Below, one piece after another: positions 1-64,000 of a stretch of DNA of 64,000 bases. Location of the stretch: contig CAIKEU010000079.1 of the NCBI GenBank assembly GCA_903826575.1, positions 24,415 through 88,414 on the forward strand. The letters run 5' to 3'. The stretch's first letter is position 1. Every line of letters starts with the position of its first letter. A program made the translations under genes and the position numbers. The DNA comes from an uncultured bacterium (lineage in GTDB: Bacteria; Actinomycetota; Actinomycetes; S36-B12; CAIYMF01). The notes beneath the pieces were generated by a model that saw only the letters and a program-made list of their open reading frames with translations, did not search any database and was not told where the DNA came from.

Positions 1-402
1 GTTGTCACCGCCAATACCGATCACGCGCTTAACCAAATCCTTACCGGTATCTGACGGCAGCAGGCCCACCCACATGAGTGCGTTACGTAGGACTCCAGCA
101 ATGCCCGCCGGCGGCTCAGGATCAGGCAGCCAGTGCGAAGGATCGCTGAATACGACGATCTCACCTCGCTGAACTCCACCAAAGTGATTGCTCAATTTCG
201 AGACGAGAATTCGGTCCTGAATCTGAAGAGTGTTCTCCATCGATCCCGAAGGAACGAAGAATGCTTGTGCTATGAACGTGCGAACAAAGAACGAGAGCAG
301 CAACGCGACAACAACAATGATGAATAACTCTCGTCCGAGAGATGGGTCGGAGTGTTCTTTACGCCGATCTGCAACGCGATCCTGTGGGTTAGCGTCGGTC
401 AC
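1..402 (-). CDS. lepB: Signal peptidase I, second copy (3' end cut by window edge)
   Basis: Partial type I signal peptidase, a membrane-bound Ser/Lys protease that removes signal peptides from exported proteins. Only the first 134 residues lie in the window. A hydrophobic anchor at about residues 26-45 is followed by the catalytic serine motif PSGSMENTL (Ser54) and by the lysine motif KRVIGIGGD (general base near Lys125). The GTG start at 402-400 overlaps the TGA stop of the upstream signal peptidase (GTGA, 4 bases), so the two are probably translationally coupled. Its sequence differs clearly from its neighbour, so it is a diverged paralogue and not a recent copy. The substrate split between the two enzymes is unknown. 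Confidence 0.9.
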   Translation of the reverse strand, partial: MTDANPQDRVADRRKEHSDPSLGRELFIIVVVALLLSFFVRTFIAQAFFVPSGSMENTLQIQDRILVSKLSNHFGGVQRGEIVVFSDPSHWLPDPEPPAGIAGVLRNALMWVGLLPSDTGKDLVKRVIGIGGDN

Positions 403-1169
403 TTTCCAGACCGCGCTAACCCGGGCTGGTTATATGTCTCCGGGATCGGTAAGACCTGAGCGTGTTGCAGGGGCCACAAGATCACAAAAGCACGACCAAT
501 CACTCGATCAACCGGGACGAATCCGCCGCCAGGATCCCCGAGGTGCGCACGTGAGTCACTACTCGCGGCGCGATGGTCACCTAGCACAAATAGTTTCCCA
601 TCCGGAACGGTGATATCAAAAGGCACGTCACTCGGCGAGTTGCCCGGAAAGAGGTACGACGTCTCGTCCAAGTACACGCCATTGACAGACACGCGACCTT
701 GGACGTCGCAGCACACGACGTGATCGCCGCCAACACCTACGACGCGCTTGACGAAGTCTCGCTCATTAGGGGCCGCGAAGCCCACCAATTGACCGAACCA
801 CGACATCACCTGCTGAATCGGATTGCCCGGTGCCGGGATCGTGAATTCGGGGGCGAACGAGTCAAGGCCGTCGAAGACCACGATGTCTCCGCGCTCGATA
901 GGCCGGGTGTGATACGCGACCTTGTTAACTAAGACTCGGTCACCAACAGCAAGGGTGTTCTCCATCGACCCCGAAGGGATAAAGAACGCCTGCACCAAGA
1001 ACGTCTTGACTAAAAACGCTAGGAAGAACGCGATCCCAATCAGCACCAGAAACTCTAGGAACAGGGATCGCTCCCGATCAGGACGTTGCGTCGACGGGCG
1101 AGTATGACTGCCAGACGCACCTGCCGGCGCGGTTGAAGACATGTGCTGCGCCCCCAGAGGAATCGTCAT
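399..1169 (-). CDS. lepB: Signal peptidase I, first copy
   Basis: Type I signal peptidase of 256 residues. An N-terminal low-complexity cytoplasmic segment (1-35) precedes one membrane helix (about 38-60), the catalytic serine box PSGSM (Ser68) and the lysine box KRVVGVGGD (Lys141); box E is visible near the C-terminus as LGDHRAASSDSR. It releases Sec and Tat substrates on the outer face of the cytoplasmic membrane. It lies downstream of rplS, the usual actinobacterial place. The first ATG has no convincing ribosome binding site; the ATG ten codons in is an equally good start. It ends in a 4-base overlap with a second signal peptidase gene. Confidence 0.93.
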   Translation of the reverse strand: MTIPLGAQHMSSTAPAGASGSHTRPSTQRPDRERSLFLEFLVLIGIAFFLAFLVKTFLVQAFFIPSGSMENTLAVGDRVLVNKVAYHTRPIERGDIVVFDGLDSFAPEFTIPAPGNPIQQVMSWFGQLVGFAAPNERDFVKRVVGVGGDHVVCCDVQGRVSVNGVYLDETSYLFPGNSPSDVPFDITVPDGKLFVLGDHRAASSDSRAHLGDPGGGFVPVDRVIGRAFVILWPLQHAQVLPIPETYNQPGLARSGK

Positions 1170-1295
1170 GATCTTACGAGGTTAACTGCTCAACGATTAG
1201 TTGGGCAGAAAATGCAGACCCCTAAATCGCGATTCCTAACCCCCAAAAATGGGTTCATCTGGAACCGGAGACCACGCAGGGCCACCCGAGATTGA

Positions 1296-1652
1296 CTACT
1301 TGGCGACGTTGTCGCGCTTCTCGCGGATCTTGGCCTTCTTGCCGCGGAGGTCGCGAAGGTAGTACAGCTTGGCGCGACGAACATCACCGCGGGTCACAAG
1401 CTCGATTTTTTCGACGATCGGAGTGTGAACGGGGAACGTACGCTCAACACCAACGCCGAAGCTCACCTTGCGCACAGTGAAGGTCTCGCGAACTCCACCA
1501 CCCTGACGACGAATAACCACGCCCTGGAAGAGCTGGATACGCGAACGGTTACCTTCAACGACCTTCACGTGAACCTTGAGGGTGTCACCCGGGCGGAAGT
1601 CAGGGATATCGCTCTTGAGCGACGCTGCATCGACGAGATCGAGCGTATTCAT
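1296..1652 (-). CDS. rplS: 50S ribosomal protein L19
   Basis: Ribosomal protein L19, which sits at the interface between the large and small subunits. The 118-residue product begins [15 protein letters not shown] and contains the family's [13 protein letters not shown] and [10 protein letters not shown] segments and a basic C-terminus. I chose the ATG at 1652 because it is preceded by AGGAG seven bases upstream and gives the usual L19 length; a longer frame upstream lacks both. It follows trmD in the standard rpsP-rimM-trmD-rplS order, with 206 bases between the two genes. Confidence 0.96.
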
Positions 1653-1858
1653 TGTGTACTCCTGGTGAGGGCCACAGGTCACCCACGTACATGGATTCGG
1701 ATGGAACGGACATCATGCGATATTCGCCAGCCACAGCCGGACTGCGATGACCCCCCTGTGGCAGGATCCGTCGCTCGAACCCCCCAAGTGTGCCATAGGG
1801 CGCACGGGAGCATGAAATCGAGCCGCGGCTGCCCGCTCAACTAAGGCCGCCCCGCTCG

Positions 1859-2569
1859 CTACTGGGATTGATCCTGCTGGAGATCAGGTCGGAATTGAGC
1901 AGTTCGCTGCAGCGCCTGTGCGCGACGCCATGCGGCAATCCGGCCATGATCGCCAGACAGCAGGATCTCGGGTACCTCTAGTTCGCGCCAGCGGGGTGGC
2001 TTGGTGTAGATCGGCCCTTCGAGCAGCCCTTCCATCGCACCAGGGGCAAACGAATCGTCCATGACGCTTTGAGGGTTACCAAGCACGCCCGGTAACAAAC
2101 GGGCCGCAGCCTCGATCATGACCAGCGCAGCAACTTCACCACCAGCGAGCACATAATCGCCAACGCTGACCTCATCGATTCGAGTGCGTTGGGCAAAATG
2201 TTCGGCCACCCTCGAGTCAATTCCCTCGTACCGGCCACAGGCGAAGATGAGCCACTCATCATCGGCAAATTCCTGGGCCACGGTCTGATTAAAGGTTCGA
2301 CCACTTGGGGTTGGCACGACGAGCCTCGGCTGTCCCGGCGCTTGGTCGAGGATGAAATCAAGAGCTTCACCCCACGGCTCTGGTTTCATCACCATGCCGG
2401 GCCCGCCCCCATAGGGCGTGTCGTCCACGGTGCGATGACGGTCATGGGTGAACTCGCGCAGGTCGTGGATGCGTACATCCAAGGTTCCTGCGGCGATGGC
2501 TTTACCCACCAGCGATACGTCAAGTGGTCCTAGATAGTCAGGGAAGATTGTGACGACGTCGATGCGCAT
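1859..2569 (-). CDS. trmD: tRNA (guanine-N1-)-methyltransferase
   Basis: TrmD methylates G37 of tRNAs reading CNN codons with S-adenosylmethionine and so prevents +1 frameshifting. The 236-residue protein shows the N-terminal [13 protein letters not shown], the [14 protein letters not shown] loop, the trefoil-knot cofactor segment [11 protein letters not shown] and the following [14 protein letters not shown] motif. All are diagnostic of TrmD and not of the unrelated Trm5. It starts three bases after the rimM stop, so the two are one transcription and translation unit. Confidence 0.97.
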
Positions 2570-2572
2570 GAA

Positions 2573-3163
2573 TTAGGGACCAGAATCCGGCTCGACCGTC
2601 GACTCGGCAACCGAATCGGCACTGGGATCGACACTGGGCACAGACTCCGGTTCGTCGAGTTCAAGCAGTCCCGGTGGCGGACTGACAACAACACGTCCAC
2701 CGAAGACGTCAATCGTCGGAACGAATTCGGTAACGAAGGGGACGAGCAACTCGCGGCTGTCAGGGCGGATTATCGACAGTAAATCCTGCGAGGGCAGATG
2801 AATCACGTCTACGACCTCGCCGAGCGATGAACCATCACCTAATTCAGCGCGTAAGCCGCGAAGTTGGTGGTCGTAGAACTCGTCAGGATCCTCAGGGGTA
2901 TCTGTGTCCTCCACCTGCGCTGACAACATCACGTCCCGCAACGCTTCAGCGGCATTACGGTCAACAACGCCCTCGAGTGCCAGAAGCATCCGACCTTGAT
3001 GCCAGCGAACCGAGGCAACCGTCAAAGGTCCCATCGACGCCGGTTCAGTCAATAAAACAGCGCCGGGCGCATACCGATCGTCTGGTGAATCGGTGCGAAC
3101 CTCAACGGTCACTTCCCCACGGATCCCGTGGGGACGACCGATCCGACCGATGACGACCTGCAT
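2573..3163 (-). CDS. rimM: 16S rRNA processing protein RimM
   Basis: RimM helps mature the 3' domain of 16S rRNA in the 30S head and binds ribosomal protein S19. The 196-residue product has the N-terminal RimM barrel (VVIGRIGRPHGIRGEVTVEV) and the PRC-barrel segment with FYDHQLRGL and LLVPFVTEFVP. A C-terminal tail of about 25 residues rich in Ser, Val, Asp and Glu is low-complexity and probably disordered. It is flanked by the KH-domain gene (21-base gap) and trmD. Confidence 0.95.
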   Translation of the reverse strand: MQVVIGRIGRPHGIRGEVTVEVRTDSPDDRYAPGAVLLTEPASMGPLTVASVRWHQGRMLLALEGVVDRNAAEALRDVMLSAQVEDTDTPEDPDEFYDHQLRGLRAELGDGSSLGEVVDVIHLPSQDLLSIIRPDSRELLVPFVTEFVPTIDVFGGRVVVSPPPGLLELDEPESVPSVDPSADSVAESTVEPDSGP

Positions 3164-3184
3164 GGTGCGCCCGGCGCTTAACAG

Positions 3185-3424
3185 TTAGCGTTCGCCGACG
3201 TCGAGGAAGTCGATGCGTACACCCTTGCCATCGGCCAGAGCCCCGACAACGGTGCGCAGGGAAGTAGCGGTACGACCACTCTTACCAATAATGCGACCCA
3301 TGTCTTCTGGGTTTACTCGGACCTCAAGGCTCGGGCCACGACGACCCGTGCGCTGGCGTACTTCAACATCCTCAGGGTGATCAACGATCCCCTTGACAAG
3401 GTGTTCGAGTGCGTCTTCTAGCAC
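3185..3424 (-). CDS. khpA: KH-domain RNA-binding protein (KhpA family)
   Basis: Small KH-domain protein of 79 residues, a length typical of the KhpA family that sits between rpsP and rimM in Gram-positive bacteria. The GxxG RNA-binding loop is GKSG in MGRIIGKSGRTATSLR. The start is the GTG at 3424, one base after the rpsP stop; it gives VLEDALEHLVKGIV, the usual KhpA opening. A longer frame reaching 3538 runs backwards through the low-complexity rpsP tail and should be ignored. In firmicutes KhpA pairs with KhpB; no partner lies in this window. Confidence 0.92.
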   Translation of the reverse strand: MLEDALEHLVKGIVDHPEDVEVRQRTGRRGPSLEVRVNPEDMGRIIGKSGRTATSLRTVVGALADGKGVRIDFLDVGER

Positions 3425-3425
3425 G

Positions 3426-4046
3426 TCAGGCCTCAGTCGACTCTTCTGCGGATTCGGCAACTGCCTCATCGGCAACGGCTTGGGCAGCCTCAGGAGCCTC
3501 GGCAACGACATCTTCGGCGGCAGCCTCGTCGGCGACAACCTCAGCAGCCACTTCCTGCGCTGCAGCTTCGTCGGCTACAGCTTCGTCGGCTACAACCTCG
3601 GCGGGAGCGGCCTCGTCGGCAGCAACCTCGGCTACAACCTCTTCGGCCTTGGGCTCAGCAGCGGCCTTCTTCTTCGGTGTCGTCGCTTCCTTGACGGGTT
3701 CGTTGGCAGCCTCAAGTGCGGCAGCTTCGAACACCGTCTTCTTGTCGACCTTAGCCGGGGCAACGCGAAGCGTGCCCTCCTGGCCGGGCAGACCCTTGAA
3801 CTTCTGCCAGTCACCCGTGACCTTGAGAATCGCAGTAACTGCCTCGGTCGGCTGTGCGCCAACGCTGAGCCAGTACTGCGCGCGCTCGGAATCGACGCGA
3901 ATCAGGCTCGGCTCCTCCTTGGGCTGGTAGATGCCGATCTCTTCAATGGCACGGCCGTCACGCTTGGTGCGTGCGTCGGCGATGACAATGCGGTACTGCG
4001 GGTTGCGCATCTTGCCCATGCGCTTGAGCTTGATCTTGACAGCCAC
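3426..4046 (-). CDS. rpsP: 30S ribosomal protein S16 with a long acidic tail
   Basis: Ribosomal protein S16, needed for 30S assembly. Residues 1 to about 95 are a canonical S16 domain ([42 protein letters not shown]). The remaining 110 or so residues are an Ala/Glu/Val/Asp-rich low-complexity extension with repeated VADEA and AAEVV-like units, ending in ESTEA. S16 is about 80-90 residues in most bacteria and is somewhat extended in actinobacteria; 206 residues is long even so. The extension is in frame with no stop and is followed directly by khpA, so it is genuine coding sequence. Confidence 0.95.
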
Positions 4047-4237
4047 GGGGTGGACTTCTCCTCGAGATAAGTGGGTGGATGCATATCGTTCGCGTGGGGT
4101 GCGACGACCATGCTTCCGATGACCTCATTCATTGCGGACCGGTTAGAGGGCCGCCCACGATGACGAGATAACCCGCCTATCGTGCCAGATGACGGGCCGT
4201 TGCACTAAATCGCGGTCGGTTTTAGGGGCTGTTGCCG

Positions 4238-5803
4238 CTATTTCCCGTCGAGAAGACCCTTGAACTCGGGCGGAAGGTCCCCAAGTTGCGCGGCAAGTTC
4301 AGCGGGATCAAAACTGCCAAACCCACTATCAGCAGGAACAACCAGCCCACTGCCAGCTCTGGTGTCTGCACCTGATCGCTTCGCCGGATTGCCACTTCGC
4401 TTGGCGCCCTTACCCTTCTGGACCTGGGCTTTTTGCTTGGCCTTGGCACGCTTACCAGCACCGCCAAACCCGGGCATGCCCGGCATCCCTGGCATTCCTC
4501 CCCCAGCTCGCATCTGCTTCATAACCTTTTGCGCTTCGACGAAGCGTTCCACCAGTTGGTTAACCGCAGAAACTTCCACACCCGATCCGCGAGCGATACG
4601 AGCGCGGCGCGATCCATTGAGAATCTTGTGATCGGCTCGCTCAGCCGGTGTCATCGAACGAATGATGGCCGCGACCCGATCGAGTTCCCTTTCGTCGAAA
4701 TCTTCGAGTTGGGCTTTCATATCACCCATTCCCGGGAGCATCCCGAGGATCTTGGTGAGCGAACCCATCTTTTTGAGGCCCATCATCTGCTCAAGAAAAT
4801 CCTCGAGAGTGAAGTCGTCGCCAGAGGCAACCTTCGACGCCATGCGGGCTTGCTGTTCGACATCGAAGGCCCGCTCGGCCTGCTCGATCAGCGTGAGGAC
4901 GTCACCCATATCAAGAATGCGTGAAGCCATTCGATCCGGGTGGAAGGTCTCAAGGTCGGTGAGCTTCTCACCCACGGACGCGAAGACGATCGGCTTACCC
5001 GTAACCGTGACGATGGACAAGGCGGCGCCACCGCGGGCATCACCGTCGAGTTTGGAAAGGACAACCGCGTCGATGCCGATCGCCTCATCGAAGGCGACGG
5101 CCGTGCGCACAGAATCCTGGCCGATCATTGCGTCAACAACGAGCAGTGTTTCGTCGGGCTGAATTGCGTCACGGACCTGTCGCAATTGACCCATGAGTTC
5201 TTCGTCGATCGCCAAACGTCCGGCCGTATCGACAATGACGATGTCGTACAACTTAGATGTCGCTAGCTCGATTCCGCTGCGGGCAACGGCAATCGGGTCG
5301 CCTACCCCATTGCCAGGCTCCGGCGCATGGATCGCAACACCGGCGCGCTGCGCAACAACACTCAACTGATCAACGGCATTTGGACGCTGAAGATCGGCTG
5401 CGACGAGTAGCGGCGCATGACCAGCCTCGCGCAGGTGTAGCGCCAACTTTCCGGCAAGTGTCGTCTTACCAGCACCCTGAAGACCTGCCAGCAAAATAAC
5501 CGTCGGCGGAGTTTTCGCGTACTGAAGGCGCCGGGTCGCACCGCCAAGGATCCCGATCAGTTCCTCGTGGACGATCTTGACGATCTGCTGCGCGGGATTG
5601 AGTGCTTGATTGACGTCATCGGCTAACGCGCGTTCACGAACCCGGTCGGTGAACTCGCGCACAACGGGCAGGGCTACGTCAGCATCGAGCAGCGCCGTTC
5701 GGATGTCTCGCACGGTTGCATCGACGTCGGCCTCAGACAGCCGTCCTTTGCCACGAAGGTTCTTGAACGTGGCTGCTAGCCGATCAGACAGCGAGGTGAA
5801 CAA
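4238..5803 (-). CDS. ffh: Signal recognition particle GTPase Ffh
   Basis: Ffh (SRP54) binds 4.5S RNA and hydrophobic signal sequences as they leave the ribosome and delivers them to FtsY. The 521-residue protein has the N domain (1-90), the G domain with P-loop GLQGAGKTT (107-115), DTAGRL and SKLDGDARGG motifs, and a C-terminal M domain containing MGLKKMGSL, the RRARIARGSG RNA-binding motif and a Met/Gly-rich GGMPGMPGMPG finger. A lysine-rich tail of about 80 residues follows. Its receptor gene ftsY lies about 4.5 kb upstream, also on the minus strand. Confidence 0.97.
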   Translation of the reverse strand: MFTSLSDRLAATFKNLRGKGRLSEADVDATVRDIRTALLDADVALPVVREFTDRVRERALADDVNQALNPAQQIVKIVHEELIGILGGATRRLQYAKTPPTVILLAGLQGAGKTTLAGKLALHLREAGHAPLLVAADLQRPNAVDQLSVVAQRAGVAIHAPEPGNGVGDPIAVARSGIELATSKLYDIVIVDTAGRLAIDEELMGQLRQVRDAIQPDETLLVVDAMIGQDSVRTAVAFDEAIGIDAVVLSKLDGDARGGAALSIVTVTGKPIVFASVGEKLTDLETFHPDRMASRILDMGDVLTLIEQAERAFDVEQQARMASKVASGDDFTLEDFLEQMMGLKKMGSLTKILGMLPGMGDMKAQLEDFDERELDRVAAIIRSMTPAERADHKILNGSRRARIARGSGVEVSAVNQLVERFVEAQKVMKQMRAGGGMPGMPGMPGFGGAGKRAKAKQKAQVQKGKGAKRSGNPAKRSGADTRAGSGLVVPADSGFGSFDPAELAAQLGDLPPEFKGLLDGK

Positions 5804-5937
5804 GGATCATCCTTACCAGTACGGTTCTCGATCCCGCCGCGGGGCGGAGCTGCGTCAGTAGACGCTCGTACAGCCTAACTTGCCTGGGCCGTGCCCGCCG
5901 ACCCCATCGCCGTGGACCGACACCACACGTTTCTCGA

Positions 5938-8361
5938 TCACTTCGGGCGACCGTCATCAACCAAAGCATCTGACACCGCGGCGACTACCGCATCACCGGC
6001 GAAGTGGGCCAATGGCTCCCCCGATGCGTCCACGACGTAGAAGACGTCCACAACCTCAGACCCGAAGGTGGCAACCCGGGCCGCGGTAATACTGGCCCCC
6101 ACGTGGGCAATCGCCCCGGTGATCCGGTGTAGAAGCCCGGGAGCATCGTGGGCGCGCACCTCCAAGACGGTCGCCCTCGCGCTCGCTCCTGAAATGATCT
6201 CCACCCGAGGCTGCGCGATGCCCAACGGAACGCGATGGCTGCGCTCCCGGATGGCTAATCGCTCTCCTACATCGAAAGTTCCTGATGCCGCTCTGGAGAT
6301 ATCCTCGCGAAGTCGGCTCACCGGCGGCGGCTCACCAAACACGGGCAGAACGGTCCACACCTGAACGGCTCGTAGTTGACCGCCTAACGACCGGACGGTC
6401 TCGACTTGAGCCGCACGCACTGCACAGCGATGCACGGCTAACACTCCGGCGACCGTAGACAACAGTCCGACTCGATCTGGCGCAACGACAGTTATTACGG
6501 AAAAGTGCTCGTCATGGTCTACATGAACGACCACACGGTCGGACTCGAGATCGTCTGCGATCTGCTCCAGGCGATCGTTCGAGCCCGGCGTTGTTGAACC
6601 ACCGGACACAGTGCCGGCGCGGCGTCGTAATTCTGTTCGGGTGCGAGAGACGAGGTCGTCAACCAGTGACTGTTTCCAATCACTCCATGCTGCCGGCCCA
6701 GTCGCAGCAGCGTCAGCCTGAGCGAGCGCATAGAGCAGGTCGAGCATTCGCTCGTCGCCAACCGCATCGGCAACCGTCTGAACCGTCGACGGATCGTCTA
6801 GATCGCGACGAGTAGCCGATTCCGGCAACAACAGGTGATGCTCAACCATCCCACACAGGACCTGCGAATCGGCTTGGTTGAACCCACATTCGGGTGCGAT
6901 CTTTTCGACGAGACGCACGCCCACCGTGGTGTGATTCCCGGGACGGGCCTTTCCGATGTCGTGAAGCAGGGCACCCATAAGCAACAGATCCGGTCGGTCC
7001 ACGTGCCGGGAGTAGGGCACCGACTGAACCGCCGTCTCAACGAGATGTCGGTCAACGGTATAAAGGTGCACCGGATTGTATTGGGGCGCACTGCGCACAA
7101 CCGACCATTGCGGAATCAGCCGGCTCCACAAATCCTGCTGATCGAGCGCCTCCCAAACGGGCACCGCGGACGATCCAGCACCCAAAAGGGACACTAGCGA
7201 ATCGCGAGCTTCAACCGGCCACGGCACAGGCATCGGCGCACTCGTCAGCGCCAACCGCTCAACGGCGTGGGGCGCGATTCGCAAACCAGCCTGGGCTGCG
7301 GCGGCGGCCAGGCGCAAGATCAAAACGGGATCGTTCTCCGGCCGAACCTCGGCCGCCAGCACAACTTCGCCATCGTGCACGACAACCCCATCGGCCAAAG
7401 GAACGCGATCATTCTTCTGCGCGTCTATCCGTCGCCTACGGCTCAACAGTCGATGGGTACTGCGCCGTTGTAGTCGCTCTACGCGATGCCAGGTGACGTC
7501 CGATGCATATGCGATCGCTCGCCCAGCGGTGGACAGCGAGCGCAGCAACTGATCGGACGCATCATCACCGTGAAAGCCAAGCCGCCGCGCAATATCTGGA
7601 CGATCTTGGGCAACAACGATGTCGGTCGAACGTCCCGTTGACAGATGCAGTGCGTCTCGAGCATCGAGGAGAACGTCACGGGACTGAGCCAAACCAGCAA
7701 TGGGCGCGTCAGTGACCCACGATGCAGCCACGGCGCGAAGCGCAACGATGTCGCGCAATCCCCCGTGGCTATCTTTCACGTTCGGTTCGAGTAGATAGGC
7801 GAGTTCACCGGCCCGACTAGCGCGCTCAGTCACATTCTCGTGCAACTCGGTCAATCGTCGAGGAGCGAGTGCTCGCCAATCACCGAGGATCGATTCGCGC
7901 ACCGATTTCGCTAGCGCCGAATCACCGGAAATCGCTCTGGCGTCAAGGAATCCGAGAACGACTTTCAAATCAGTGGCAGCGAGCCTACGCATTTCGGCCG
8001 GCGTGCGTACCGAATGGTCGAGTTTGATCCCCGAATCCCACATGGGGTACCACAACGCGTCTGCTACCTGACTGACCCGGGCGCCAACCGCAGCGGCGGG
8101 ATGGAGTAACACCAGATCGATATCACTGCCTGGCGCTAGCTCACGGCGGCCGTAGCCGCCAACAGCGATGAGGGCAGCGCCGATCGTGGCAGCACCGGAC
8201 ACGACGAACAAACCATGGATCCAGCGATCAGTCACATCTGCTAGCGCGCGTCGCCGATCAGCCGAGGCTAGGTCCTCGCGGGCAAGCAGCGACGTGCGCG
8301 CAGCGATAAACGATTTGGTCAGATCGTCTGCCGACATCGAATCAGCCATGTGCCTCGTCAC
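5938..8361 (-). CDS. glnD: PII uridylyl/adenylyltransferase GlnD
   Basis: GlnD modifies and demodifies the PII protein according to glutamine level; in actinobacteria the modification is usually adenylylation. The 807-residue chain carries a nucleotidyltransferase domain (GGYGRRELAPGSDIDLVLLH, with the GSDID metal ligands), an HD hydrolase domain (LLMGALLHDIGKARPGNHT) and two C-terminal ACT domains that sense glutamine. It is the last gene of amtB-glnB-glnD. The GTG at 8361 directly follows the glnB stop; an ATG four codons in is an alternative start. Its target tyrosine, Tyr51, is present in the adjacent PII gene. Confidence 0.95.
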   Translation of the reverse strand: MTRHMADSMSADDLTKSFIAARTSLLAREDLASADRRRALADVTDRWIHGLFVVSGAATIGAALIAVGGYGRRELAPGSDIDLVLLHPAAAVGARVSQVADALWYPMWDSGIKLDHSVRTPAEMRRLAATDLKVVLGFLDARAISGDSALAKSVRESILGDWRALAPRRLTELHENVTERASRAGELAYLLEPNVKDSHGGLRDIVALRAVAASWVTDAPIAGLAQSRDVLLDARDALHLSTGRSTDIVVAQDRPDIARRLGFHGDDASDQLLRSLSTAGRAIAYASDVTWHRVERLQRRSTHRLLSRRRRIDAQKNDRVPLADGVVVHDGEVVLAAEVRPENDPVLILRLAAAAAQAGLRIAPHAVERLALTSAPMPVPWPVEARDSLVSLLGAGSSAVPVWEALDQQDLWSRLIPQWSVVRSAPQYNPVHLYTVDRHLVETAVQSVPYSRHVDRPDLLLMGALLHDIGKARPGNHTTVGVRLVEKIAPECGFNQADSQVLCGMVEHHLLLPESATRRDLDDPSTVQTVADAVGDERMLDLLYALAQADAAATGPAAWSDWKQSLVDDLVSRTRTELRRRAGTVSGGSTTPGSNDRLEQIADDLESDRVVVHVDHDEHFSVITVVAPDRVGLLSTVAGVLAVHRCAVRAAQVETVRSLGGQLRAVQVWTVLPVFGEPPPVSRLREDISRAASGTFDVGERLAIRERSHRVPLGIAQPRVEIISGASARATVLEVRAHDAPGLLHRITGAIAHVGASITAARVATFGSEVVDVFYVVDASGEPLAHFAGDAVVAAVSDALVDDGRPK

Positions 8362-10052
<1,691 letters not shown>

Positions 10053-10153
10053 TCAGGTTCCCCTCCACGATGCAATGGAAAAGACGCGTCCGATGCCGCG
10101 TCAGGCATCCGGCGCGTCTATGCGTCGAACTGGGGTAATCACATCGCAGTCAT

Positions 10154-10191
10154 GTTGCAAAGCCGCACGTCGCAGGTTTCATGCACGTGAC
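10154..10191 (-). promoter_or_regulatory. Candidate GlnR box upstream of amtB
   Basis: Read on the minus strand, this stretch has GTCAC, six bases, GAAAC, six bases, then the weaker pair CGTGC, six bases, GCAAC. The actinobacterial GlnR consensus is GTnAC-n6-GAAAC, often repeated at this 22-base period. The first half-site is perfect and the second is degenerate. The position, 102-139 bases upstream of the amtB start, fits activation of the amtB-glnB-glnD operon under nitrogen limitation. GlnR itself is not in the window. Confidence 0.5.
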
Positions 10192-10281
10192 GATTTGCGC
10201 CGTCGTGTTACGCCAATGTGTCGGGAACCGTGAGTAGTCGGCGAAACCGTCGATACCCCCGTCGCGGATTCGAAACTCCAA

Positions 10282-11430
10282 CTACTCAAGCAAGGCGTCG
10301 ACGAAGGTTTCGACGTCGAAGGGGGCGAGGTCGTCAGGTCCTTCACCCAGACCGACGAGCTTGACCGGAACACCAAGATCACGCTGAACGGCGGCAATAA
10401 TTCCGCCTTTCGCAGTGCCGTCGAGCTTTGTCAACACGATGCCCGTGACATCCACAACCTCAGCGAATACCTGCGCTTGGCGCACCCCATTTTGACCAGT
10501 TGTTGCATCGAGGACGAGCAGGACTTCGTCAACGGGTGCTTGCTTCTCGACAACGCGCTTCACCTTGCCAAGTTCGTCCATCAAGCCTGACTTGGTGTGC
10601 AAACGTCCGGCGGTGTCAATGACGACGACGTCAGCGCCCTGAGCGACCGCCTCCTTCACAGCATCGAATGCAACCGCTGCGGGATCGGCGCCCTCGGGGC
10701 CAGTGACCACGGTGGCGCCAACTCGATCGCCCCAGGTTTGCAATTGCTGCGACGCGGCCGCGCGGAACGTATCGGCCGCACCCAGAACGACGGTTCGACC
10801 ATCGCCAACAAGTGCGCGCGCAAGCTTGCCCGTTGTGGTTGTCTTACCCGTGCCGTTCACGCCGACAACAAGAATCACGGACGGACGCCCATCTGCGTGA
10901 GTGACCAATTCACGACTCATCGTCGGGTCAAGCAGTTCGATGAGTTCCTCACGAAGCATCGTGCGCGCAGCAACTGGATCTGACACACCATCGACGCGAA
11001 CCCTCTTCTTGAGCGACTCGATCAATTCCGTCGTGGGCGCCACCCCCAGGTCGGAGGCCAGGAGCGTCTCCTCCACCTCATCCCAGGTGGCCTGATCAAT
11101 GTGATCGCGCGACAACAGAGCCAGCAGGCCCTGACCGACAGCTGAGTTTGACCGAGCCAGTCGCGAACGAAGTCGTGCGAGTCTGCCCGCTGACGGCGTC
11201 GGCAGCGTTGATTCCGGAACGGGTGTCAGTTCAGTGACCGTCGGCTCAGCGGCTGTCGGCTCAGTAACCGACAAATCAGGGCCGATCTCATCTGTCGTCG
11301 ACGGAATCTGCGCAGTCGTAGGGCTTGGTTCGATGGATGAGGGCGCGGAGCCACGGCGAAGGAAGCCAACGGTAGTGCCAACCGCCACGAGCACGGCCAA
11401 GCCGATGAGAATGTACTCAATGGGCGTCAT
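10282..11430 (-). CDS. ftsY: Signal recognition particle receptor FtsY
   Basis: FtsY docks ribosome-bound SRP at the membrane. The 382-residue protein opens with a hydrophobic helix (YILIGLAVLVAVGTTVG), then a Pro/Thr/Glu-rich linker to about residue 80, followed by the NG domain with P-loop GVNGTGKTTT, DTAGRLHTK and TKLDGTAKGG. The N-terminal membrane anchor is common in actinobacterial FtsY. It follows smc with a 38-base gap, the normal order in this phylum. Confidence 0.96.
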   Translation of the reverse strand: MTPIEYILIGLAVLVAVGTTVGFLRRGSAPSSIEPSPTTAQIPSTTDEIGPDLSVTEPTAAEPTVTELTPVPESTLPTPSAGRLARLRSRLARSNSAVGQGLLALLSRDHIDQATWDEVEETLLASDLGVAPTTELIESLKKRVRVDGVSDPVAARTMLREELIELLDPTMSRELVTHADGRPSVILVVGVNGTGKTTTTGKLARALVGDGRTVVLGAADTFRAAASQQLQTWGDRVGATVVTGPEGADPAAVAFDAVKEAVAQGADVVVIDTAGRLHTKSGLMDELGKVKRVVEKQAPVDEVLLVLDATTGQNGVRQAQVFAEVVDVTGIVLTKLDGTAKGGIIAAVQRDLGVPVKLVGLGEGPDDLAPFDVETFVDALLE

Positions 11431-11468
11431 GAATTAACTCCAGTTGACTTTGCTACGTACGCAACGGA

Positions 11469-14400
11469 TTAAGCCGGTAGCGCTTCCTGCGATACATCGA
11501 TGGTTTCACCCTCGTCGCCATCTTCGCGCAGCCGTTGACCGATGACCGTCGTCACGCCATCACCACGCATCGAGACGCCGTAGAGCGCATCGGCAATCTC
11601 CATCGTGCGCTTCTGGTGGGTGATCACAAGTAATTGTGAGTCAGCCCGTAACTCTTCAAGAAGTTCCAGGAGACGGCCCAGGTTGACGTCATCGAGCGCG
11701 GCCTCTACCTCATCCATGATGTAGAACGGACTTGGCCGAGCCTTGAACAACGCCACGAGGAACGCGACCGCAGTAAGCGATCGTTCACCGCCGGACAGCA
11801 GCGAAAGTCGCTTAACTTTCTTGCCCGGTGGGCGCGCCTCGACCTCGATGCCTGTGGTCAACAAATCATTCGGGTCGGTCAGGATCAATCGGCCTTCGCC
11901 ACCTGGGAACAGGCGACTAAAGGCTGACTCGAATTCACGTTCGACGTCCGCGTAGGCCTCGGAGAAAACCTGCTGCACCCGTTCGTCGACATCCTTGACA
12001 ATGTTGAGCAGGTCTGCACGTGAACGCTTGAGGTCATCAAGTTGCTCATTCAGGAACTGGTGACGCTCCTCCAGCGCGCTGAACTCTTCAAGGGCCAGCG
12101 GGTTCACCTTGCCGAGCAGGTTCAGTTGACGTTCAGCGGAGCGGAATCGCTTCTCCTGCTCGTCGCGCTCGTACGGGTAAGCGTCGGGCTCAGGCGCGTT
12201 GGGATCAACCTCATCACCGGGTGCGATCTGGGATGGGGGCACCAGCACGTCCGGCCCGTACTCGTTGAAGAGTGTTTCTGCATCAATGCCGAACTCTTCC
12301 ATAGCCTTGGACTCAAGCGCCTCGATGCGAAGTCGCTGTTCGGCCCGCGCCATTTCGTCACGATGAACCGACGAGGTTAAGGACTCAAGCTCAGTGCGCA
12401 ACTCACGTACCTGCGCGCGCACGGCCGCAAGTTCTGTCTCACGCGTCTGCTTTGCCTGCTCGGCTGCATCACGTTCACCAGATGCAATAGACAGTGAGAT
12501 TTCAAGCCGATCAAGTGCTGCCTGCGCTCCCGCAAGAACAGCGGTGGCAGTCGCGGCAGCCCGGGCCCGCGCCTCTCGTCGTTCAACCTGACGGGCACGC
12601 GCATGACGCTCCTGCACCGCGGCCCGCTCGAGCTGATCAGCTCGTTCACCCAGCGCGCGAAGCCGCTCTTCACCAGTGCGAACCGCAAGACGAGCGTCGA
12701 CCTCTGCCTGACGCGCTAGGACACCAGCCTCACTGAGTCGGTCCCGTTCATCAGTGGACGGATCGCCCTCATCTGGCGCTTCCTCGGCCGCTATTAGCCG
12801 CGCACGCAGTTCATCGAGGGTTAACTCATCCGAGTCGCGAGCCTCTCGCGCTGCAGTAACGGCATTGGCTAGGCGATCCGCTTCGGCTGTTGCGCTGCGC
12901 GCGGCAGACCCAAGTTGACCAAGTTGCTCTGCTACCGCAGCCATACGGGCGTCGGAGTCGTGCAGACGACTCAGAGTTTCATCAAAAGCGGACTGTGCGC
13001 CGGTCACAGCTTCGACGGCGACTCCGAGTTCAAAGCGAATGCGCTCGCCAGAATGTGTAACCTCGGCGAGCTTGGCGCGCGCCTCATCGACAGCGGCTTG
13101 AACTTCAAGCAATGACGGAGCCGAAGACGAACCTCCGTAGGCGAATCCTTGGCCGAGCACATCTCCGTCACGTGTCACCGCGATGACATCGCGGGTCGAA
13201 ATCAGCGATTGCGCGATCGTGAGATCGTCGACGACCGCTACCCGATCCAGCGCGATCAAAAGGGATCCGCGGAGTTCATCCGGTGCGGTAATGACGTCGA
13301 CTGCCCACTGTGCACCTGACGGCAATTCCGGCCAGGTAGCGCGATCAGGTGTGCTGACACCACCAACAAGGAGCGACGCCCGACCTGCGTCATCGGACTT
13401 CAACAACGACAGCGCATCAACGGCAGGACCAGCCGAGCCAACCGCCACCGCGTCGGCCAGCGGGCCGAGTGCGGCAGAGACAGCTGTTTGGAAACCACTG
13501 CGAACCTGCACGAGAGCGGCCACCGTACCGAGAACCCCGGACAGGCGCTCACCCGCAGCCATGACAGCGGCTCCACCGTCCTTGCGCGCGAGCCCAAGTT
13601 CCAGCGCTTCTACGCGGGCTGCCAGCGCATGTCGATCGCGCTCAACTTCCTGCTCGGTAATGCGCAGGGCAGACAGAAGATTTTCCGTTTCCGCCAACGT
13701 TCGAGCGGCAGATTCATGCTCAGTATCAAGACCGACTTCACCCTCATCAAGCCCTGCGACCTGCGTCTCGAGAGTGTGGAAATCGGCAGTTGCCTTGTCT
13801 GAGCGCGCCCGCGCCTCGGCAATCTGAGCTGTGAGCCGATCAAGTTCCGCGGTTCGCGCTTCCAGACGCTCCTGAGCCGCGTGCACCTGACCAGTTAGGC
13901 GAACCAGGCCTTCACGGCGATCTGCCGCCGCACGCACCAAACTCGATAGCCGCTTGTCTTCAGCCGCAAGATCGGCCTCAATCGCCGCGCGCGTGGTGGT
14001 GGATTCGGCGAGTAACTCGCGATCAGTCAGCACCTTGCGCTGTAGCGCCGACTCGTCGGCCCGAACAGAGGCTGCCTCAGCTTCGAGCTCTTCCGGCTCG
14101 CGACCGCGACGTTCCTCTTCGGGCTCGGGGGCAAGGTTCTTGACCCGCTCCCCGGCCAATGCAGCAGTAGAGCGCACTCGCTCACGCAAACTCGATAGGC
14201 GGAACCACGTGTCTTGAGCCTGCGCAAAAGCCGGTGCGTCTCCCGCGATTTCGCCGTCGAGGTCCGTCTCGCGAACCACCGCTGCTTCAAGAGCGGTCTC
14301 GACAACGGTGCGACGTTCGCGCAGCGCCGTCTCGTCAGCAACCTCCTGATCGAGGTTGTCGGTCAGGGTCATCAGATCATCAGCCATTAGGCGAAGACGA

Positions 14401-15074
14401 GAATCGCGAAGATCGGCTTGAATAACCGCGGCTCGACGCGCGACCTCAGCCTGACGTCCCAAGGGCTTGAGCTGTCGACGTAGTTCGGTGGTGAGATCTT
14501 GCAGACGGGTGAGATTGCTTTGCATCGCGTCGAGTTTGCGCAGAGCTTTCTCTTTGCGCTTGCGATGCTTGAGCACGCCAGCGGCTTCTTCAACAAAGCC
14601 CCGTCGTTCCTCCGGCGTCGCTGACAGCACCTGGTCCAACTGGCCCTGGCCAACGATGACGTGCATTTCACGGCCGATACCCGAATCAGAGAGCAATTCC
14701 TGTACGTCTAGCAGACGACTTGGATTGCCATTGATCGCGTACTCACTTCCACCATTGCGGAACATCGTGCGCGAGATGGTGACTTCGGAGTAGTCGATCG
14801 GAAGTGCGCCATCGGTGTTGTCGATGGTGAGAACAACCTCAGCGCGGCCAAGCGGCGGCCGACCGGCAGTGCCAGCGAAGATGACATCTTCCATCTTGCC
14901 GCCACGCAGACTCTTTGCGCCCTGCTCACCCATGACCCACGCGATGGCGTCGACAACATTGGATTTGCCCGAGCCATTAGGACCGACGACACACGTGATG
15001 CCCGGTTCGAAGTGCAAGGTCGTCGAAGACGCGAAGGACTTAAAGCCCCTCAGGGTCAAACTCTTCAGGTGCAC
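11469..15074 (-). CDS. smc: Chromosome segregation protein SMC
   Basis: SMC ATPase of condensin, 1201 residues. The N-terminal Walker A is GPNGSGKSN (residues about 32-40), followed by about 350 residues of coiled coil, a hinge at roughly 500-660 with the GQGFAYGGSS loop, a second long Glu/Ala/Arg coiled coil, and the C-terminal signature LSGGERSLTA with Walker B FYIMDEVEAALDD. Start is GTG at 15074 with GGAG upstream. The ScpA and ScpB partners are not in the window. Length and domain order are normal for the family. Confidence 0.97.
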   Translation of the reverse strand: MHLKSLTLRGFKSFASSTTLHFEPGITCVVGPNGSGKSNVVDAIAWVMGEQGAKSLRGGKMEDVIFAGTAGRPPLGRAEVVLTIDNTDGALPIDYSEVTISRTMFRNGGSEYAINGNPSRLLDVQELLSDSGIGREMHVIVGQGQLDQVLSATPEERRGFVEEAAGVLKHRKRKEKALRKLDAMQSNLTRLQDLTTELRRQLKPLGRQAEVARRAAVIQADLRDSRLRLMADDLMTLTDNLDQEVADETALRERRTVVETALEAAVVRETDLDGEIAGDAPAFAQAQDTWFRLSSLRERVRSTAALAGERVKNLAPEPEEERRGREPEELEAEAASVRADESALQRKVLTDRELLAESTTTRAAIEADLAAEDKRLSSLVRAAADRREGLVRLTGQVHAAQERLEARTAELDRLTAQIAEARARSDKATADFHTLETQVAGLDEGEVGLDTEHESAARTLAETENLLSALRITEQEVERDRHALAARVEALELGLARKDGGAAVMAAGERLSGVLGTVAALVQVRSGFQTAVSAALGPLADAVAVGSAGPAVDALSLLKSDDAGRASLLVGGVSTPDRATWPELPSGAQWAVDVITAPDELRGSLLIALDRVAVVDDLTIAQSLISTRDVIAVTRDGDVLGQGFAYGGSSSAPSLLEVQAAVDEARAKLAEVTHSGERIRFELGVAVEAVTGAQSAFDETLSRLHDSDARMAAVAEQLGQLGSAARSATAEADRLANAVTAAREARDSDELTLDELRARLIAAEEAPDEGDPSTDERDRLSEAGVLARQAEVDARLAVRTGEERLRALGERADQLERAAVQERHARARQVERREARARAAATATAVLAGAQAALDRLEISLSIASGERDAAEQAKQTRETELAAVRAQVRELRTELESLTSSVHRDEMARAEQRLRIEALESKAMEEFGIDAETLFNEYGPDVLVPPSQIAPGDEVDPNAPEPDAYPYERDEQEKRFRSAERQLNLLGKVNPLALEEFSALEERHQFLNEQLDDLKRSRADLLNIVKDVDERVQQVFSEAYADVEREFESAFSRLFPGGEGRLILTDPNDLLTTGIEVEARPPGKKVKRLSLLSGGERSLTAVAFLVALFKARPSPFYIMDEVEAALDDVNLGRLLELLEELRADSQLLVITHQKRTMEIADALYGVSMRGDGVTTVIGQRLREDGDEGETIDVSQEALPA

Positions 15075-15215
15075 GCGGGTGGCTCCAGGCGCAATAGGCG
15101 TCGGGGGGTCACGGGGAAGACCTTCACCCTACCCCGTCGTGGGCGCCCCGGGCGCGGGAGTCCCCCACGTGAGCAATTATTTATCTCACCGAGCGGTAAA
15201 CACGAGTTCGTGACG

Positions 15216-15503
15216 TCATCTCTCAACGAAACCACGCAGACCTTTGGGGTCAGACCACTGAGCTACGACCGAATCGACCCGTCCCGGCGTCGTACCCGAC
15301 TCCACCCGTCGCAGCAGTTCGGCACAGACGCTCGATACTCCTTCTGCGACGATCTCAACGCGGCCGTCGTCGGTATTTCGGGCCCACCCCGTTAGCCCAA
15401 GTTCCAATGCTTGGGACCTGGTCCACCAGCGAAAACCGACTCCTTGGACCGCCCCCCGAACCCACGCCGTCAGCCGGACCGGACCGGCCGCCCCACCTAC
15501 CAT
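15216..15503 (-). CDS. acyP: Acylphosphatase
   Basis: Small acylphosphatase (95 residues) hydrolysing carboxyl-phosphate bonds. The catalytic loop is GAVQGVGFR, whose arginine binds phosphate, and the catalytic asparagine is in [13 protein letters not shown] chose the ATG at 15503, overlapping the end of mutM by seven bases; the frame extends 12 codons further upstream inside mutM, but the family normally begins just before VRLTAWVRG. It sits between mutM and smc, a common actinobacterial order. Confidence 0.9.
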
Positions 15504-16369
15504 CGCGCGTTCCGCGGCGTCCGTTGGCACCGGGGGCAACGGAAGGAAGACCTGTTCATGAACGGTTCACGGACGATGAGACGACCGCACCGCGGACACG
15601 GTTCGTTTTCTTGCCCGTATGCGTTCAACGACACGTCAAAGTAGCCCGATTCGCCATTCACATTTACGTACAGGGCGTCAAACGAGGTGCCACCTTGCGC
15701 CAAGGCCTGCGACATGACTTCTTGCACCTCGCCGAGCAGTTCCAGAGCCCGAGCAGGTGACAGTCCATCGGCCGGGTGCGCGTAGTGCAGTTGAGCCCTC
15801 CAGAGCGCCTCGTCGGCATAAATATTGCCTATCCCTGACACAACTGTCTGATCAAGTAGGGCACGCTTAAGGCCGGTTCGTCGGGACTTCAAAGCTGAGA
15901 TGAAATCAGCGCTTCGATGATGCGGGTCGAGCGGATCACGTGCGATGTGCACCACCGTGGAGGGCACCAAACCGCCGCCCCCGTCGCTGACAAGTTCATC
16001 AAGAGCCATGCCACCGAATGTTCGTTGGTCGACGAAGCGCAGTTCGCGTCCACCAGCAGCAAACCTGACGCGGATCCGGAGATGTTTTTCATCTGGTGCA
16101 TCTGGCGGCCGAACGAGAAGTTGTCCACTCATCCCAAGATGACCGACAACGGCGCTGTCACGACCGTCGAGCACGAACCAGAGATACTTACCTCGACGAC
16201 TGACTGATGTGATCTGTCGTCCAACTAGGCGAGCGGCGAAATCGATCGGGCCCGGTTCATGACGTCGGATGGCTCGGGGGTGAAGAACCTCAACGGCAGA
16301 TACGGTGCGACCCGTAACAAAGCGAGCTAGGCCACTGCGTACGACCTCGACTTCAGGTAACTCAGGCAC
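15497..16369 (-). CDS. mutM: Formamidopyrimidine-DNA glycosylase
   Basis: MutM/Fpg excises 8-oxoguanine and formamidopyrimidines and cleaves the abasic site. The 290-residue protein begins with the catalytic PELPEVE after Met (Pro2 is the nucleophile, Glu3 essential), has the helix-two-turn-helix segment [17 protein letters not shown], and ends in a complete zinc finger (CPRCG ... CPRCQRTP). The GTG start shares one base with the rnc TAG stop. Confidence 0.96.
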
Positions 16370-17106
16370 TAGCCAGGCAATTCACTGGTCGCCTGTCGGT
16401 GCGCTAGGGACTGATAGGCGGCCTCGGCAGCGTGCTGCTCCGCCTCTTTCTTGCTCGCGCCATGCCCTGCACCAAACAAGTCATCACCGACGCGGACGCG
16501 GGCTACAAAAGCCTTTTGATGGTCCGGTCCGCTCTCTTCGATGACGTACTCGGGAACGCCCACCGCTTGTGCGGCACACAACTCTTGCAGAGAGGTTTTC
16601 CAATCCAGCCCAGCTCCAAGGGCGGCCGCCTGCTCGATGAGAGGATCAAACAGGCGGTGCACTAACTCAGTGGCAATGTCCAGGCCGCGATCGATGTACA
16701 CGGCGCCAATCACGGCCTCGACTGTGTCAGCGACGATGGAAGACTTATCTCGACCACCCGTCGTTTCTTCCCCCCGCCCTAGGCGCAGGTGGGCGCCTAA
16801 ACCAAGTTCGCGTCCTACCCCAGCCAGGGCCCGGGAATTGACCACAGCGGCGCGCAGTTTTGCCAGTTGGCCCTCGGGCAAATCAGGGTGCTGACGAAAC
16901 AGGGTGTCAGTTACGACGAGACCAAGAACTGAGTCGCCTAGGAACTCCAGACGCTCATTGGTGGGAATGCCACCGTTCTCATACGCGAAGGACCTGTGCG
17001 TGAGTGCTCGCTCGAGAATGGCATCGTCGACAGAGACTGCAAGCCGCTCCATCAAAGCGCGACGACCCGGATCCGACGTATCGGAGCGGTCGGCAGCTGA
17101 CGTCAC
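16369..17106 (-). CDS. rnc: Ribonuclease III
   Basis: RNase III cleaves double-stranded RNA, including rRNA precursors. The signature [18 protein letters not shown] lies near residue 50, the second acidic cluster is [13 protein letters not shown], and a double-stranded-RNA-binding domain occupies the C-terminus ([10 protein letters not shown] to [10 protein letters not shown]). The frame opens at 17115, but the GTG at 17106 has GAGGTGG at better spacing, giving 245 residues. It overlaps mutM by one base. Confidence 0.95.
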
Positions 17107-17217
17107 CAAAACCACCTCATTGCATGGGAATTGAATACATCCACCACAACGATGGCATCGCGTCCACTACTGACGCGCTTATACAGGCTAAACGTGCGCG
17201 CCTGACTCACGACTGAC

Positions 17218-17394
17218 CTACAGGTCGATTACCTGACGGCCGTTGTATTCGCCGTCGGCGTCAACACGGTGAGGGATGACGTACTCAACCCGACCATTGC
17301 GCACGACGCGGTTGATCTGCGGCATCTTGGCCTTCCACTGCGAACGGCGGTGACGGGTGTTGCTGCGGGAAGTCTTCCGCTTCGGAACGGCCAT
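17218..17394 (-). CDS. rpmF: 50S ribosomal protein L32
   Basis: Ribosomal protein L32, 58 residues, beginning [20 protein letters not shown] and ending NGRQVIDL. The start ATG at 17394 lies four bases after the DUF177 stop, the universal yceD-rpmF arrangement. It lacks the zinc-binding CxxC pairs found in some L32 proteins, so it is the zinc-free form. Confidence 0.95.
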
Positions 17395-17398
17395 TGCC

Positions 17399-18028
17399 CT
17401 AGCTCTCTTCTCGGTCTGTTCGGTCTTCGGGACGTACCTGAGGCAGTTCGTCGTCAGCGGGAGCCGACTGCGAACCGTTCCCTAGAGCGCCTAATGCCGC
17501 CCATCGGGGGTCTATCACGTCGTGACTATGTGCGGGATTATCGCTGAGATTAAATCCGCACTCCGGGCACAACCCTGCACAATCTTCCTGACATAACGGT
17601 GCAATAGGCAAATCGAGCACCACTGCATCGCGCAATACCGGTTCGAGATCTAGCAGGTCCCCGTCGAGGTACAGCGTTTCGTCGTCTTCGTCCTGATCAT
17701 CCACTGCATCCTTATTTGGCCGCCCGTAAGCGTCCAGTTCTGGATAGCGGTACAGCTCTTGGAGATCAACATCCATCTGGTCAGCGATTGGATCGAGACA
17801 GCGGCTGCACTCCCCGAGGAGATTGACCACCGCAGAACCAGTCACCAGGACCCCTTCGACAACGGACTCAAGCCGAATACTCAACTCAATATCCGAGCCT
17901 GCCGGTACCCCAATCGCACTGACGCCGATACCTTCTGGAGCCGGCACTGTGTAAGAGACCTCGCGCATTGACCCGGCTCGGCGCCCCAGCTCATGAGTAT
18001 CGATCACAAGGGGCGAACGCGGGTTCAA
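17399..18028 (-). CDS. YceD/DUF177 family protein
   Basis: DUF177 protein of about 209 residues, always next to rpmF and linked in plants and bacteria to 23S rRNA accumulation. Two CxxC pairs are visible: CSRC in [11 protein letters not shown] and CPEC in [11 protein letters not shown]. The start is unusual. The first conventional start is TTG at 18028, but CTG at 18037 has GGAAGG at good spacing and would add Leu/Met-Ser-Thr, matching the family's common opening MSTLDPR. No in-frame ATG or GTG lies between the upstream stop and this point. Confidence 0.88.
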
Positions 18029-18177
18029 CGTGCTCAGGGCAGCCTTCCAGTGCTGGAATCAGACGAAACGGCGTCAGCGAGGCCGACACGCCAGAGTAAC
18101 GGAAATCAGCGTCCGTCCCAAATGCTCCGCCGTTCGACGTCGCGATTAGGGGCATGGCCGAGGCGAGTTCACGCCGA

Positions 18178-18660
18178 TCACGTAGGAAGGTCGTCCGAAG
18201 CGAGCTCTTCGTAATCCTGACGTCCATGAATTTTCTCACGTCCGCGTTGAACAGCCTGGATCGTTTTGTGGAGGGCGACCTCGAAATTAGCCAACTTGGC
18301 GTCGACGTAGTCATCGGTTTCTCTGCGCATCCGCAGGGCCTCAGCGTCAGCTTCGGTCAAGATGGCGTCCGATTCAGCCTCGGCAGCCCGGTAGATCTCT
18401 TCCTTGCTGACCAGAATGCGCGCCTCTTCCTTGGCCTGTTCAATGATGAGCACTGCGTCGCGCTGGGCATCTTGGATGATGACCTCGCGATCGGCTAGAA
18501 CATCGTCAGCATGCGCTAGAGACTCAGGGAGTAGTGCGCGAGCCTCGTCGAGTAGATCAAGTAACTGGGCGCGGTTGACCACGCACGATGCCGACATGGG
18601 CATCGCCCTAGCGCTCTCCACCAATGCGGAAAGATCGTCAAGTTTGTCGTGGATGTCCAC
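18178..18660 (-). CDS. SepIVA-like coiled-coil septation protein
   Basis: Coiled-coil protein of 160 residues. I place it in the family of mycobacterial SepIVA (a DivIVA-like septation factor) because of its position beside DUF177/rpmF/rnc and its sequence: an N-terminal DKLDDLSALVESARAMPMS segment, then a continuous Glu/Ala/Asp/Arg helix with the unit EIYRAAEAESDAIL. I chose the GTG at 18660 because GAGGAAGG lies seven bases upstream; the frame runs further upstream without start signals. It is shorter than mycobacterial SepIVA, which is about 245 residues. The assignment rests on synteny and pattern, not a search. Confidence 0.75.
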   Translation of the reverse strand: MDIHDKLDDLSALVESARAMPMSASCVVNRAQLLDLLDEARALLPESLAHADDVLADREVIIQDAQRDAVLIIEQAKEEARILVSKEEIYRAAEAESDAILTEADAEALRMRRETDDYVDAKLANFEVALHKTIQAVQRGREKIHGRQDYEELASDDLPT

Positions 18661-18779
18661 GTGTGCCCTTCCTCGGATCCGGTGTAGCCGCCTCGCGGCG
18701 TTCGTGCGTTTTGACGTCGGCCCCTCAAAAATGAGAACTGCCAACCTCGGGAGAACCCCATTAAGTATCCCCTACGCGA

Positions 18780-19262
18780 CTAGTTTGCACCCCGTACGCG
18801 CTCAATGAGCCGTTCGCCCACCGAATCAGGAACCAGACCTGTGATGTCTCCGCCGTACGTCACAACTTCCTTGATCAAGCTTGACGACAGAAAGCTATAC
18901 AGCGGATTCGTACTGATAAACAGAGTTTCGACCTTTGCCAAGCGGTGGTTCATCTGAGCCATTTGAAGTTCGTAGTCGAAGTCGCTAACCGCTCGAAGTC
19001 CTTTGACGATTGCTGGGATGTCGTTTTCGCGGCAGTAGTCAACGAGCAGTCCGTGGAAAGAATCCACCACGACGTTCGGATATGGGGCAACGACCTCACG
19101 CAGCATCTCAATACGTTCATCGACAGTGAAAAGACTGCTCTTCGTTTTGTTAATCAACACACCAACAACAACCTGATCGAAGATCTCACTAGCCCGGACG
19201 AAAACGTCCAGGTGGCCGTTGGTCACGGGATCGAAAGATCCGGGGCACACCGCCTTGCGCAC
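18780..19262 (-). CDS. coaD: Phosphopantetheine adenylyltransferase
   Basis: CoaD makes dephospho-CoA from 4'-phosphopantetheine and ATP, the penultimate step of CoA synthesis. The 160-residue protein has the nucleotidyltransferase motif GSFDPVTNGHLD near the N-terminus and the second motif STNPLYSFLSSSLIKEVV near the C-terminus. Start is GTG at 19262 with AGGAGG upstream. It follows rsmD closely, as in many bacteria. Confidence 0.97.
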   Translation of the reverse strand: MRKAVCPGSFDPVTNGHLDVFVRASEIFDQVVVGVLINKTKSSLFTVDERIEMLREVVAPYPNVVVDSFHGLLVDYCRENDIPAIVKGLRAVSDFDYELQMAQMNHRLAKVETLFISTNPLYSFLSSSLIKEVVTYGGDITGLVPDSVGERLIERVRGAN

Positions 19263-19313
19263 GACAATCTCCTCCTCGTCAGGTGTTACCTCGAGCTGCC
19301 CGGGGGCAGACGA

Positions 19314-19883
19314 TTACGTGTCGAGACCGTACCAAATACCCGTCACAAGTGCCGTGTCCCCGTACTTCTTAGGTTCAGCAATCTCAAAGCCACATGGCCA
19401 ATCAATCGCGGCCGTACGTACAGCGCGTTCAACAACAACAGTGGCACCGTCCGCGAGCCACTGTTGTTCGACGAGGTTGGTCAGAATCTGACTGAGAACC
19501 GCGCCTTCGACCTCGTAAGGAGGGTCAAGAAACAGCAGATCGAACGGTTCTGAGGGCGCGGAGAGTACGATCTGGGCCACATCTCCTAGCCGCACGAGCG
19601 CACCATTCAGACCGACCGTTGCGATATTCGCGGTGATGATGTCAGTTGCTTTGCGGTCCTTCTCGACCATCAATACATGCCCAGCACCACGGGACAACGC
19701 CTCAAGGCCAACGGCTCCGGAGCCTGCGAAAAAGTCCACTACCCGCAGCCCTGCGAAACCACCGAGCGAACTGTGCCACGACGAAAACATGGCCTCGCGC
19801 ACCCGATCAGAGGTAGGTCGCGTCCCCGTCGCAGGCACAGTCAAGCGACGACCTCGGGCCGCACCAGCGATGATGCGGGTCAT
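19314..19883 (-). CDS. rsmD: 16S rRNA (guanine(966)-N2)-methyltransferase
   Basis: RsmD methylates G966 of 16S rRNA. The 189-residue protein begins MTRIIAGAARGRRL, then TRPTSDRVREAMFSSW, the S-adenosylmethionine motif VVDFFAGSGAVGLEALSRGA and the catalytic LLFLDPPYE (DPPY-type). It is followed by coaD 51 bases downstream. Confidence 0.96.
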   Translation of the reverse strand: MTRIIAGAARGRRLTVPATGTRPTSDRVREAMFSSWHSSLGGFAGLRVVDFFAGSGAVGLEALSRGAGHVLMVEKDRKATDIITANIATVGLNGALVRLGDVAQIVLSAPSEPFDLLFLDPPYEVEGAVLSQILTNLVEQQWLADGATVVVERAVRTAAIDWPCGFEIAEPKKYGDTALVTGIWYGLDT

Positions 19884-19929
19884 CGATCACCGCGAGCGGT
19901 GGGTCGTTGAGACATGGGCGTGACCCGAT

Positions 19930-20844
19930 CTACGCAGACGGACCGGCGGATGACGAGTGCGCGAGCAGGTCGTCGACGATCTCGTCAATGGAGCCAACGA
20001 CGACGCTTAAATGGCCCTCACCTGTGAGCAGATGCGATCGGGCAAACGGCATCGCAGCCACCAGCCACTGGCCATGAGAATAGGGAACCATCAAGTCTTC
20101 AGAACCCTGCCAAATTGAGACGGGAACGTTGATCGAGGCCAGATCAAATCCCCACGGCTGGGTGAATGCGAGATCGTCATCGACCCAGCCATCGGCACTG
20201 TGTTCTACCGCTTCGCGGAACGAAGCGGCGAGATCGTCACCGAAGCCAGCACCGAGGTAGTCACGGTCTACCTCCGGTAGGAGCGACGCCATCTCTGCGA
20301 CGATTCCGTCTGCAGTGACGGTGGCAAGTCCCTCGCGAGCTGCCCCAAGAGCCGGAGCGAGCACGGATTCCCCTGCAAGTGCCGCGCCGAACTCGTCGAT
20401 GTTGTCTTGACCCATTCCGGCCATCCAGTTAAGGCTGTCGATGGATTCGGCATAGGGAGCAACCCCGGCTAGCGATGCGACCCCGAGGATCCGGTCGGGA
20501 AGCAGCGCAGCGCAGGCCAGCGCATGTGGCCCCCCTCCGGACCAGCCCATCGTGAACGCCTGCGAGATGCCGAGCCGATCGAGGATCTCCCTAGCATCGT
20601 TGGCGACATCAGCCACTCGGCGTCCTGGCTGACGCGTCGAGGTTGCGTAACCCGGACGCGACCATGACAGCACCGCCAGCCCACGCGACTCGGCCACCGC
20701 AAGGACGTCACAAGACACGCGCCCACTACTCGGCGTTCCGTGGTGGTACATCACTACTGCGGAGTTGGGGTCGTCCGACCCACTCAGTCGAACGTCTAGA
20801 TGGCGCCCGTCAGCCAGAGTGATGAGCTGCGAAGTTGAGGTCAT
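19930..20844 (-). CDS. Alpha/beta hydrolase
   Basis: Alpha/beta-hydrolase fold protein, 304 residues, substrate unknown. The nucleophile elbow is GWSGGG (Ser102), the oxyanion region is HHGTPSSG near residue 35, the likely acid is the Asp in WQGSEDLMVP and the likely catalytic His is in GEGHLSV. Its start overlaps the recG stop by four bases (ATGA), so it is co-translated with recG. This is an unusual neighbour, since rsmD normally follows recG directly in actinobacteria. Confidence 0.85.
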   Translation of the reverse strand: MTSTSQLITLADGRHLDVRLSGSDDPNSAVVMYHHGTPSSGRVSCDVLAVAESRGLAVLSWSRPGYATSTRQPGRRVADVANDAREILDRLGISQAFTMGWSGGGPHALACAALLPDRILGVASLAGVAPYAESIDSLNWMAGMGQDNIDEFGAALAGESVLAPALGAAREGLATVTADGIVAEMASLLPEVDRDYLGAGFGDDLAASFREAVEHSADGWVDDDLAFTQPWGFDLASINVPVSIWQGSEDLMVPYSHGQWLVAAMPFARSHLLTGEGHLSVVVGSIDEIVDDLLAHSSSAGPSA

Positions 20845-23087
20845 GATTTCTCCAAATAGTCTGCCTGATCATCATCCAACAGCGCGGCGACCGCACGCGC
20901 GAGTGCAGGTGACTGCGCGAGCTCCGGATCACTCGCGACAATGGCGGTTGCTTCGTCGCGAGCTGAGTCGATGATGTCCTCATCGCGCAGAACTGAAAGC
21001 ATCCGCAAACTTGACTTTCGCCCCGATTGAACAGCGCCCAGCACATCACCCTCACGTCGCTGCTCGAGATCTATTCGCGACAATTCGAAGCCGTCGATCG
21101 TTGCAGCCACTGCATCTAGTCTTTCGCGAGCTGGTGAGCCGATTGGGGATTCACTGACCAGCAGAGCCAGCCCCGGGTGGCCACCTCGGCCGACACGTCC
21201 GCGCAATTGATGGAGTTGGGAAACGCCGAAGCGGTCGGCGTCCATGATCACCATGACCGTTGAGTTGGGAACGTCAACACCAACCTCGATCACCGTCGTC
21301 GCGATGAGAACGTCGATTCCGTCGCTCGACGATGGACCGGCAGCAAATCGACGCATGATGTCGTCCTTTTCGTCCGACGGTAGTCGCCCGTGCAGAACCG
21401 CGACGCGGAGCCCGGCCAACGGTCCGTCAGACAACATGGGGGCTAGATCAAGGACGGCAATCGGCGGCCGACGTGCGGACGTCGTTTGCGAAGAATCGTC
21501 GGGCTCGTCAACATCCTCATCCGATGAACCCGTCGAACCGTCGCCAATTCGTGGGGCAACGACGTACACCTGATGTCCAGATTCAACCTCTTCACGAACG
21601 CGCGTCCAGACGCGCGCTAACAGATCTGGACGTTCAACTGCTGGTACCACGTGACTGGTGATTGGCGCCCGGCCTTGTGGGAGTTCAGACAGGGTCGAGA
21701 CGTCGAGATCGCCAAACACCGTCATCGCAACGGTTCGCGGAATCGGCGTGGCTGTCATGACGAGAACGTGTGGACGTGAACCGTCGCGAGACTTGACCGT
21801 CAGGGCAGCGCGCTGCTCGACGCCAAACCGATGCTGTTCGTCAATAACAGCAAGACCTAAATCAAAGAACTGGACGCGATCCTCTAGCAATGCGTGGGTG
21901 CCGATCACGATCCCCGCATCACCAACGCTGATGTCAAGCAGTGCTTGACGCCGACGGGCCACATTCAACGAACCCGTCAGCAGCGCCACGCGCGTTCCGG
22001 AATCAAGGCCACCCATCATTCCGCGCTCTGCAAGCGGGCCGAGCATGTTTGTGATTGACCGAAAGTGCTGAGCTGCAAGGACTTCTGTTGGCGCCAGGAG
22101 AACCGCTTGGCCGCCAGCGTCCACAACGGCAAGCATTGCCCGCAATGCGACGAGCGTCTTCCCACTCCCGACCTCTCCCTGCAGGAGTCGATTCATCGGA
22201 TGGGTTTGAGCAATGTCGTCAAAGATCACTGAGCCGATCTCAACCTGACCAGCCGTCAACGTGAAGGGGAGCTTGGAGTCGAAGGCAGCAAGGATTCCAT
22301 TGGGTTTGGCCACGCGCGCGGTGGCCTGGAGCGCCGAGTGGGCAAAGCGCCGCTGAGCAAGAACGGTCTGCAGGACGAATGCCTCATCCCATCGAAGTCG
22401 CTGCTGGGCCGCATTGACGTGAGCCCGAGACTCGGGCCTATGGATCGCCAGCAATGCCGGCCGCAATCCCATGAGTTCATGTGAAATGCGCGTGGATTCT
22501 GGTAGCGGATCGTCCACATCGCTGGGCATCTGATCCAGCACAATTCCCACTGCACTGGCAATCTTCCACGACGACATCGCGGCCGTCGCCGGATAAACCG
22601 GGATCAGCGCACCGGCGTACGAGAGAACGGATTCATCTGCAACATCGGCAAGCTCTGTCGAATCGGGAAGCAGCACATAATCTGGGTGCGCAAGCTGGCG
22701 TTGAGATCTGAAAACGCCGACTTTGCCTGAGAACAAACCCACGCGACCTTCGCGCAAGTCCTTGGCTCGCCACGACTGCTTAAAGAATGTCAATACCAGC
22801 GAGCCATGCCCATCGGTTACGACGACCTCGAGTCGATCGGTTCGACGGTTCGTCTTGCGATCCACATACGTCTTGGAATCAACTTTCGAGATGCGCGCCA
22901 TCACCGTGACATGCTCATCAACTTGCAGTGATGCAAGGTCTGATAACTGCCCCCGCTCCGCATACCGACGCGGATAGTGACGCAGCAGATCTTCAACAGT
23001 CCGAAGGCCAAGACCGGATTCCAGGGCCTTGGCGGTCTTTGCCCCAATCACCGGCGCCAACGGATCACCAAAGTGCAGTTCAGCCAC
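20841..23087 (-). CDS. recG: ATP-dependent DNA helicase RecG
   Basis: RecG remodels stalled replication forks and Holliday junctions. The 748-residue chain has the N-terminal wedge/OB region (LLRHYPRRYAERGQL), Walker A GEVGSGKTLVA, the DEQH box (VIDEQHRFGVEQR), motif III VMTATPIPRT and motifs V/VI (TTVIEVGVDVPN; QLRGRVGRGGHPG). An acidic insert with DGSTGSSDEDVDEPDDSS, about 25 residues, lies between the two helicase lobes and looks like a disordered loop. Confidence 0.96.
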   Translation of the reverse strand: MAELHFGDPLAPVIGAKTAKALESGLGLRTVEDLLRHYPRRYAERGQLSDLASLQVDEHVTVMARISKVDSKTYVDRKTNRRTDRLEVVVTDGHGSLVLTFFKQSWRAKDLREGRVGLFSGKVGVFRSQRQLAHPDYVLLPDSTELADVADESVLSYAGALIPVYPATAAMSSWKIASAVGIVLDQMPSDVDDPLPESTRISHELMGLRPALLAIHRPESRAHVNAAQQRLRWDEAFVLQTVLAQRRFAHSALQATARVAKPNGILAAFDSKLPFTLTAGQVEIGSVIFDDIAQTHPMNRLLQGEVGSGKTLVALRAMLAVVDAGGQAVLLAPTEVLAAQHFRSITNMLGPLAERGMMGGLDSGTRVALLTGSLNVARRRQALLDISVGDAGIVIGTHALLEDRVQFFDLGLAVIDEQHRFGVEQRAALTVKSRDGSRPHVLVMTATPIPRTVAMTVFGDLDVSTLSELPQGRAPITSHVVPAVERPDLLARVWTRVREEVESGHQVYVVAPRIGDGSTGSSDEDVDEPDDSSQTTSARRPPIAVLDLAPMLSDGPLAGLRVAVLHGRLPSDEKDDIMRRFAAGPSSSDGIDVLIATTVIEVGVDVPNSTVMVIMDADRFGVSQLHQLRGRVGRGGHPGLALLVSESPIGSPARERLDAVAATIDGFELSRIDLEQRREGDVLGAVQSGRKSSLRMLSVLRDEDIIDSARDEATAIVASDPELAQSPALARAVAALLDDDQADYLEKS

Positions 23088-23122
23088 GTCGCATCACCGC
23101 CTGCGGTCTGACTCGAGCACGA

Positions 23123-24757
23123 CTACTCAACTCCAACGATTAATGGCCACACCGGTTGACCGCCGTCGTAGTTCGACACCTCAATGGCCGGATGCTCTCG
23201 ACGAATCCGCTTAACGACGTCCGCGATCATCGCAGCAGACGAATCCTGTCCGAGCACGAGCGTCACCAACTCACCACCGGCCGAGAGCAACCGAGACAGG
23301 AGCCGATACGCGACGTCCGACACGTCATGACCGATCTCAACGACGTCACCTTCGATGATCCCGAGAACATCCCCCTCGGAGCAAAGTCCAGCACTTGTCA
23401 TGGCGTTTCGGGTCGCAATCGACACTCCCCCGTAGCGGGTGGCGGTCGCGGCACGCGTCATAGCGAGCACATCACTGTCGAAACGAGTCTGCGGATCATG
23501 AACCGCCACAGCGGCCAATGTCTGAACAATCGACCGCGTCGGGATCACCGTGACGCTCAGACCTTCGGCACGCGCCAATTCCGCTGCCGCCTCGGCCGCC
23601 GATCGGATTCCCGAGGAGCTCGGCAGAACGATGACCTCTGACCCTCCACAACCTTTTACAGCTGTCAGAATTTCCCCTGTCGATGGGGCGATACGTCCGT
23701 GTGCACGAACAACAGTCACGCCCGACGAGGCGAGCAGATCGTCCATCCCCTGACCGTGAGCGACAGCCACAACGTGCCGAGATTGGTCGACTCGGGCCGG
23801 AGTTGCGGACACTTCGTCGCTGTCGAACGGGTAGGCAAACACCTGAGCCGACACCCGCAAATCAGCGATGCGAATCTTAGCTGGACGGCCTACGGCCAAG
23901 CCGGCCTCAATGACCGAGCCGACATCGTCTGTGTGGACGTGAACACTCCACGTAGGCTCGGCCCCCGCGACAACAATCGACGTACCGGTGGTAGCGAGTT
24001 GCTCACGAAACTGGTCCATGCGATCAGCCGAGCATTCGAGGAAATACATGACCTCGAAGGCGCCGTCACCATTGGTACATTCATCGACCCGTGGATGCGC
24101 GAGTACTTCCGGCACCGCATCGACTCGACATCCCGTGACTACTTCGACGAGCGACTCAAGTAGAACAACTAGTCCTCGTCCGCCGGCGTCGACAACGCCG
24201 GCGCGAGCCAGCGCCGGCAACTGTTCGGGAGTGTGCTCCAAGGCAGTGGCCGCATCAAGAGCAACCTGACGCACGAGATCATTCAGAGAACACGCAGCGT
24301 CGGCTGCCAACGCAGCGTTTGCGCTGTCGGCGGCCGCCCGAGCGACGGTGAGAATCGTCCCCTCCGTCGGAGCCCCCACAGCGGCGTAGGCGGACGCGTT
24401 CGCTGCCGATAGGGCTGCGACGACATCGCTGGTGCCCGCCGGGCCAGCAACAACGAGCCGGTCAAGTAAGGCCCGCACATATTGGCTCAGGATGATCCCA
24501 GAGTTACCTCGAGCGCCGGCCAATGCAGCCGACGAAAAAGAATCCGCGAGAACTCGTCCACTGACCCCGGGCGCTAATCCATCGGTAGCGCGCACACCCG
24601 CAGCCATGGTGAGGGCCATATTCGATCCGGTGTCACCATCGGGCACGGGGAAAACATTGAGCGCATTGATCTCTGCCTGGTGTCGTTCCAGAGCATCCGC
24701 GGCGAGGGTTAGCCAGTGACGTACCGCTTGCGCATCGAGGTCACGAAGCACGCACAT
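23123..24757 (-). CDS. DAK-domain (DhaL/FakA-like) kinase
   Basis: DAK-family protein of about 544 residues, related to the fatty-acid kinase FakA. The ATP-binding DhaL domain is at the N-terminus (NALNVFPVPDGDTGSNMALTM; ALAGARGNSGIILSQ), and the C-terminal half holds the conserved EVMYFLE and VHVHTDDVG segments. In firmicutes FakA works with a DegV-type fatty-acid-binding partner, but none is in this window. GGGAGG precedes both the ATG at 24757 (3 bases) and the GTG at 24751 (9 bases); either may be the start. An 87-codon upstream extension runs into the divergent rpmB promoter and is not credible. Confidence 0.88.
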   Translation of the reverse strand: MCVLRDLDAQAVRHWLTLAADALERHQAEINALNVFPVPDGDTGSNMALTMAAGVRATDGLAPGVSGRVLADSFSSAALAGARGNSGIILSQYVRALLDRLVVAGPAGTSDVVAALSAANASAYAAVGAPTEGTILTVARAAADSANAALAADAACSLNDLVRQVALDAATALEHTPEQLPALARAGVVDAGGRGLVVLLESLVEVVTGCRVDAVPEVLAHPRVDECTNGDGAFEVMYFLECSADRMDQFREQLATTGTSIVVAGAEPTWSVHVHTDDVGSVIEAGLAVGRPAKIRIADLRVSAQVFAYPFDSDEVSATPARVDQSRHVVAVAHGQGMDDLLASSGVTVVRAHGRIAPSTGEILTAVKGCGGSEVIVLPSSSGIRSAAEAAAELARAEGLSVTVIPTRSIVQTLAAVAVHDPQTRFDSDVLAMTRAATATRYGGVSIATRNAMTSAGLCSEGDVLGIIEGDVVEIGHDVSDVAYRLLSRLLSAGGELVTLVLGQDSSAAMIADVVKRIRREHPAIEVSNYDGGQPVWPLIVGVE

Positions 24758-24970
24758 CACCCTCCCACCACTGTCGCGAGCCGAATGCCGGACGACACGC
24801 AGCCTAGCCAGCGCCGATAGAGTCGCAACTGCCTCGGTTGGTGCCTCGCGGCTGACGACGCTGCACAGACCTCGGTTTGGGCATCCGGCCCATGCCCTGT
24901 ACTCTAGAGCGGTTGCCCGGTTAGTTCCGAGCACCGTGATCTGACTCCATCGACTGTTAGGACTGTGACT

Positions 24971-25159
24971 GTGGCTGCCAACTGCGACGTCTGCGGCAAG
25001 GGCCCAGGCTTCGGCCACTCAATTTCGCACTCACACGTGCGTACCAAGCGCCGCTGGAACCCAAATATTCAGACCGTTCGCGCCATGGTGGGTAAGACTC
25101 CCAAGCGTTTGAACGTCTGCACCTCCTGCATCAAGGCGGGCAAAGTCACCCGAGTGTGA
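24971..25159 (+). CDS. rpmB: 50S ribosomal protein L28
   Basis: Ribosomal protein L28, 62 residues, starting [14 protein letters not shown]. It is a zinc-binding form with CDVC near the N-terminus and CTSC in [12 protein letters not shown]. The GTG at 24971 is chosen because AGGA lies eight bases upstream; the GTG two codons earlier is too close to it. It is divergent from the DAK gene and is followed by a strong terminator. Confidence 0.95.
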
Positions 25160-25177
25160 CGTCTCACGTAATCTCCA

Positions 25178-25215
25178 ATGAAGGGCCGCATCCAATGGAT
25201 GTGGCCCTTCATTTT
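25178..25215 (+). terminator. Intrinsic terminator after rpmB
   Basis: A 16-base-pair stem (one G-T wobble) with a three-base AAT loop: the arm ATGAAGGGCCGCATCC pairs with GGATGTGGCCCTTCAT, followed by TTT. It lies 18 bases after the rpmB stop and separates it from the S4-domain gene. Confidence 0.9.
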
Positions 25216-25281
25216 GTGCAAACCTGTTGAGCGATCAGAGGGCCGACAGGCGACAACCGCTTGGCATGGGACACTTGGGGC

Positions 25282-25503
25282 ATGAGTATCGGGCAGATCG
25301 TCGACGTAGAAATCGGGCCGGAGGGTATCAAACTCGGCCAGTTGATCAAGTTTGTCAACGCAGTGGAAACCGGTGGAGAGGCGAAGACCCTGCTGGAATC
25401 GGGTCTTGTACGCGTTAACGGAAACCCTGAAAAGCGTCGCGGGGCGCAGCTCAGTCAAGGTGATGTTGTGACGGTGGCCGGCAAATCTTGGCGGATCGTA
25501 TAA
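25282..25503 (+). CDS. S4-domain RNA-binding protein
   Basis: Small S4-like RNA-binding protein, 73 residues, in the YaaA/YbcJ-type group. The S4 core is KLGQLIKFVNAVETGGEAK, then LLESGLVRVNGNPEKRRGAQL and GDVVTVAGKSWRI. Such proteins are thought to contact ribosomal RNA; no exact role can be read here. The ATG at 25282 is used because the S4 fold begins just after it. It converges on thiL with a 10-base gap. Confidence 0.88.
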   Translation: MSIGQIVDVEIGPEGIKLGQLIKFVNAVETGGEAKTLLESGLVRVNGNPEKRRGAQLSQGDVVTVAGKSWRIV

Positions 25504-25513
25504 CGCTCGATCT

Positions 25514-26464
25514 TTATGACCTGAAGTGATCCCAGCCGCCGGCGGGATCGACGGTCTGGCCATCCACGACGATACCGGGATCGCCGTCGCGCACGTCACC
25601 GATCATCGCGAACCCGTCTGGTAAACCACTGCGCGCCGGAAATGTCGCAACAAGCGCGTGATCATCACCGCCTGTCAGAACCCAGGTCAGCGGATCTGCG
25701 TTGAAAGCCGCAGCAGCCTGTGCGACAGCCTCCTCGACAACTAGTAGATCGCTCTGGATGTGCATCGAGCAGTTGGAGGCAATCCCGATGTGGCGAACAT
25801 CGCTGACAAGACCATCAGAGATATCGATCATCGACGTCGCACCGTAGATGGCGGCTGAAACCCCTTGTGCATAAGGCGGTTCCGGAACTCGATGAGCGTC
25901 GACGAGGACGCGAGGTGAGCGAAAACCGCGGCCAAGAATCGCCAACCCCGCTGCAGCCCAGCCCAATCGGCCGGCAATAGCAATGACGTCGCCCGGCTTC
26001 GCTCCCGCCCGTGTTACCGCCTGCCTGCCCTGCAAATCTCCTAACACGGTTACGGAGATGGTGATCAATTCGGATCGAACAATGTCGCCGCCAACGATGC
26101 GAGCACCGACTCGTTCACACTCGAGGGCAAGACCCTCGGTTAGCTCAGAAACCCAGCTCACCTCAGTGTTGGCAGGAACGGCGAGCCCGACGACACATGC
26201 CGTCGGGTGCGCGCCCATCGCAGCGATATCCGCCAGATTTTGGGCGGCCGCCTTCCGTCCAACATCATGTCCGGACGACCAATCCCGACGAAAGTGACGG
26301 CCTTCTACAAGCATGTCCGTAGAGACCACAACCCGGCCGTCAGGTGCCTGCACCACGGCAGCATCGTCGCCTGGACCAAGTAGCACGTGCGCGGTTGGGG
26401 CAAATCGCGTCGTAACCAGATCGATCAGTCCGAACTCCCCAAGTTCGCCTACGTCCACACTCAA
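25514..26464 (-). CDS. thiL: Thiamine-monophosphate kinase
   Basis: ThiL phosphorylates thiamine monophosphate to the active diphosphate. The 316-residue protein shows LGPGDDAAVV and STDMLVEGRHFRRDW near the N-terminus, AAAQNLADIAAMGA, a Gly/Asp-rich IVGGDIVRS motif and the C-terminal LTGGDDHALVATFP, all ThiL signatures. It is divergent from the Lrp-domain gene, with 238 bases of promoter region between them. Confidence 0.95.
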   Translation of the reverse strand: MSVDVGELGEFGLIDLVTTRFAPTAHVLLGPGDDAAVVQAPDGRVVVSTDMLVEGRHFRRDWSSGHDVGRKAAAQNLADIAAMGAHPTACVVGLAVPANTEVSWVSELTEGLALECERVGARIVGGDIVRSELITISVTVLGDLQGRQAVTRAGAKPGDVIAIAGRLGWAAAGLAILGRGFRSPRVLVDAHRVPEPPYAQGVSAAIYGATSMIDISDGLVSDVRHIGIASNCSMHIQSDLLVVEEAVAQAAAAFNADPLTWVLTGGDDHALVATFPARSGLPDGFAMIGDVRDGDPGIVVDGQTVDPAGGWDHFRS

Positions 26465-26702
26465 TCTCCGTCCTAGGCGTCATCTGGTATCACTGCGAAA
26501 CCTGCCACTACGGCACCTCAAACAGTGAACAGGTGGTACCGCAATGCAATGAAGATCCTGCTACACAGCGGAGTCAAAGTAGCGCTGCCCTCGCCCCGAT
26601 TGCCCACCTTTCATCCTTGGGCGATAGTCTGACGCAGCAGACAATGATGTCCGTACGTCCCAGGGGCGTCTTTGCCCCACCACATTCCGCAAGGGGGCTG
26701 CC

Positions 26703-26939
26703 ATGATTGTGCAGGCATACATCTTGATTCAGACTGAGGTCGGCAAGTCGTCGCATGTGAGCGGCCAAATTGGCCAGATCAAAGGTGTGACTCTGGCCGA
26801 AGACGTCACAGGTCCCTATGACGTGATTGTCCGGGCGGAAGCGCAAAACTTCGACGAACTTGGTAAGTCCGTCGTGGCCAAGATTCAGGCCGTCGAGGGA
26901 ATCACCCGAACGTTGACGTGCCCCGTCATTCACCTGTGA
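26703..26939 (+). CDS. Stand-alone Lrp/AsnC ligand-binding domain protein
   Basis: Single RAM/AsnC-type ligand-binding domain of 78 residues without a DNA-binding domain. It starts MIVQAYILIQTEVG and contains the GPYDVIVRAEA beta strand typical of Lrp C-terminal domains. Such stand-alone domains often assemble into rings and sense amino acids; no ligand can be assigned here. It lies 20 bases before the DUF3515 gene, probably in the same transcript. Confidence 0.88.
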   Translation: MIVQAYILIQTEVGKSSHVSGQIGQIKGVTLAEDVTGPYDVIVRAEAQNFDELGKSVVAKIQAVEGITRTLTCPVIHL

Positions 26940-26959
26940 AGTAACGGCTTAGTCCCCTC

Positions 26960-27412
26960 ATGACATTCATCGCACGGGCAGTGATGCTCGTGGCCGCAAC
27001 AGGCCTCTTGGCCGGATGCTCTCGAGGCGTGGATGTCTCCGTTCCGAGCCCGGCACCAACCGGCCCCGGGGCATATGCATGTGCAGCACTGCACGGCCGT
27101 CTGCCCGATGAGGTTGTCACCCAAAAGGTCGTGGCCTCACATCCGAACTCGGATCTCACCAGTGCTTGGGGAAATCCGGCGATCACCATTCGCTGCGGGG
27201 TGCAGCCACCGCTGGTCAATCCAGCCGGGCAGCTGATCGCCGTCGATGGTGTCGACTGGTATCCCGAAAAGTTCAGTGGCGGTTACCGATTCACCACGGT
27301 ACATAGAGCTCTGTTCGTCGAGGTGAACGTACCGAGCAATTACGCTCCGGAAGCTGATGTACTAGCTGACTTATCGCCGTCTATTGCTGCCACAATTCCC
27401 AAGGCTGGCTGA
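26960..27412 (+). CDS. DUF3515 lipoprotein
   Basis: DUF3515 protein of 150 residues, a family largely restricted to actinobacteria. It has a short lipoprotein signal peptide with lipobox LLAGC (Cys20), and further cysteines at ACAALHG and IRCGVQPP that could form a disulfide; the WYP motif in DGVDWYPEKF is typical. Function unknown. In actinobacteria this gene normally neighbours ddl and thiL. Here a 14-kb microcompartment locus lies between it and ddl. Confidence 0.85.
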   Translation: MTFIARAVMLVAATGLLAGCSRGVDVSVPSPAPTGPGAYACAALHGRLPDEVVTQKVVASHPNSDLTSAWGNPAITIRCGVQPPLVNPAGQLIAVDGVDWYPEKFSGGYRFTTVHRALFVEVNVPSNYAPEADVLADLSPSIAATIPKAG

Positions 27413-27606
27413 CGCACATCGACGACTGACTCGTCAGAGTTGTTTCGCGATTCCTTGCCACCGTCAAGGTCGAGATCGAACCTAATCACGCTATCCCCCT
27501 ACTCAACGCCGTATGACATTGCGCTATCAGTGTGCCCCTGTTGTCGCGGACGTCTCAGCAACTCGCGGAGTGTTCGCGTAAACCCAGACCGTACCAAACA
27601 CGCTCC
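27413..27606. other. Left edge of microcompartment island, no gene
   Basis: A 194-base gap between convergent DUF3515 and the GntR gene. The only structure seen is a small inverted repeat GACGA-CTGAC-TCGTC just after DUF3515, a weak terminator candidate. No tRNA, integrase, direct repeat or insertion-sequence end was recognised. Confidence 0.4.
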
Positions 27607-28410
27607 TTAATCATCTTCAGAACGCACTTCGACGATCCTGCCACGAACCCGCGGCTGCCCATCAGCACTAGGTTTACCAAACGTCCGCACCGTTATCCTC
27701 GTCCGATCGGCTCGAAAGAGATCATGGGAATACTCGAATGGACGTCCGTCAGCGTCGGCGGTTGTACGAGTGACGGAGATAAGCGCTGACCCGGCAGGAA
27801 CGTCCAGCACGAGAGCCTCGCTGTCTCCAGCGGAAAGAACTTCCAGTTGCTCGACGGCCTCATACGGACCAACTCCGTACTCCTGCTCCATGAGTTCATA
27901 GAGAGAACCACCTAGGGGCCGCTCGAGCAGACCAGGGAATCTCTCCGCCGGAAGTTGGACATGCTCCAGGGAAATGGGCAGTCCGTCGGCAAGCCGAATT
28001 CGAACGAGATCGAAAACCAGTTCGTCATCACGTAGAGCCAATGCGTGTGCCGCGTCTGCCTCTGGATGAACGACAGCGGCACTAATGACTCGTGTTCCGG
28101 CCACGTATCCTTGTCCACGAAGCAGGGCTGGCACACCCACGATCCGGGACAGATCCCGATCAATCTTTTCGCGTGCCACGAAGGTGCCACCACCACGTCC
28201 GGGGACGCGTCGAACCGTGCCATCCAACTCAAGGGCTGCTAGCGCCTGCCGCACCGTTGTTCGACTGACACCGAGTTGAAGTGCCAAATCGCGCTCGGCT
28301 CCCAGCCGCTGGCCGGGCCGCAACGCACCTGAGCGGATCATGGAGACCAGATTGCGGCGCGCCTCATCGGCTGTCGGGCCCAGTGTGGCTTCCTGCGCGG
28401 TCATCGACAT
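27607..28410 (-). CDS. GntR/HutC-family transcriptional regulator
   Basis: GntR-family regulator of 267 residues: a winged helix-turn-helix at residues about 15-80 (RPGQRLGAERDLALQLGVSRTTVRQALAALE) and a C-terminal UTRA ligand-binding domain (about 95-260), the HutC subfamily layout. It ends the minus-strand microcompartment operon and probably senses a substrate or intermediate of that pathway. Two ATG codons six bases apart could serve as start; the second (28404) has the better AAGG spacing. The operator candidates are the repeats at 35581-35642. Confidence 0.88.
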   Translation of the reverse strand: MSMTAQEATLGPTADEARRNLVSMIRSGALRPGQRLGAERDLALQLGVSRTTVRQALAALELDGTVRRVPGRGGGTFVAREKIDRDLSRIVGVPALLRGQGYVAGTRVISAAVVHPEADAAHALALRDDELVFDLVRIRLADGLPISLEHVQLPAERFPGLLERPLGGSLYELMEQEYGVGPYEAVEQLEVLSAGDSEALVLDVPAGSALISVTRTTADADGRPFEYSHDLFRADRTRITVRTFGKPSADGQPRVRGRIVEVRSEDD

Positions 28411-28461
28411 CCTTATCCGGTGCGCCCATGCCGGACGTACGCAGAGACTAGCCTGTGTTGA

Positions 28462-29247
28462 CTACTCGGTGACTTCAAGCGCCGCGAGTGACTCGGGAAG
28501 AATTTGTCCGCCATCAATAATCAGCGCCTGCCCCGTAACGTAGGCGGCCTCGTCGGTGGCAAAGAACAGCGCGGCATTACCGATGTCGTCCACCTCGCCG
28601 AGGCGACGCAGCGGAATTGATGACTCCATCGAGGCGCGATACTCCGGACCCATCTCCGCCAATCCTTCAGTGGCGATATTGCCTGGCAGCACTGCGTTTA
28701 CCGTGATACCGCGGTGCGCAAACTCAATAGCAGCCGTGCGCATGAAGCCGAGCTGTGCGGCTTTACTTGCACCGTAATGCGCCCATCCGGGAAATCCAGT
28801 TACCGGGCCGGTGATTGACGAGGTCAGAATGATTCGGCCGTGGCTGGAATCAGTAAGCGCAGGCAGGCAGGACTGAACGGACAGGAACGTACCTTTCACG
28901 TTCGTGTCGAAAACTAGGTCCATGTCCGCCTCGGACATGGTGGAGAAGGGAGCACCTGGGAAGATTCCAGCGTTGGCACACAGAATATCGATTCCGCCAT
29001 TGCGCTCGATCGCTGTCGCAGCCATTTCTTCATTGTGAGACTTCTGGGAGATATCTCCGAGCAGGTACGTCACGGTGCCGTCACCAAGTGCTGTTAGCTC
29101 CGCAGCTGCTGCCACGGCTGACGCTTCGTCACGACCGGTGATGAGAACGTTGGCACCCGCTTTGGCGAAGACACGGGCAATTCCCTTGCCAATCCCCTTC
29201 GTTCCCCCGGTAACGATAACCGAGCGACCAGCGATAGAGGTAAACAT
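28462..29247 (-). CDS. Short-chain dehydrogenase, probable 1-amino-2-propanol dehydrogenase
   Basis: Classical short-chain dehydrogenase/reductase of 261 residues. The NAD(P)-binding motif is TGGTKGIGKG, followed by CANAG, an active-site serine in SSITGP and the catalytic YGASK. The C-terminal DGGQILPE is typical. In the RMM microcompartment of mycobacteria the equivalent gene interconverts aminoacetone and 1-amino-2-propanol; the same neighbours here support that role, though cofactor and direction are inferred. I use the ATG at 29247, which has AGGAG at good spacing, and not the GTG two codons earlier. Confidence 0.85.
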   Translation of the reverse strand: MFTSIAGRSVIVTGGTKGIGKGIARVFAKAGANVLITGRDEASAVAAAAELTALGDGTVTYLLGDISQKSHNEEMAATAIERNGGIDILCANAGIFPGAPFSTMSEADMDLVFDTNVKGTFLSVQSCLPALTDSSHGRIILTSSITGPVTGFPGWAHYGASKAAQLGFMRTAAIEFAHRGITVNAVLPGNIATEGLAEMGPEYRASMESSIPLRRLGEVDDIGNAALFFATDEAAYVTGQALIIDGGQILPESLAALEVTE

Positions 29248-29309
29248 ATTCACTCCTGCACTATGACGAATTGACGTGAGGTGGACTGTTCTTGGATCCG
29301 ATCTAACTA

Positions 29310-30287
29310 CTAACTGAAGTTACTTAGGTACGTCTCGGCGAGATCGCATGACGTAAACGTGAACTGTTCACCCAGAGCCTGCGCCTCGGGAACAGCTGCG
29401 TGGTCGCCAACCCACGCCACCAGTAACAGACGACGTAACATCACGAATGTGGGCAGCTCAGCGATTTCTTCCGCAGACAGGGCGCCCTCCGTCAGGTAGC
29501 CACTGATCCACGAATCGATCAACTCCGGCACCACAGGGTAGTGCTCGATGAACGAGAGCGAAGAGCCGAGATCGTAGAGATACCAACTGAATCCGCAATC
29601 GTCGAAATCGATGACGTTCACATCGGGGCCTTCGACGAGCAAGTTTGCCAACCGCATGTCCGCGTGCACAAGACCGAATCGGTCCGGACCTTTTCCGAAC
29701 GCGTGAAGACGCGCTTTCAAAGTATCCGAGCAGCGTCCCAAAATGAGCCGTTCTGCTGGGCCTACTCCCATACCGTCCTGCCATGGCCCCCAATGGCCAC
29801 GCTCACCAAGGGACGTGTCGTAATCCCAGGTGAATCGGGTGAAGTTGGCTGGCTGCTGCCACGTCTTTGCGTGGCGGTGCAGCCGCGCGGTGATTGCCCC
29901 GATTTGGGCGAAGTCGGCAACGAGTCGCTCTTCGGGAGGCTCAACACCGGTCAACCATTCGAAGGCCACGACGAAACGCTCTTCGCCGTCCGGGTGGGCT
30001 ACAGCGATAACGCTGCGTCCGTCAGGAGTGGCGCGGATGGGCGCTGTTTGAACAATCTCATCGGTCCGTAACGCCTCGATCCACATCAGCTCGCTCTCGA
30101 TCGCTTCGCGCGTGTGGTAGTTCGTTCGGTGCACACGGATTACGAAGCGAGTGTCACCGTCGTCGAGGCGGTACGTCGCATTTTCTGAGACGTTGAGCAG
30201 GGTCAGTTGCGCGTCGGGACGTCCATGTTCCGCGGCAGCTGCACGCGCAAAGACTTCAAGCCGTACGGTATCGAGCGCCTCGCTCAC
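29310..30287 (-). CDS. APH-family kinase, probable (S)-1-amino-2-propanol kinase
   Basis: Aminoglycoside-phosphotransferase-fold kinase of 325 residues. The catalytic loop is LVHADMRLANLLVEG (HxDxxxxN) and the metal-binding motif is VIDFDDCGFSWYLYDLG. An equivalent kinase in the Mycobacterium smegmatis microcompartment phosphorylates (S)-1-amino-2-propanol, giving the phospho-amino-alcohol that a PLP phospholyase then breaks down. Start is GTG at 30287 with GGGAG upstream. It lies between a BMC-T shell gene and the dehydrogenase. Other amino-alcohols cannot be excluded as substrate. Confidence 0.85.
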   Translation of the reverse strand: MSEALDTVRLEVFARAAAAEHGRPDAQLTLLNVSENATYRLDDGDTRFVIRVHRTNYHTREAIESELMWIEALRTDEIVQTAPIRATPDGRSVIAVAHPDGEERFVVAFEWLTGVEPPEERLVADFAQIGAITARLHRHAKTWQQPANFTRFTWDYDTSLGERGHWGPWQDGMGVGPAERLILGRCSDTLKARLHAFGKGPDRFGLVHADMRLANLLVEGPDVNVIDFDDCGFSWYLYDLGSSLSFIEHYPVVPELIDSWISGYLTEGALSAEEIAELPTFVMLRRLLLVAWVGDHAAVPEAQALGEQFTFTSCDLAETYLSNFS

Positions 30288-30359
30288 ACCAACTCCCTTT
30301 CACATCCCCGTGATCCGAACACCACTGATAGCGACGACATCGAGCGGTAGTGCGAGAGA

Positions 30360-31010
30360 TTACTGCCCGCGACCTTCGATTGACTCAAGGACTCGAGTAA
30401 TTGCCTCTTGTGCCTTGAGAACACCAGCGGTAGTGCCACCGATATACACCCGACCGGCGGCGCCGATCATCTGAACATCGACGAGAACATTTTCGGGGGC
30501 AACCTTTTCAGCCTCGTTCGCTGCAACGGCGGCGAAGAGGGCAGGTGTCATTTCGTACACGAGCAAGCTCTGCCCCGGTAGAAGCATTGACGCTTGACGG
30601 TTCCGATTGATGATCACCGCATGCTGATCAGTAACGTTTTCGATCACGTCGTGGTACAGAACTCGCGGAGCGAGCTGATCAGTCGGAACTGCGTTCAAAC
30701 CATCGAGAATCGCCTGACCAGCCGCCATCACGTCATCAAGTGACGACGAGTGGATTTCCAGCACGCCGAACTGGCGCTCGACGAACAGGATACCTGGCTC
30801 AATGTCAGGCACGCTCGTAAGTGCGAGGTGCGTTACGCGCTCAATTGCGAGCCCGGGTGCAACCTCGACGATGAGTGCATGTTGACCGGCGAACGGCGGG
30901 TACCCACGAGCACGCGTAGGCGTGCCCATGTACGCGGCGAACTGCTGCTGGAGGTCTTCCACCAGCAGGTAGACGCGTAACTCAGGTCCCGCGAACGGGA
31001 CTGAGGTCAC
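30360..31010 (-). CDS. BMC-T shell protein (tandem-domain), copy 1
   Basis: Shell protein of 216 residues with two BMC folds in tandem, expected to form trimeric pseudohexamers with a larger, possibly gated pore. The first half has LVEDLQQQFAAYMG and GILFVERQFGVLEIHSSSLDDVMAAGQAIL; the second repeats the fold with LVYEMTPALFAAVAANEAEK and VDVQMIGAAGRVYIGG. It resembles the second BMC-T in this locus closely in layout. The GTG start overlaps the BMC-H stop by four bases (GTGA). It probably passes substrates or cofactors such as NAD or CoA. Confidence 0.9.
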   Translation of the reverse strand: MTSVPFAGPELRVYLLVEDLQQQFAAYMGTPTRARGYPPFAGQHALIVEVAPGLAIERVTHLALTSVPDIEPGILFVERQFGVLEIHSSSLDDVMAAGQAILDGLNAVPTDQLAPRVLYHDVIENVTDQHAVIINRNRQASMLLPGQSLLVYEMTPALFAAVAANEAEKVAPENVLVDVQMIGAAGRVYIGGTTAGVLKAQEAITRVLESIEGRGQ

Positions 31011-31297
31011 GCGGACGCCTCACCCGAAACGTTGAAGTGCTTCGAGAGCTCGTTGTGCGGACGTGGGATCACGTGAACGGAAACCAGTTCGCCGATCGAC
31101 GATGCAGTCTCTGCGCCAGCTTCAGTGGCAGCCTTGACCGCGCCGACATCGCCAACGATCGTGATGGCAACAAGACCGTCACCAACCTGGTCGCGACCAA
31201 CGATGACAACGTTGGCAGCCTTGACCATGGCATCGGCGGCAGCGAGTGCGGCTACATATCCCTTGGTCTCAATGAGACCAATTGCGTTGTTCGACAT
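31007..31297 (-). CDS. BMC-H hexameric shell protein
   Basis: Single-domain BMC shell protein of 96 residues, the likely main facet component. It shows the Pf00936 pattern: AIGLIETKGYVAALAAADAM, VVIVGRDQVGDGLVAITIVGDVGAV and the C-terminal VHVIPRPHNEL. It is the only BMC-H gene in the locus. A strong AAGGAG precedes its ATG, and two small identical hairpins lie in the leader between it and the BMC-P gene, which could raise its yield relative to the other shell genes. Confidence 0.95.
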   Translation of the reverse strand: MSNNAIGLIETKGYVAALAAADAMVKAANVVIVGRDQVGDGLVAITIVGDVGAVKAATEAGAETASSIGELVSVHVIPRPHNELSKHFNVSGEASA

Positions 31298-31318
31298 TGC
31301 TGTCTCCTTCTGTGTTCG

Positions 31319-31360
31319 CCACGTTTTCGTGGACAGTTCGGGTCACCACGTGAGACGTGG
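31319..31360 (-). promoter_or_regulatory. Two tandem small hairpins ahead of the BMC-H gene
   Basis: Two stem-loops with the same five-base arms, CCACG and CGTGG, occupy 31319-31332 (loop TTTT on the plus strand) and 31346-31360 (loop TGAGA). They lie in the 79-base gap between the BMC-P stop and the BMC-H start, the longest gap among the shell genes. They may be a processing or stability element for the abundant shell message. No T-run follows, so termination is unlikely. Confidence 0.4.
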
Positions 31361-31376
31361 ACTGATGGGTAAAGAA

Positions 31377-31655
31377 CTACTTCTTACGGGTCTTAACTGT
31401 GTCCGTTGCAGACGGGACGGGATCGATCGAGCCGATGATGAGGGCATCGATCGGCGGTGCTACGGGCCCCGGAAACCAGGACGCCGCGACAGAACCGGTG
31501 GCGACGAGAACAGTCTCGCCAACACCAGAGCCGAGGACATCGAAAGCGATGAGCTTCGCTCCACCATCGATCTCGACCTCAAGGAATGCACCTGCAGGAA
31601 TCTGCTCCAGTCGACGGCTGGCCCAGACATTGCCGATTACCTTCGCGCGCAGCAT
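31377..31655 (-). CDS. BMC-P pentameric vertex protein (EutN/CcmL family)
   Basis: Pentamer-forming vertex protein of 92 residues that closes the corners of the shell. The family pattern is MLRAKVIGNVWASRRLE, AFDVLGSGVGETVLVATGS and PIDALIIGSIDPV, followed by a short basic tail. The ATG at 31655 has AAGGAG five bases upstream and overlaps the preceding TGA stop (TGATG); a GTG one codon earlier is less likely. It is the only vertex gene in the locus. Confidence 0.94.
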   Translation of the reverse strand: MLRAKVIGNVWASRRLEQIPAGAFLEVEIDGGAKLIAFDVLGSGVGETVLVATGSVAASWFPGPVAPPIDALIIGSIDPVPSATDTVKTRKK

Positions 31656-32095
31656 CACGTCTCCTTTGTGATTTTCACGCCAGCCGCCCGTGCGCGATCG
31701 CGCGCGAGCGGAGTCATGACAGCCCGCTTACCGAGTACGAGAATCGCACCCGAATCAGCGGCCTCGCGGACATGCTTTTCCGTTACGGCACCCTTTTCCA
31801 CACGAACAATCGCATCAGATACGACGCTCGTCGAGGCCGGGGCCACATGTGACACAGTCGAAACTGCTAAACGGAAACTTCGGGTTCCGGCGACAATCGC
31901 ATCTCGCTCAGCCTGAGTGGCTGTGGCGACTCGTCGCGCGAACGCATTCAGTTCAGCGTCCGAGTTGATGTTGACTACCTCGGTGGGAGAACCGGCTGGG
32001 TCAAGCGCCATTGTTTGCGGGACAACATCAGCGAGTACTTGCCGCACCATTTGGCGCAGCAAGTCTCGCTCGTTATCACCTAGGCCCACGGTCAC
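31655..32095 (-). CDS. Conserved microcompartment-associated protein, function unknown
   Basis: Protein of 146 residues with no enzyme motif that I recognise. Residues about 7-25 (DNERDLLRQMVRQVLADVV) form a short amphipathic helix like the encapsulation peptides of microcompartment cargo, followed by a Pro/Thr/Ser linker. The C-terminal third has GAILVLGKRAVMTPLARDRA, a turn-rich motif that occurs in several microcompartment-associated proteins. It overlaps both neighbours (GTGA with the BMC-T gene, TGATG with BMC-P), so it is firmly part of the shell operon. A cargo or scaffold role is inference only. Confidence 0.7.
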   Translation of the reverse strand: MTVGLGDNERDLLRQMVRQVLADVVPQTMALDPAGSPTEVVNINSDAELNAFARRVATATQAERDAIVAGTRSFRLAVSTVSHVAPASTSVVSDAIVRVEKGAVTEKHVREAADSGAILVLGKRAVMTPLARDRARAAGVKITKET

Positions 32096-32694
32096 TGCAC
32101 ACCTCGTAGCGAGGCCTCGGCAGCTTCAGCGGCCTGCCGCACATTACTTTCAGTTCCAGAGAGGTAAACCCTCCCGGTGGCACCGATCATGCGGTAGTCA
32201 ACAACCTTGATATCGGCCGCCTTCTCCGCTTCGTTGGTCGCAAGAATCGCGTACGACGCAGGGGCCATCTCAAGGACGAATAGCGACTCACCTGGCAGGG
32301 CCATCGAGCCAACCTTGTTGCGGTTGATGAGAAAGGCATGTTGACGATCAAGCATCGTGACGATTCGCGAGGCCAGAATTTGCGGGCGAACTGCCGACGA
32401 CGTATCCGTTCCCAGCGCATCGAGTACGGCCTCGCCAGCCGCTTTCACCTGCCCGGTCGGACCATGAATCTCGAGGTAACCGAACTGGCGCTCAACGACC
32501 AAAATGCCAGCCTGGACTTCCGCATACTTGAGGGCGACGTCAGTCAGCGGCTCGATATCCAACCCCGGCGCTACCTCAATGATCTGTGCTGCCACATCTG
32601 CCCGCGGCAGCGCGCCCTTGATCCACGTGCCGAGGTAACACATCGTCTGCGGCTGCAGGCGATCAAGGAAGATGAACGAACGAAGTTCTGCCAC
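32092..32694 (-). CDS. BMC-T shell protein (tandem-domain), copy 2
   Basis: Second tandem-domain shell protein, 200 residues. The first domain includes FIFLDRLQPQTMCYLGTW and GILVVERQFGYLEIHGPTGQV; the second includes LFVLEMAPASYAILATNEAEK and VVDYRMIGATGRVYLSG. Both BMC-T copies share VERQFG and MIGA(A/T)GRVY signatures, so they arose by duplication but have diverged. The GTG start lies five bases after the aldehyde dehydrogenase stop, with AGGGG upstream. Confidence 0.92.
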   Translation of the reverse strand: MAELRSFIFLDRLQPQTMCYLGTWIKGALPRADVAAQIIEVAPGLDIEPLTDVALKYAEVQAGILVVERQFGYLEIHGPTGQVKAAGEAVLDALGTDTSSAVRPQILASRIVTMLDRQHAFLINRNKVGSMALPGESLFVLEMAPASYAILATNEAEKAADIKVVDYRMIGATGRVYLSGTESNVRQAAEAAEASLRGVQ

Positions 32695-32699
32695 GTAGG

Positions 32700-34265
32700 T
32701 CAGCCCCTGACAATCGCATTGAGCTCTTCAATGATCAGACGACGAATTTCATCGCGTAATTCATCTGGGGCGTCGTTGGACATTGCAACGGTAGATGGAA
32801 CAAGTGGAGCTGCAGTCAAATCGTTCGAGGCCCGCGGATATGCAGGCACAGCAGCGGTCGGGGTGTGCCACGGGGTCAACCCAGCAAAGTCCGCCATCGG
32901 CACTAAGGCATCGGTGTTGTACGCAATGCGCGTCCAGTTGATCAGATGCTTCGGTTCGAGGTTCTCCCCCACCGACGAGCGGCCAAGGAAGCCAGTGCCG
33001 ATGGTCATGGTCGGTGCAAGATTCGTTTCGATACCCGATGCGCCGAGGCTGTTGCCCACGTTTACTGAGACGCGCAGAACTCGCACGGCAGCTGAGAAAG
33101 CCATGATTGTCTGAGGATTCGACGAGTGGATAGCAGCCGAATGTCCCTGACCAGTAATGCGAAGGACCGCCTGAGCCGCATCGATTCCACGACTAACGTT
33201 AGGCACACGCACGAGGCCAAGCACTGGGCACAACTTCTCGTGAGCCAACGGCTCTTCGGGAACGACGAGGTCGAAGGGTGCCACCAGAATCTTTGTGCGT
33301 GCATTCACCCGAACGTTGGCCGCGGCCGCAATCGCAGTGGCATCCTTGCCCACCCACTTCGGATCAAAATGACCCTCGGGGAAAACAAGATCGCGAACGC
33401 GATCACGCTCGTCATCGGAAAGAAGGTGTGCACCTGCACGAGTCATCGCGTTGAGCAGTGCCGCAGCAGCGGACTCTTCAACGATCAGAACACTCTCGTT
33501 CGTGCAAAGGATGGAGTTATCGAACGACTTGCTTTCGACGATTCGTTGTGCGGTCGCGTTGAGATCTGCAGTCGCATCAACCAGTACCGGCACATTTCCT
33601 GGGCCAACCCCAATAGCCGGATTACCACTGCGGTAGGCAGCGCGAACCATCGGAGTTCCGCCAGTGGCCAAGATCACGTCCGTTCGAGGATCGGTCATCA
33701 GAGCGTTAATGAGTGGAATAGACGGCTCTTCAACGACCTGAATACATCCGTCGGGAGCACCGGCGGCAACAGCCGCGGCCGCCATCGTGCGCGCTGCTTC
33801 GGCGCACACGGCTTTGGCGTAGGGGTGCGGGCTGATGACGATTGCATTTCGCGTTAGCAGCGCCAACATAATCTTGAACATGACCGTCGCAACCGGATTT
33901 GTCGACGGTGTCAGCGCGAGCACGACGCCGGCAGGTCGCGGAACTTCAACCATTTTGTCGGAGCTGTCGATCACGACATCGATGTAGTCGCTCGCGCGGT
34001 ACTTCGCCGCGATGCCTGTTGAACAGGCAAGATTTTTGAGCAACTTGTGCTCGGCAACTCCATAGCCCGTCTCACGCACTGCCCACTCGGCAAATTCCTT
34101 TGAGCGCGCGGCACCGGCCTGCGCAGTGGCGTCGACGATGCGCTGCACGGTCGCAGCGTCGTAGGTGGCGAACGCACGCGCAGCCCATTCGGCGCGCTCG
34201 ATCATTGCTCGGCCGCGCGGGACGCCGGCGGGGTCAAGTGGCATTTCAAACATTGTGTCAACCAT
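32700..34265 (-). CDS. CoA-acylating aldehyde dehydrogenase with C-terminal encapsulation helix
   Basis: Aldehyde dehydrogenase of 521 residues of the PduP/EutE type, converting propionaldehyde, NAD and CoA to propionyl-CoA. The catalytic cysteine is Cys254 in SFDNSILCTNESV; PSTNPVATVMFK and GGNPAIGVGPGN-like cofactor segments are present (here GNPAIGVGPGNVP). After the catalytic domain comes a Pro/Ala/Thr linker and a final amphipathic helix (PDELRDEIRRLIIEELNAIV), a standard cargo-targeting peptide placed at the C-terminus as in RMM loci. The ATG shares one base with the upstream stop (TAATG). Confidence 0.93.
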   Translation of the reverse strand: MVDTMFEMPLDPAGVPRGRAMIERAEWAARAFATYDAATVQRIVDATAQAGAARSKEFAEWAVRETGYGVAEHKLLKNLACSTGIAAKYRASDYIDVVIDSSDKMVEVPRPAGVVLALTPSTNPVATVMFKIMLALLTRNAIVISPHPYAKAVCAEAARTMAAAAVAAGAPDGCIQVVEEPSIPLINALMTDPRTDVILATGGTPMVRAAYRSGNPAIGVGPGNVPVLVDATADLNATAQRIVESKSFDNSILCTNESVLIVEESAAAALLNAMTRAGAHLLSDDERDRVRDLVFPEGHFDPKWVGKDATAIAAAANVRVNARTKILVAPFDLVVPEEPLAHEKLCPVLGLVRVPNVSRGIDAAQAVLRITGQGHSAAIHSSNPQTIMAFSAAVRVLRVSVNVGNSLGASGIETNLAPTMTIGTGFLGRSSVGENLEPKHLINWTRIAYNTDALVPMADFAGLTPWHTPTAAVPAYPRASNDLTAAPLVPSTVAMSNDAPDELRDEIRRLIIEELNAIVRG

Positions 34266-35563
34266 TAGCGGAACTTCCGTTCTGACATCACATCGGCCCG
34301 GGCCTTGGCAATGCCAACCTCGGTTCGATCGAGCAGTTCCTCGGCAAGTTCCGGCTTCACAAGAATGCCTGGCTTGTATTGCAGTACCCGGGGATCCAGG
34401 GTCGAGAAGATCGCCCAGACACCATTTTCGTAAAGGCGCTTCATTACGAACTTCGCACCCTGCGGGTCCGCAAACTCCAGACCCATAACGACGCCGTTTT
34501 GCCTGATGCCTATGAACCAGTCGGGATACGTAGCCTGAATCTCTCGCAGGCCTCTACCGATGAAGTCAGAGATGTAGTGCACCATCGAACGAGTCTCCGG
34601 GCGATTGCAGATCTCCAAAGCCTTCAGCGCAGCAATACAGCCGAGCTCGGCCCCGCCGAAGGTGGAGATGTGTCCGAAGCCGTCCTCAGTGAGCCATCCA
34701 GCACATCGCTCACTGACCAGCACGGCAGCAATCGGGTACATGCCGCCGGAAATTCCCTTGCCCGTCACCAAGATGTCTGGCTCGATGCCGTGCTTGGTGA
34801 TTCCCCAGAGTTCGCCGGTACGCATCAGGCCGGTCTGAACTTCGTCAGCAATGTATAGAGCGTCGTACTTTTCGCACAACTGCTTCACGGCTTCGAGATA
34901 GCCGGGGTTGGGCAGCGGGAAGCCGTACGTCGCGGGGATTGTCTCCATGATGACGGCAGCAATATCGCGGCCCTTAAGGACCTCTTCCATCGCTTCGAGA
35001 TCATTGAAGGGGACGTGCGGGAAGTCTTCTTCATTGTCCGATAGGAACAGTTTGGAGAACCGATCGTCACCGGTACCAACAGCTAGACCGGTATGACCGT
35101 GATACGCCTTGATAATCGACAGGATTTTGCGCTTCTGCGTCGCGTGGCGAGCAGTCTTGATCGCGATATCGATCGCCTCGCCACCACCAGATCCGTAAAT
35201 CACCTTGGTCAGGTTTTTCGGTGCGCTGGCTATCAGCGACTCAGCCAGTGCGGTACGAGCCAGCGACGGGAAGTGGTGGTTGCCCATGTCGAAGTGCTGC
35301 ATGGCGACCGTGATTGCCTGAACCATCTCGCGGTTGCGGTGACCGAGGTTGTACGTGCCCCCGTTGAGATGTGCGTCGATCAGGCGCTTGCCCGAGACGT
35401 CGTAGATGAAGTACTCCTCGCGGCGGTCAATAACCAGCGGGATTCCGGACTCTGACCAGAAACTGGTCTTGCCCGGATTCCAGTACTCCTTGCTCTTCTC
35501 AAGCACCTCATCCTTTGAGGCGAAAGAGAAGAAGCCGTAGTCCAGCGCAGTGGCATCGGACAT
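34265..35563 (-). CDS. Class III aminotransferase-fold PLP enzyme, probable amino-alcohol-phosphate phospholyase
   Basis: PLP-dependent class III aminotransferase-fold protein of 432 residues. The PLP lysine is Lys269 in VTGKGISGG, the ring-nitrogen Asp is Asp240 in IADEVQTG, and phosphate contacts GSGGGEA and AYHGHTGL are present. Some members of this fold are phospholyases acting on phosphoethanolamine-like substrates. In the RMM pathway the enzyme is proposed to cleave phospho-1-amino-2-propanol to propionaldehyde, ammonia and phosphate, consistent with the nearby kinase. True transamination is the alternative. The start ATG at 35563 has GGGAGG upstream. It is the first gene of the minus-strand operon. 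Confidence 0.85.
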   Translation of the reverse strand: MSDATALDYGFFSFASKDEVLEKSKEYWNPGKTSFWSESGIPLVIDRREEYFIYDVSGKRLIDAHLNGGTYNLGHRNREMVQAITVAMQHFDMGNHHFPSLARTALAESLIASAPKNLTKVIYGSGGGEAIDIAIKTARHATQKRKILSIIKAYHGHTGLAVGTGDDRFSKLFLSDNEEDFPHVPFNDLEAMEEVLKGRDIAAVIMETIPATYGFPLPNPGYLEAVKQLCEKYDALYIADEVQTGLMRTGELWGITKHGIEPDILVTGKGISGGMYPIAAVLVSERCAGWLTEDGFGHISTFGGAELGCIAALKALEICNRPETRSMVHYISDFIGRGLREIQATYPDWFIGIRQNGVVMGLEFADPQGAKFVMKRLYENGVWAIFSTLDPRVLQYKPGILVKPELAEELLDRTEVGIAKARADVMSERKFR

Positions 35564-35580
35564 GGGACCTCCCGCTCGGT

Positions 35581-35642
35581 CAGTAGACCAAATCATACCG
35601 ATTATTCATACCAATACAAGACCAATTCTTGATCAATTGGTC
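35581..35642 (-). promoter_or_regulatory. Candidate operators for the PLP-enzyme/shell operon
   Basis: A perfect inverted repeat GACCAATT-CTTGATC-AATTGGTC (8-base arms, 7-base spacer) spans 35620-35642. Between it and the PLP-enzyme start, the minus strand reads further TTGGT/TCGGT half-sites: TTGGTATGA, TCGGTATGA and TTTGGTCTACTG, spaced 10-13 bases apart. They lie 18-79 bases upstream of the start at 35563, a suitable place for repression by the locus GntR regulator. The binding protein is inferred. Confidence 0.6.
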
Positions 35643-35774
35643 GCAAGGAAAACCGCACTGCGTCGTCATTCGGCGTGTCCATGACGTTTCGTCCGTGTAA
35701 AACTTGCCAGTTCGTGAGCGTGACGGACGCTAAAGTGCCACGTCACCACGGAATTGGTTCGGGAAAGTGCTTGA

Positions 35775-35855
35775 TTCGGTCCACTAACTAACGACATACT
35801 CCCCTCCAACATGTGATCGGGGTCACCAGAAACCGAATCACTCGTTTGGTCCACT
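35775..35855 (+). promoter_or_regulatory. Direct repeat ahead of the permease gene
   Basis: Two near-identical copies, TTCGGTCCACT at 35775-35785 and TTTGGTCCACT at 35845-35855, lie 70 bases apart in direct orientation, 40-120 bases upstream of the permease start. They share the GGTC(C/T)ACT core with TTTGGTCTACT on the other side of the divergent region, which suggests one regulator controls both arms. Confidence 0.5.
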
Positions 35856-35894
35856 GTTAAGCGCGCATCCGCGAGCGAAAGGAACATCACTCGA

Positions 35895-37481
35895 ATGAGT
35901 ACTGCCCTACCCGGCGATCACCAACTGACCGCCAACGAGCACAACAAACTGAAGGCCGGCACCGTTGGGCTCTTCGGCGTGCTGTTCATGGCACTCGCTA
36001 ACGCAGCGCCGATCACAGCCATGACAGGTAACGTGCCGATCGCTATCGCGTTCGGCAACGGCATCTACGCTCCCGCCGGATTTGTCCTGGCCACGATCGT
36101 TCTGACGCTGTTCACGATCGGATTCATCTCGATGGCCCGCTACATCACCACGACCGGTGCTTTCTACGGCTTCATCAGCCATGGCCTCGGCCAGATCTGG
36201 GGTATGGCGACTGGCTTCATGGCCACGATGTGTTACATCGTGTTTGAGGGGTCACTCATCGGAATCTTCGCCTACTTCGCAAGCCAAGCGATTAACACCT
36301 GGACAGGTGCGACCATTAACTGGCTGCTCATTGCCCTCATCGGCATCATCCTGGTCGGCGTCCTTGGATACTTCGACATCTCGATTGCCGCCAAACTCTT
36401 GGGCTTCTTCCTGATCTGTGAGGTTGTACTGCTTGCCGCTCTCGCCTTCTCGGTGCTCTTCAAGGGTGGCGGCCCCGACGGCCTCATGTCCGACATCGTC
36501 AATCCACTGAACGCATTCAAGAGCATGCCAGAAGGTGGCGGCACCAATCCGGCCGTCATGGTTGGCGACCCAGCAGCACCCATCGCAGCTGGTGCCGCAG
36601 CCCTGGGTGTGTTCTTCGCATTCTGGTCTTGGATCGGTTTCGAGACGACCGCGGTCTACGGCGAAGAGTCGCGCAACCCGCGCAAGATCGTTCCTCAGGC
36701 AACGTTGTTCGCGGTTATAGCACTCGGTGTCTTCTACTCATTCGTTTCATGGATGGTTATCGCCGGTAACGGTGCCAACCAGGCGATCACGAAGTCGTAC
36801 ACGAACGCCATCACCATGTTCACCGATCTCGCGGTTGCGAACCTCGGCGGTGAATGGGTCCGAACCGTCTACTTGGTTCTCATCGTTTCGGGTTCCTTCG
36901 CTTGCGCGTTGGCCTTCCACAACGCAGCCTCGCGTTACCTCTACGCGATCGGCCGTGAGGTGCCCGCTCTGCGCAGCAACCTTGGCGCGACGCACGCAAC
37001 GCACGGCTCACCGCACATCGCATCGATCGTTCAGACGATCATTACCGTCCTGCTCACGGTCGGTTTCTACTTCCTAACGCCAAACGGTAGCGATGTTCTT
37101 CAAGGCGGCTACATCTTCGAATACGGCCTGCTGGCCCTACTCGGAACTCTGGCCATCCTGCTGGTCATGGCAATTTGTTCGATCGCCGTCATCTGGTACT
37201 TCTGGGTCAAGAAGGTACACACGGGTAACGTCTTCTCGACGCTGATCGCACCAGCACTTGGCTTCCTCGGCATGATGTACGTCGTTTACCTGCTCCTGAG
37301 CAACATCACCTTCGCCGGTGGTGGCGCCGCGGGTTCAGCATTCTTCGTCGCTATCCCGTGGATTACCCTGGCCACATTCGTTGCCGGTCTGCTATTCGCC
37401 CTCTGGATCAAGAAGAGCCAGCCAGACGTGTACGCAGAAATCGGACGCACTGTGCTTGAAGAAGCTCACGAGCGCGTCTAA
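35895..37481 (+). CDS. APC-superfamily amino acid/amine permease
   Basis: Membrane transporter of 528 residues with about 12 transmembrane helices, of the amino acid-polyamine-organocation superfamily. The first helix carries GVLFMALANAAPITAMTGNVP and helix 6 region WSWIGFETTAVYGEESRNPRK, the usual APC substrate and cytoplasmic-loop motifs. Permeases of this type accompany RMM loci and probably import the amino-alcohol or amine substrate. It is divergent from the PLP-enzyme gene and is followed by a strong hairpin before the dehydratase genes. The substrate is inferred from context. Confidence 0.9.
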   Translation: MSTALPGDHQLTANEHNKLKAGTVGLFGVLFMALANAAPITAMTGNVPIAIAFGNGIYAPAGFVLATIVLTLFTIGFISMARYITTTGAFYGFISHGLGQIWGMATGFMATMCYIVFEGSLIGIFAYFASQAINTWTGATINWLLIALIGIILVGVLGYFDISIAAKLLGFFLICEVVLLAALAFSVLFKGGGPDGLMSDIVNPLNAFKSMPEGGGTNPAVMVGDPAAPIAAGAAALGVFFAFWSWIGFETTAVYGEESRNPRKIVPQATLFAVIALGVFYSFVSWMVIAGNGANQAITKSYTNAITMFTDLAVANLGGEWVRTVYLVLIVSGSFACALAFHNAASRYLYAIGREVPALRSNLGATHATHGSPHIASIVQTIITVLLTVGFYFLTPNGSDVLQGGYIFEYGLLALLGTLAILLVMAICSIAVIWYFWVKKVHTGNVFSTLIAPALGFLGMMYVVYLLLSNITFAGGGAAGSAFFVAIPWITLATFVAGLLFALWIKKSQPDVYAEIGRTVLEEAHERV

Positions 37482-37507
37482 GCACTGTTGCACTTCCCGT
37501 AACTGAT

Positions 37508-37550
37508 CTGCGGGGTGCGTTGCGTGGTTTCCACGTAACGCACCCCGCAG
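37508..37550 (+). terminator. Long hairpin between permease and dehydratase genes
   Basis: A 14-base perfect stem CTGCGGGGTGCGTT / AACGCACCCCGCAG encloses a further five-base stem CGTGG-TTT-CCACG after one mismatch. It begins 27 bases after the permease stop. Only a weak T-tract follows (TAATTTC), so it may be a partial terminator or an RNA-stability element setting the ratio of permease to dehydratase. Confidence 0.75.
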
Positions 37551-37604
37551 TAATTTCTGGCACTACCGTTTACCCATGAGAACTGCTAAGGAGCGCCCGC
37601 AACC

Positions 37605-39848
37605 ATGAATGACACCGATCGCATCGGCCGGTTTCGCTTCATGGACGCTCAACGAGTCAACCTAGACGGGTTCGCGGTCGAAGATGAATCGCTTGGACTC
37701 ATCGCCTTTAGTGCTGAGGCCGACCCCGAACCAACGCTTGTCCTTGACGCGCATGGCAACGTGGTCGAAATGGACGGCCGGGAGGCGGCGAACTTCGATC
37801 TCATCGACGAATTCATCGCCCGACACGGTCTTGACCTCAGCGTCGCCTCGGAGGTTATGGCACTCGACGACGTTGAGTTCGCGCGTCGAATCGTCGACAT
37901 AAACGTTCCTCGGGCCGAGATCATTCGGCTTGCTGCGGGGGCAACCCCGGCGAAACTTGCGCGTGTCCTTTCCCGGCTCCGCGCAGCCGAGCTCGTCATC
38001 GCAATGACGAAGATGCGCGCACGCAAGACCCCGAGCAACCAGGCACATGTCACAAACAGATCAGACGATCCGCTGCTGCTTGCTGCCGATGCCGCGACAG
38101 CAGCAGCCTTCGGATTCCGCGAAATCGAAACCACCGTTCCCGTGCTCGGTGATGCGCCGAGTAACGCGGTGGCTGTGTCGATTGGTGCTGCGGTGGGCGC
38201 CGTTGGCGTGCTCGTACAGTGCTCAGTTGAGGAGGCACTCGAACTCGAACTCGGGATGGCGGGGCTCGTCTCCTACGCAGAGACCGTCTCGATCTACGGA
38301 ACTGAGCAGATTTTTATTGATGGCGACGACACCCCATGGTCCAAGGCGCTGTTGACCTCTGCTTATGCAAGCCGCGGAATGAAGATGCGCGTTACATCCG
38401 GTGGCGGCTCTGAGGCACTCATGGGGGCTGCGGAAAATCGGTCCATTTTCTACCTCGAGGCTCGCTGTGTGTCGCTCGCCAGAGCCCTTGGGACACAAGG
38501 TGTTCAGAACGGTGGGATTGACGCCGCGTCCGTCTCGGGATCCGTGCCCGGCGGTGCGCGCAGCATGATGGCTGAAAACCTCATGGTGATGATGCGTAAT
38601 CTCGAGGCGTGCACGGGAAACGATGCGCTCATGAGCGAGTCGGATGTAAGGCGCACCTCACGCACCCATCCGATCTTTATCGCCGGAACTGATTTCGTCT
38701 GCTCAGGTTTCGGATCGATTCAGCGCTACGACAATATGTTTGGCCCTAGTCAATGGAACTCTGAAGACATCGACGATTTCCTCATCATGCAGCGTGACTG
38801 GACCGTCGATGGCGGCCTGCGTAGTGCTTCCGAGCCCGAGGTTGCCCGTTTACGACGTCGCGCGGCTCATGCCGTCCGGGACGTCTACCGCTTCCTCGGC
38901 CTAGCCGACTTTGATGATTCCTGGGTCGAGCAGGCTATAGACGCCGCCGGTTCAAAGGACATCCCAGCAGCCGATCTCATGACCCCCCTTGATGCATCGC
39001 GAATCATTCGCCAGTCTCGCGTCACGATGGTGGACGTCGTCGCAGCACTTGATGCATGCGGGTACGAAATCGAAGCAGAGCGCCTACTCGCGATGCTGCA
39101 CGCACGCGTTGACGGTGATTACCTCCACACTGCTGCCATCTTCGACGAGCAGATGAACGTGATGTCTCTGGTTACAGATGCCAACGATTATGCGGGGCCC
39201 GGCACGGGTTACGAGATCACCGGAACGCGGCTCACCGAACTCAATGGCGTACGTCAACAGCGATCGGTCAGCGACCTGCGCGATGAACAGGCCGCTGCTG
39301 CCGGAAATCACTTCACTGTCGTCGGCGCCGCCGCAGCGGGATCGGACCCGACAGAAGTCACCATCGGAGTGTCCGCAGCCACGGGACGGGCGATCTGGAC
39401 AACGCTTTCTGGTCTTTCCGTCGTAGACGTACTTGACGAGTTGTTAGCCGGACTCGAGGAGGAGGGCTGCCGCGGGCGGATTATCCGAATCAACGACACC
39501 GTCGACCTCGGAATGATCGGGCTGACGGCTGCACGGTTGTCGGGATCCGGTATCGGGATTGGGTTGCAGGCAAAGGGCACTGCGTTGATCCATAGACGAG
39601 ACCTATCGCCGCTAGCAAATCTCGAGCTTTACAGTGTGGCGCCAACCGTAACGCCCGAGCTGTATCGCGCACTGGGTATCAATGCCGGTCGGCACGCCAA
39701 GGGCGCCACTCCCGAGCCAGTGCGAAACCCATACTCCGACATGGCAATCGAGGCGCGCTTCCACACGAAAGTGGTCTCACTTGTTGCGATTGAACGAACG
39801 TGTCTCAGCCCAGAACTTGGCCCGGAAGATCTGGAGTTGACCCGATGA
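37605..39848 (+). CDS. B12-dependent diol dehydratase, large and medium subunits fused
   Basis: Coenzyme-B12-dependent propanediol/glycerol dehydratase of 747 residues. Residues 1 to about 555 match the large subunit (PduC): NLDGFAVEDE, TPSNQAHVTN with His148 and IETTVPV with Glu175 (equivalent by eye to catalytic His143 and Glu170 of the Klebsiella enzyme), YGTEQIFIDGDDTPWSK, and DANDYAGPGTGY near 530. From about 580 to the end it matches the medium subunit (PduD): TIGVSAATGRAIW, LLAGLEEEGCRGRIIRI and RLSGSGIGIGLQAKGT, the cobalamin-binding part. The two are separate genes in the classic Pdu operon. The join removes the free PduD N-terminus, which carries the targeting peptide in Pdu systems. 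AAGGAG lies 11 bases before the ATG. Confidence 0.92.
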   Translation: MNDTDRIGRFRFMDAQRVNLDGFAVEDESLGLIAFSAEADPEPTLVLDAHGNVVEMDGREAANFDLIDEFIARHGLDLSVASEVMALDDVEFARRIVDINVPRAEIIRLAAGATPAKLARVLSRLRAAELVIAMTKMRARKTPSNQAHVTNRSDDPLLLAADAATAAAFGFREIETTVPVLGDAPSNAVAVSIGAAVGAVGVLVQCSVEEALELELGMAGLVSYAETVSIYGTEQIFIDGDDTPWSKALLTSAYASRGMKMRVTSGGGSEALMGAAENRSIFYLEARCVSLARALGTQGVQNGGIDAASVSGSVPGGARSMMAENLMVMMRNLEACTGNDALMSESDVRRTSRTHPIFIAGTDFVCSGFGSIQRYDNMFGPSQWNSEDIDDFLIMQRDWTVDGGLRSASEPEVARLRRRAAHAVRDVYRFLGLADFDDSWVEQAIDAAGSKDIPAADLMTPLDASRIIRQSRVTMVDVVAALDACGYEIEAERLLAMLHARVDGDYLHTAAIFDEQMNVMSLVTDANDYAGPGTGYEITGTRLTELNGVRQQRSVSDLRDEQAAAAGNHFTVVGAAAAGSDPTEVTIGVSAATGRAIWTTLSGLSVVDVLDELLAGLEEEGCRGRIIRINDTVDLGMIGLTAARLSGSGIGIGLQAKGTALIHRRDLSPLANLELYSVAPTVTPELYRALGINAGRHAKGATPEPVRNPYSDMAIEARFHTKVVSLVAIERTCLSPELGPEDLELTR

Positions 39849-40207
39849 GCACTGCCCGATCAGGACGCGACACCGCCGACGTCACGTTGGATTCGATTCG
39901 ACTTGGCGAGGTGACCATGGACGACGTCACCATCCATCCGGACACCCTCGTACGTCAGGCGCAGGTTGCCCGTGATCACGCAAACCCTCAGTTAGCTGAA
40001 AACCTACTTCGAGCGGCTGAGCTTACGTTGATTCCCGACGATGAAGTCCTTGCGATGTACGAGGCCTTGCGTCCAGGACGTTCGACCACCGATGAACTTC
40101 GAGCACTGTCAGTGTCACTGAGCGAGCGTGGCGCACCTCGCACCGCCGCCCTTATCGACGAGGCCGCAGCCGCCTATGCGCGACGCGGTATCGCGAAGCA
40201 AGGCTGA
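39845..40207 (+). CDS. Diol dehydratase small subunit
   Basis: Small (PduE-type) subunit of the dehydratase, 120 residues. Conserved segments are VTLDSIRLGEVTMDDVTIHPDTL, PQLAENLLRAAELTLIPD and MYEALRPGRST. Its ATG overlaps the stop of the fused large/medium gene by four bases (ATGA), so stoichiometric coupled translation is expected. The N-terminal 20 residues are Ser/Arg/Asp-rich and do not look like a targeting helix. Confidence 0.92.
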   Translation: MSTARSGRDTADVTLDSIRLGEVTMDDVTIHPDTLVRQAQVARDHANPQLAENLLRAAELTLIPDDEVLAMYEALRPGRSTTDELRALSVSLSERGAPRTAALIDEAAAAYARRGIAKQG

Positions 40208-40221
40208 GAGCACACGCGGAC

Positions 40222-41892
40222 GTGACAATCATTGCTGGGGTCGATGTCGGCAACTCGACGACCGAGATCGTGATTGTCGACACCTCCACAGTCCCACCAA
40301 CCCCGATCGTCTGGGATCGCATCCCAACTCGAGGGGTTAAAGGTTCAGCCGATTCAGCCCATGCGGCCGCTCTCGTTCTACGACGACTGGCCAAGCGCGC
40401 AGACGTGAGTATCGACGAAATCGTAATATCTCCACAGCATCCCGTTGATTCACGGACCATCGTCATTGATGAGCCACCACCGGATACAGGTCGGCTCGCC
40501 ATCATCGGTAGCGGCACCTCAACCCCCGCCGGCTTCGGGGTAGGCATCGGTGTTCCACGACGTTTGTCCGGTGACATCGACATCAACGTTCCAGTGGTAC
40601 TCGTCGCCGAAGATCCGCGCTCCTATCGGGAAACCGCGCGTCGAATCAACGAGTGGCTTTTAGCCGAAGCTGATGTGGTCGGCGTCGTGTTGGCCGGTGA
40701 CGAAGCAGTTCTCGTCGGGAATCGAATCTCCAAACAGTTACCTGTCGTAGATCAAGTCGATGTCGACATCGCTCTGTCTGCAACGCAGGTTGCGGTTGAG
40801 GTGTCCGCTTCGGGGGTGCATGATCTCGCAGATGCTGTGCGCATCTCCGCGTTGACCGGACTCGACCGAACCGAGCATGCCGATGCAGAGGCTATCGCCA
40901 ACCAATTGCGGGGTATCCGCGATGCCGCGATTGCGATCTTCGACGAGCGACGCGCCACACCCGTCTCCCCCGGCCGCACAACTCACGTGAAAGTAGACGA
41001 CGACATCCGCGATCTCCGCGAGGTCGCCATCAGCCCACTACGAGCACGCGAGGGTGGGTCATTAGCCTTCGACGCGTCGACGTGGCAGCCATTTGCCGAT
41101 CTCTGGGCAGTCGATCTCGCCGAGGTTGCCGATACCAGCGCCATTCGTCCACGCAGCGTCAATGAACGAGCGATATCTTGTGCCACTCTTGCCGATACGA
41201 CTGGCGATCCGACCGACGTCCCAGCCCGCATCCTGTCCGAGCAACTCGGGCTACCCGTATTTCTCGCGTCGAGTGAGGCAACAGCCGCGCGTATTGGAGC
41301 GCTGAGTACACCCGCGGCGAATCCCGACGCACTGGTGCTCGACCTCGGCGGTGGCACTATAGACGCAGCGTCATCGAGTGATCACAGCATCGTGGTGGCG
41401 GGCGCAGGTGATCTGCTAACGGCCGCGGTCGCACACCTGCTGAACATCCCGCGGGGTGCCGCAGAGTGGGTTAAGCGTGAGCCGAGCGCGCGGCTAGAAG
41501 GTCCGCATGTTTTGGTCGGCGAGGACGGCGTTCGACGATTCGTCGACGTTCCGGTTACGGCCGATGCGGTTGGCTCACTTGTTGTACCCGGACCTGCAGG
41601 CTTACTACCGTTCAACGGTCACCTAGCGCCGGGTGAATGGCGGATGCTTCGTCAACAACTCAAGCGTGCAGTCATCAGTAGGAATATCAAACGTGCAACT
41701 TCCGGCATTGACACTGCGCGTGACGCCATTCTCGTTGGCGGGCCTGCAGGTGATACCGAACTTCTAAGCATGGCAGTTCGAGCCCTACCCGGTTGCACAC
41801 CCGGCAGGGCTGACGTGGCCGGACAGCTTGGGCATCGTTGGGCGGTGGCCTACGGACTTACCTTGCTGCATCAGCGCGGTGAAACCGAATGA
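40222..41892 (+). CDS. Diol dehydratase reactivase, large subunit
   Basis: Reactivating factor large subunit (DdrA/PduG type), 556 residues, an actin/Hsp70-like ATPase that exchanges damaged cobalamin out of the dehydratase. The N-terminal nucleotide motif is IAGVDVGNSTTEIVIVD and the second phosphate motif is VLDLGGGTIDAAS near residue 375. Start is GTG at 40222, 14 bases after the small-subunit stop. The usual small partner (DdrB/PduH) is absent here, and the next gene, ddl, lies on the opposite strand. Confidence 0.92.
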   Translation: MTIIAGVDVGNSTTEIVIVDTSTVPPTPIVWDRIPTRGVKGSADSAHAAALVLRRLAKRADVSIDEIVISPQHPVDSRTIVIDEPPPDTGRLAIIGSGTSTPAGFGVGIGVPRRLSGDIDINVPVVLVAEDPRSYRETARRINEWLLAEADVVGVVLAGDEAVLVGNRISKQLPVVDQVDVDIALSATQVAVEVSASGVHDLADAVRISALTGLDRTEHADAEAIANQLRGIRDAAIAIFDERRATPVSPGRTTHVKVDDDIRDLREVAISPLRAREGGSLAFDASTWQPFADLWAVDLAEVADTSAIRPRSVNERAISCATLADTTGDPTDVPARILSEQLGLPVFLASSEATAARIGALSTPAANPDALVLDLGGGTIDAASSSDHSIVVAGAGDLLTAAVAHLLNIPRGAAEWVKREPSARLEGPHVLVGEDGVRRFVDVPVTADAVGSLVVPGPAGLLPFNGHLAPGEWRMLRQQLKRAVISRNIKRATSGIDTARDAILVGGPAGDTELLSMAVRALPGCTPGRADVAGQLGHRWAVAYGLTLLHQRGETE

Positions 41893-41917
41893 ACCTAGTG
41901 GCAGCTGGCATCGGGAA

Positions 41918-43027
41918 CTAGCGAAGACCGGTTCCACGACGCAATGCGTCCTGAACAAGCGCATCGACCAGGGCCGGGTACTCGATGCCGCTTTCAGCCC
42001 ACACCCGTGGATACATCGAGATCGACGTGAACCCGGGCATGGTGTTGACCTCATTGATGAGCCATCGTCCGTCGCTGGTCAGGAAGAAGTCACATCGAGC
42101 CAAGCCTTCACAACCAAGTGCCTCAAAGGCGCGGACAGATAACTCTTGAACGTCGCGGAGTTCGTCTGCGGTCAGTGAAGCCGGGACTACGAGTTCAGCA
42201 GCGTCATCGAGATACTTAGCTTCAAAGTCATAGAACTCGTGATTACCGTGCACAATGATTTCCGCACAGATACTTGCCCGCGGCGCTCCGTCGGCATCAA
42301 CGAGAACACCGCACTCGATCTCACGTGCATCGGCCACCCCCGCTTCAACAACAATCTTCGGATCGTGTTTTCGAGCCTCCTCGATCGCGTTAACAAGGGT
42401 CGACGCGTCCTTAACTTTTGTAATGCCAACGCTTGAGCCGGCTCGCGCTGGCTTAACAAACATCGGGAAGCCAAGGGCCTCAATCCGCTCCATTGAACCT
42501 TGCTGATCGGTTCGCCATTGCCTGTCTGTTACGACGACGTATGGCGCCTGATTGAGACCGGCGACCGCAAACATCGCCTTCATTGCACCCTTGTCCATCG
42601 CCGCGGCGGAGGCCAAAACACCCGACCCGATGTAGGGCACGCCAGCCATCTCCAGCAAGCCTTGGATCGTTCCATCCTCGCCATAGGGGCCGTGCAGAAC
42701 GGGGAAAACGACATCAACTGCAGCCAATGACCGGGGTACGTCACCGGCCGCCTGAACAGCGATCTCCGTGCGGGTCGGATCGCCCGCCAACACGACCGAT
42801 GAGCCGTCGTCAAACACTTGCGGCAGTTCGCCGTCATTAATACGCAAACGCTCTGGGTCGACGGACTCTAAAACCCAGCGCCCATCCGGCGTCAGCCCAA
42901 TCGGGACGACGTCGTAGCGCGCGGGATCCAGAGCCCGCATCACAGACCCAGCAGATACGCACGAAATCGCGTGTTCACTGGAACGTCCACCAAAAATAAC
43001 AGCAACTCGGATTCGGGGAGAAGACAC
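41918..43027 (-). CDS. ddl: D-alanine--D-alanine ligase
   Basis: Ddl joins two D-alanines for peptidoglycan synthesis. The 369-residue protein has VAVIFGGRSSEHAISCVSAG, VFPVLHGPYGEDGTIQG, MDKGAMKAMF, the ATP-grasp segment FVKPARAGSSVGITK and the C-terminal NEVNTMPGFTSISMYP. It is convergent with the reactivase gene (25-base gap). In many actinobacteria it adjoins gpsA and DUF3515; here a PLP enzyme separates it from gpsA and the microcompartment locus separates it from DUF3515. Confidence 0.97.
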   Translation of the reverse strand: MSSPRIRVAVIFGGRSSEHAISCVSAGSVMRALDPARYDVVPIGLTPDGRWVLESVDPERLRINDGELPQVFDDGSSVVLAGDPTRTEIAVQAAGDVPRSLAAVDVVFPVLHGPYGEDGTIQGLLEMAGVPYIGSGVLASAAAMDKGAMKAMFAVAGLNQAPYVVVTDRQWRTDQQGSMERIEALGFPMFVKPARAGSSVGITKVKDASTLVNAIEEARKHDPKIVVEAGVADAREIECGVLVDADGAPRASICAEIIVHGNHEFYDFEAKYLDDAAELVVPASLTADELRDVQELSVRAFEALGCEGLARCDFFLTSDGRWLINEVNTMPGFTSISMYPRVWAESGIEYPALVDALVQDALRRGTGLR

Positions 43028-43083
43028 CAGATCACCCTACGCCTGAACTCCCGCGAAACCGTGTAGACCGGTAGCGTCTGCAC

Positions 43084-44211
43084 ATGACTTCTTCTCACTA
43101 CCGCAGCGACCTGTCTGTTGAGTCCCTTGTCGTAGCATCTGGCCGGCCACCGCACGAGGTTGATGGGCCGATCAACGTTCCCGTCGTCCTGTCGTCGACG
43201 TTCCACGCTGGTGGGCCGGTGGCCTATGCACGTACGTCTAACCCGACGTGGGAGGCCCTTGAGGAAGTCGTTGGATCTCTCGAGGGCGGTATGGCTTTGG
43301 CTTTCGCAAGCGGCATGGCCGCGATTTCAACAGTTATGGACATCATCAAGCCCGGCGGGGTTGTCGCACTTTCCGCGCACACGTACTCGGGCGCAGCAGC
43401 ACGCATGCGAGACCTCGAAGCTGCCGGTCGAGTCACCGCGCGTCTTGTCCAGATCGACGACCCGGCCGCGATCGAGGAGGCATGTGTAGGTGCCGATGTT
43501 CTCTGGCTAGAGAGCCCGACAAATCCAGCAATGGAGGTTTGCGACATTCCCGCCGCCGTCGCAGCGGCGAAGAGGCATGGCGTGATGGTCGTGTGCGACA
43601 ACACCTTCGCCACCCCATTACTTCAGCAGCCACTTAGCCTTGGCGCTGACGTCGTCGTGCATTCTGCAACCAAAATGCTTGCTGGACACTCCGACGTGCT
43701 CATGGGCATTGTTGTCACCAATGACGACGAGATTCGAACCAAACTCATCCGCGCCCGCACGCTACTTGGCGGGATTCCCGGGCCGTTCGAGGCTTATCTA
43801 GCATTGCGCGGAATCCGCACACTGGCACTGCGCGTGCGTCAATCGCAGGCCAGTACGTCGATCCTTGCAGAGCGGCTAGCCGCACACCCCGCTGTCACTC
43901 GGGTTCGCTACCCAGGTCTACCCACCGATCCAGGCCACGAGGTGGCAACTCGTCAGATGAAGGGCTACGGATCGGTCCTATCGTTCGAAACGATTGGTGA
44001 TGCGGCCGCCGCAGAAAAGGTGTGTGACTCCGTTCGCCTCATGACCCACGCCACCAGCCTAGGCGGAGTTGAAACCTTGATCGAGCGCCGCCGCCGCTGG
44101 ATTGAAGAGCGCCCGGATATTCCGGAGACGTTGATTCGGCTCGCGGTCGGAATCGAGGACGTCGAGGACTTGTGGGCTGATCTCAATGGCGCTTTGAACA
44201 CCATCGTGTAG
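43084..44211 (+). CDS. Cystathionine gamma-synthase/lyase family PLP enzyme
   Basis: Cys/Met-metabolism PLP enzyme of 375 residues. PLP is bound by the lysine in VVHSATKMLAGHSD; YARTSNPTWEALE, ESPTNPAMEVCDI and VCDNTFATPLLQQPL are family signatures. It could be cystathionine gamma-synthase, gamma- or beta-lyase, or a sulfhydrylase; the motifs do not settle which. It is divergent from ddl with a 56-base gap and convergent with gpsA. Confidence 0.88.
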   Translation: MTSSHYRSDLSVESLVVASGRPPHEVDGPINVPVVLSSTFHAGGPVAYARTSNPTWEALEEVVGSLEGGMALAFASGMAAISTVMDIIKPGGVVALSAHTYSGAAARMRDLEAAGRVTARLVQIDDPAAIEEACVGADVLWLESPTNPAMEVCDIPAAVAAAKRHGVMVVCDNTFATPLLQQPLSLGADVVVHSATKMLAGHSDVLMGIVVTNDDEIRTKLIRARTLLGGIPGPFEAYLALRGIRTLALRVRQSQASTSILAERLAAHPAVTRVRYPGLPTDPGHEVATRQMKGYGSVLSFETIGDAAAAEKVCDSVRLMTHATSLGGVETLIERRRRWIEERPDIPETLIRLAVGIEDVEDLWADLNGALNTIV

Positions 44212-44218
44212 TCGCGAC

Positions 44219-45268
44219 TCAGAGCCCTTGCCGCGTTGACTCATCGGCAACGGTCAGGACGTCGACATCCATTTCAGCCTCCGGCTTCGTGGCCCGAGAC
44301 ATGAAGCGGGACAGGCATTCTGCCGGAGACAAGCCGTGGTGAACGACTTGCACGATGGCCTCAGTGATGGGCATGTCGATTCCTTCAGCGACGGCAAGGT
44401 CGAGAATTCCCTGACAGCTCTTAACACCTTCACAGGTCTGGGTCATTGCTTGTGTTGCTTCATCGATTGATAAGCCGCGACCGAGATGCTCGCCAAAGGT
44501 GCGATTACGTGACAGGGGCGACTGACAGGTCGCTACCAGGTCGCCAATCCCAGCAAGCCCAAGGAATGTAAGCGGCGAGGCACCTAACGCGATGCCCAGA
44601 CGCGTCATCTCAGCCAAACCGCGGGTTATCAAGGCGGACTGAGCATTCTCGCCAAAGTCCATACCGACTGCCATTCCATTGGCGAGGGCAATCACGTTTT
44701 TAACTGCGCCGCCGATTTCGGTACCCACGACATCGGTCGTCCAATAGGGCCGGAAGTACGTGGTCGTCGACGCGTCGGCAAACTCTTCAGCGGCTGCTGC
44801 GACCGGTGATGCGATCGTCGTAGCAGCAGGTTGACGTTCGATGATTTCGCGAGCAAGGTTCGGGCCGGAGACCACCGCAATGCGCTCGAGCGACACACCT
44901 GCAGTCTCGCTGATCACCTCGCTCATGCGCTCGTTAGTGCCCGACTCGATTCCCTTGATCAAGGAGACGAGAAGCGCAGACGGATCAAGGTTTGGTGCCC
45001 ACGTAGCGAGATTTCCACGCAAAGTTTGGGCTGGCACTGCCAGAGCCACGACCGTGGCCCCACCCAACGCCAGCGCAGCATCCGTCGTCGCGGAGATACC
45101 AGAGGGAAGTTTCACGCCGGGGTGATAAACGGGATTCTCATGGTGGCTGACAATCGCGTCGACAATGTTTGGATCGCGGCTCCAGATCGTAACCTCGTGG
45201 CCAGCATCGGCGAGGACTTGGGCATAGGCAGTACCCCACGACCCGCTACCCATTACCGCACAGCGCAC
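44219..45268 (-). CDS. gpsA: Glycerol-3-phosphate dehydrogenase [NAD(P)+]
   Basis: GpsA reduces dihydroxyacetone phosphate to glycerol-3-phosphate for phospholipid synthesis. The 349-residue protein begins MRCAVMGSGSWGTAYAQVL (dinucleotide site), has GGAVKNVIALANGMAVGMDFG with the catalytic lysine, LAGIGDLVATC and the C-terminal MPITEAIVQVVHHG. It starts three bases after plsC ends, so both steps of phosphatidate synthesis are coupled. Confidence 0.96.
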   Translation of the reverse strand: MRCAVMGSGSWGTAYAQVLADAGHEVTIWSRDPNIVDAIVSHHENPVYHPGVKLPSGISATTDAALALGGATVVALAVPAQTLRGNLATWAPNLDPSALLVSLIKGIESGTNERMSEVISETAGVSLERIAVVSGPNLAREIIERQPAATTIASPVAAAAEEFADASTTTYFRPYWTTDVVGTEIGGAVKNVIALANGMAVGMDFGENAQSALITRGLAEMTRLGIALGASPLTFLGLAGIGDLVATCQSPLSRNRTFGEHLGRGLSIDEATQAMTQTCEGVKSCQGILDLAVAEGIDMPITEAIVQVVHHGLSPAECLSRFMSRATKPEAEMDVDVLTVADESTRQGL

Positions 45269-45271
45269 TAG

Positions 45272-46033
45272 TTACTCCTGGCCTTGCTCGTCGGGCGCCT
45301 GATGCGCTTTAAGGTCATATCGTTCCACGGGTGCCTTCGCGCCGCGCAAGATCTCTAATTGTGCCGTAATCGCGGCCATCAGGCGGTTAGTTGCAGTATC
45401 TAACACATCCGCATCGATGGGCAGGTGTCGCAGATCGACGAGATTGATCGGGGGCCCGGCGAGGACCTTCATAGTCTTCGGTGGCAAAATCCGCAGTTCT
45501 CGGGCGTACGGGCGGACAACCTCTTGAGCACCCCACTGCGCCAACGGAATTAGCGGGGCACCACTCATAAGTGCAATCCGCGCCGCTCCCGTTTTTCCTG
45601 TCATTGGCCACAAGTCGGGATCGCGACTAATGGTGCCCTCAGGGTAAATGACCACACACTCGCCCTTGTTGACCGCCTCGACGGCTGCCCGGATGGCATT
45701 GGCCGCGTCTTCAGTTTCGCGATACACCGGGATTTGCCCCGCCCCGCTGATGATCGATCCAATCACTGGGATTTCGAACACCTCATGCTTGCCCAGGAAT
45801 CGCGGTAGTCGACCGTTGTCGTAAAGGTAGTGAGCGCACTGGAGCGGGTCGAAATAGCTGATGTGGTTGGCGGCCACCACGATGCCTTGCTGCGTTCCAT
45901 CAGAACGCACCGCCGCCTGCAGGTTCTCCATGCCGCGCCAGTCACGACGAGTGAAGGCCATCAGCCACGGACGTAGGAGGACGACGGCAGTCCTGTATGC
46001 AGCACCCGGCGTTTTGCCACTTGGGTGACTCAT
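45272..46033 (-). CDS. plsC: 1-acyl-glycerol-3-phosphate acyltransferase
   Basis: PlsC-type acyltransferase of 253 residues. The catalytic block is ANHISYFDPL (HxxxxD variant NHxSYxD), with the second block VVIYPEGTISRD and a hydrophobic stretch IALMSGAPLIPLAQWG. I chose the ATG at 46033, preceded by AGAAGGGAC; the frame extends 66 codons upstream over the divergent cofC promoter and lacks family similarity there. It heads a two-gene unit with gpsA. Confidence 0.9.
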   Translation of the reverse strand: MSHPSGKTPGAAYRTAVVLLRPWLMAFTRRDWRGMENLQAAVRSDGTQQGIVVAANHISYFDPLQCAHYLYDNGRLPRFLGKHEVFEIPVIGSIISGAGQIPVYRETEDAANAIRAAVEAVNKGECVVIYPEGTISRDPDLWPMTGKTGAARIALMSGAPLIPLAQWGAQEVVRPYARELRILPPKTMKVLAGPPINLVDLRHLPIDADVLDTATNRLMAAITAQLEILRGAKAPVERYDLKAHQAPDEQGQE

Positions 46034-46212
46034 ACTGTCCCTTCTTCTGCGCCGCACATGACTACCTTGCGTCTTCCACGTGTCACCAACCGTCCGTCGC
46101 GCACGCCACATCATCGCGCGAATGATCTGTGAGTGCATCGCGACGTGCCAGTGCACCGACACATCTGTGGCCCTACACAAGGGAATGCGAGTCAATCCGC
46201 AATGATGTAGCC

Positions 46213-46875
46213 ATGACTGCGACCGTCCCAATATTGACTTGGGTCGTGGTCATGCCTGTTAAACCTCTGATCCGAGCGAAAACTCGGCTCTCCACGCGGC
46301 CGGCGGGACAGCGACGCTCCCTCGTGCGTGCCTTCGCCTGGGATAGTGCCACAGCGGTTCTAGCCAGCGAGATGGTCACTGGTCTGGTGATGGTCACCGA
46401 CGATCCACTCATTCAAAGTGATGTCACAGGGTTGGGTGGGTCGTGGATCCCGGACGCTCCCGATGACGGCCTCAACGCGGCGCTGCGTCACGGTGAAGAG
46501 TACGTGCGACTCACGCACCCAGACAGCGCAATCGCGGTCGTTACGTGCGACGTACCAGCGCTGAAGACCGCTGAACTTGATGCAGCGTTGAAGGCGGCGG
46601 CGCAGGTCGACCGGGGGTACCTGAGCGATGCAGCCGGAACGGGAACCACATTCCTGACCGCCCACCCCGGTATAGCCCTCAATCCCACCTTCGGTGTGCG
46701 CTCCGCAGCGGCACACAAGGCTTCCGGGGCCACGCCACTTGAGTGTGGGGCTGTTCCTGGCTTACGCAGGGACGTCGACACCGAAATCGACCTATGGGAC
46801 GCACGGCGGCTTGGGGTGGGCGCTGCGACAGCACGCGTCATCGTCATGGACAGAGACGAAACCGACCGCGGCTAA
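46213..46875 (+). CDS. cofC: 2-phospho-L-lactate guanylyltransferase (coenzyme F420 synthesis)
   Basis: CofC-family nucleotidyltransferase of 220 residues making the guanylated lactate or phosphoenolpyruvate precursor of coenzyme F420. It shows VVVMPVKPLIRAKTRLS, the nucleotide-binding opening, then VMVTDDP, DDGLNAALRHG and VVTCDVPALKTAEL. The ATG at 46213 is used since the fold starts immediately after; the frame continues 28 codons upstream without support. It implies that this organism uses F420, as many actinobacteria do. FbiA/FbiB are not in this window. Confidence 0.88.
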   Translation: MTATVPILTWVVVMPVKPLIRAKTRLSTRPAGQRRSLVRAFAWDSATAVLASEMVTGLVMVTDDPLIQSDVTGLGGSWIPDAPDDGLNAALRHGEEYVRLTHPDSAIAVVTCDVPALKTAELDAALKAAAQVDRGYLSDAAGTGTTFLTAHPGIALNPTFGVRSAAAHKASGATPLECGAVPGLRRDVDTEIDLWDARRLGVGAATARVIVMDRDETDRG

Positions 46876-46939
46876 GCCGCACGTGTGATCCCAGGCTGAA
46901 CGGAATCGCCCAGCCACATCACGAGGTACCCCCCAAACG

Positions 46940-46978
46940 ACGTTGGGGCCGCATCCGTAATGGACACGACCCCAACGT
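46940..46978 (-). terminator. Hairpin between cofC and hupB
   Basis: Nine-base perfect arms ACGTTGGGG and CCCCAACGT surround a 21-base loop. It lies between convergent cofC and hupB, so it may act on both; on the minus strand it is followed by CGTTTGG, only a weak T-tract. Confidence 0.65.
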
Positions 46979-46993
46979 TGGAACTTTGAGCAA

Positions 46994-47386
46994 TTAGCGC
47001 TTTGCTGCGGCCTTCTTGGCCGGAGCGGCCTTCTTCGCGGCAACCTTCTTGGCTGGTGCTGCCTTCTTGGCCGGAGCGGCCTTCTTTGCAGCTGCCTTCT
47101 TGCCTGCAACGGCGTTCTTGAATTCGGCACCGGCACGGAACTTCGGAACCGAGGTCGCCTTGATCTTTACGGTTGCGCCGGTCTGCGGGTTGCGACCCAC
47201 GCGAGCAGCACGGTCTGCCTTCTCGAAAACGCCGAAGCCACTGATGGCCACCTTGTCGCCCTTGGCGACACTCTTGGTGATTTCATCGACGATTGCCTCG
47301 ATTGCTTCGCCAGCTGCCTTCTTGGTGATGTCAAGGCGGGCGGCGAGTCGATCGGTGAGCTCTGCCTTGTTCACGCTCTCTGCCAC
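46994..47386 (-). CDS. hupB: HU-like DNA-binding protein with Lys/Ala-rich tail
   Basis: Nucleoid-associated HU protein of 130 residues. Residues 1-90 are a complete HU domain (AESVNKAELTDRLAARL; AISGFGVFEKADRAARVGRNPQTG; VPKFRAGAEFKNAV). Residues about 95-130 are a basic tail of KKAAPAKKA-type repeats like that of mycobacterial HupB and histone H1, probably binding DNA and open to modification. The GTG at 47386 is chosen because GGAGGA lies seven bases upstream; the upstream extension has no support. Confidence 0.95.
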   Translation of the reverse strand: MAESVNKAELTDRLAARLDITKKAAGEAIEAIVDEITKSVAKGDKVAISGFGVFEKADRAARVGRNPQTGATVKIKATSVPKFRAGAEFKNAVAGKKAAAKKAAPAKKAAPAKKVAAKKAAPAKKAAAKR

Positions 47387-47569
47387 GATATTCCTCCACG
47401 AAAATGAACTAGACCTTTGTCTAGCAACGCCCTGAAACATAATCGCCACGGCAACAAATCGCAAAGCGGCGCGCCGTGATTTTCCTAACTCTCACAAGGA
47501 ATTCACGCGGATTGAGAACTAGTTATGGAACTTCACAAGCAGGTTGCGAAATTTGGGGAAAGAGGGTAG

Positions 47570-48157
47570 CTAGCGAGTTGTAGGCAGCCAGGACGGACGG
47601 CTGGCTTCGAACTCGGTGATTAACTCTTCGTGGCGCAAAGTCAAGCCAATGTCATCGAGGCCCTCAATCAAGCGCCATGCGGTGTAGTCGTCCACGTCAA
47701 AGGTGGCAACGAGGTGGCCGACACGCACTTCGCGAGCCGGAAGATCAACTGTGACCTCTGCCGTTGGATCAGCTTCGACGATGGCCCAAATCTGCTCGAT
47801 CACAGCTTCGTCAACGACCGCAGTGAGCAAACCGATCTTGCCACTGTTGCCACGGAAGATGTCTGCAAAGCGTGACGAGAGAACAACTCTGAAACCGTAG
47901 TCCTGTAACGCCCAGACCGCATGCTCACGTGATGAGCCGGTACCGAAATCTGGACCAGCGACGAGGACGCTGACATCTGAGTAGGTGGGGTCGTTGAGGA
48001 TGAAGTCAGGATCCTGACGCCATGCAGCAAAGAGTGCGTCCTCGAAGCCATGACGACTGATCCGCTTGAGGTACTCAGCGGGAATGATCTGGTCGGTATC
48101 GACATTGCTACGACGCAATGGCAAGGCATGACCGGTGTGAACAGTGAACTTTTCCAT
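47570..48157 (-). CDS. leuD: 3-isopropylmalate dehydratase small subunit
   Basis: LeuD, the swivel subunit of isopropylmalate isomerase, 195 residues. It has [20 protein letters not shown], the conserved [19 protein letters not shown] loop and [17 protein letters not shown]. It follows leuC by 16 bases. The enzyme acts in leucine synthesis and, with citramalate from CimA, can also serve the threonine-independent isoleucine route. Confidence 0.97.
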
Positions 48158-48173
48158 GATCGGTCCTTAATCC

Positions 48174-49586
48174 TTAAGCGTTCGACGCGACGAGGTCGGC
48201 AGGTGATGCCAGATGGCCAGCGACTGCCGTGGCAGCCGCGACCTGAGGTGAGACCAGGTGAGTACGTGAACCCGGGCCCTGACGTCCTTCGAAGTTTCGG
48301 TTGGACGTGGATGCACTGCGCTTACCGGGGGCCACCTTGTCGGCATTCATTGCCAAACACATTGAGCACCCAGCATTACGCCATTCAACGCCAGCCGCGG
48401 TGAAGATCTTGTCGAGACCCTCCGCTTCGGCTTGAAGACGAACGCGCACCGAACCTGGAACCACGATGGCAGTAACAGTCTCAGCGACCTGCCGACCGTC
48501 GAAAACTGCTGCAGCTTCACGCAAATCTTCGATACGACCATTCGTACAGGAACCGATGAAGACCGTGTCCACGGTGATTTCCTTCATCGGCGTACCCGCG
48601 GTCAGCCCCATGTATTCGAGCGCGCGCTCGATCGAGACCCGCTCATTCTCGTCACGTGCGTCATCTGGCGAAGGCACTGATGCCGAGAGCGGCAGGCCCT
48701 GGCCCGGATTGGTACCCCATGTGACGAACGGCGAAAGAGTCGAGGCATCAAGGGTGACAACCGCGTCGAAGGTTGCGTCGTCATCGGTGACGAGCGTCTT
48801 CCAGTACTCGACCGCGGTATCCCAATCTGCACCCTTAGGCGCATGCTCGCGCCCCTCAAGGTAATCGAAGGTGATCTGATCGGGAGCGATCAGGCCGGCG
48901 CGGGCACCTGCTTCGATCGACATATTGCACACCGTCATCCGAGCTTCCATCGACAATGCGCGAATCGCTTCACCGCGGTACTCAAGTACGTAACCCTGAC
49001 CACCGCCGGTACCGATCTTGGCAATGACAGCGAGGATGATGTCCTTACTCGTCACACCGTCGGGCAGAGTGCCTTCGATCTCGATGGCCATGGTCTTGAA
49101 AGGCTTGAGCGGCAACGTCTGCGTGGCGAGCACGTGCTCAACCTCGGAGGTACCGATGCCGAAGGCGAGAGCACCGAATGCACCATGTGTTGACGTGTGC
49201 GAGTCACCGCAGACGACCGTCATGCCTGGTTGCGTCAGACCCAACTGCGGGCCAACGACGTGAACGATGCCCTGCTCGATATTTCCAAGCGAGAAGATCG
49301 GCACGCCGAACTCGTCAGCGTTGATACGAAGTGCCTCGACCTGGGCGCGCGAAATCGGGTCGGCGATCGGCTTGTCAATATCGAAGGTCGGCACATTGTG
49401 ATCTTCGGTAGACAGGGTGAGATCGGGTCGACGCACCTGACGGTCGGCGCCACGCAGGCCATCGAATGCCTGCGGGCTGGTGACCTCATGGGTGAGGTGT
49501 AAGTCGATGTAGAGCAGATCAGGTTCGCCTTCAACGCGACGAACTACGTGTGCATCCCACACTTTTTCTGCGAGCGTCTTAGCCAT
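48174..49586 (-). CDS. leuC: 3-isopropylmalate dehydratase large subunit
   Basis: LeuC, the iron-sulfur subunit of isopropylmalate isomerase, about 470 residues. Cluster ligands are visible in [17 protein letters not shown] and in [10 protein letters not shown] (CxxC), and [22 protein letters not shown] is the aconitase signature. The ATG at 49586 ([13 protein letters not shown]) with GGAGA upstream is the start. It is divergent from the IclR-family regulator, with a palindromic operator candidate between them. Confidence 0.97.
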
Positions 49587-49607
49587 GATTGTCTCCGTCC
49601 AATTTGC

Positions 49608-49626
49608 CATCTCATATGTTGAGATG
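49608..49626. promoter_or_regulatory. Palindromic operator candidate between leuC and the IclR regulator
   Basis: A perfect inverted repeat CATCTCA-TATGT-TGAGATG (7-base arms, 5-base spacer) lies 22 bases upstream of the leuC start and 13 bases upstream of the regulator start. In Corynebacterium the IclR protein LtbR represses leuCD from the equivalent region, so this is the likely binding site, also allowing autoregulation. Confidence 0.6.
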
Positions 49627-49639
49627 TCAGTATCACTTC

Positions 49640-50359
49640 ATGGACAACTCTAGCGGAGTCGGCGTGCTCGACAAAGCCGCGGGTATCCTCGCTGCACTCG
49701 AAGCAGGACCACTCACCCTCGCGGGTTTGGTACAGGCCACCGGATTTGCTCGTCCCACGGCACATCGCCTTGCCACGGCTCTCGAACATCACCGACTCGT
49801 GGCCCGCGATCTGCAGGGGCGTTTCGTCCTTGGACCGCGTCTTTCCGAGTTGGCAACCGCCGCCGGCGAAGACCGCCTACTCGCAGCAGCTGGCCCGATC
49901 TTGACCACACTACGCGACACAACCGGTGAGTCGTGTCAGCTTTACCGTCGCCAAGGCGAACAGCGCATTTGTGTTGCCGCAGCGGAACGTCTCAGCGGCC
50001 TTCGTGACACTGTGCCGATCGGTGCAGTGCTGACAATGCACGCCGGATCAGCCGCCCAAGTCCTGCTGGCCTGGGAAGAGCCCGAGCGCATGCACCGCGG
50101 CCTCATGGGTGCGAAGTTCAGTGCCACCACGCTGGCCGGCGTCCGTCGTCGCGGTTGGGCTCAGAGCGTGGGCGAACGTGAGGCTGGGGTGGCATCGGTT
50201 TCAGCACCAGTGCGTGGGCCCGGCAACCGAGTCGTCGCCGCAGTCTCCGTCAGCGGCCCAGTAGAGCGCCTCGGCCGCGCGCCCGGCCGCCTGCACGCCC
50301 AAGCCGTTGTAACCGCGGCCGCCCGTCTCACCGAAGCTTTGCGCCGCGTCGCCACCTAG
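49640..50359 (+). CDS. IclR-family regulator (LtbR-like)
   Basis: IclR-type regulator of 239 residues: an N-terminal winged helix-turn-helix (AGPLTLAGLVQATGFARPTAHRLATALEHHRLV) and a C-terminal effector-binding domain (GESCQLYRRQGEQRICVAAAE; GWAQSVGEREAGVASVSAPVRG). Its divergent position next to leuCD matches LtbR of actinobacteria, a repressor of leucine (and in Corynebacterium tryptophan) genes. The ATG at 49640 is preferred because the upstream extension covers the operator. Confidence 0.88.
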   Translation: MDNSSGVGVLDKAAGILAALEAGPLTLAGLVQATGFARPTAHRLATALEHHRLVARDLQGRFVLGPRLSELATAAGEDRLLAAAGPILTTLRDTTGESCQLYRRQGEQRICVAAAERLSGLRDTVPIGAVLTMHAGSAAQVLLAWEEPERMHRGLMGAKFSATTLAGVRRRGWAQSVGEREAGVASVSAPVRGPGNRVVAAVSVSGPVERLGRAPGRLHAQAVVTAAARLTEALRRVAT

Positions 50360-50401
50360 GTTCCACAGACAGTGAGCCACCAACGCGAACTCATGAAACA
50401 A

Positions 50402-50436
50402 GTAAGCCCGCCACCATGACGGTGACGGGCGCTTAC
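50402..50436 (-). terminator. Terminator downstream of tRNA-Glu
   Basis: A long imperfect stem GTAAGCCCGCCACC / GGTGACGGGCGCTTAC with the loop ATGAC lies four bases after the 3' end of tRNA-Glu on the minus strand; a TTGTTTC stretch follows. It also lies at the end of the convergent IclR gene. Confidence 0.75.
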
Positions 50437-50439
50437 CTG

Positions 50440-50512
50440 TAGCCCCGACGGGATTCGAACCCGCGCTACCGCCTTGAGAGGGCGGCGTGCTAGGCCACTA
50501 CACAACGGGGCC
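50440..50512 (-). tRNA. tRNA-Glu (CTC)
   Basis: Complete 73-base tRNA cloverleaf on the minus strand. The acceptor arm GGCCCCG pairs with CGGGGCT, the anticodon arm GCCGC/GCGGT-like stem holds CTC in CCCTCTCAAG, and the T arm carries GGTTCGAATCC. No CCA is encoded. It lies downstream of tRNA-Gln and gltX, which charges tRNA-Glu. Confidence 0.95.
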
Positions 50513-50635
50513 GTGCTTTTCGTACGTGCTAGGCATCACGCGTGGCGGCGTGAATCAGCAAGAAGGTGTCGGTACCGACAACTCACCGCGACGTTTTGCG
50601 CGCCGGTGGTGCGTTTACGTGATCAACACGATCCG

Positions 50636-50707
50636 CTGGGGTACCAGGACTCGAACCTAGACTAACTGAACCAGAATCAGTTGGGCTGCCAATTACCCCA
50701 TACCCCA
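50636..50707 (-). tRNA. tRNA-Gln (CTG)
   Basis: Complete 72-base tRNA on the minus strand: acceptor TGGGGTA / TACCCCA with discriminator G, anticodon stem AACTGA/TCAGTT around TTCTGGT (anticodon CTG), and T loop GGTTCGAGTCC. No CCA is encoded. In most actinobacteria this tRNA is first charged with glutamate by gltX and then amidated. Confidence 0.95.
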
Positions 50708-50828
50708 AGGACGCCTATCGGGGTGAATCAGCGCCGCGAGAGATCATAGCCGTTGAAGGGACCCGCACCCAAACCGCACCCATCAGATGAGACGACGGTC
50801 TGTCCTTCACATCGCGATATCAGCGCTG

Positions 50829-52376
50829 CTAGGAGGCGGGAATTGCCTCAAGGGCCGCGGCCAGCCGTGCCGTTGAACGCTCGCGACCAAGCAATTCCAT
50901 CGATTCGAAGAGCGGTGGCGAAATGCGACTGCCCGTGACGGCAACGCGCACCGGACCAAAGGCGACCTTCGGCTTGAGCCCAAGACCGTCGATCAAGGCT
51001 GCACGCAACGCAGCCTCGATTGACGCATGATCGAATTCGGCTAAGCCCTCCACCGCATCGAGCGTGGACTGTAGGACGATGCGCGAATCGGCCGTCAGCA
51101 CCTTGTCGCGGTCGTCAGGGTTGAGAGTGAAGTCGGCCTCATCGACGAGCAGGAAGCGAAGCGACTCAGCCCCCTGTGAGAGCGTCTCCATACGTTCCTG
51201 AATCAGAGGTGAAGCGGCGTGAATCACTTCGCTCTGCGCAGGTGTGGGGTCGGCGACGATGATGCCGGCCGCCTTCAGGTACGGCGTGAGCCGCTCGGCA
51301 AGATCGTCGGCAGTGATGTGGCGAGTCCAGTCGCCGTTGATCGCTAGACACTTCTTCGGATCGAAGCGAGCCGGGTTCGGCTGCACCTTCTTGATGTCGA
51401 ACAGCGCCGCCATCTGACGAGGTGAGAAGAACTCAAGATCGTCACCGGGCGACCAGCCAAGAAGTGCCAAGTAGTTAAGCAGTCCTTCGGGCAGGTAGCC
51501 CTCCTCGCGATAGAGATTCAGCGAGCTTTGTGGATCGCGCTTGGAGAGTTTCTTGTTGCCCTCCCCCATAACATACGGGAGATGACCGAATAGCGGAGTC
51601 GTTCCGTCGCCAACACCAATCGCGGCCAACGCCTCGTACATGGCCAACTGCCGTGGCGTACTCGACAGCAGATCCTCGCCCCGAAGCACGTGCGTGATGC
51701 CCATCAGCGCATCGTCGACTGGATTTACCAGCGTGTAGAGCGGATCGCCGTTACCGCGCACGATGACGTAATCGGGAACATGCTCAGGCTCGAACGCCAC
51801 CTCACCACGGACGAGGTCGTCCCACATCCACGTCTTGGTGGGCATGCGAAGGCGAAGAACCGGCTCACGACCTTCGGCACGGAAAGCAGCTTTTTGCTCA
51901 TCGGTGAGATTGCGATCGGCGTTGTCGTAGCCCAGCTTGGGATCCTGGCCCGCTGCCTTACGTCGCTCTTCAACCTCATCGGGAGTACTGAAAGACTCGT
52001 AAGCCCAACCTGATTCGAAGAGTCGGCGCGCAACATCTGCGTAAATGTCCATGCGCTCGCTCTGACGATACGGCGCATGTGGTCCACCAAGCTCGGGGCC
52101 CTCGTCCCAATCCAAGCCAAGCCAGCTCAGCGCGCCAAGTAAGTCGTTGTACGACTCTTCAGAGTCGCGAGCAGCGTCCGTATCTTCGATGCGGAAGACG
52201 AAGGTGCCGCCCACGTGCCGGGCGTACGCCCAGTTGAACAGGGCCGTACGCACCATTCCCACATGCGGATTACCCGTCGGGGATGGGCAAAAGCGGACGC
52301 GGACCGGCGAAGACCCGGTAGCCGGCAGCTCTGGATTCTCGCTCACATCATGTGCACGTACTTCTTGCTCAGTCAC
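50829..52376 (-). CDS. gltX: Glutamate--tRNA ligase
   Basis: Class I glutamyl-tRNA synthetase, about 515 residues. The HIGH-like motif is [13 protein letters not shown] and the KMSKS-like motif is [26 protein letters not shown] is a typical GluRS segment. The GTG at 52376 overlaps the upstream hydrolase stop by eight bases; a GTG ten codons later is also possible. It is followed by genes for tRNA-Gln and tRNA-Glu, its likely substrates. Confidence 0.94.
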
Positions 52377-53163
52377 GCAAAGCCACCCGGTTCGTAAGAG
52401 TTCCAATACCTTCAATAGTGACGCTTACGCGATCACCGTCGTTCAATGGGCCGACACCGGCTGGTGTGCCCGTGATGATCACATCACCTGGCAGCAGTGT
52501 CATGACATTGCTGATCCACGTCACCAGTTCAGGGATCCCGTGGACCATGAGCGACGTACGCGAGTCTTGCTTCAGCTCGCCATTAACACGGCACTGGATC
52601 CCGAGATCCGAGGCGTCAATGCCGGTAGTGATCCATGGACCGATCGGGCAGAAGGTGTCAAAGCCCTTCGCCCTCCCCCACTGGCCATCGGTCTTCTGCA
52701 GATCGCGAGCACTGACATCGTTGGCGCAGGTGTAGCCGAAGATCACATCGTTCACCCGATTACTCGGCACCTCGCGGCACAACCGACCAATGACGATCGC
52801 AAGTTCCGCTTCGTGCTCAACATGCTCGGACTGCGGCGGCAAATCAATACGATCCCCTGGGCCAATTACGGAGGTCGACGGCTTGAGGAAGATCATCGGC
52901 TCCGACGGAACCTCATTGCCCATCTCAGCGGCGTGCGCTGCGTAGTTGCGCCCTACGGCGATAATTTTGCTCGGAAGCATCGGCGCGAGAAGGCGCACTT
53001 CAGCAAATGGGATTGGCTTACCTACCGGATCGATCGACCCAAAGGGATGGGCATCGATTTGAGTGATTGTCGTGTCGGCTGATGGGATTCCTTCATCACC
53101 AAGATTGTCGATGACACCGAAGTTCACGACTCCGTCTGGGCCTGCATAACGCGCAATGTTCAC
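52369..53163 (-). CDS. Fumarylacetoacetate hydrolase family protein
   Basis: FAH-family protein of 264 residues, a group of C-C hydrolases, isomerases and oxaloacetate decarboxylases using Mg2+. Family motifs are [16 protein letters not shown], metal-binding [22 protein letters not shown] and [15 protein letters not shown]. The exact substrate cannot be read from sequence. It is translationally joined to gltX by an eight-base overlap, a common actinobacterial pairing. Confidence 0.9.
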
Positions 53164-53228
53164 GCCCTGAGCCTAGTTGCTTACTGTGTCGTCCGCGTAC
53201 ATAGGGACGCGCCCTACGGTCGCACCAA

Positions 53229-54821
53229 CTAGTCGTCCGAGAAAGTGCGTCCAGCCTTCATCAATCCATAAGCGACCGCGTCTTCCAGCGCGATCCACGA
53301 GGCCGCGATGACGTTCTCGTGGACTCCGACCGTCGTCCAATCGTCCTGCCCATCCGTCGTGCCGATCAGGACGCGGGTGACCGCATCAGTGCCCGTGACG
53401 CCTTCGAGAATGCGCACCTTGTAGTCGACGAGTTCGAGGGTCGCCAATTCGGGGAAGGCAGTGGCAAGACCTGCACGAAGAGCGTTGTCGAGTGCGTTCA
53501 CCGGACCGTTGCCTTCGCCGGTGGAAATAATTCGCACACCGCCCGCATGCACTTTCACCGTCGCCTCGCTCACGACCTGACCAGACGGCAACTGCTCGAC
53601 GATCGTGCGCCACGACTCGACGGTGAAGTGACGGCGTCGCTCACCGTTGATCTCATCGCGCATGAGTAACTCGAACGACGCGTCGGCTGCCTCGAACGTC
53701 CAGCCTGAGGCCTCGAGATCCTTGACTCGATCCACCACGCGGCCGAGGGCTTCGGAGTCGCCGGAAATGTCGATCCCGAGCTCGCGGCCCTTGAGTTCAA
53801 CGGACGCGCGTCCAGCCATCTCCGTCACCAGAACGCGCATGTCATTGCCGACCAGCTCTGGATCCATGTGGTTATAGAGATCTGCGTTGACCTTGAGCGC
53901 GCTGGCGTGCAGGCCCGCCTTGTGCGCGAATGAACTCACACCAACGAACGGCTGATGGGTATCTGCCGGGAGGTTGGCCATGTCAGCGAGCGCATGCGAG
54001 ACACGCACCATCTCGCGCAGCTTTCCGTCGGGAAGCACGCGCATATCGAGCTTGGTTTCCAGATTTCCGACAACGACGAAGAGATCTGCGTTACCGGTTC
54101 GTTCGCCGTAACCGTTCGCGGTGCACTGCACGTGCGTGGCGCCGGCCTCGACGGCGGCGATCGTATTCGCCACCGCACACCCGGTGTCGTCCTGACAGTG
54201 GATACCGATGCGTACGCCAGAGCGGGCCAGAACATTGGTGACGATCGCGTTGATGCGGCTCGGCAACATCCCGCCATTCGTGTCGCACAGGACGCCCACG
54301 GAAGCGCCAGCCTCAAACGCCTCAACGAGTAGGCGCACGCCGTAATCGGGGTCGCTGCGATAACCGTCGAAGAAGTGTTCGCAGTCGATAAAGACGCGTC
54401 GACCCTCGGCCACTAAATACGAGACGGTGTCGCGCACCATCGCGAGGTTTTCCTCCGGCGTCGTGCGCAACGCCTCGGTGACGTGCCGCACATCAGACTT
54501 TGCGACCAACGTGATCGCCGGCGTCTGTGCATCGAGCAGGGCCTGCACTTGCGGATCGTCCTGCACCGCGATGCCAGCCTTGCGGGTAGCCCCGAAGGCC
54601 ACCAACTGAGCATTGACGAGGTTCAGTTCCTCGCGAGCGCGGGCGAAGAACTCGGTGTCCTTAGGCAGTGCGCCTGGCCAACCACCCTCAATGAATCCGA
54701 CACCGAACTCATCAAGGAGCTTGGCCACAGCCAACTTGTCGTTGACCGAGTATGAAATTCCCTCACGTTGGGCACCATCGCGCAGCGTGGTGTCGTAAAC
54801 ATGGAATTCGTCGGTAACCAT
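53229..54821 (-). CDS. cimA: (R)-citramalate synthase
   Basis: Citramalate synthase condenses pyruvate and acetyl-CoA, opening the threonine-independent route to isoleucine. The 530-residue protein starts with FHVYDTTLRDGAQREGIS, has FGVGFIEGGWPGALPKD, the metal site IGIHCQDDTGCAVAN and a C-terminal LeuA-type regulatory domain. The TTLRDGAQREG form and the length point to CimA and not 2-isopropylmalate synthase, which is present separately. A leader peptide with adjacent Ile codons and a terminator precede it, supporting the isoleucine role. Confidence 0.92.
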   Translation of the reverse strand: MVTDEFHVYDTTLRDGAQREGISYSVNDKLAVAKLLDEFGVGFIEGGWPGALPKDTEFFARAREELNLVNAQLVAFGATRKAGIAVQDDPQVQALLDAQTPAITLVAKSDVRHVTEALRTTPEENLAMVRDTVSYLVAEGRRVFIDCEHFFDGYRSDPDYGVRLLVEAFEAGASVGVLCDTNGGMLPSRINAIVTNVLARSGVRIGIHCQDDTGCAVANTIAAVEAGATHVQCTANGYGERTGNADLFVVVGNLETKLDMRVLPDGKLREMVRVSHALADMANLPADTHQPFVGVSSFAHKAGLHASALKVNADLYNHMDPELVGNDMRVLVTEMAGRASVELKGRELGIDISGDSEALGRVVDRVKDLEASGWTFEAADASFELLMRDEINGERRRHFTVESWRTIVEQLPSGQVVSEATVKVHAGGVRIISTGEGNGPVNALDNALRAGLATAFPELATLELVDYKVRILEGVTGTDAVTRVLIGTTDGQDDWTTVGVHENVIAASWIALEDAVAYGLMKAGRTFSDD

Positions 54822-54878
54822 AAGAAATCCTTCGGCAGTTGATCAGGTCGAGCGATCGGACGGACGTGCACGTACATG

Positions 54879-54908
54879 AAAAAAGCCCCCCGCATGGGTG
54901 CGAGAGGC
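54879..54908 (-). terminator. Attenuator terminator before cimA
   Basis: On the minus strand GCCTCTCGCA, loop CCCA, TGCGGGGGGC forms a ten-base-pair stem (two G-U pairs) followed by TTTTTT. It lies 57 bases upstream of the cimA start, within its leader, so it must be read through for cimA expression. That position makes it an attenuator and not the terminator of another gene. Confidence 0.88.
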
Positions 54909-54938
54909 AGCGCGTCGGCGAATAATCGCGGACGCGCT
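54909..54938 (-). promoter_or_regulatory. Pause-type hairpin in the cimA leader
   Basis: Perfect eight-base arms AGCGCGTC / GACGCGCT, with an inner four-base stem GCGA/TCGC, directly precede the terminator. The 5' arm overlaps the last two bases of the leader-peptide stop codon, so a ribosome on the leader peptide would control whether it folds. An alternative anti-terminator pairing was not clear by eye. Confidence 0.65.
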
Positions 54939-54963
54939 AGTTAATGATCGAGCGGTACTGCAT
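54937..54963 (-). CDS. cimA leader peptide (Ile-Ile)
   Basis: Eight-residue open frame MQYRSIIN with adjacent Ile codons ATC ATT near its end, followed by TAG. It ends at the base of the pause hairpin and is followed by an intrinsic terminator. Two isoleucine codons directly before the stop are what a ribosome-mediated attenuator would need to sense charged tRNA-Ile. No Shine-Dalgarno sequence precedes the ATG; translation as a leaderless message, common in actinobacteria, is possible. Confidence 0.7.
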   Translation of the reverse strand: MQYRSIIN

Positions 54964-55050
54964 GTAAAGAGGATGCCACGAACTAGCCTCATTGCGATAG
55001 TCGGGGGCCGTTGAGTTCAACGTACGATCACGGCAACGTATTCTGTACCA

Positions 55051-55824
55051 GTGTCTGAACCCGCTGCCTCGAATGGCCTGACTGCGCTTCAGCGGGGAAT
55101 TCTGTTTGTCGGCGTTTTGGTCTTGGCGCTGGCCGGTATCGCGGTAGCCGCGAAGGTTATGAATGCGAGTGCGGCCTCGACCACACCGAACCCGACGGCG
55201 GTAGCTACAGCTGCAGACCCGACGACCCATCCGTCGCCGACCTCCACGCAGCTCGGCGCGTCAGAGCCAACCCTGGTCCTCGGGGATTCACTCGCGCTGG
55301 ACGTCTACCCGTACCTGGCGAATCTGCTGCCGGATCGCTACGTCTCGTATGTAGCCAAGGTTGGCCGTTCAACCGAGCAGATCGCCGCAGCACTAGCCGG
55401 GCAAGCCGATATCCCCAATGTGGTGATCGTGAGCGCGGGTACTAATGATTGGTCAGCTGCTGACTTCACTACGTCAGCGGAGAACATCATGAACATGATC
55501 GGTCCACACCGGTGCGTCGTATGGATGGACATTGCTCGCCCGCAGCGCAACGATCCGAATCTCGGGCTTCAGGAGCCTGCGAGTTCGATCAATACGGCGC
55601 TGGATGTACTGGCCACCGAGCACACAAACATTCATGTCGTTCGCTGGAGTGACATGGCAGCGAGTCACCCCGAATGGTTCGGCGTCGACGGTATCCATCC
55701 CAATGACGACGGCATCAAGGCACGCGCTCAGGCCATGGCCGATGCTGCCAAGGCATGTTCAGCTCTCAACCCCAGCGCACCAGTTGCATCTCAAGAAAGC
55801 CTGCCGCCAGACATCTTCAACTAG
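55051..55824 (+). CDS. SGNH/GDSL-family hydrolase, membrane-anchored
   Basis: Predicted exported SGNH hydrolase of 257 residues. Residues about 14-34 form one transmembrane helix, then a Thr/Pro/Ala-rich linker to about 72, then the hydrolase domain with block I LVLGDSLALD (Ser80), block III SAGTNDWSA and block V VDGIHPNDDG (Asp/His). Such domains act as cell-envelope esterases or deacetylases; the substrate is unknown. GTG start at 55051. It is divergent from cimA and convergent with ilvE. Confidence 0.85.
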   Translation: MSEPAASNGLTALQRGILFVGVLVLALAGIAVAAKVMNASAASTTPNPTAVATAADPTTHPSPTSTQLGASEPTLVLGDSLALDVYPYLANLLPDRYVSYVAKVGRSTEQIAAALAGQADIPNVVIVSAGTNDWSAADFTTSAENIMNMIGPHRCVVWMDIARPQRNDPNLGLQEPASSINTALDVLATEHTNIHVVRWSDMAASHPEWFGVDGIHPNDDGIKARAQAMADAAKACSALNPSAPVASQESLPPDIFN

Positions 55825-55854
55825 CGAACGTGCAGGTTGCTCAGCGAGACGAAA

Positions 55855-56985
55855 TCAGGCCGAAACGAGGGTATGCAACCACGCATGCCTGTCGTGCGCC
55901 TGACCAGTCTGAATATCGAGCAAAGCTTGACGTAGCTGCATCGTGACCTGACCCGGCTCACCCGAGCCAACCTGCCATGAACCGTTGCGTGACTTCGCCT
56001 GACCAACGGGGGTAATCACCGCTGCGGTGCCACAGGCAAACACCTCGGTGATCTCGCCACTGGCGCAGCCGTCGCGCCAATCGTCAATGTTGATGCGTTC
56101 TTCATCGGCGCGAATACCAAGATCGGCAGCGATCGTCAGCAGTGAATCGCGGGTGATTCCGGGTAGCAACGTTCCTGTCAGCGAGGGTGTCACGAGGCGA
56201 GCGCCGTCACCAGAACCCATGACGAAATACAGGTTCATTCCGCCCATTTCTTCGATCCAGCGACGTTCCACCGCGTCGAGCCAGACGACCTGATCGCAGC
56301 CATGGGCAGCAGCCTCAGCCTGAGCAATCAAGCTTGCCGCGTAGTTACCGGCACACTTTGCCTCACCTGTTCCGCCCTGGGCGGCGCGGACGTAATCGTC
56401 AGAAAGCCATACATTCACGGGCTTTACGCCACGTGGGAAGTAGGCACCCGCGGGTGATGCAATCAGCAAGAACTCGTACGCGTTGCCGGGACGGACGCCA
56501 AGGCCAATTTCGCTGGAGAACATGAAGGGGCGCAGATACAGCGACTTCTCTGCACCATCAGGCACCCACGCCTGATCTTGACGAACCAGTGCTTCGATAC
56601 TTCCGACGAAGAGTTCGTCAGGAACCTCGGCCATGGCAAGTCGGCGCGCAGATCGCTTGAAGCGGCCGGCATTCATATGCGGACGGAACGTGACGATCGA
56701 TCCGTCCGCATGGCGATATGCCTTCAGGCCCTCGAAAATTGACTGACCGTAGTGAATGAAGTTCGTGGCCGGGTCGAGCATGAGCGGGCCGTACGGCACC
56801 AGCTCGGCGTCATGCCAGCCGGCCTCTTCGGTCCACTTCGCCCGCACCATGTTGTCGGTGACGTAACGTCCAAAACCAGGGTCCGCGAGTATCTCTTCAC
56901 GACGTTCCGGGCTCGCCGGATTCGTTGATGGGTTCAAGGTGATCGGCCACAGGGCCGTGCCCATCGCATCAGCAGTCATTGACAT
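55855..56985 (-). CDS. ilvE: Branched-chain amino acid aminotransferase
   Basis: IlvE interconverts branched-chain 2-oxo acids and leucine, isoleucine and valine. The 376-residue fold-type IV PLP protein shows FIHYGQSIFEGLKAYRH, RPHMNAGRFKRSARRLAM, the PLP-lysine segment GEAKCAGNYAASL and EEMGGMNLYFV, ending with EVFACGTAAVITPV. It follows leuB by 35 bases, linking leucine synthesis steps. Confidence 0.96.
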   Translation of the reverse strand: MSMTADAMGTALWPITLNPSTNPASPERREEILADPGFGRYVTDNMVRAKWTEEAGWHDAELVPYGPLMLDPATNFIHYGQSIFEGLKAYRHADGSIVTFRPHMNAGRFKRSARRLAMAEVPDELFVGSIEALVRQDQAWVPDGAEKSLYLRPFMFSSEIGLGVRPGNAYEFLLIASPAGAYFPRGVKPVNVWLSDDYVRAAQGGTGEAKCAGNYAASLIAQAEAAAHGCDQVVWLDAVERRWIEEMGGMNLYFVMGSGDGARLVTPSLTGTLLPGITRDSLLTIAADLGIRADEERINIDDWRDGCASGEITEVFACGTAAVITPVGQAKSRNGSWQVGSGEPGQVTMQLRQALLDIQTGQAHDRHAWLHTLVSA

Positions 56986-57020
56986 GATCTGAAGGTACCT
57001 CCCTCGACTTTACAGCGGAA

Positions 57021-58067
57021 CTAGTTGGCCACGCGAGCGGCGATCGCGTCGCCGATTTCAGAGGTCGAACGCACCGCGGTTCCACGGGTTTCTAGGTCTT
57101 CACCGACGGCAGCTTCCACCTTGGCAGCGGCGGCAACTTCACCGAGATGGTCGAGCATCATCGACACGGACATGATCGCGGCGGTTGGATCGGCGATCCC
57201 CTTGCCAGCGATGTCCGGCGCCGAGCCGTGCACAGGCTCGAACATGCTCGGGTGCTTACGGCTCATGTCGAGGTTGCCACTAGCGGCGAGACCGATTCCA
57301 CCAGCGATCGCAGCGCCGATGTCGGTGATGATGTCGCCGAACAGGTTGTCGGTGACGACCACATCGAAGCGTTCAGGGTGCGTGATGAAGAACATGCAGG
57401 CGGCGTCGATGTGGCAGTAGTCCGTTTCAACGTGCGGGAATTCCGCGGCAACCTCATCGAAGGTGCGCTTCCACAATCCACCAGCGTGGACGAGGACGTT
57501 CGTCTTATGAATGAGGGTTACCTTCTTGCGACGACGATCAGCACGCGCGAAGGCATCGCGGATGATGCGCTCAGCACCGTAACGGGTGTTGACGCTTTCC
57601 TCCGTCGCGATTTCGTGCGGCGTGCCATGACGCAGGAAGCCACCGGCACCGGCGTACGGACCCTCGGTACCTTCACGGCAGACAACCATGTCGATGTCTT
57701 CGGGGCCTTTTCCGGCCAGCGGAGTAGCGACACCCTTGTGCAGCTTCACCGGGCGCAGGTTCACGTGGTGATCAAGTTCAAAGCGAAGACGGAGCAGCAG
57801 GCCGCGCTCGAGGACACCCGGCGGCACGCTCGGATCGCCGATGGCCCCGAGAAGGATCGCGTCATCACCCTTGAGCTCTTCGATTACCGAATCTGGCAGC
57901 GTCTCACCGGTCGCATGGTAGCGACGAGCGCCAAGGTCATAGTCGTTGCGCTCAAAGCTCAGATTGTTGGTGGCCGCAACAGCATCAAGCACTTTGAGGC
58001 CTTCGGCGACAACGTCGATTCCGATCCCATCACCGGGGATCACAGCAAGGCGGTAAGAGGTTCCCAT
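57021..58067 (-). CDS. leuB: 3-isopropylmalate dehydrogenase
   Basis: LeuB, 348 residues from the ATG at 58067 ([16 protein letters not shown]). It has [10 protein letters not shown] with substrate-binding Arg, [11 protein letters not shown], the metal-binding [23 protein letters not shown] and [16 protein letters not shown]. It oxidises 3-isopropylmalate to 2-oxoisocaproate with NAD. It is divergent from leuA, whose leader region lies between them. The frame extends upstream to 58115 without family similarity. Confidence 0.95.
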
Positions 58068-58178
58068 AATGTTGAGGATACCGCCGCGTCCCACGATGCG
58101 GCCCTGACGTCCCAAGATTCGAGACGGCGTGACGTCGTAGGCAGCCAGTGCCAGCGAGAGCCTGATAGTCTACGAGAG

Positions 58179-60064
<1,886 letters not shown>

Positions 60065-60266
60065 TTACTCGCTACACGTGATTCGCTGGACCAGATCTAC
60101 TTTGACAATGACCGACGGTTTCTCGCGGAATCATCGATAGGACATACGCTCAATTCTCGACCGAGTCCGCATTGTTGAAGGATGACTTCAAGGTCCGAGT
60201 CAGACCTCTTCCGACTTGGTTGGATCTTGATGCGACGCCGACTACCGGCTCTACTGCAAGCGGCTG
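60065..60266. other. Gap after leuA, nothing recognised
   Basis: A 202-base stretch between convergent leuA and the small membrane protein gene. No clear terminator hairpin, RNA gene or repeat was seen by eye. Confidence 0.4.
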
Positions 60267-60641
60267 TTAGCGGCGAGTCCTGTTAATCCGCAAAACACCT
60301 AGGAGACCGAGGACAGTTCCCAGCAAGTAGAAAAGCCCGGTAACCGCCGCAACCGCGAACCATATTCGCGCACGAGGCTGATTCCCAGCTCGTATCGCCA
60401 TGAGGGCTGCTATTCCGGACAAAGTAAGCACAAGCGACGCGCCCAGCGGGACCCATGCGACATCCCATCCGGACTGCACCTCGATGCCGCCCATCAACAT
60501 GCTCGTTCGAGCTGAAGTCAATACGAATAAAGACGTGGCCACACCCCAAAGAGCGATGCCGATAGCTAAAGCCTTCGTTCGCTCATCTTTCTTGTGTGGC
60601 GTCATGGCCGTCGACGGATCTGTCAGAGAAGTATCATTCAT
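60267..60641 (-). CDS. Small membrane protein, unknown function
   Basis: Hypothetical protein of 124 residues with a charged N-terminal segment (1-23) and three predicted membrane helices: ALAIGIALWGVATSLFVL, VAWVPLGASLVLTLSGIAAL and IWFAVAAVTGLFYLLGTVLGL, ending in a basic tail. No family recognised. It starts eight bases after the stop of the exported protein gene upstream, so the two are probably co-transcribed and may work together at the membrane. Confidence 0.65.
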   Translation of the reverse strand: MNDTSLTDPSTAMTPHKKDERTKALAIGIALWGVATSLFVLTSARTSMLMGGIEVQSGWDVAWVPLGASLVLTLSGIAALMAIRAGNQPRARIWFAVAAVTGLFYLLGTVLGLLGVLRINRTRR

Positions 60642-60649
60642 GACTCACC

Positions 60650-61333
60650 TCAGCAGTATTTGTAGATCGTACCCGAGTCAAACTGATGATCACAGGTTCC
60701 ATTGTAGTGACCCCAGATACTTGTCACCGGGCTCGTCTTATTCGGGAACTTGACGAAGTTCATGCCGAACTTCCCTTGCGTGCGCTGGTGGATGCCGCCT
60801 GGGTAATACCCTCCTAGTGAATACGGGATGTAGTCATAATTCACGCAACCGTCCCAAGACCATCCGGTGGCCGTTCCAAGCGCGGTTGTCCCTCCGTTGC
60901 AGTAGCCACCCCAATTGCTCACGTACTTGCCGTTGTAACACCAGGTCAGTTTGAAGTCCATATAGGCAACGATGGGCGAACCGACGTCGTAGTGGTAGTT
61001 TGCCGAGCTCTTAACGGATCCCCCTCCAGAACACGTCGCGGCAGCCGTGGCGACCAACGGTTCCGCGATCGTGGGAGACACAAGAGTCGCTTCGCTCGAC
61101 ACGGTTTGGCTGGCCGACCAAGTTGAGGGGTCGCAGCCGATGGCGACCGCTTGATTCTGCGTAACCTTCCCGCTTGCAACCAATTGCGGAAGAAGCACCC
61201 TAAGCGCGTCGTATCGCAAGTCTCCGATCGCTGGACACTTGCCAACGGCGCCTGCCGCACTGGAGATAGCCAATTGCGGGATCAATGCCATGATCGTCGC
61301 GAAGACAATGACTAGCACAGTTTTCTTACCCAT
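60650..61333 (-). CDS. Exported cysteine-containing protein, unknown function
   Basis: Hypothetical protein of 227 residues with a clear Sec signal peptide (MGKKTVLVIVFATIMALIP, cleavage probably after SSAAGA). The mature part has eight cysteines and is rich in Gly, Tyr, Trp, Ser and Asn in its second half (WSWDGCVNYDYIPYSLGGYYPGG), ending in YKYC. This suggests a disulfide-stabilised extracellular beta-rich domain. No family recognised. Its tyrosine- and glycine-rich composition differs from its neighbours, and it sits with a small membrane protein between leuA and serA. Confidence 0.65.
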   Translation of the reverse strand: MGKKTVLVIVFATIMALIPQLAISSAAGAVGKCPAIGDLRYDALRVLLPQLVASGKVTQNQAVAIGCDPSTWSASQTVSSEATLVSPTIAEPLVATAAATCSGGGSVKSSANYHYDVGSPIVAYMDFKLTWCYNGKYVSNWGGYCNGGTTALGTATGWSWDGCVNYDYIPYSLGGYYPGGIHQRTQGKFGMNFVKFPNKTSPVTSIWGHYNGTCDHQFDSGTIYKYC

Positions 61334-61505
61334 GACTCCCCCAGAGTGGCTAGGCTTTCTGCTTCTTGATCATTTTACGCCCAGCCGCGGCGATTCCGAT
61401 CGCCACACGAACTAGTCCCTGCATCAAAAGTGCAGAAGGCGCTCCACGAAGGTTCGCCCGCTTGCAAGAAGGTCCTGACCAATTTGCGCGCGCCACTCCG
61501 CGCCC

Positions 61506-63095
61506 CTAGAGGTCGAGGTTCACCGATCGCGCCGATGTTGCCTCGGCCTCAACGCTAATTGCGTTCAGGACCTCGGCGGGAATGGCTGAGTCGACGGTCA
61601 GCGCGATCAATGCTTCTCCACCAACGTCGTTACGGCTCACCTGCATGCCACCGATGTTGATGCCGGCCTCGCCGAAGATCCGTCCCGCGACACCAACGAT
61701 GCCAGGGCGATCGTGATAACGCAGGAACGCAAAGTGCTGGCTCATCTCAACGTCGATCGCAAAGCCATCAACCTCGACGAGTCGCTGCAAGTTGCGTGGG
61801 CCACTTACCGTGCCGCCAACCACGACTGTCTGCCCGTTAGAAAGCGCGAGATTCAGTCGAACCATGTTTCGCCAGTTCGCACTGTCGGTGGATGTCGTCA
61901 AAGACACAGCAACACCGCGCTCGGCGGCGAGCAGCGGCGCATTCACATACGAAACTGGCTCGGTGATCAATTGCCCGAAAACACCCTTGAGTGCAGCGAG
62001 TTCGAGAACGCGAACGTCCTTTTCGGCAATCTCCCCAAGAATTTCAACCTCAAGGGCTTGGAGTGGCGCAGCAGCAAGTGAAGCGGCGATGCGGCCGAGG
62101 TTTTCGGTAAGTGAAATCCCGGGACGTACGAGTTCGTCGATCGGACCGCCTTCAATGTTGACGGCGTCCGGCACAAGTTCACCGGCGAGGGCGAGCCGAA
62201 CTGAGCGGGCAACCGCGATCCCGGCCTTCTCCTGAGCCTCGTCCGTCGATGCCCCAAGGTGCGGCGTGGCAACAACGTTCTCGAGTTCAAACAGCGGCGA
62301 ATCGGTACACGGTTCGGTCGCGAAAACGTCAAGGCCTGCACCGGCAACTCGGCCCTCCTTGAGTGCGAGGTAGAGCGCTTCTTCGTCGACGATTCCACCT
62401 CGCGCTGCATTGATAATGCGCACCGAAGGCTTCACCTTCGACAGCGCATCCTTACCGATCAAGCCAACTGTGTCTGGCGTCTTCGGCAGGTGCACAGTGA
62501 TGAAATCGCTCTCGGCTAATAGTTCGTCGAGGGTGACCATCCGGATACCAGACTGAGCCGCACGGGCGGGCTGAACATAGGGGTCGTATGCAATCAGTTT
62601 GACGCCGAATGCCGCGAGACGATTGGCCACCAGCATCCCGATACGGCCCAATCCAACAACGCCCACAGTCTTTTCGGTGAGTTCAACACCGGTGTACTTC
62701 GAACGCTTCCACTGGCCGGCCTTGAGTGAAGCACTGGCGGGCGCGATGTTGCGGGCGCTGGCTAGGAGCAAGCCAACAGCGAGTTCCGCCGCAGAGGTGA
62801 TGTTCGACGTTGGCGCATTGACGACCATCACACCGGCCTGGGTTGCTGCCTTGACGTCAACGTTGTCGAGGCCCACACCCGCGCGCGCGACAACCTTGAG
62901 CTTCTTGGCTGCAGCAATCGCCTCCGCATCAACCTTGGTGGCTGAGCGCACCAGCAGCGCATCGACATCGGCAATCGCGCTGAGCAGTTCAGCGCGATCC
63001 TCGCCGTTGCACGACCGAATCTCGAAGTCTGGCCCGAGCGCATCAACGGTCGCAGGGGAAAGTTCTTCAGCAATAAGGACAATGGGCTTGGTCAC
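61506..63095 (-). CDS. serA: D-3-phosphoglycerate dehydrogenase
   Basis: SerA catalyses the first step of serine synthesis. The 529-residue long form has the catalytic domain with VVARAGVGLDNVDV, NAD motif VGVVGLGRIGMLVANRL, RGGIVDEEALYLAL and the catalytic histidine in TPHLGASTDEAQEKAG. It is followed by an intervening domain and a C-terminal ACT domain (RYHDRPGIVGVAGRIFG) for serine feedback. GTG start at 63095 with AGGTG upstream. It lies downstream of ilvC, a common actinobacterial pairing. Confidence 0.96.
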   Translation of the reverse strand: MTKPIVLIAEELSPATVDALGPDFEIRSCNGEDRAELLSAIADVDALLVRSATKVDAEAIAAAKKLKVVARAGVGLDNVDVKAATQAGVMVVNAPTSNITSAAELAVGLLLASARNIAPASASLKAGQWKRSKYTGVELTEKTVGVVGLGRIGMLVANRLAAFGVKLIAYDPYVQPARAAQSGIRMVTLDELLAESDFITVHLPKTPDTVGLIGKDALSKVKPSVRIINAARGGIVDEEALYLALKEGRVAGAGLDVFATEPCTDSPLFELENVVATPHLGASTDEAQEKAGIAVARSVRLALAGELVPDAVNIEGGPIDELVRPGISLTENLGRIAASLAAAPLQALEVEILGEIAEKDVRVLELAALKGVFGQLITEPVSYVNAPLLAAERGVAVSLTTSTDSANWRNMVRLNLALSNGQTVVVGGTVSGPRNLQRLVEVDGFAIDVEMSQHFAFLRYHDRPGIVGVAGRIFGEAGINIGGMQVSRNDVGGEALIALTVDSAIPAEVLNAISVEAEATSARSVNLDL

Positions 63096-63186
63096 GTGTG
63101 CACCTAAAAGTTAGATCCGACATTCGTCTGCGTTCCAAAGTTTAACTAACGGAAACTAAACCAACGTTCAGGTCCACAATATGGAA

Positions 63187-63214
63187 CAGGCGGCCCGCCT
63201 CAGCGGACCGCCTG
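63187..63214 (-). terminator. Hairpin between ilvC and serA
   Basis: Arms CAGGCGG and CCGCCTG with an inner CCGC/GCGG stem after one mismatch, loop CTCA. It lies 53 bases after the ilvC stop and 92 bases before serA. No T-run follows on the minus strand, so it may be a weak terminator. Confidence 0.6.
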
Positions 63215-63266
63215 CTAACACCAGACGTACTACCCTCACCTCACGGCTCGGGCTAAACGGCCGAAC

Positions 63267-64000
<734 letters not shown>

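Follow-up and report, generated by a model that had tools for sequence, protein, structure and literature searches.

Our analyses of a 64,000-nucleotide stretch of DNA (the window) revealed a microcompartment locus of the RMM2 type, in which shell and amino-alcohol genes adjoin a B12-dependent diol dehydratase with fused alpha and beta subunits and an altered substrate pocket. We propose that the locus is composed of three modules: one for amino alcohols (predicted enzymes and a permease), a cassette of six genes for the shell and an aldehyde dehydrogenase, and the fused dehydratase with Asp301. In this model, to which we assign a probability of roughly 0.38, the substrate would be a 1,2-diol bearing an amino group, for example 3-amino-1,2-propanediol, turned over by the dehydratase probably in the cytosol, and not 1,2-propanediol within the shell.

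The role of the RMM2 dehydratase has been at issue since Axen et al. 2014, who, in the accessible part of their account, prefer the view that it is not used and give a bifunctional compartment as the alternative (PMC4207490). Given a single fixed pocket difference and the existence of shell-less loci, the question can be put to the test by assaying one purified enzyme on a range of substrates. Should amino-diols be accepted, a much-engineered B12 enzyme family would gain a natural substrate class, and shelled and shell-less sister loci would constitute a natural experiment on the purpose of microcompartments.

Organization of the locus

Gene calls rest on a domain and family scan of 20 window proteins. 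The minus-strand arm contains a GntR/UTRA transcription regulator (27607..28410; PF00392, PF07702), an SDR that is likely a 1-amino-2-propanol dehydrogenase (28462..29253; phmmer match to 6ci8/6ci9, E 3e-93 to 4e-93) and an APH-fold kinase, likely acting on 1-amino-2-propanol (29310..30287; PF01636; phmmer match to 6ef6, E 4e-92). The chains 6ci8/6ci9 and 6ef6 are reportedly the RMM enzymes of M. smegmatis with these activities. The cassette follows on the same strand, with a CcmP-like BMC-T shell protein (30360..31010; NF053796, E 1e-59, under that model's cut-off), a BMC-H shell protein (31007..31297; PF00936, E 2e-25), a BMC-P vertex protein (31377..31658; PF03319, E 8e-16), a 146-residue protein that the scan places in no Pfam family (31655..32095), a second CcmP-like BMC-T (32092..32694; PF00936; NF053796, E 2e-61) and an acylating-type aldehyde dehydrogenase (32700..34265). 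A class-III PLP enzyme, a predicted phospholyase (34265..35596; PF00202), completes this arm.

The plus-strand arm opens with an amino-acid-permease-family transporter (AA_permease_2; 35895..37481), followed by a fused PduC–PduD-type AdoCbl dehydratase of 747 residues (37605..39848; PF02286, E 1e-224; PF02288, E 3e-25), a PduE-type small subunit (39845..40207; PF02287) and the large subunit of a PduG-type reactivase (40222..41892; 556 residues; PF08841, PF18427). The PduE-type reading frame opens at 39800, and start sites in relatives indicate 39845 as the likely start, which overlaps the stop of the fusion gene. Open reading frames and family scans thus bear out the gene content that the initial annotation gave for both arms, including a dehydratase with its reactivase; its account of the plus arm is amended in that alpha and beta form one protein and the permease comes first. 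Rfam at gathering thresholds matched two tRNAs in the window and no cobalamin riboswitch.

The initial annotation could not say whether this combination had been catalogued; it has, for Axen et al. 2014 list it as locus type RMM2 (PMC4207490). The accessible text of that study lists shell proteins, an aldehyde dehydrogenase, an aminotransferase-family PLP enzyme, a kinase, an SDR, an amino acid permease and a GntR regulator as RMM2 features, and the window has this full RMM gene set, the opposite-strand diol dehydratase genes and the same permease-to-regulator synteny. The alpha–beta fusion, the pocket residues and the shell-less relatives are added here and are absent from that account as far as its accessible text goes; its loci came from mycobacteria and Rhodococcus, whereas the lineage of the window has many freshwater MAGs. 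RMM1, unlike the window, is described there without a dehydratase arm (PMC4207490). No hydrolase, a feature of RMM1, was found among the locus proteins scanned, but relatives carry an FmdA-family amidase at this place; pieces of FmdA occur elsewhere in the window's own genome. The RMM1 or aminoacetone utilisation microcompartment of M. smegmatis, studied by Mallette and Kimber, reportedly matches the window in shell set, SDR, kinase, PLP enzyme, aldehyde dehydrogenase and gene order. PDU microcompartments likewise have a B12 dehydratase adjoining shell and aldehyde dehydrogenase genes, but in the window the shell genes are those of an RMM locus, and PduL, PduQ and a separate PduH are not among the 20 proteins scanned.

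A fused dehydratase with an altered substrate pocket

The dehydratase is homologous over the whole chain to AdoCbl diol and glycerol dehydratases (K. oxytoca 1dio, K. pneumoniae 1iwp), and in the alignment its catalytic set, Q141, H143, E170, E221, Q296, D335 and S362, is intact, with numbering anchored on these two structures. It differs in the alpha–beta fusion and in two pocket residues: Asp306 (codon 38520..38522) and Ala341 (codon 38625..38627) align with K. oxytoca positions 301 and 336 and replace the canonical Ser301 and Gln336. Among the matches listed, which are nearest neighbours, position 301 is Asp in 240/240 fused relatives and position 336 is Ala in 120 and Asn in 120 of them, whereas all 120 unfused canonical enzymes have Ser301 and Gln336. 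Asp301 also occurs in each of 36 further loci examined and in two fused alphaproteobacterial enzymes. A structure model of the fusion was poor (pLDDT 56).

Published data bear on both positions. Position 301 contacts the 3-hydroxyl of glycerol in 3AUJ, according to the accessible part of PMC9850924. In the Klebsiella S301A/Q336A mutant, kcat/Km for 1,2-propanediol falls from 5.1 to 0.04, with turnover retained (kcat 98 vs 304 per s), and that for glycerol drops only slightly, from 0.14 to 0.08, as given in the accessible part of PMC7674605. We found no published test of an S301D mutant in the literature searched, nor any paper dealing with the pocket of the fused dehydratases or with RMM2-type loci that lack a shell, in a literature set that falls short of most subscription papers. 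Because the window enzyme has Asp where diol dehydratases have Ser, an amino-bearing diol is predicted in preference to propanediol: Asp301 may bind a cationic or hydrogen-donating substituent at substrate C3, for which the small side chain at 336 could leave space.

Co-inheritance and loss of the shell

An RMM-type PLP gene lies near the dehydratase gene in 22 of 31 related loci (21 divergent, 1 on the same strand); eight of the other nine are cut by a contig end on the PLP side, and one, L025, has no PLP gene. The arrangement is beyond chance. Across 166 genomes of the order, 29 have both arms, 8 have BMC-P only and 4 have the dehydratase only. The association was found again across families and in one gammaproteobacterial MAG. 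Two alphaproteobacterial plasmid operons encode a fused Asp301 enzyme with an SDR, a kinase and a class-III PLP enzyme; they carry sugar/polyol-type ABC transporters, and no shell genes were found in the stretch examined. In 14 mycobacterial loci, the amino-alcohol and dehydratase genes are kept without shell or aldehyde dehydrogenase genes. The shell is therefore optional for this gene set.

Model and alternative explanations

Drawing on protein families and on work on M. smegmatis, we envisage that the permease imports an amine, the SDR interconverts amino-ketone and amino-alcohol, the kinase phosphorylates the amino-alcohol, and the PLP enzyme eliminates phosphate and ammonia; the resulting aldehyde would then be turned into acyl-CoA by the acylating dehydrogenase inside the shell. 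In the accessible part of PMC6620236, the amino-alcohol arm is instead proposed to proceed through lactaldehyde. Gene content, residues, the fusion, co-inheritance and the shell-less relatives are observations; the substrate, product and cytosolic location of the dehydratase we infer. In a broader form, which we offer tentatively as one possible reading, the fused Asp301 enzymes would be a new class of B12 dehydratases for amino-substituted diols (for instance, converting 3-amino-1,2-propanediol to 3-aminopropanal), belonging in Actinomycetota to an amine-catabolism module with amine permease, amino-alcohol kinase and phospholyase, whose alphaproteobacterial counterpart would have been assembled separately; the shell would be optional, and RMM2 its shelled version.

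The initial annotation had proposed a dual-substrate compartment, corresponding to the alternative of Axen et al. (PMC4207490), in which 1,2-propanediol is converted to propionaldehyde within the shell and the aldehyde dehydrogenase is shared with the 1-amino-2-propanol route. Its premise, that B12 dehydratase genes form one arm of an RMM-type locus, is supported, and the arms are inherited together; their adjacency and the intact catalytic residues also speak for this reading. P. yeei TT13, an RMM2 strain according to PMC8156839, grows on 1,2-propanediol, but the paper on its genome describes no pdu operon and infers a route to pyruvate. Turnover of 1,2-propanediol by the dehydratase inside the shell is nevertheless weakened, since Asp and Ala replace Ser and Gln around substrate C3, since the closest published mutants are poor on this substrate (PMC7674605), and since 14 mycobacterial loci dispense with shell and aldehyde dehydrogenase while keeping both enzyme arms. 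A shell-tied role is further weakened by the lack of a PduD/PduE-type targeting tail by eye. Shell-less loci retain the PLP enzyme and the kinase as well, however, so shell loss does not decide which enzymes an existing shell encloses and is no proof that the dehydratase lies outside it. We consider the dual-substrate compartment unlikely; in view of the pocket residues, the conversion of plain 1,2-propanediol to propionaldehyde is treated as an alternative and not as the best reading.

Alternatively, Asp301 could hydrogen-bond a C3 hydroxyl, with glycerol or a longer polyol as substrate and the altered residue 336 limiting inactivation by glycerol. The double mutant mostly keeps its glycerol kcat/Km while losing that for 1,2-propanediol, and glycerol inactivates the single mutants more slowly (k_inact 1.15 to 0.22 and 0.081), but kcat/k_inact of the double mutant on glycerol is no better (0.006 vs 0.009 in the wild type), all in the accessible part of PMC7674605; the double mutant also accepts 1,2,4-butanetriol (PMC9850924, accessible part). 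As glycerol kcat/Km barely falls and 1,2-propanediol is still turned over, a polyol fits these data at least as well. The transporters of the two alphaproteobacterial operons point the same way, but amino-acid-family permeases adjoin the dehydratase in actinobacterial loci, 5 of 14 stand-alone loci among them, and amino-alcohol kinase and PLP genes stand beside it in two phyla, and we regard a polyol substrate as a doubtful reading. Quite improbable, in our judgment, is the preferred view of Axen et al., whereby the compartment makes no use of the dehydratase and the two arms are mere neighbours. The arms do lie on opposite strands, and 38 of 65 fused-dehydratase places in the mycobacterial genus lack a PLP gene within 20 kb; yet in the same genus all 15 genomes with the PLP gene and no shell have the dehydratase, adjacent in 14, and the association recurs across families.

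Targeting helices

In PDU, an N-terminal targeting helix is found on PduD and PduE. The PduD N-terminus is gone in the PduC–PduD fusion, and inspection by eye revealed no targeting tail on PduE of relatives; helix moments did not discriminate and were dropped as a targeting test. By eye, the 146-residue protein has an amphipathic N-terminus resembling a targeting helix (16 relatives), and the aldehyde dehydrogenase a C-terminal amphipathic helix (about 32703-32768), present in 17/17 relatives with a complete C-terminus, three more being cut off there.

Permease context and regulation

In 19 mycobacterial loci the permease precedes the dehydratase by 9-54 nt (14 loci) or 71-113 nt (5 loci), and this spacing makes the two genes look like one co-transcribed operon, which argues against unconnected neighbours. 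In the window, a terminator-like hairpin with a 20-bp stem occupies the gap (37508..37550, plus strand; -42.3 kcal/mol, z -7.65), and window-type loci, the window among them, have a stem of at least 16 bp between the two genes in 20 of 24 cases. The idea of shared regulation of the arms thus gains from the operon-like mycobacterial arrangement and loses from the hairpin, which would suit the neighbours-only view.

In 5 of 14 mycobacterial loci where the dehydratase stands alone, another gene of the amino-acid-permease family lies divergent from it; no amine transporter was found in the other nine. The closeness of permease and dehydratase in mycobacteria, the five divergent loci, the 14 shell-less loci and the alphaproteobacterial operons with SDR, kinase and PLP genes speak for the amino-diol model. 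These nine loci without an amine transporter, the alphaproteobacterial polyol-type transporters and the window hairpin are points against it. Neighbours of the stand-alone loci (wax-ester-synthase, peroxidase, DUF2237 and unidentified genes) gave no clue to the substrate.

GACCA/TACCA half-sites exceed shuffled sequences only in the divergent intergenic region (35597..35894), for a motif picked post hoc and in a comparison where the FmdA start was set too early in 4 of 19 permease–FmdA regions. No palindrome common to the window-type and mycobacterial groups was found. Upstream of the operon-like mycobacterial permease–dehydratase pair lies a conserved TTGGTAGTGCCAATAT-like element.

Gene content of the locus and its relatives

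The gene placement in the initial annotation was borne out for both arms when the window's proteins were scanned. Read from 35596 to 27607, the minus arm encodes a class-III PLP enzyme, an acylating-type aldehyde dehydrogenase, a CcmP-like BMC-T, a 146-aa protein, BMC-P, BMC-H, a second CcmP-like BMC-T, an APH-fold kinase, an SDR and a GntR/UTRA regulator. Among solved structures, the SDR matches chains 6ci8 and 6ci9 and the kinase matches 6ef6 (E about 1e-92); we take these chains to be RMM enzymes of M. smegmatis. The plus arm (35895-41892) consists of an amino-acid-permease-family gene, a dehydratase whose large and medium subunits form a single 747-aa fusion, a small-subunit gene whose likely ATG overlaps the fusion-gene stop, and a PduG-like reactivase; a scan of 20 window proteins found no separate PduH. 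The window's genome contains a PduO-type adenosyltransferase domain (PF01923) and three methylmalonyl-CoA mutase matches, so that the cofactor could plausibly be supplied and propionyl-CoA disposed of. At 31655-32095 lies a conserved shell-cassette gene, unassigned in function by family, with a targeting-helix-like N-terminus and a C-terminus weakly matching TIGR02536.

This combination, whose novelty the initial annotation left unsettled, is the RMM2 type. In the accessible text of Axen et al. 2014 (PMC4207490), RMM2 is defined as an RMM locus with diol dehydratase genes, the opposite strand of those genes is remarked on, and the dehydratase is preferably regarded as unused by the compartment, with a bifunctional compartment as the alternative; neither the gene combination nor the dual-substrate idea is thus new to the literature. 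Excerpts of Sutter et al. 2021 (PMC8217296) treat RMM1 and RMM2 as established types. As to RMM2 in culture, part of a survey (PMC8156839) credits Paracoccus yeei TT13 with RMM2 and growth on 1,2-propanediol, while its genome paper (PMC5773746) reports a pdu operon to be absent and infers a route to pyruvate.

Thirty-one loci encoding the dehydratase, mostly from Actinomycetota MAGs, turned up in scanned public genomes, and 30 of them span both fused parts (L033 ends at a contig end). An RMM-type PLP gene lies near the dehydratase in 22, divergently as in the window in 21 and on a single strand in L031, a gammaproteobacterial MAG locus with all genes on the same strand; the PLP side is cut by a contig end in eight, and one locus, L025, lacks the gene. 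Across 166 genomes of the window's order, BMC-P occurs in 37 (one below cut-off) and the dehydratase large subunit in 33; the two co-occur in 29, while 8 genomes have BMC-P alone and 4 the dehydratase alone (p 6e-21). Where both occur, their best matches lie on the same contig, 4.7-9.2 kb apart, in 19/29 and on different contigs in 10/29. In L025 (1346-14220) the fused dehydratase follows an oligopeptide-type ABC transporter and a DAO/GCV_T-domain oxidoreductase gene, and its MAG gave no BMC-P match. Four loci (L005, L006, L021, L030) come from MAG records titled Bifidobacterium breve; their close kin are freshwater actinobacterial MAGs, and the titles look misassigned.

The shell is an optional part of the locus

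The fusion protein, PLP enzyme and BMC-P were sought in 198 genomes of one genus, Mycobacterium/Mycolicibacterium to judge by its protein names. Among 53 PLP places, BMC-P and the fused dehydratase both lay within 20 kb in 12; BMC-P was near with the dehydratase elsewhere in 17 or absent in 6; the dehydratase was near in a genome without BMC-P in 14; BMC-P was solely elsewhere in 3; and one place, in a genome 70% complete, had the dehydratase elsewhere and no BMC-P. Of the genomes that carry the PLP gene, 15/15 without BMC-P and 31/37 with it also have the fused dehydratase.

All 14 shell-less loci were fetched, and none carried a window-type aldehyde dehydrogenase or shell genes. GntR, SDR, kinase and PLP genes were all present in 12/14 (L089 stops inside the kinase, L092 just past the PLP gene), the kinase gene came directly after the PLP gene in 13/14, dehydratase, small-subunit and reactivase genes were present in 14/14 (the L086 reactivase is cut), and the permease was present in 13, not being seen in L091. 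What is missing is therefore a single block made up of the aldehyde dehydrogenase and shell genes, and the shell is an optional part of the locus. In a 47-row PLP tree the shell-less rows are nested among shell-bearing mycobacteria and need one change (1-2 in bootstraps), which points to origin by shell loss, the branch uniting these rows having support of 41/93 only.

Proposed substrate and location of the dehydratase

The seven catalytic residues are intact in the window fusion, as aligned to canonical enzymes, and the pocket has Asp at K. oxytoca position 301 (residue 306) and Ala at 336 (residue 341). Counting nearest neighbours among the matches listed, at 90% clustering, Asp301 occurs in 240/240 relatives of the window protein and one mycobacterial protein, with Ala (120) or Asn (120) at 336; Ser301 and Gln336 occur in 120/120 relatives of five canonical enzymes, one row being unaligned across the first catalytic positions. 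Thirty-six further loci, partly from the same genomes, have Asp301 throughout, with N 29, S 4, A 2 and T 1 at 336; Asp301 is paired with Thr336 in two fused alphaproteobacterial enzymes. In a tree built without three pocket columns, midpoint-rooted and with long branches, fused actinobacterial, fused alphaproteobacterial and unfused enzymes separate.

Beyond the observed residues, gene order and shell-less relatives, we infer the substrate, product and cytosolic location of the dehydratase: Asp301 of the AdoCbl enzyme would hold the amino group of a 1,2-diol aminated at C3, and the enzyme would work in the cytosol, next to an amino-alcohol pathway that may itself be shell-packed or not. For the locus as a whole, the chief alternative is a shell serving 1-amino-2-propanol and 1,2-propanediol, as the initial annotation proposed; the co-occurrence of BMC-P and dehydratase fits it, and the shell-less loci that keep the dehydratase count against it. 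In available portions of PMC7674605, the S301A/Q336A variant has a kcat/Km on 1,2-propanediol of 0.04 vs 5.1, although its kcat, 98 vs 304 per s, is much less reduced, and on glycerol kcat/Km drops just from 0.14 to 0.08. For the pocket, the chief alternative is a polyol as substrate. According to excerpts of PMC9850924, position 301 hydrogen-bonds the glycerol 3-OH in 3AUJ, and S301A/Q336A outperforms wild type on longer diols and 1,2,4-butanetriol; we found no S301D mutant in the literature consulted.

Amino-acid-permease-family genes beside the dehydratase in mycobacterial loci fit an amine substrate. Five of 14 stand-alone mycobacterial dehydratase operons (L106-L110, about 3400-6300) have, in divergent orientation, another gene of this permease family (30-32% identity to the window permease) and a PucR-type regulator gene (profile-checked in 2/5); neither neighbour was found in the other nine. 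For one of the five permeases the best named profile match is ethanolamine permease TIGR00908, behind TIGR00909, both below cut-offs. L031 encodes an ABC transporter, presumably of the polyamine kind, whose ATPase contains a TOBE_2 domain. On Shinella (L078:7980-15847) and Agrobacterium (L079:8980-16840) plasmids, the same row of genes encodes a fused Asp301 dehydratase, small subunit, UgpC-type ABC transporter, SDR, phosphotransferase, class-III PLP enzyme and GntR regulator; shell and reactivase genes are absent from the stretch seen. The Shinella PLP enzyme shares just 25% identity with that of the window, and the kinase there is PRK06148-like. The transporters on both plasmids belong to the sugar/polyol kind; this argues against an amine substrate or leaves it open.

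Regulation of the two arms

The window permease and dehydratase are separated by a hairpin whose stem is 20 bp long (-42.3 kcal/mol, z -7.65), and a stem of at least 16 bp occurs there in 20/24 window-type loci. GACCA/TACCA half-sites, a motif selected post hoc after inspection, number 59 in 21 divergent regions vs 20 in shuffles, and 6 in 19 permease-FmdA regions vs 5.7. In mycobacterial loci, with start codons picked by homology, the dehydratase begins 9-54 nt after the permease stop in 14/19 and 71-113 nt in 5/19, and the divergent region upstream is conserved. The initial annotation had named a lack of shared regulation as evidence against its compartment; such a lack is indicated in part in the window lineage, and is not indicated in mycobacteria. 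Towards the permease end of the divergent region (35597-35894 in the window) there is a Crp-like palindrome, GTGAC-N4-GTCAC in 7/21 regions and ATGTGATCGGGGTCACC in the window.

Between permease and dehydratase (e.g., L011:8518-9998), 25/31 related loci carry an FmdA/AmdA-family amidase gene and 26/31 an HbpS-like gene; the window (37481-37605), L029 and L032 are without both. FmdA still lies beside the permease in L070 and L074, which are without the dehydratase. The window's genome has two FmdA-family pieces at contig ends (G000:C90:6-611, L101; G000:C3:8-487, L102), 57-59% identical to L011 FmdA and perhaps a single gene split by assembly.
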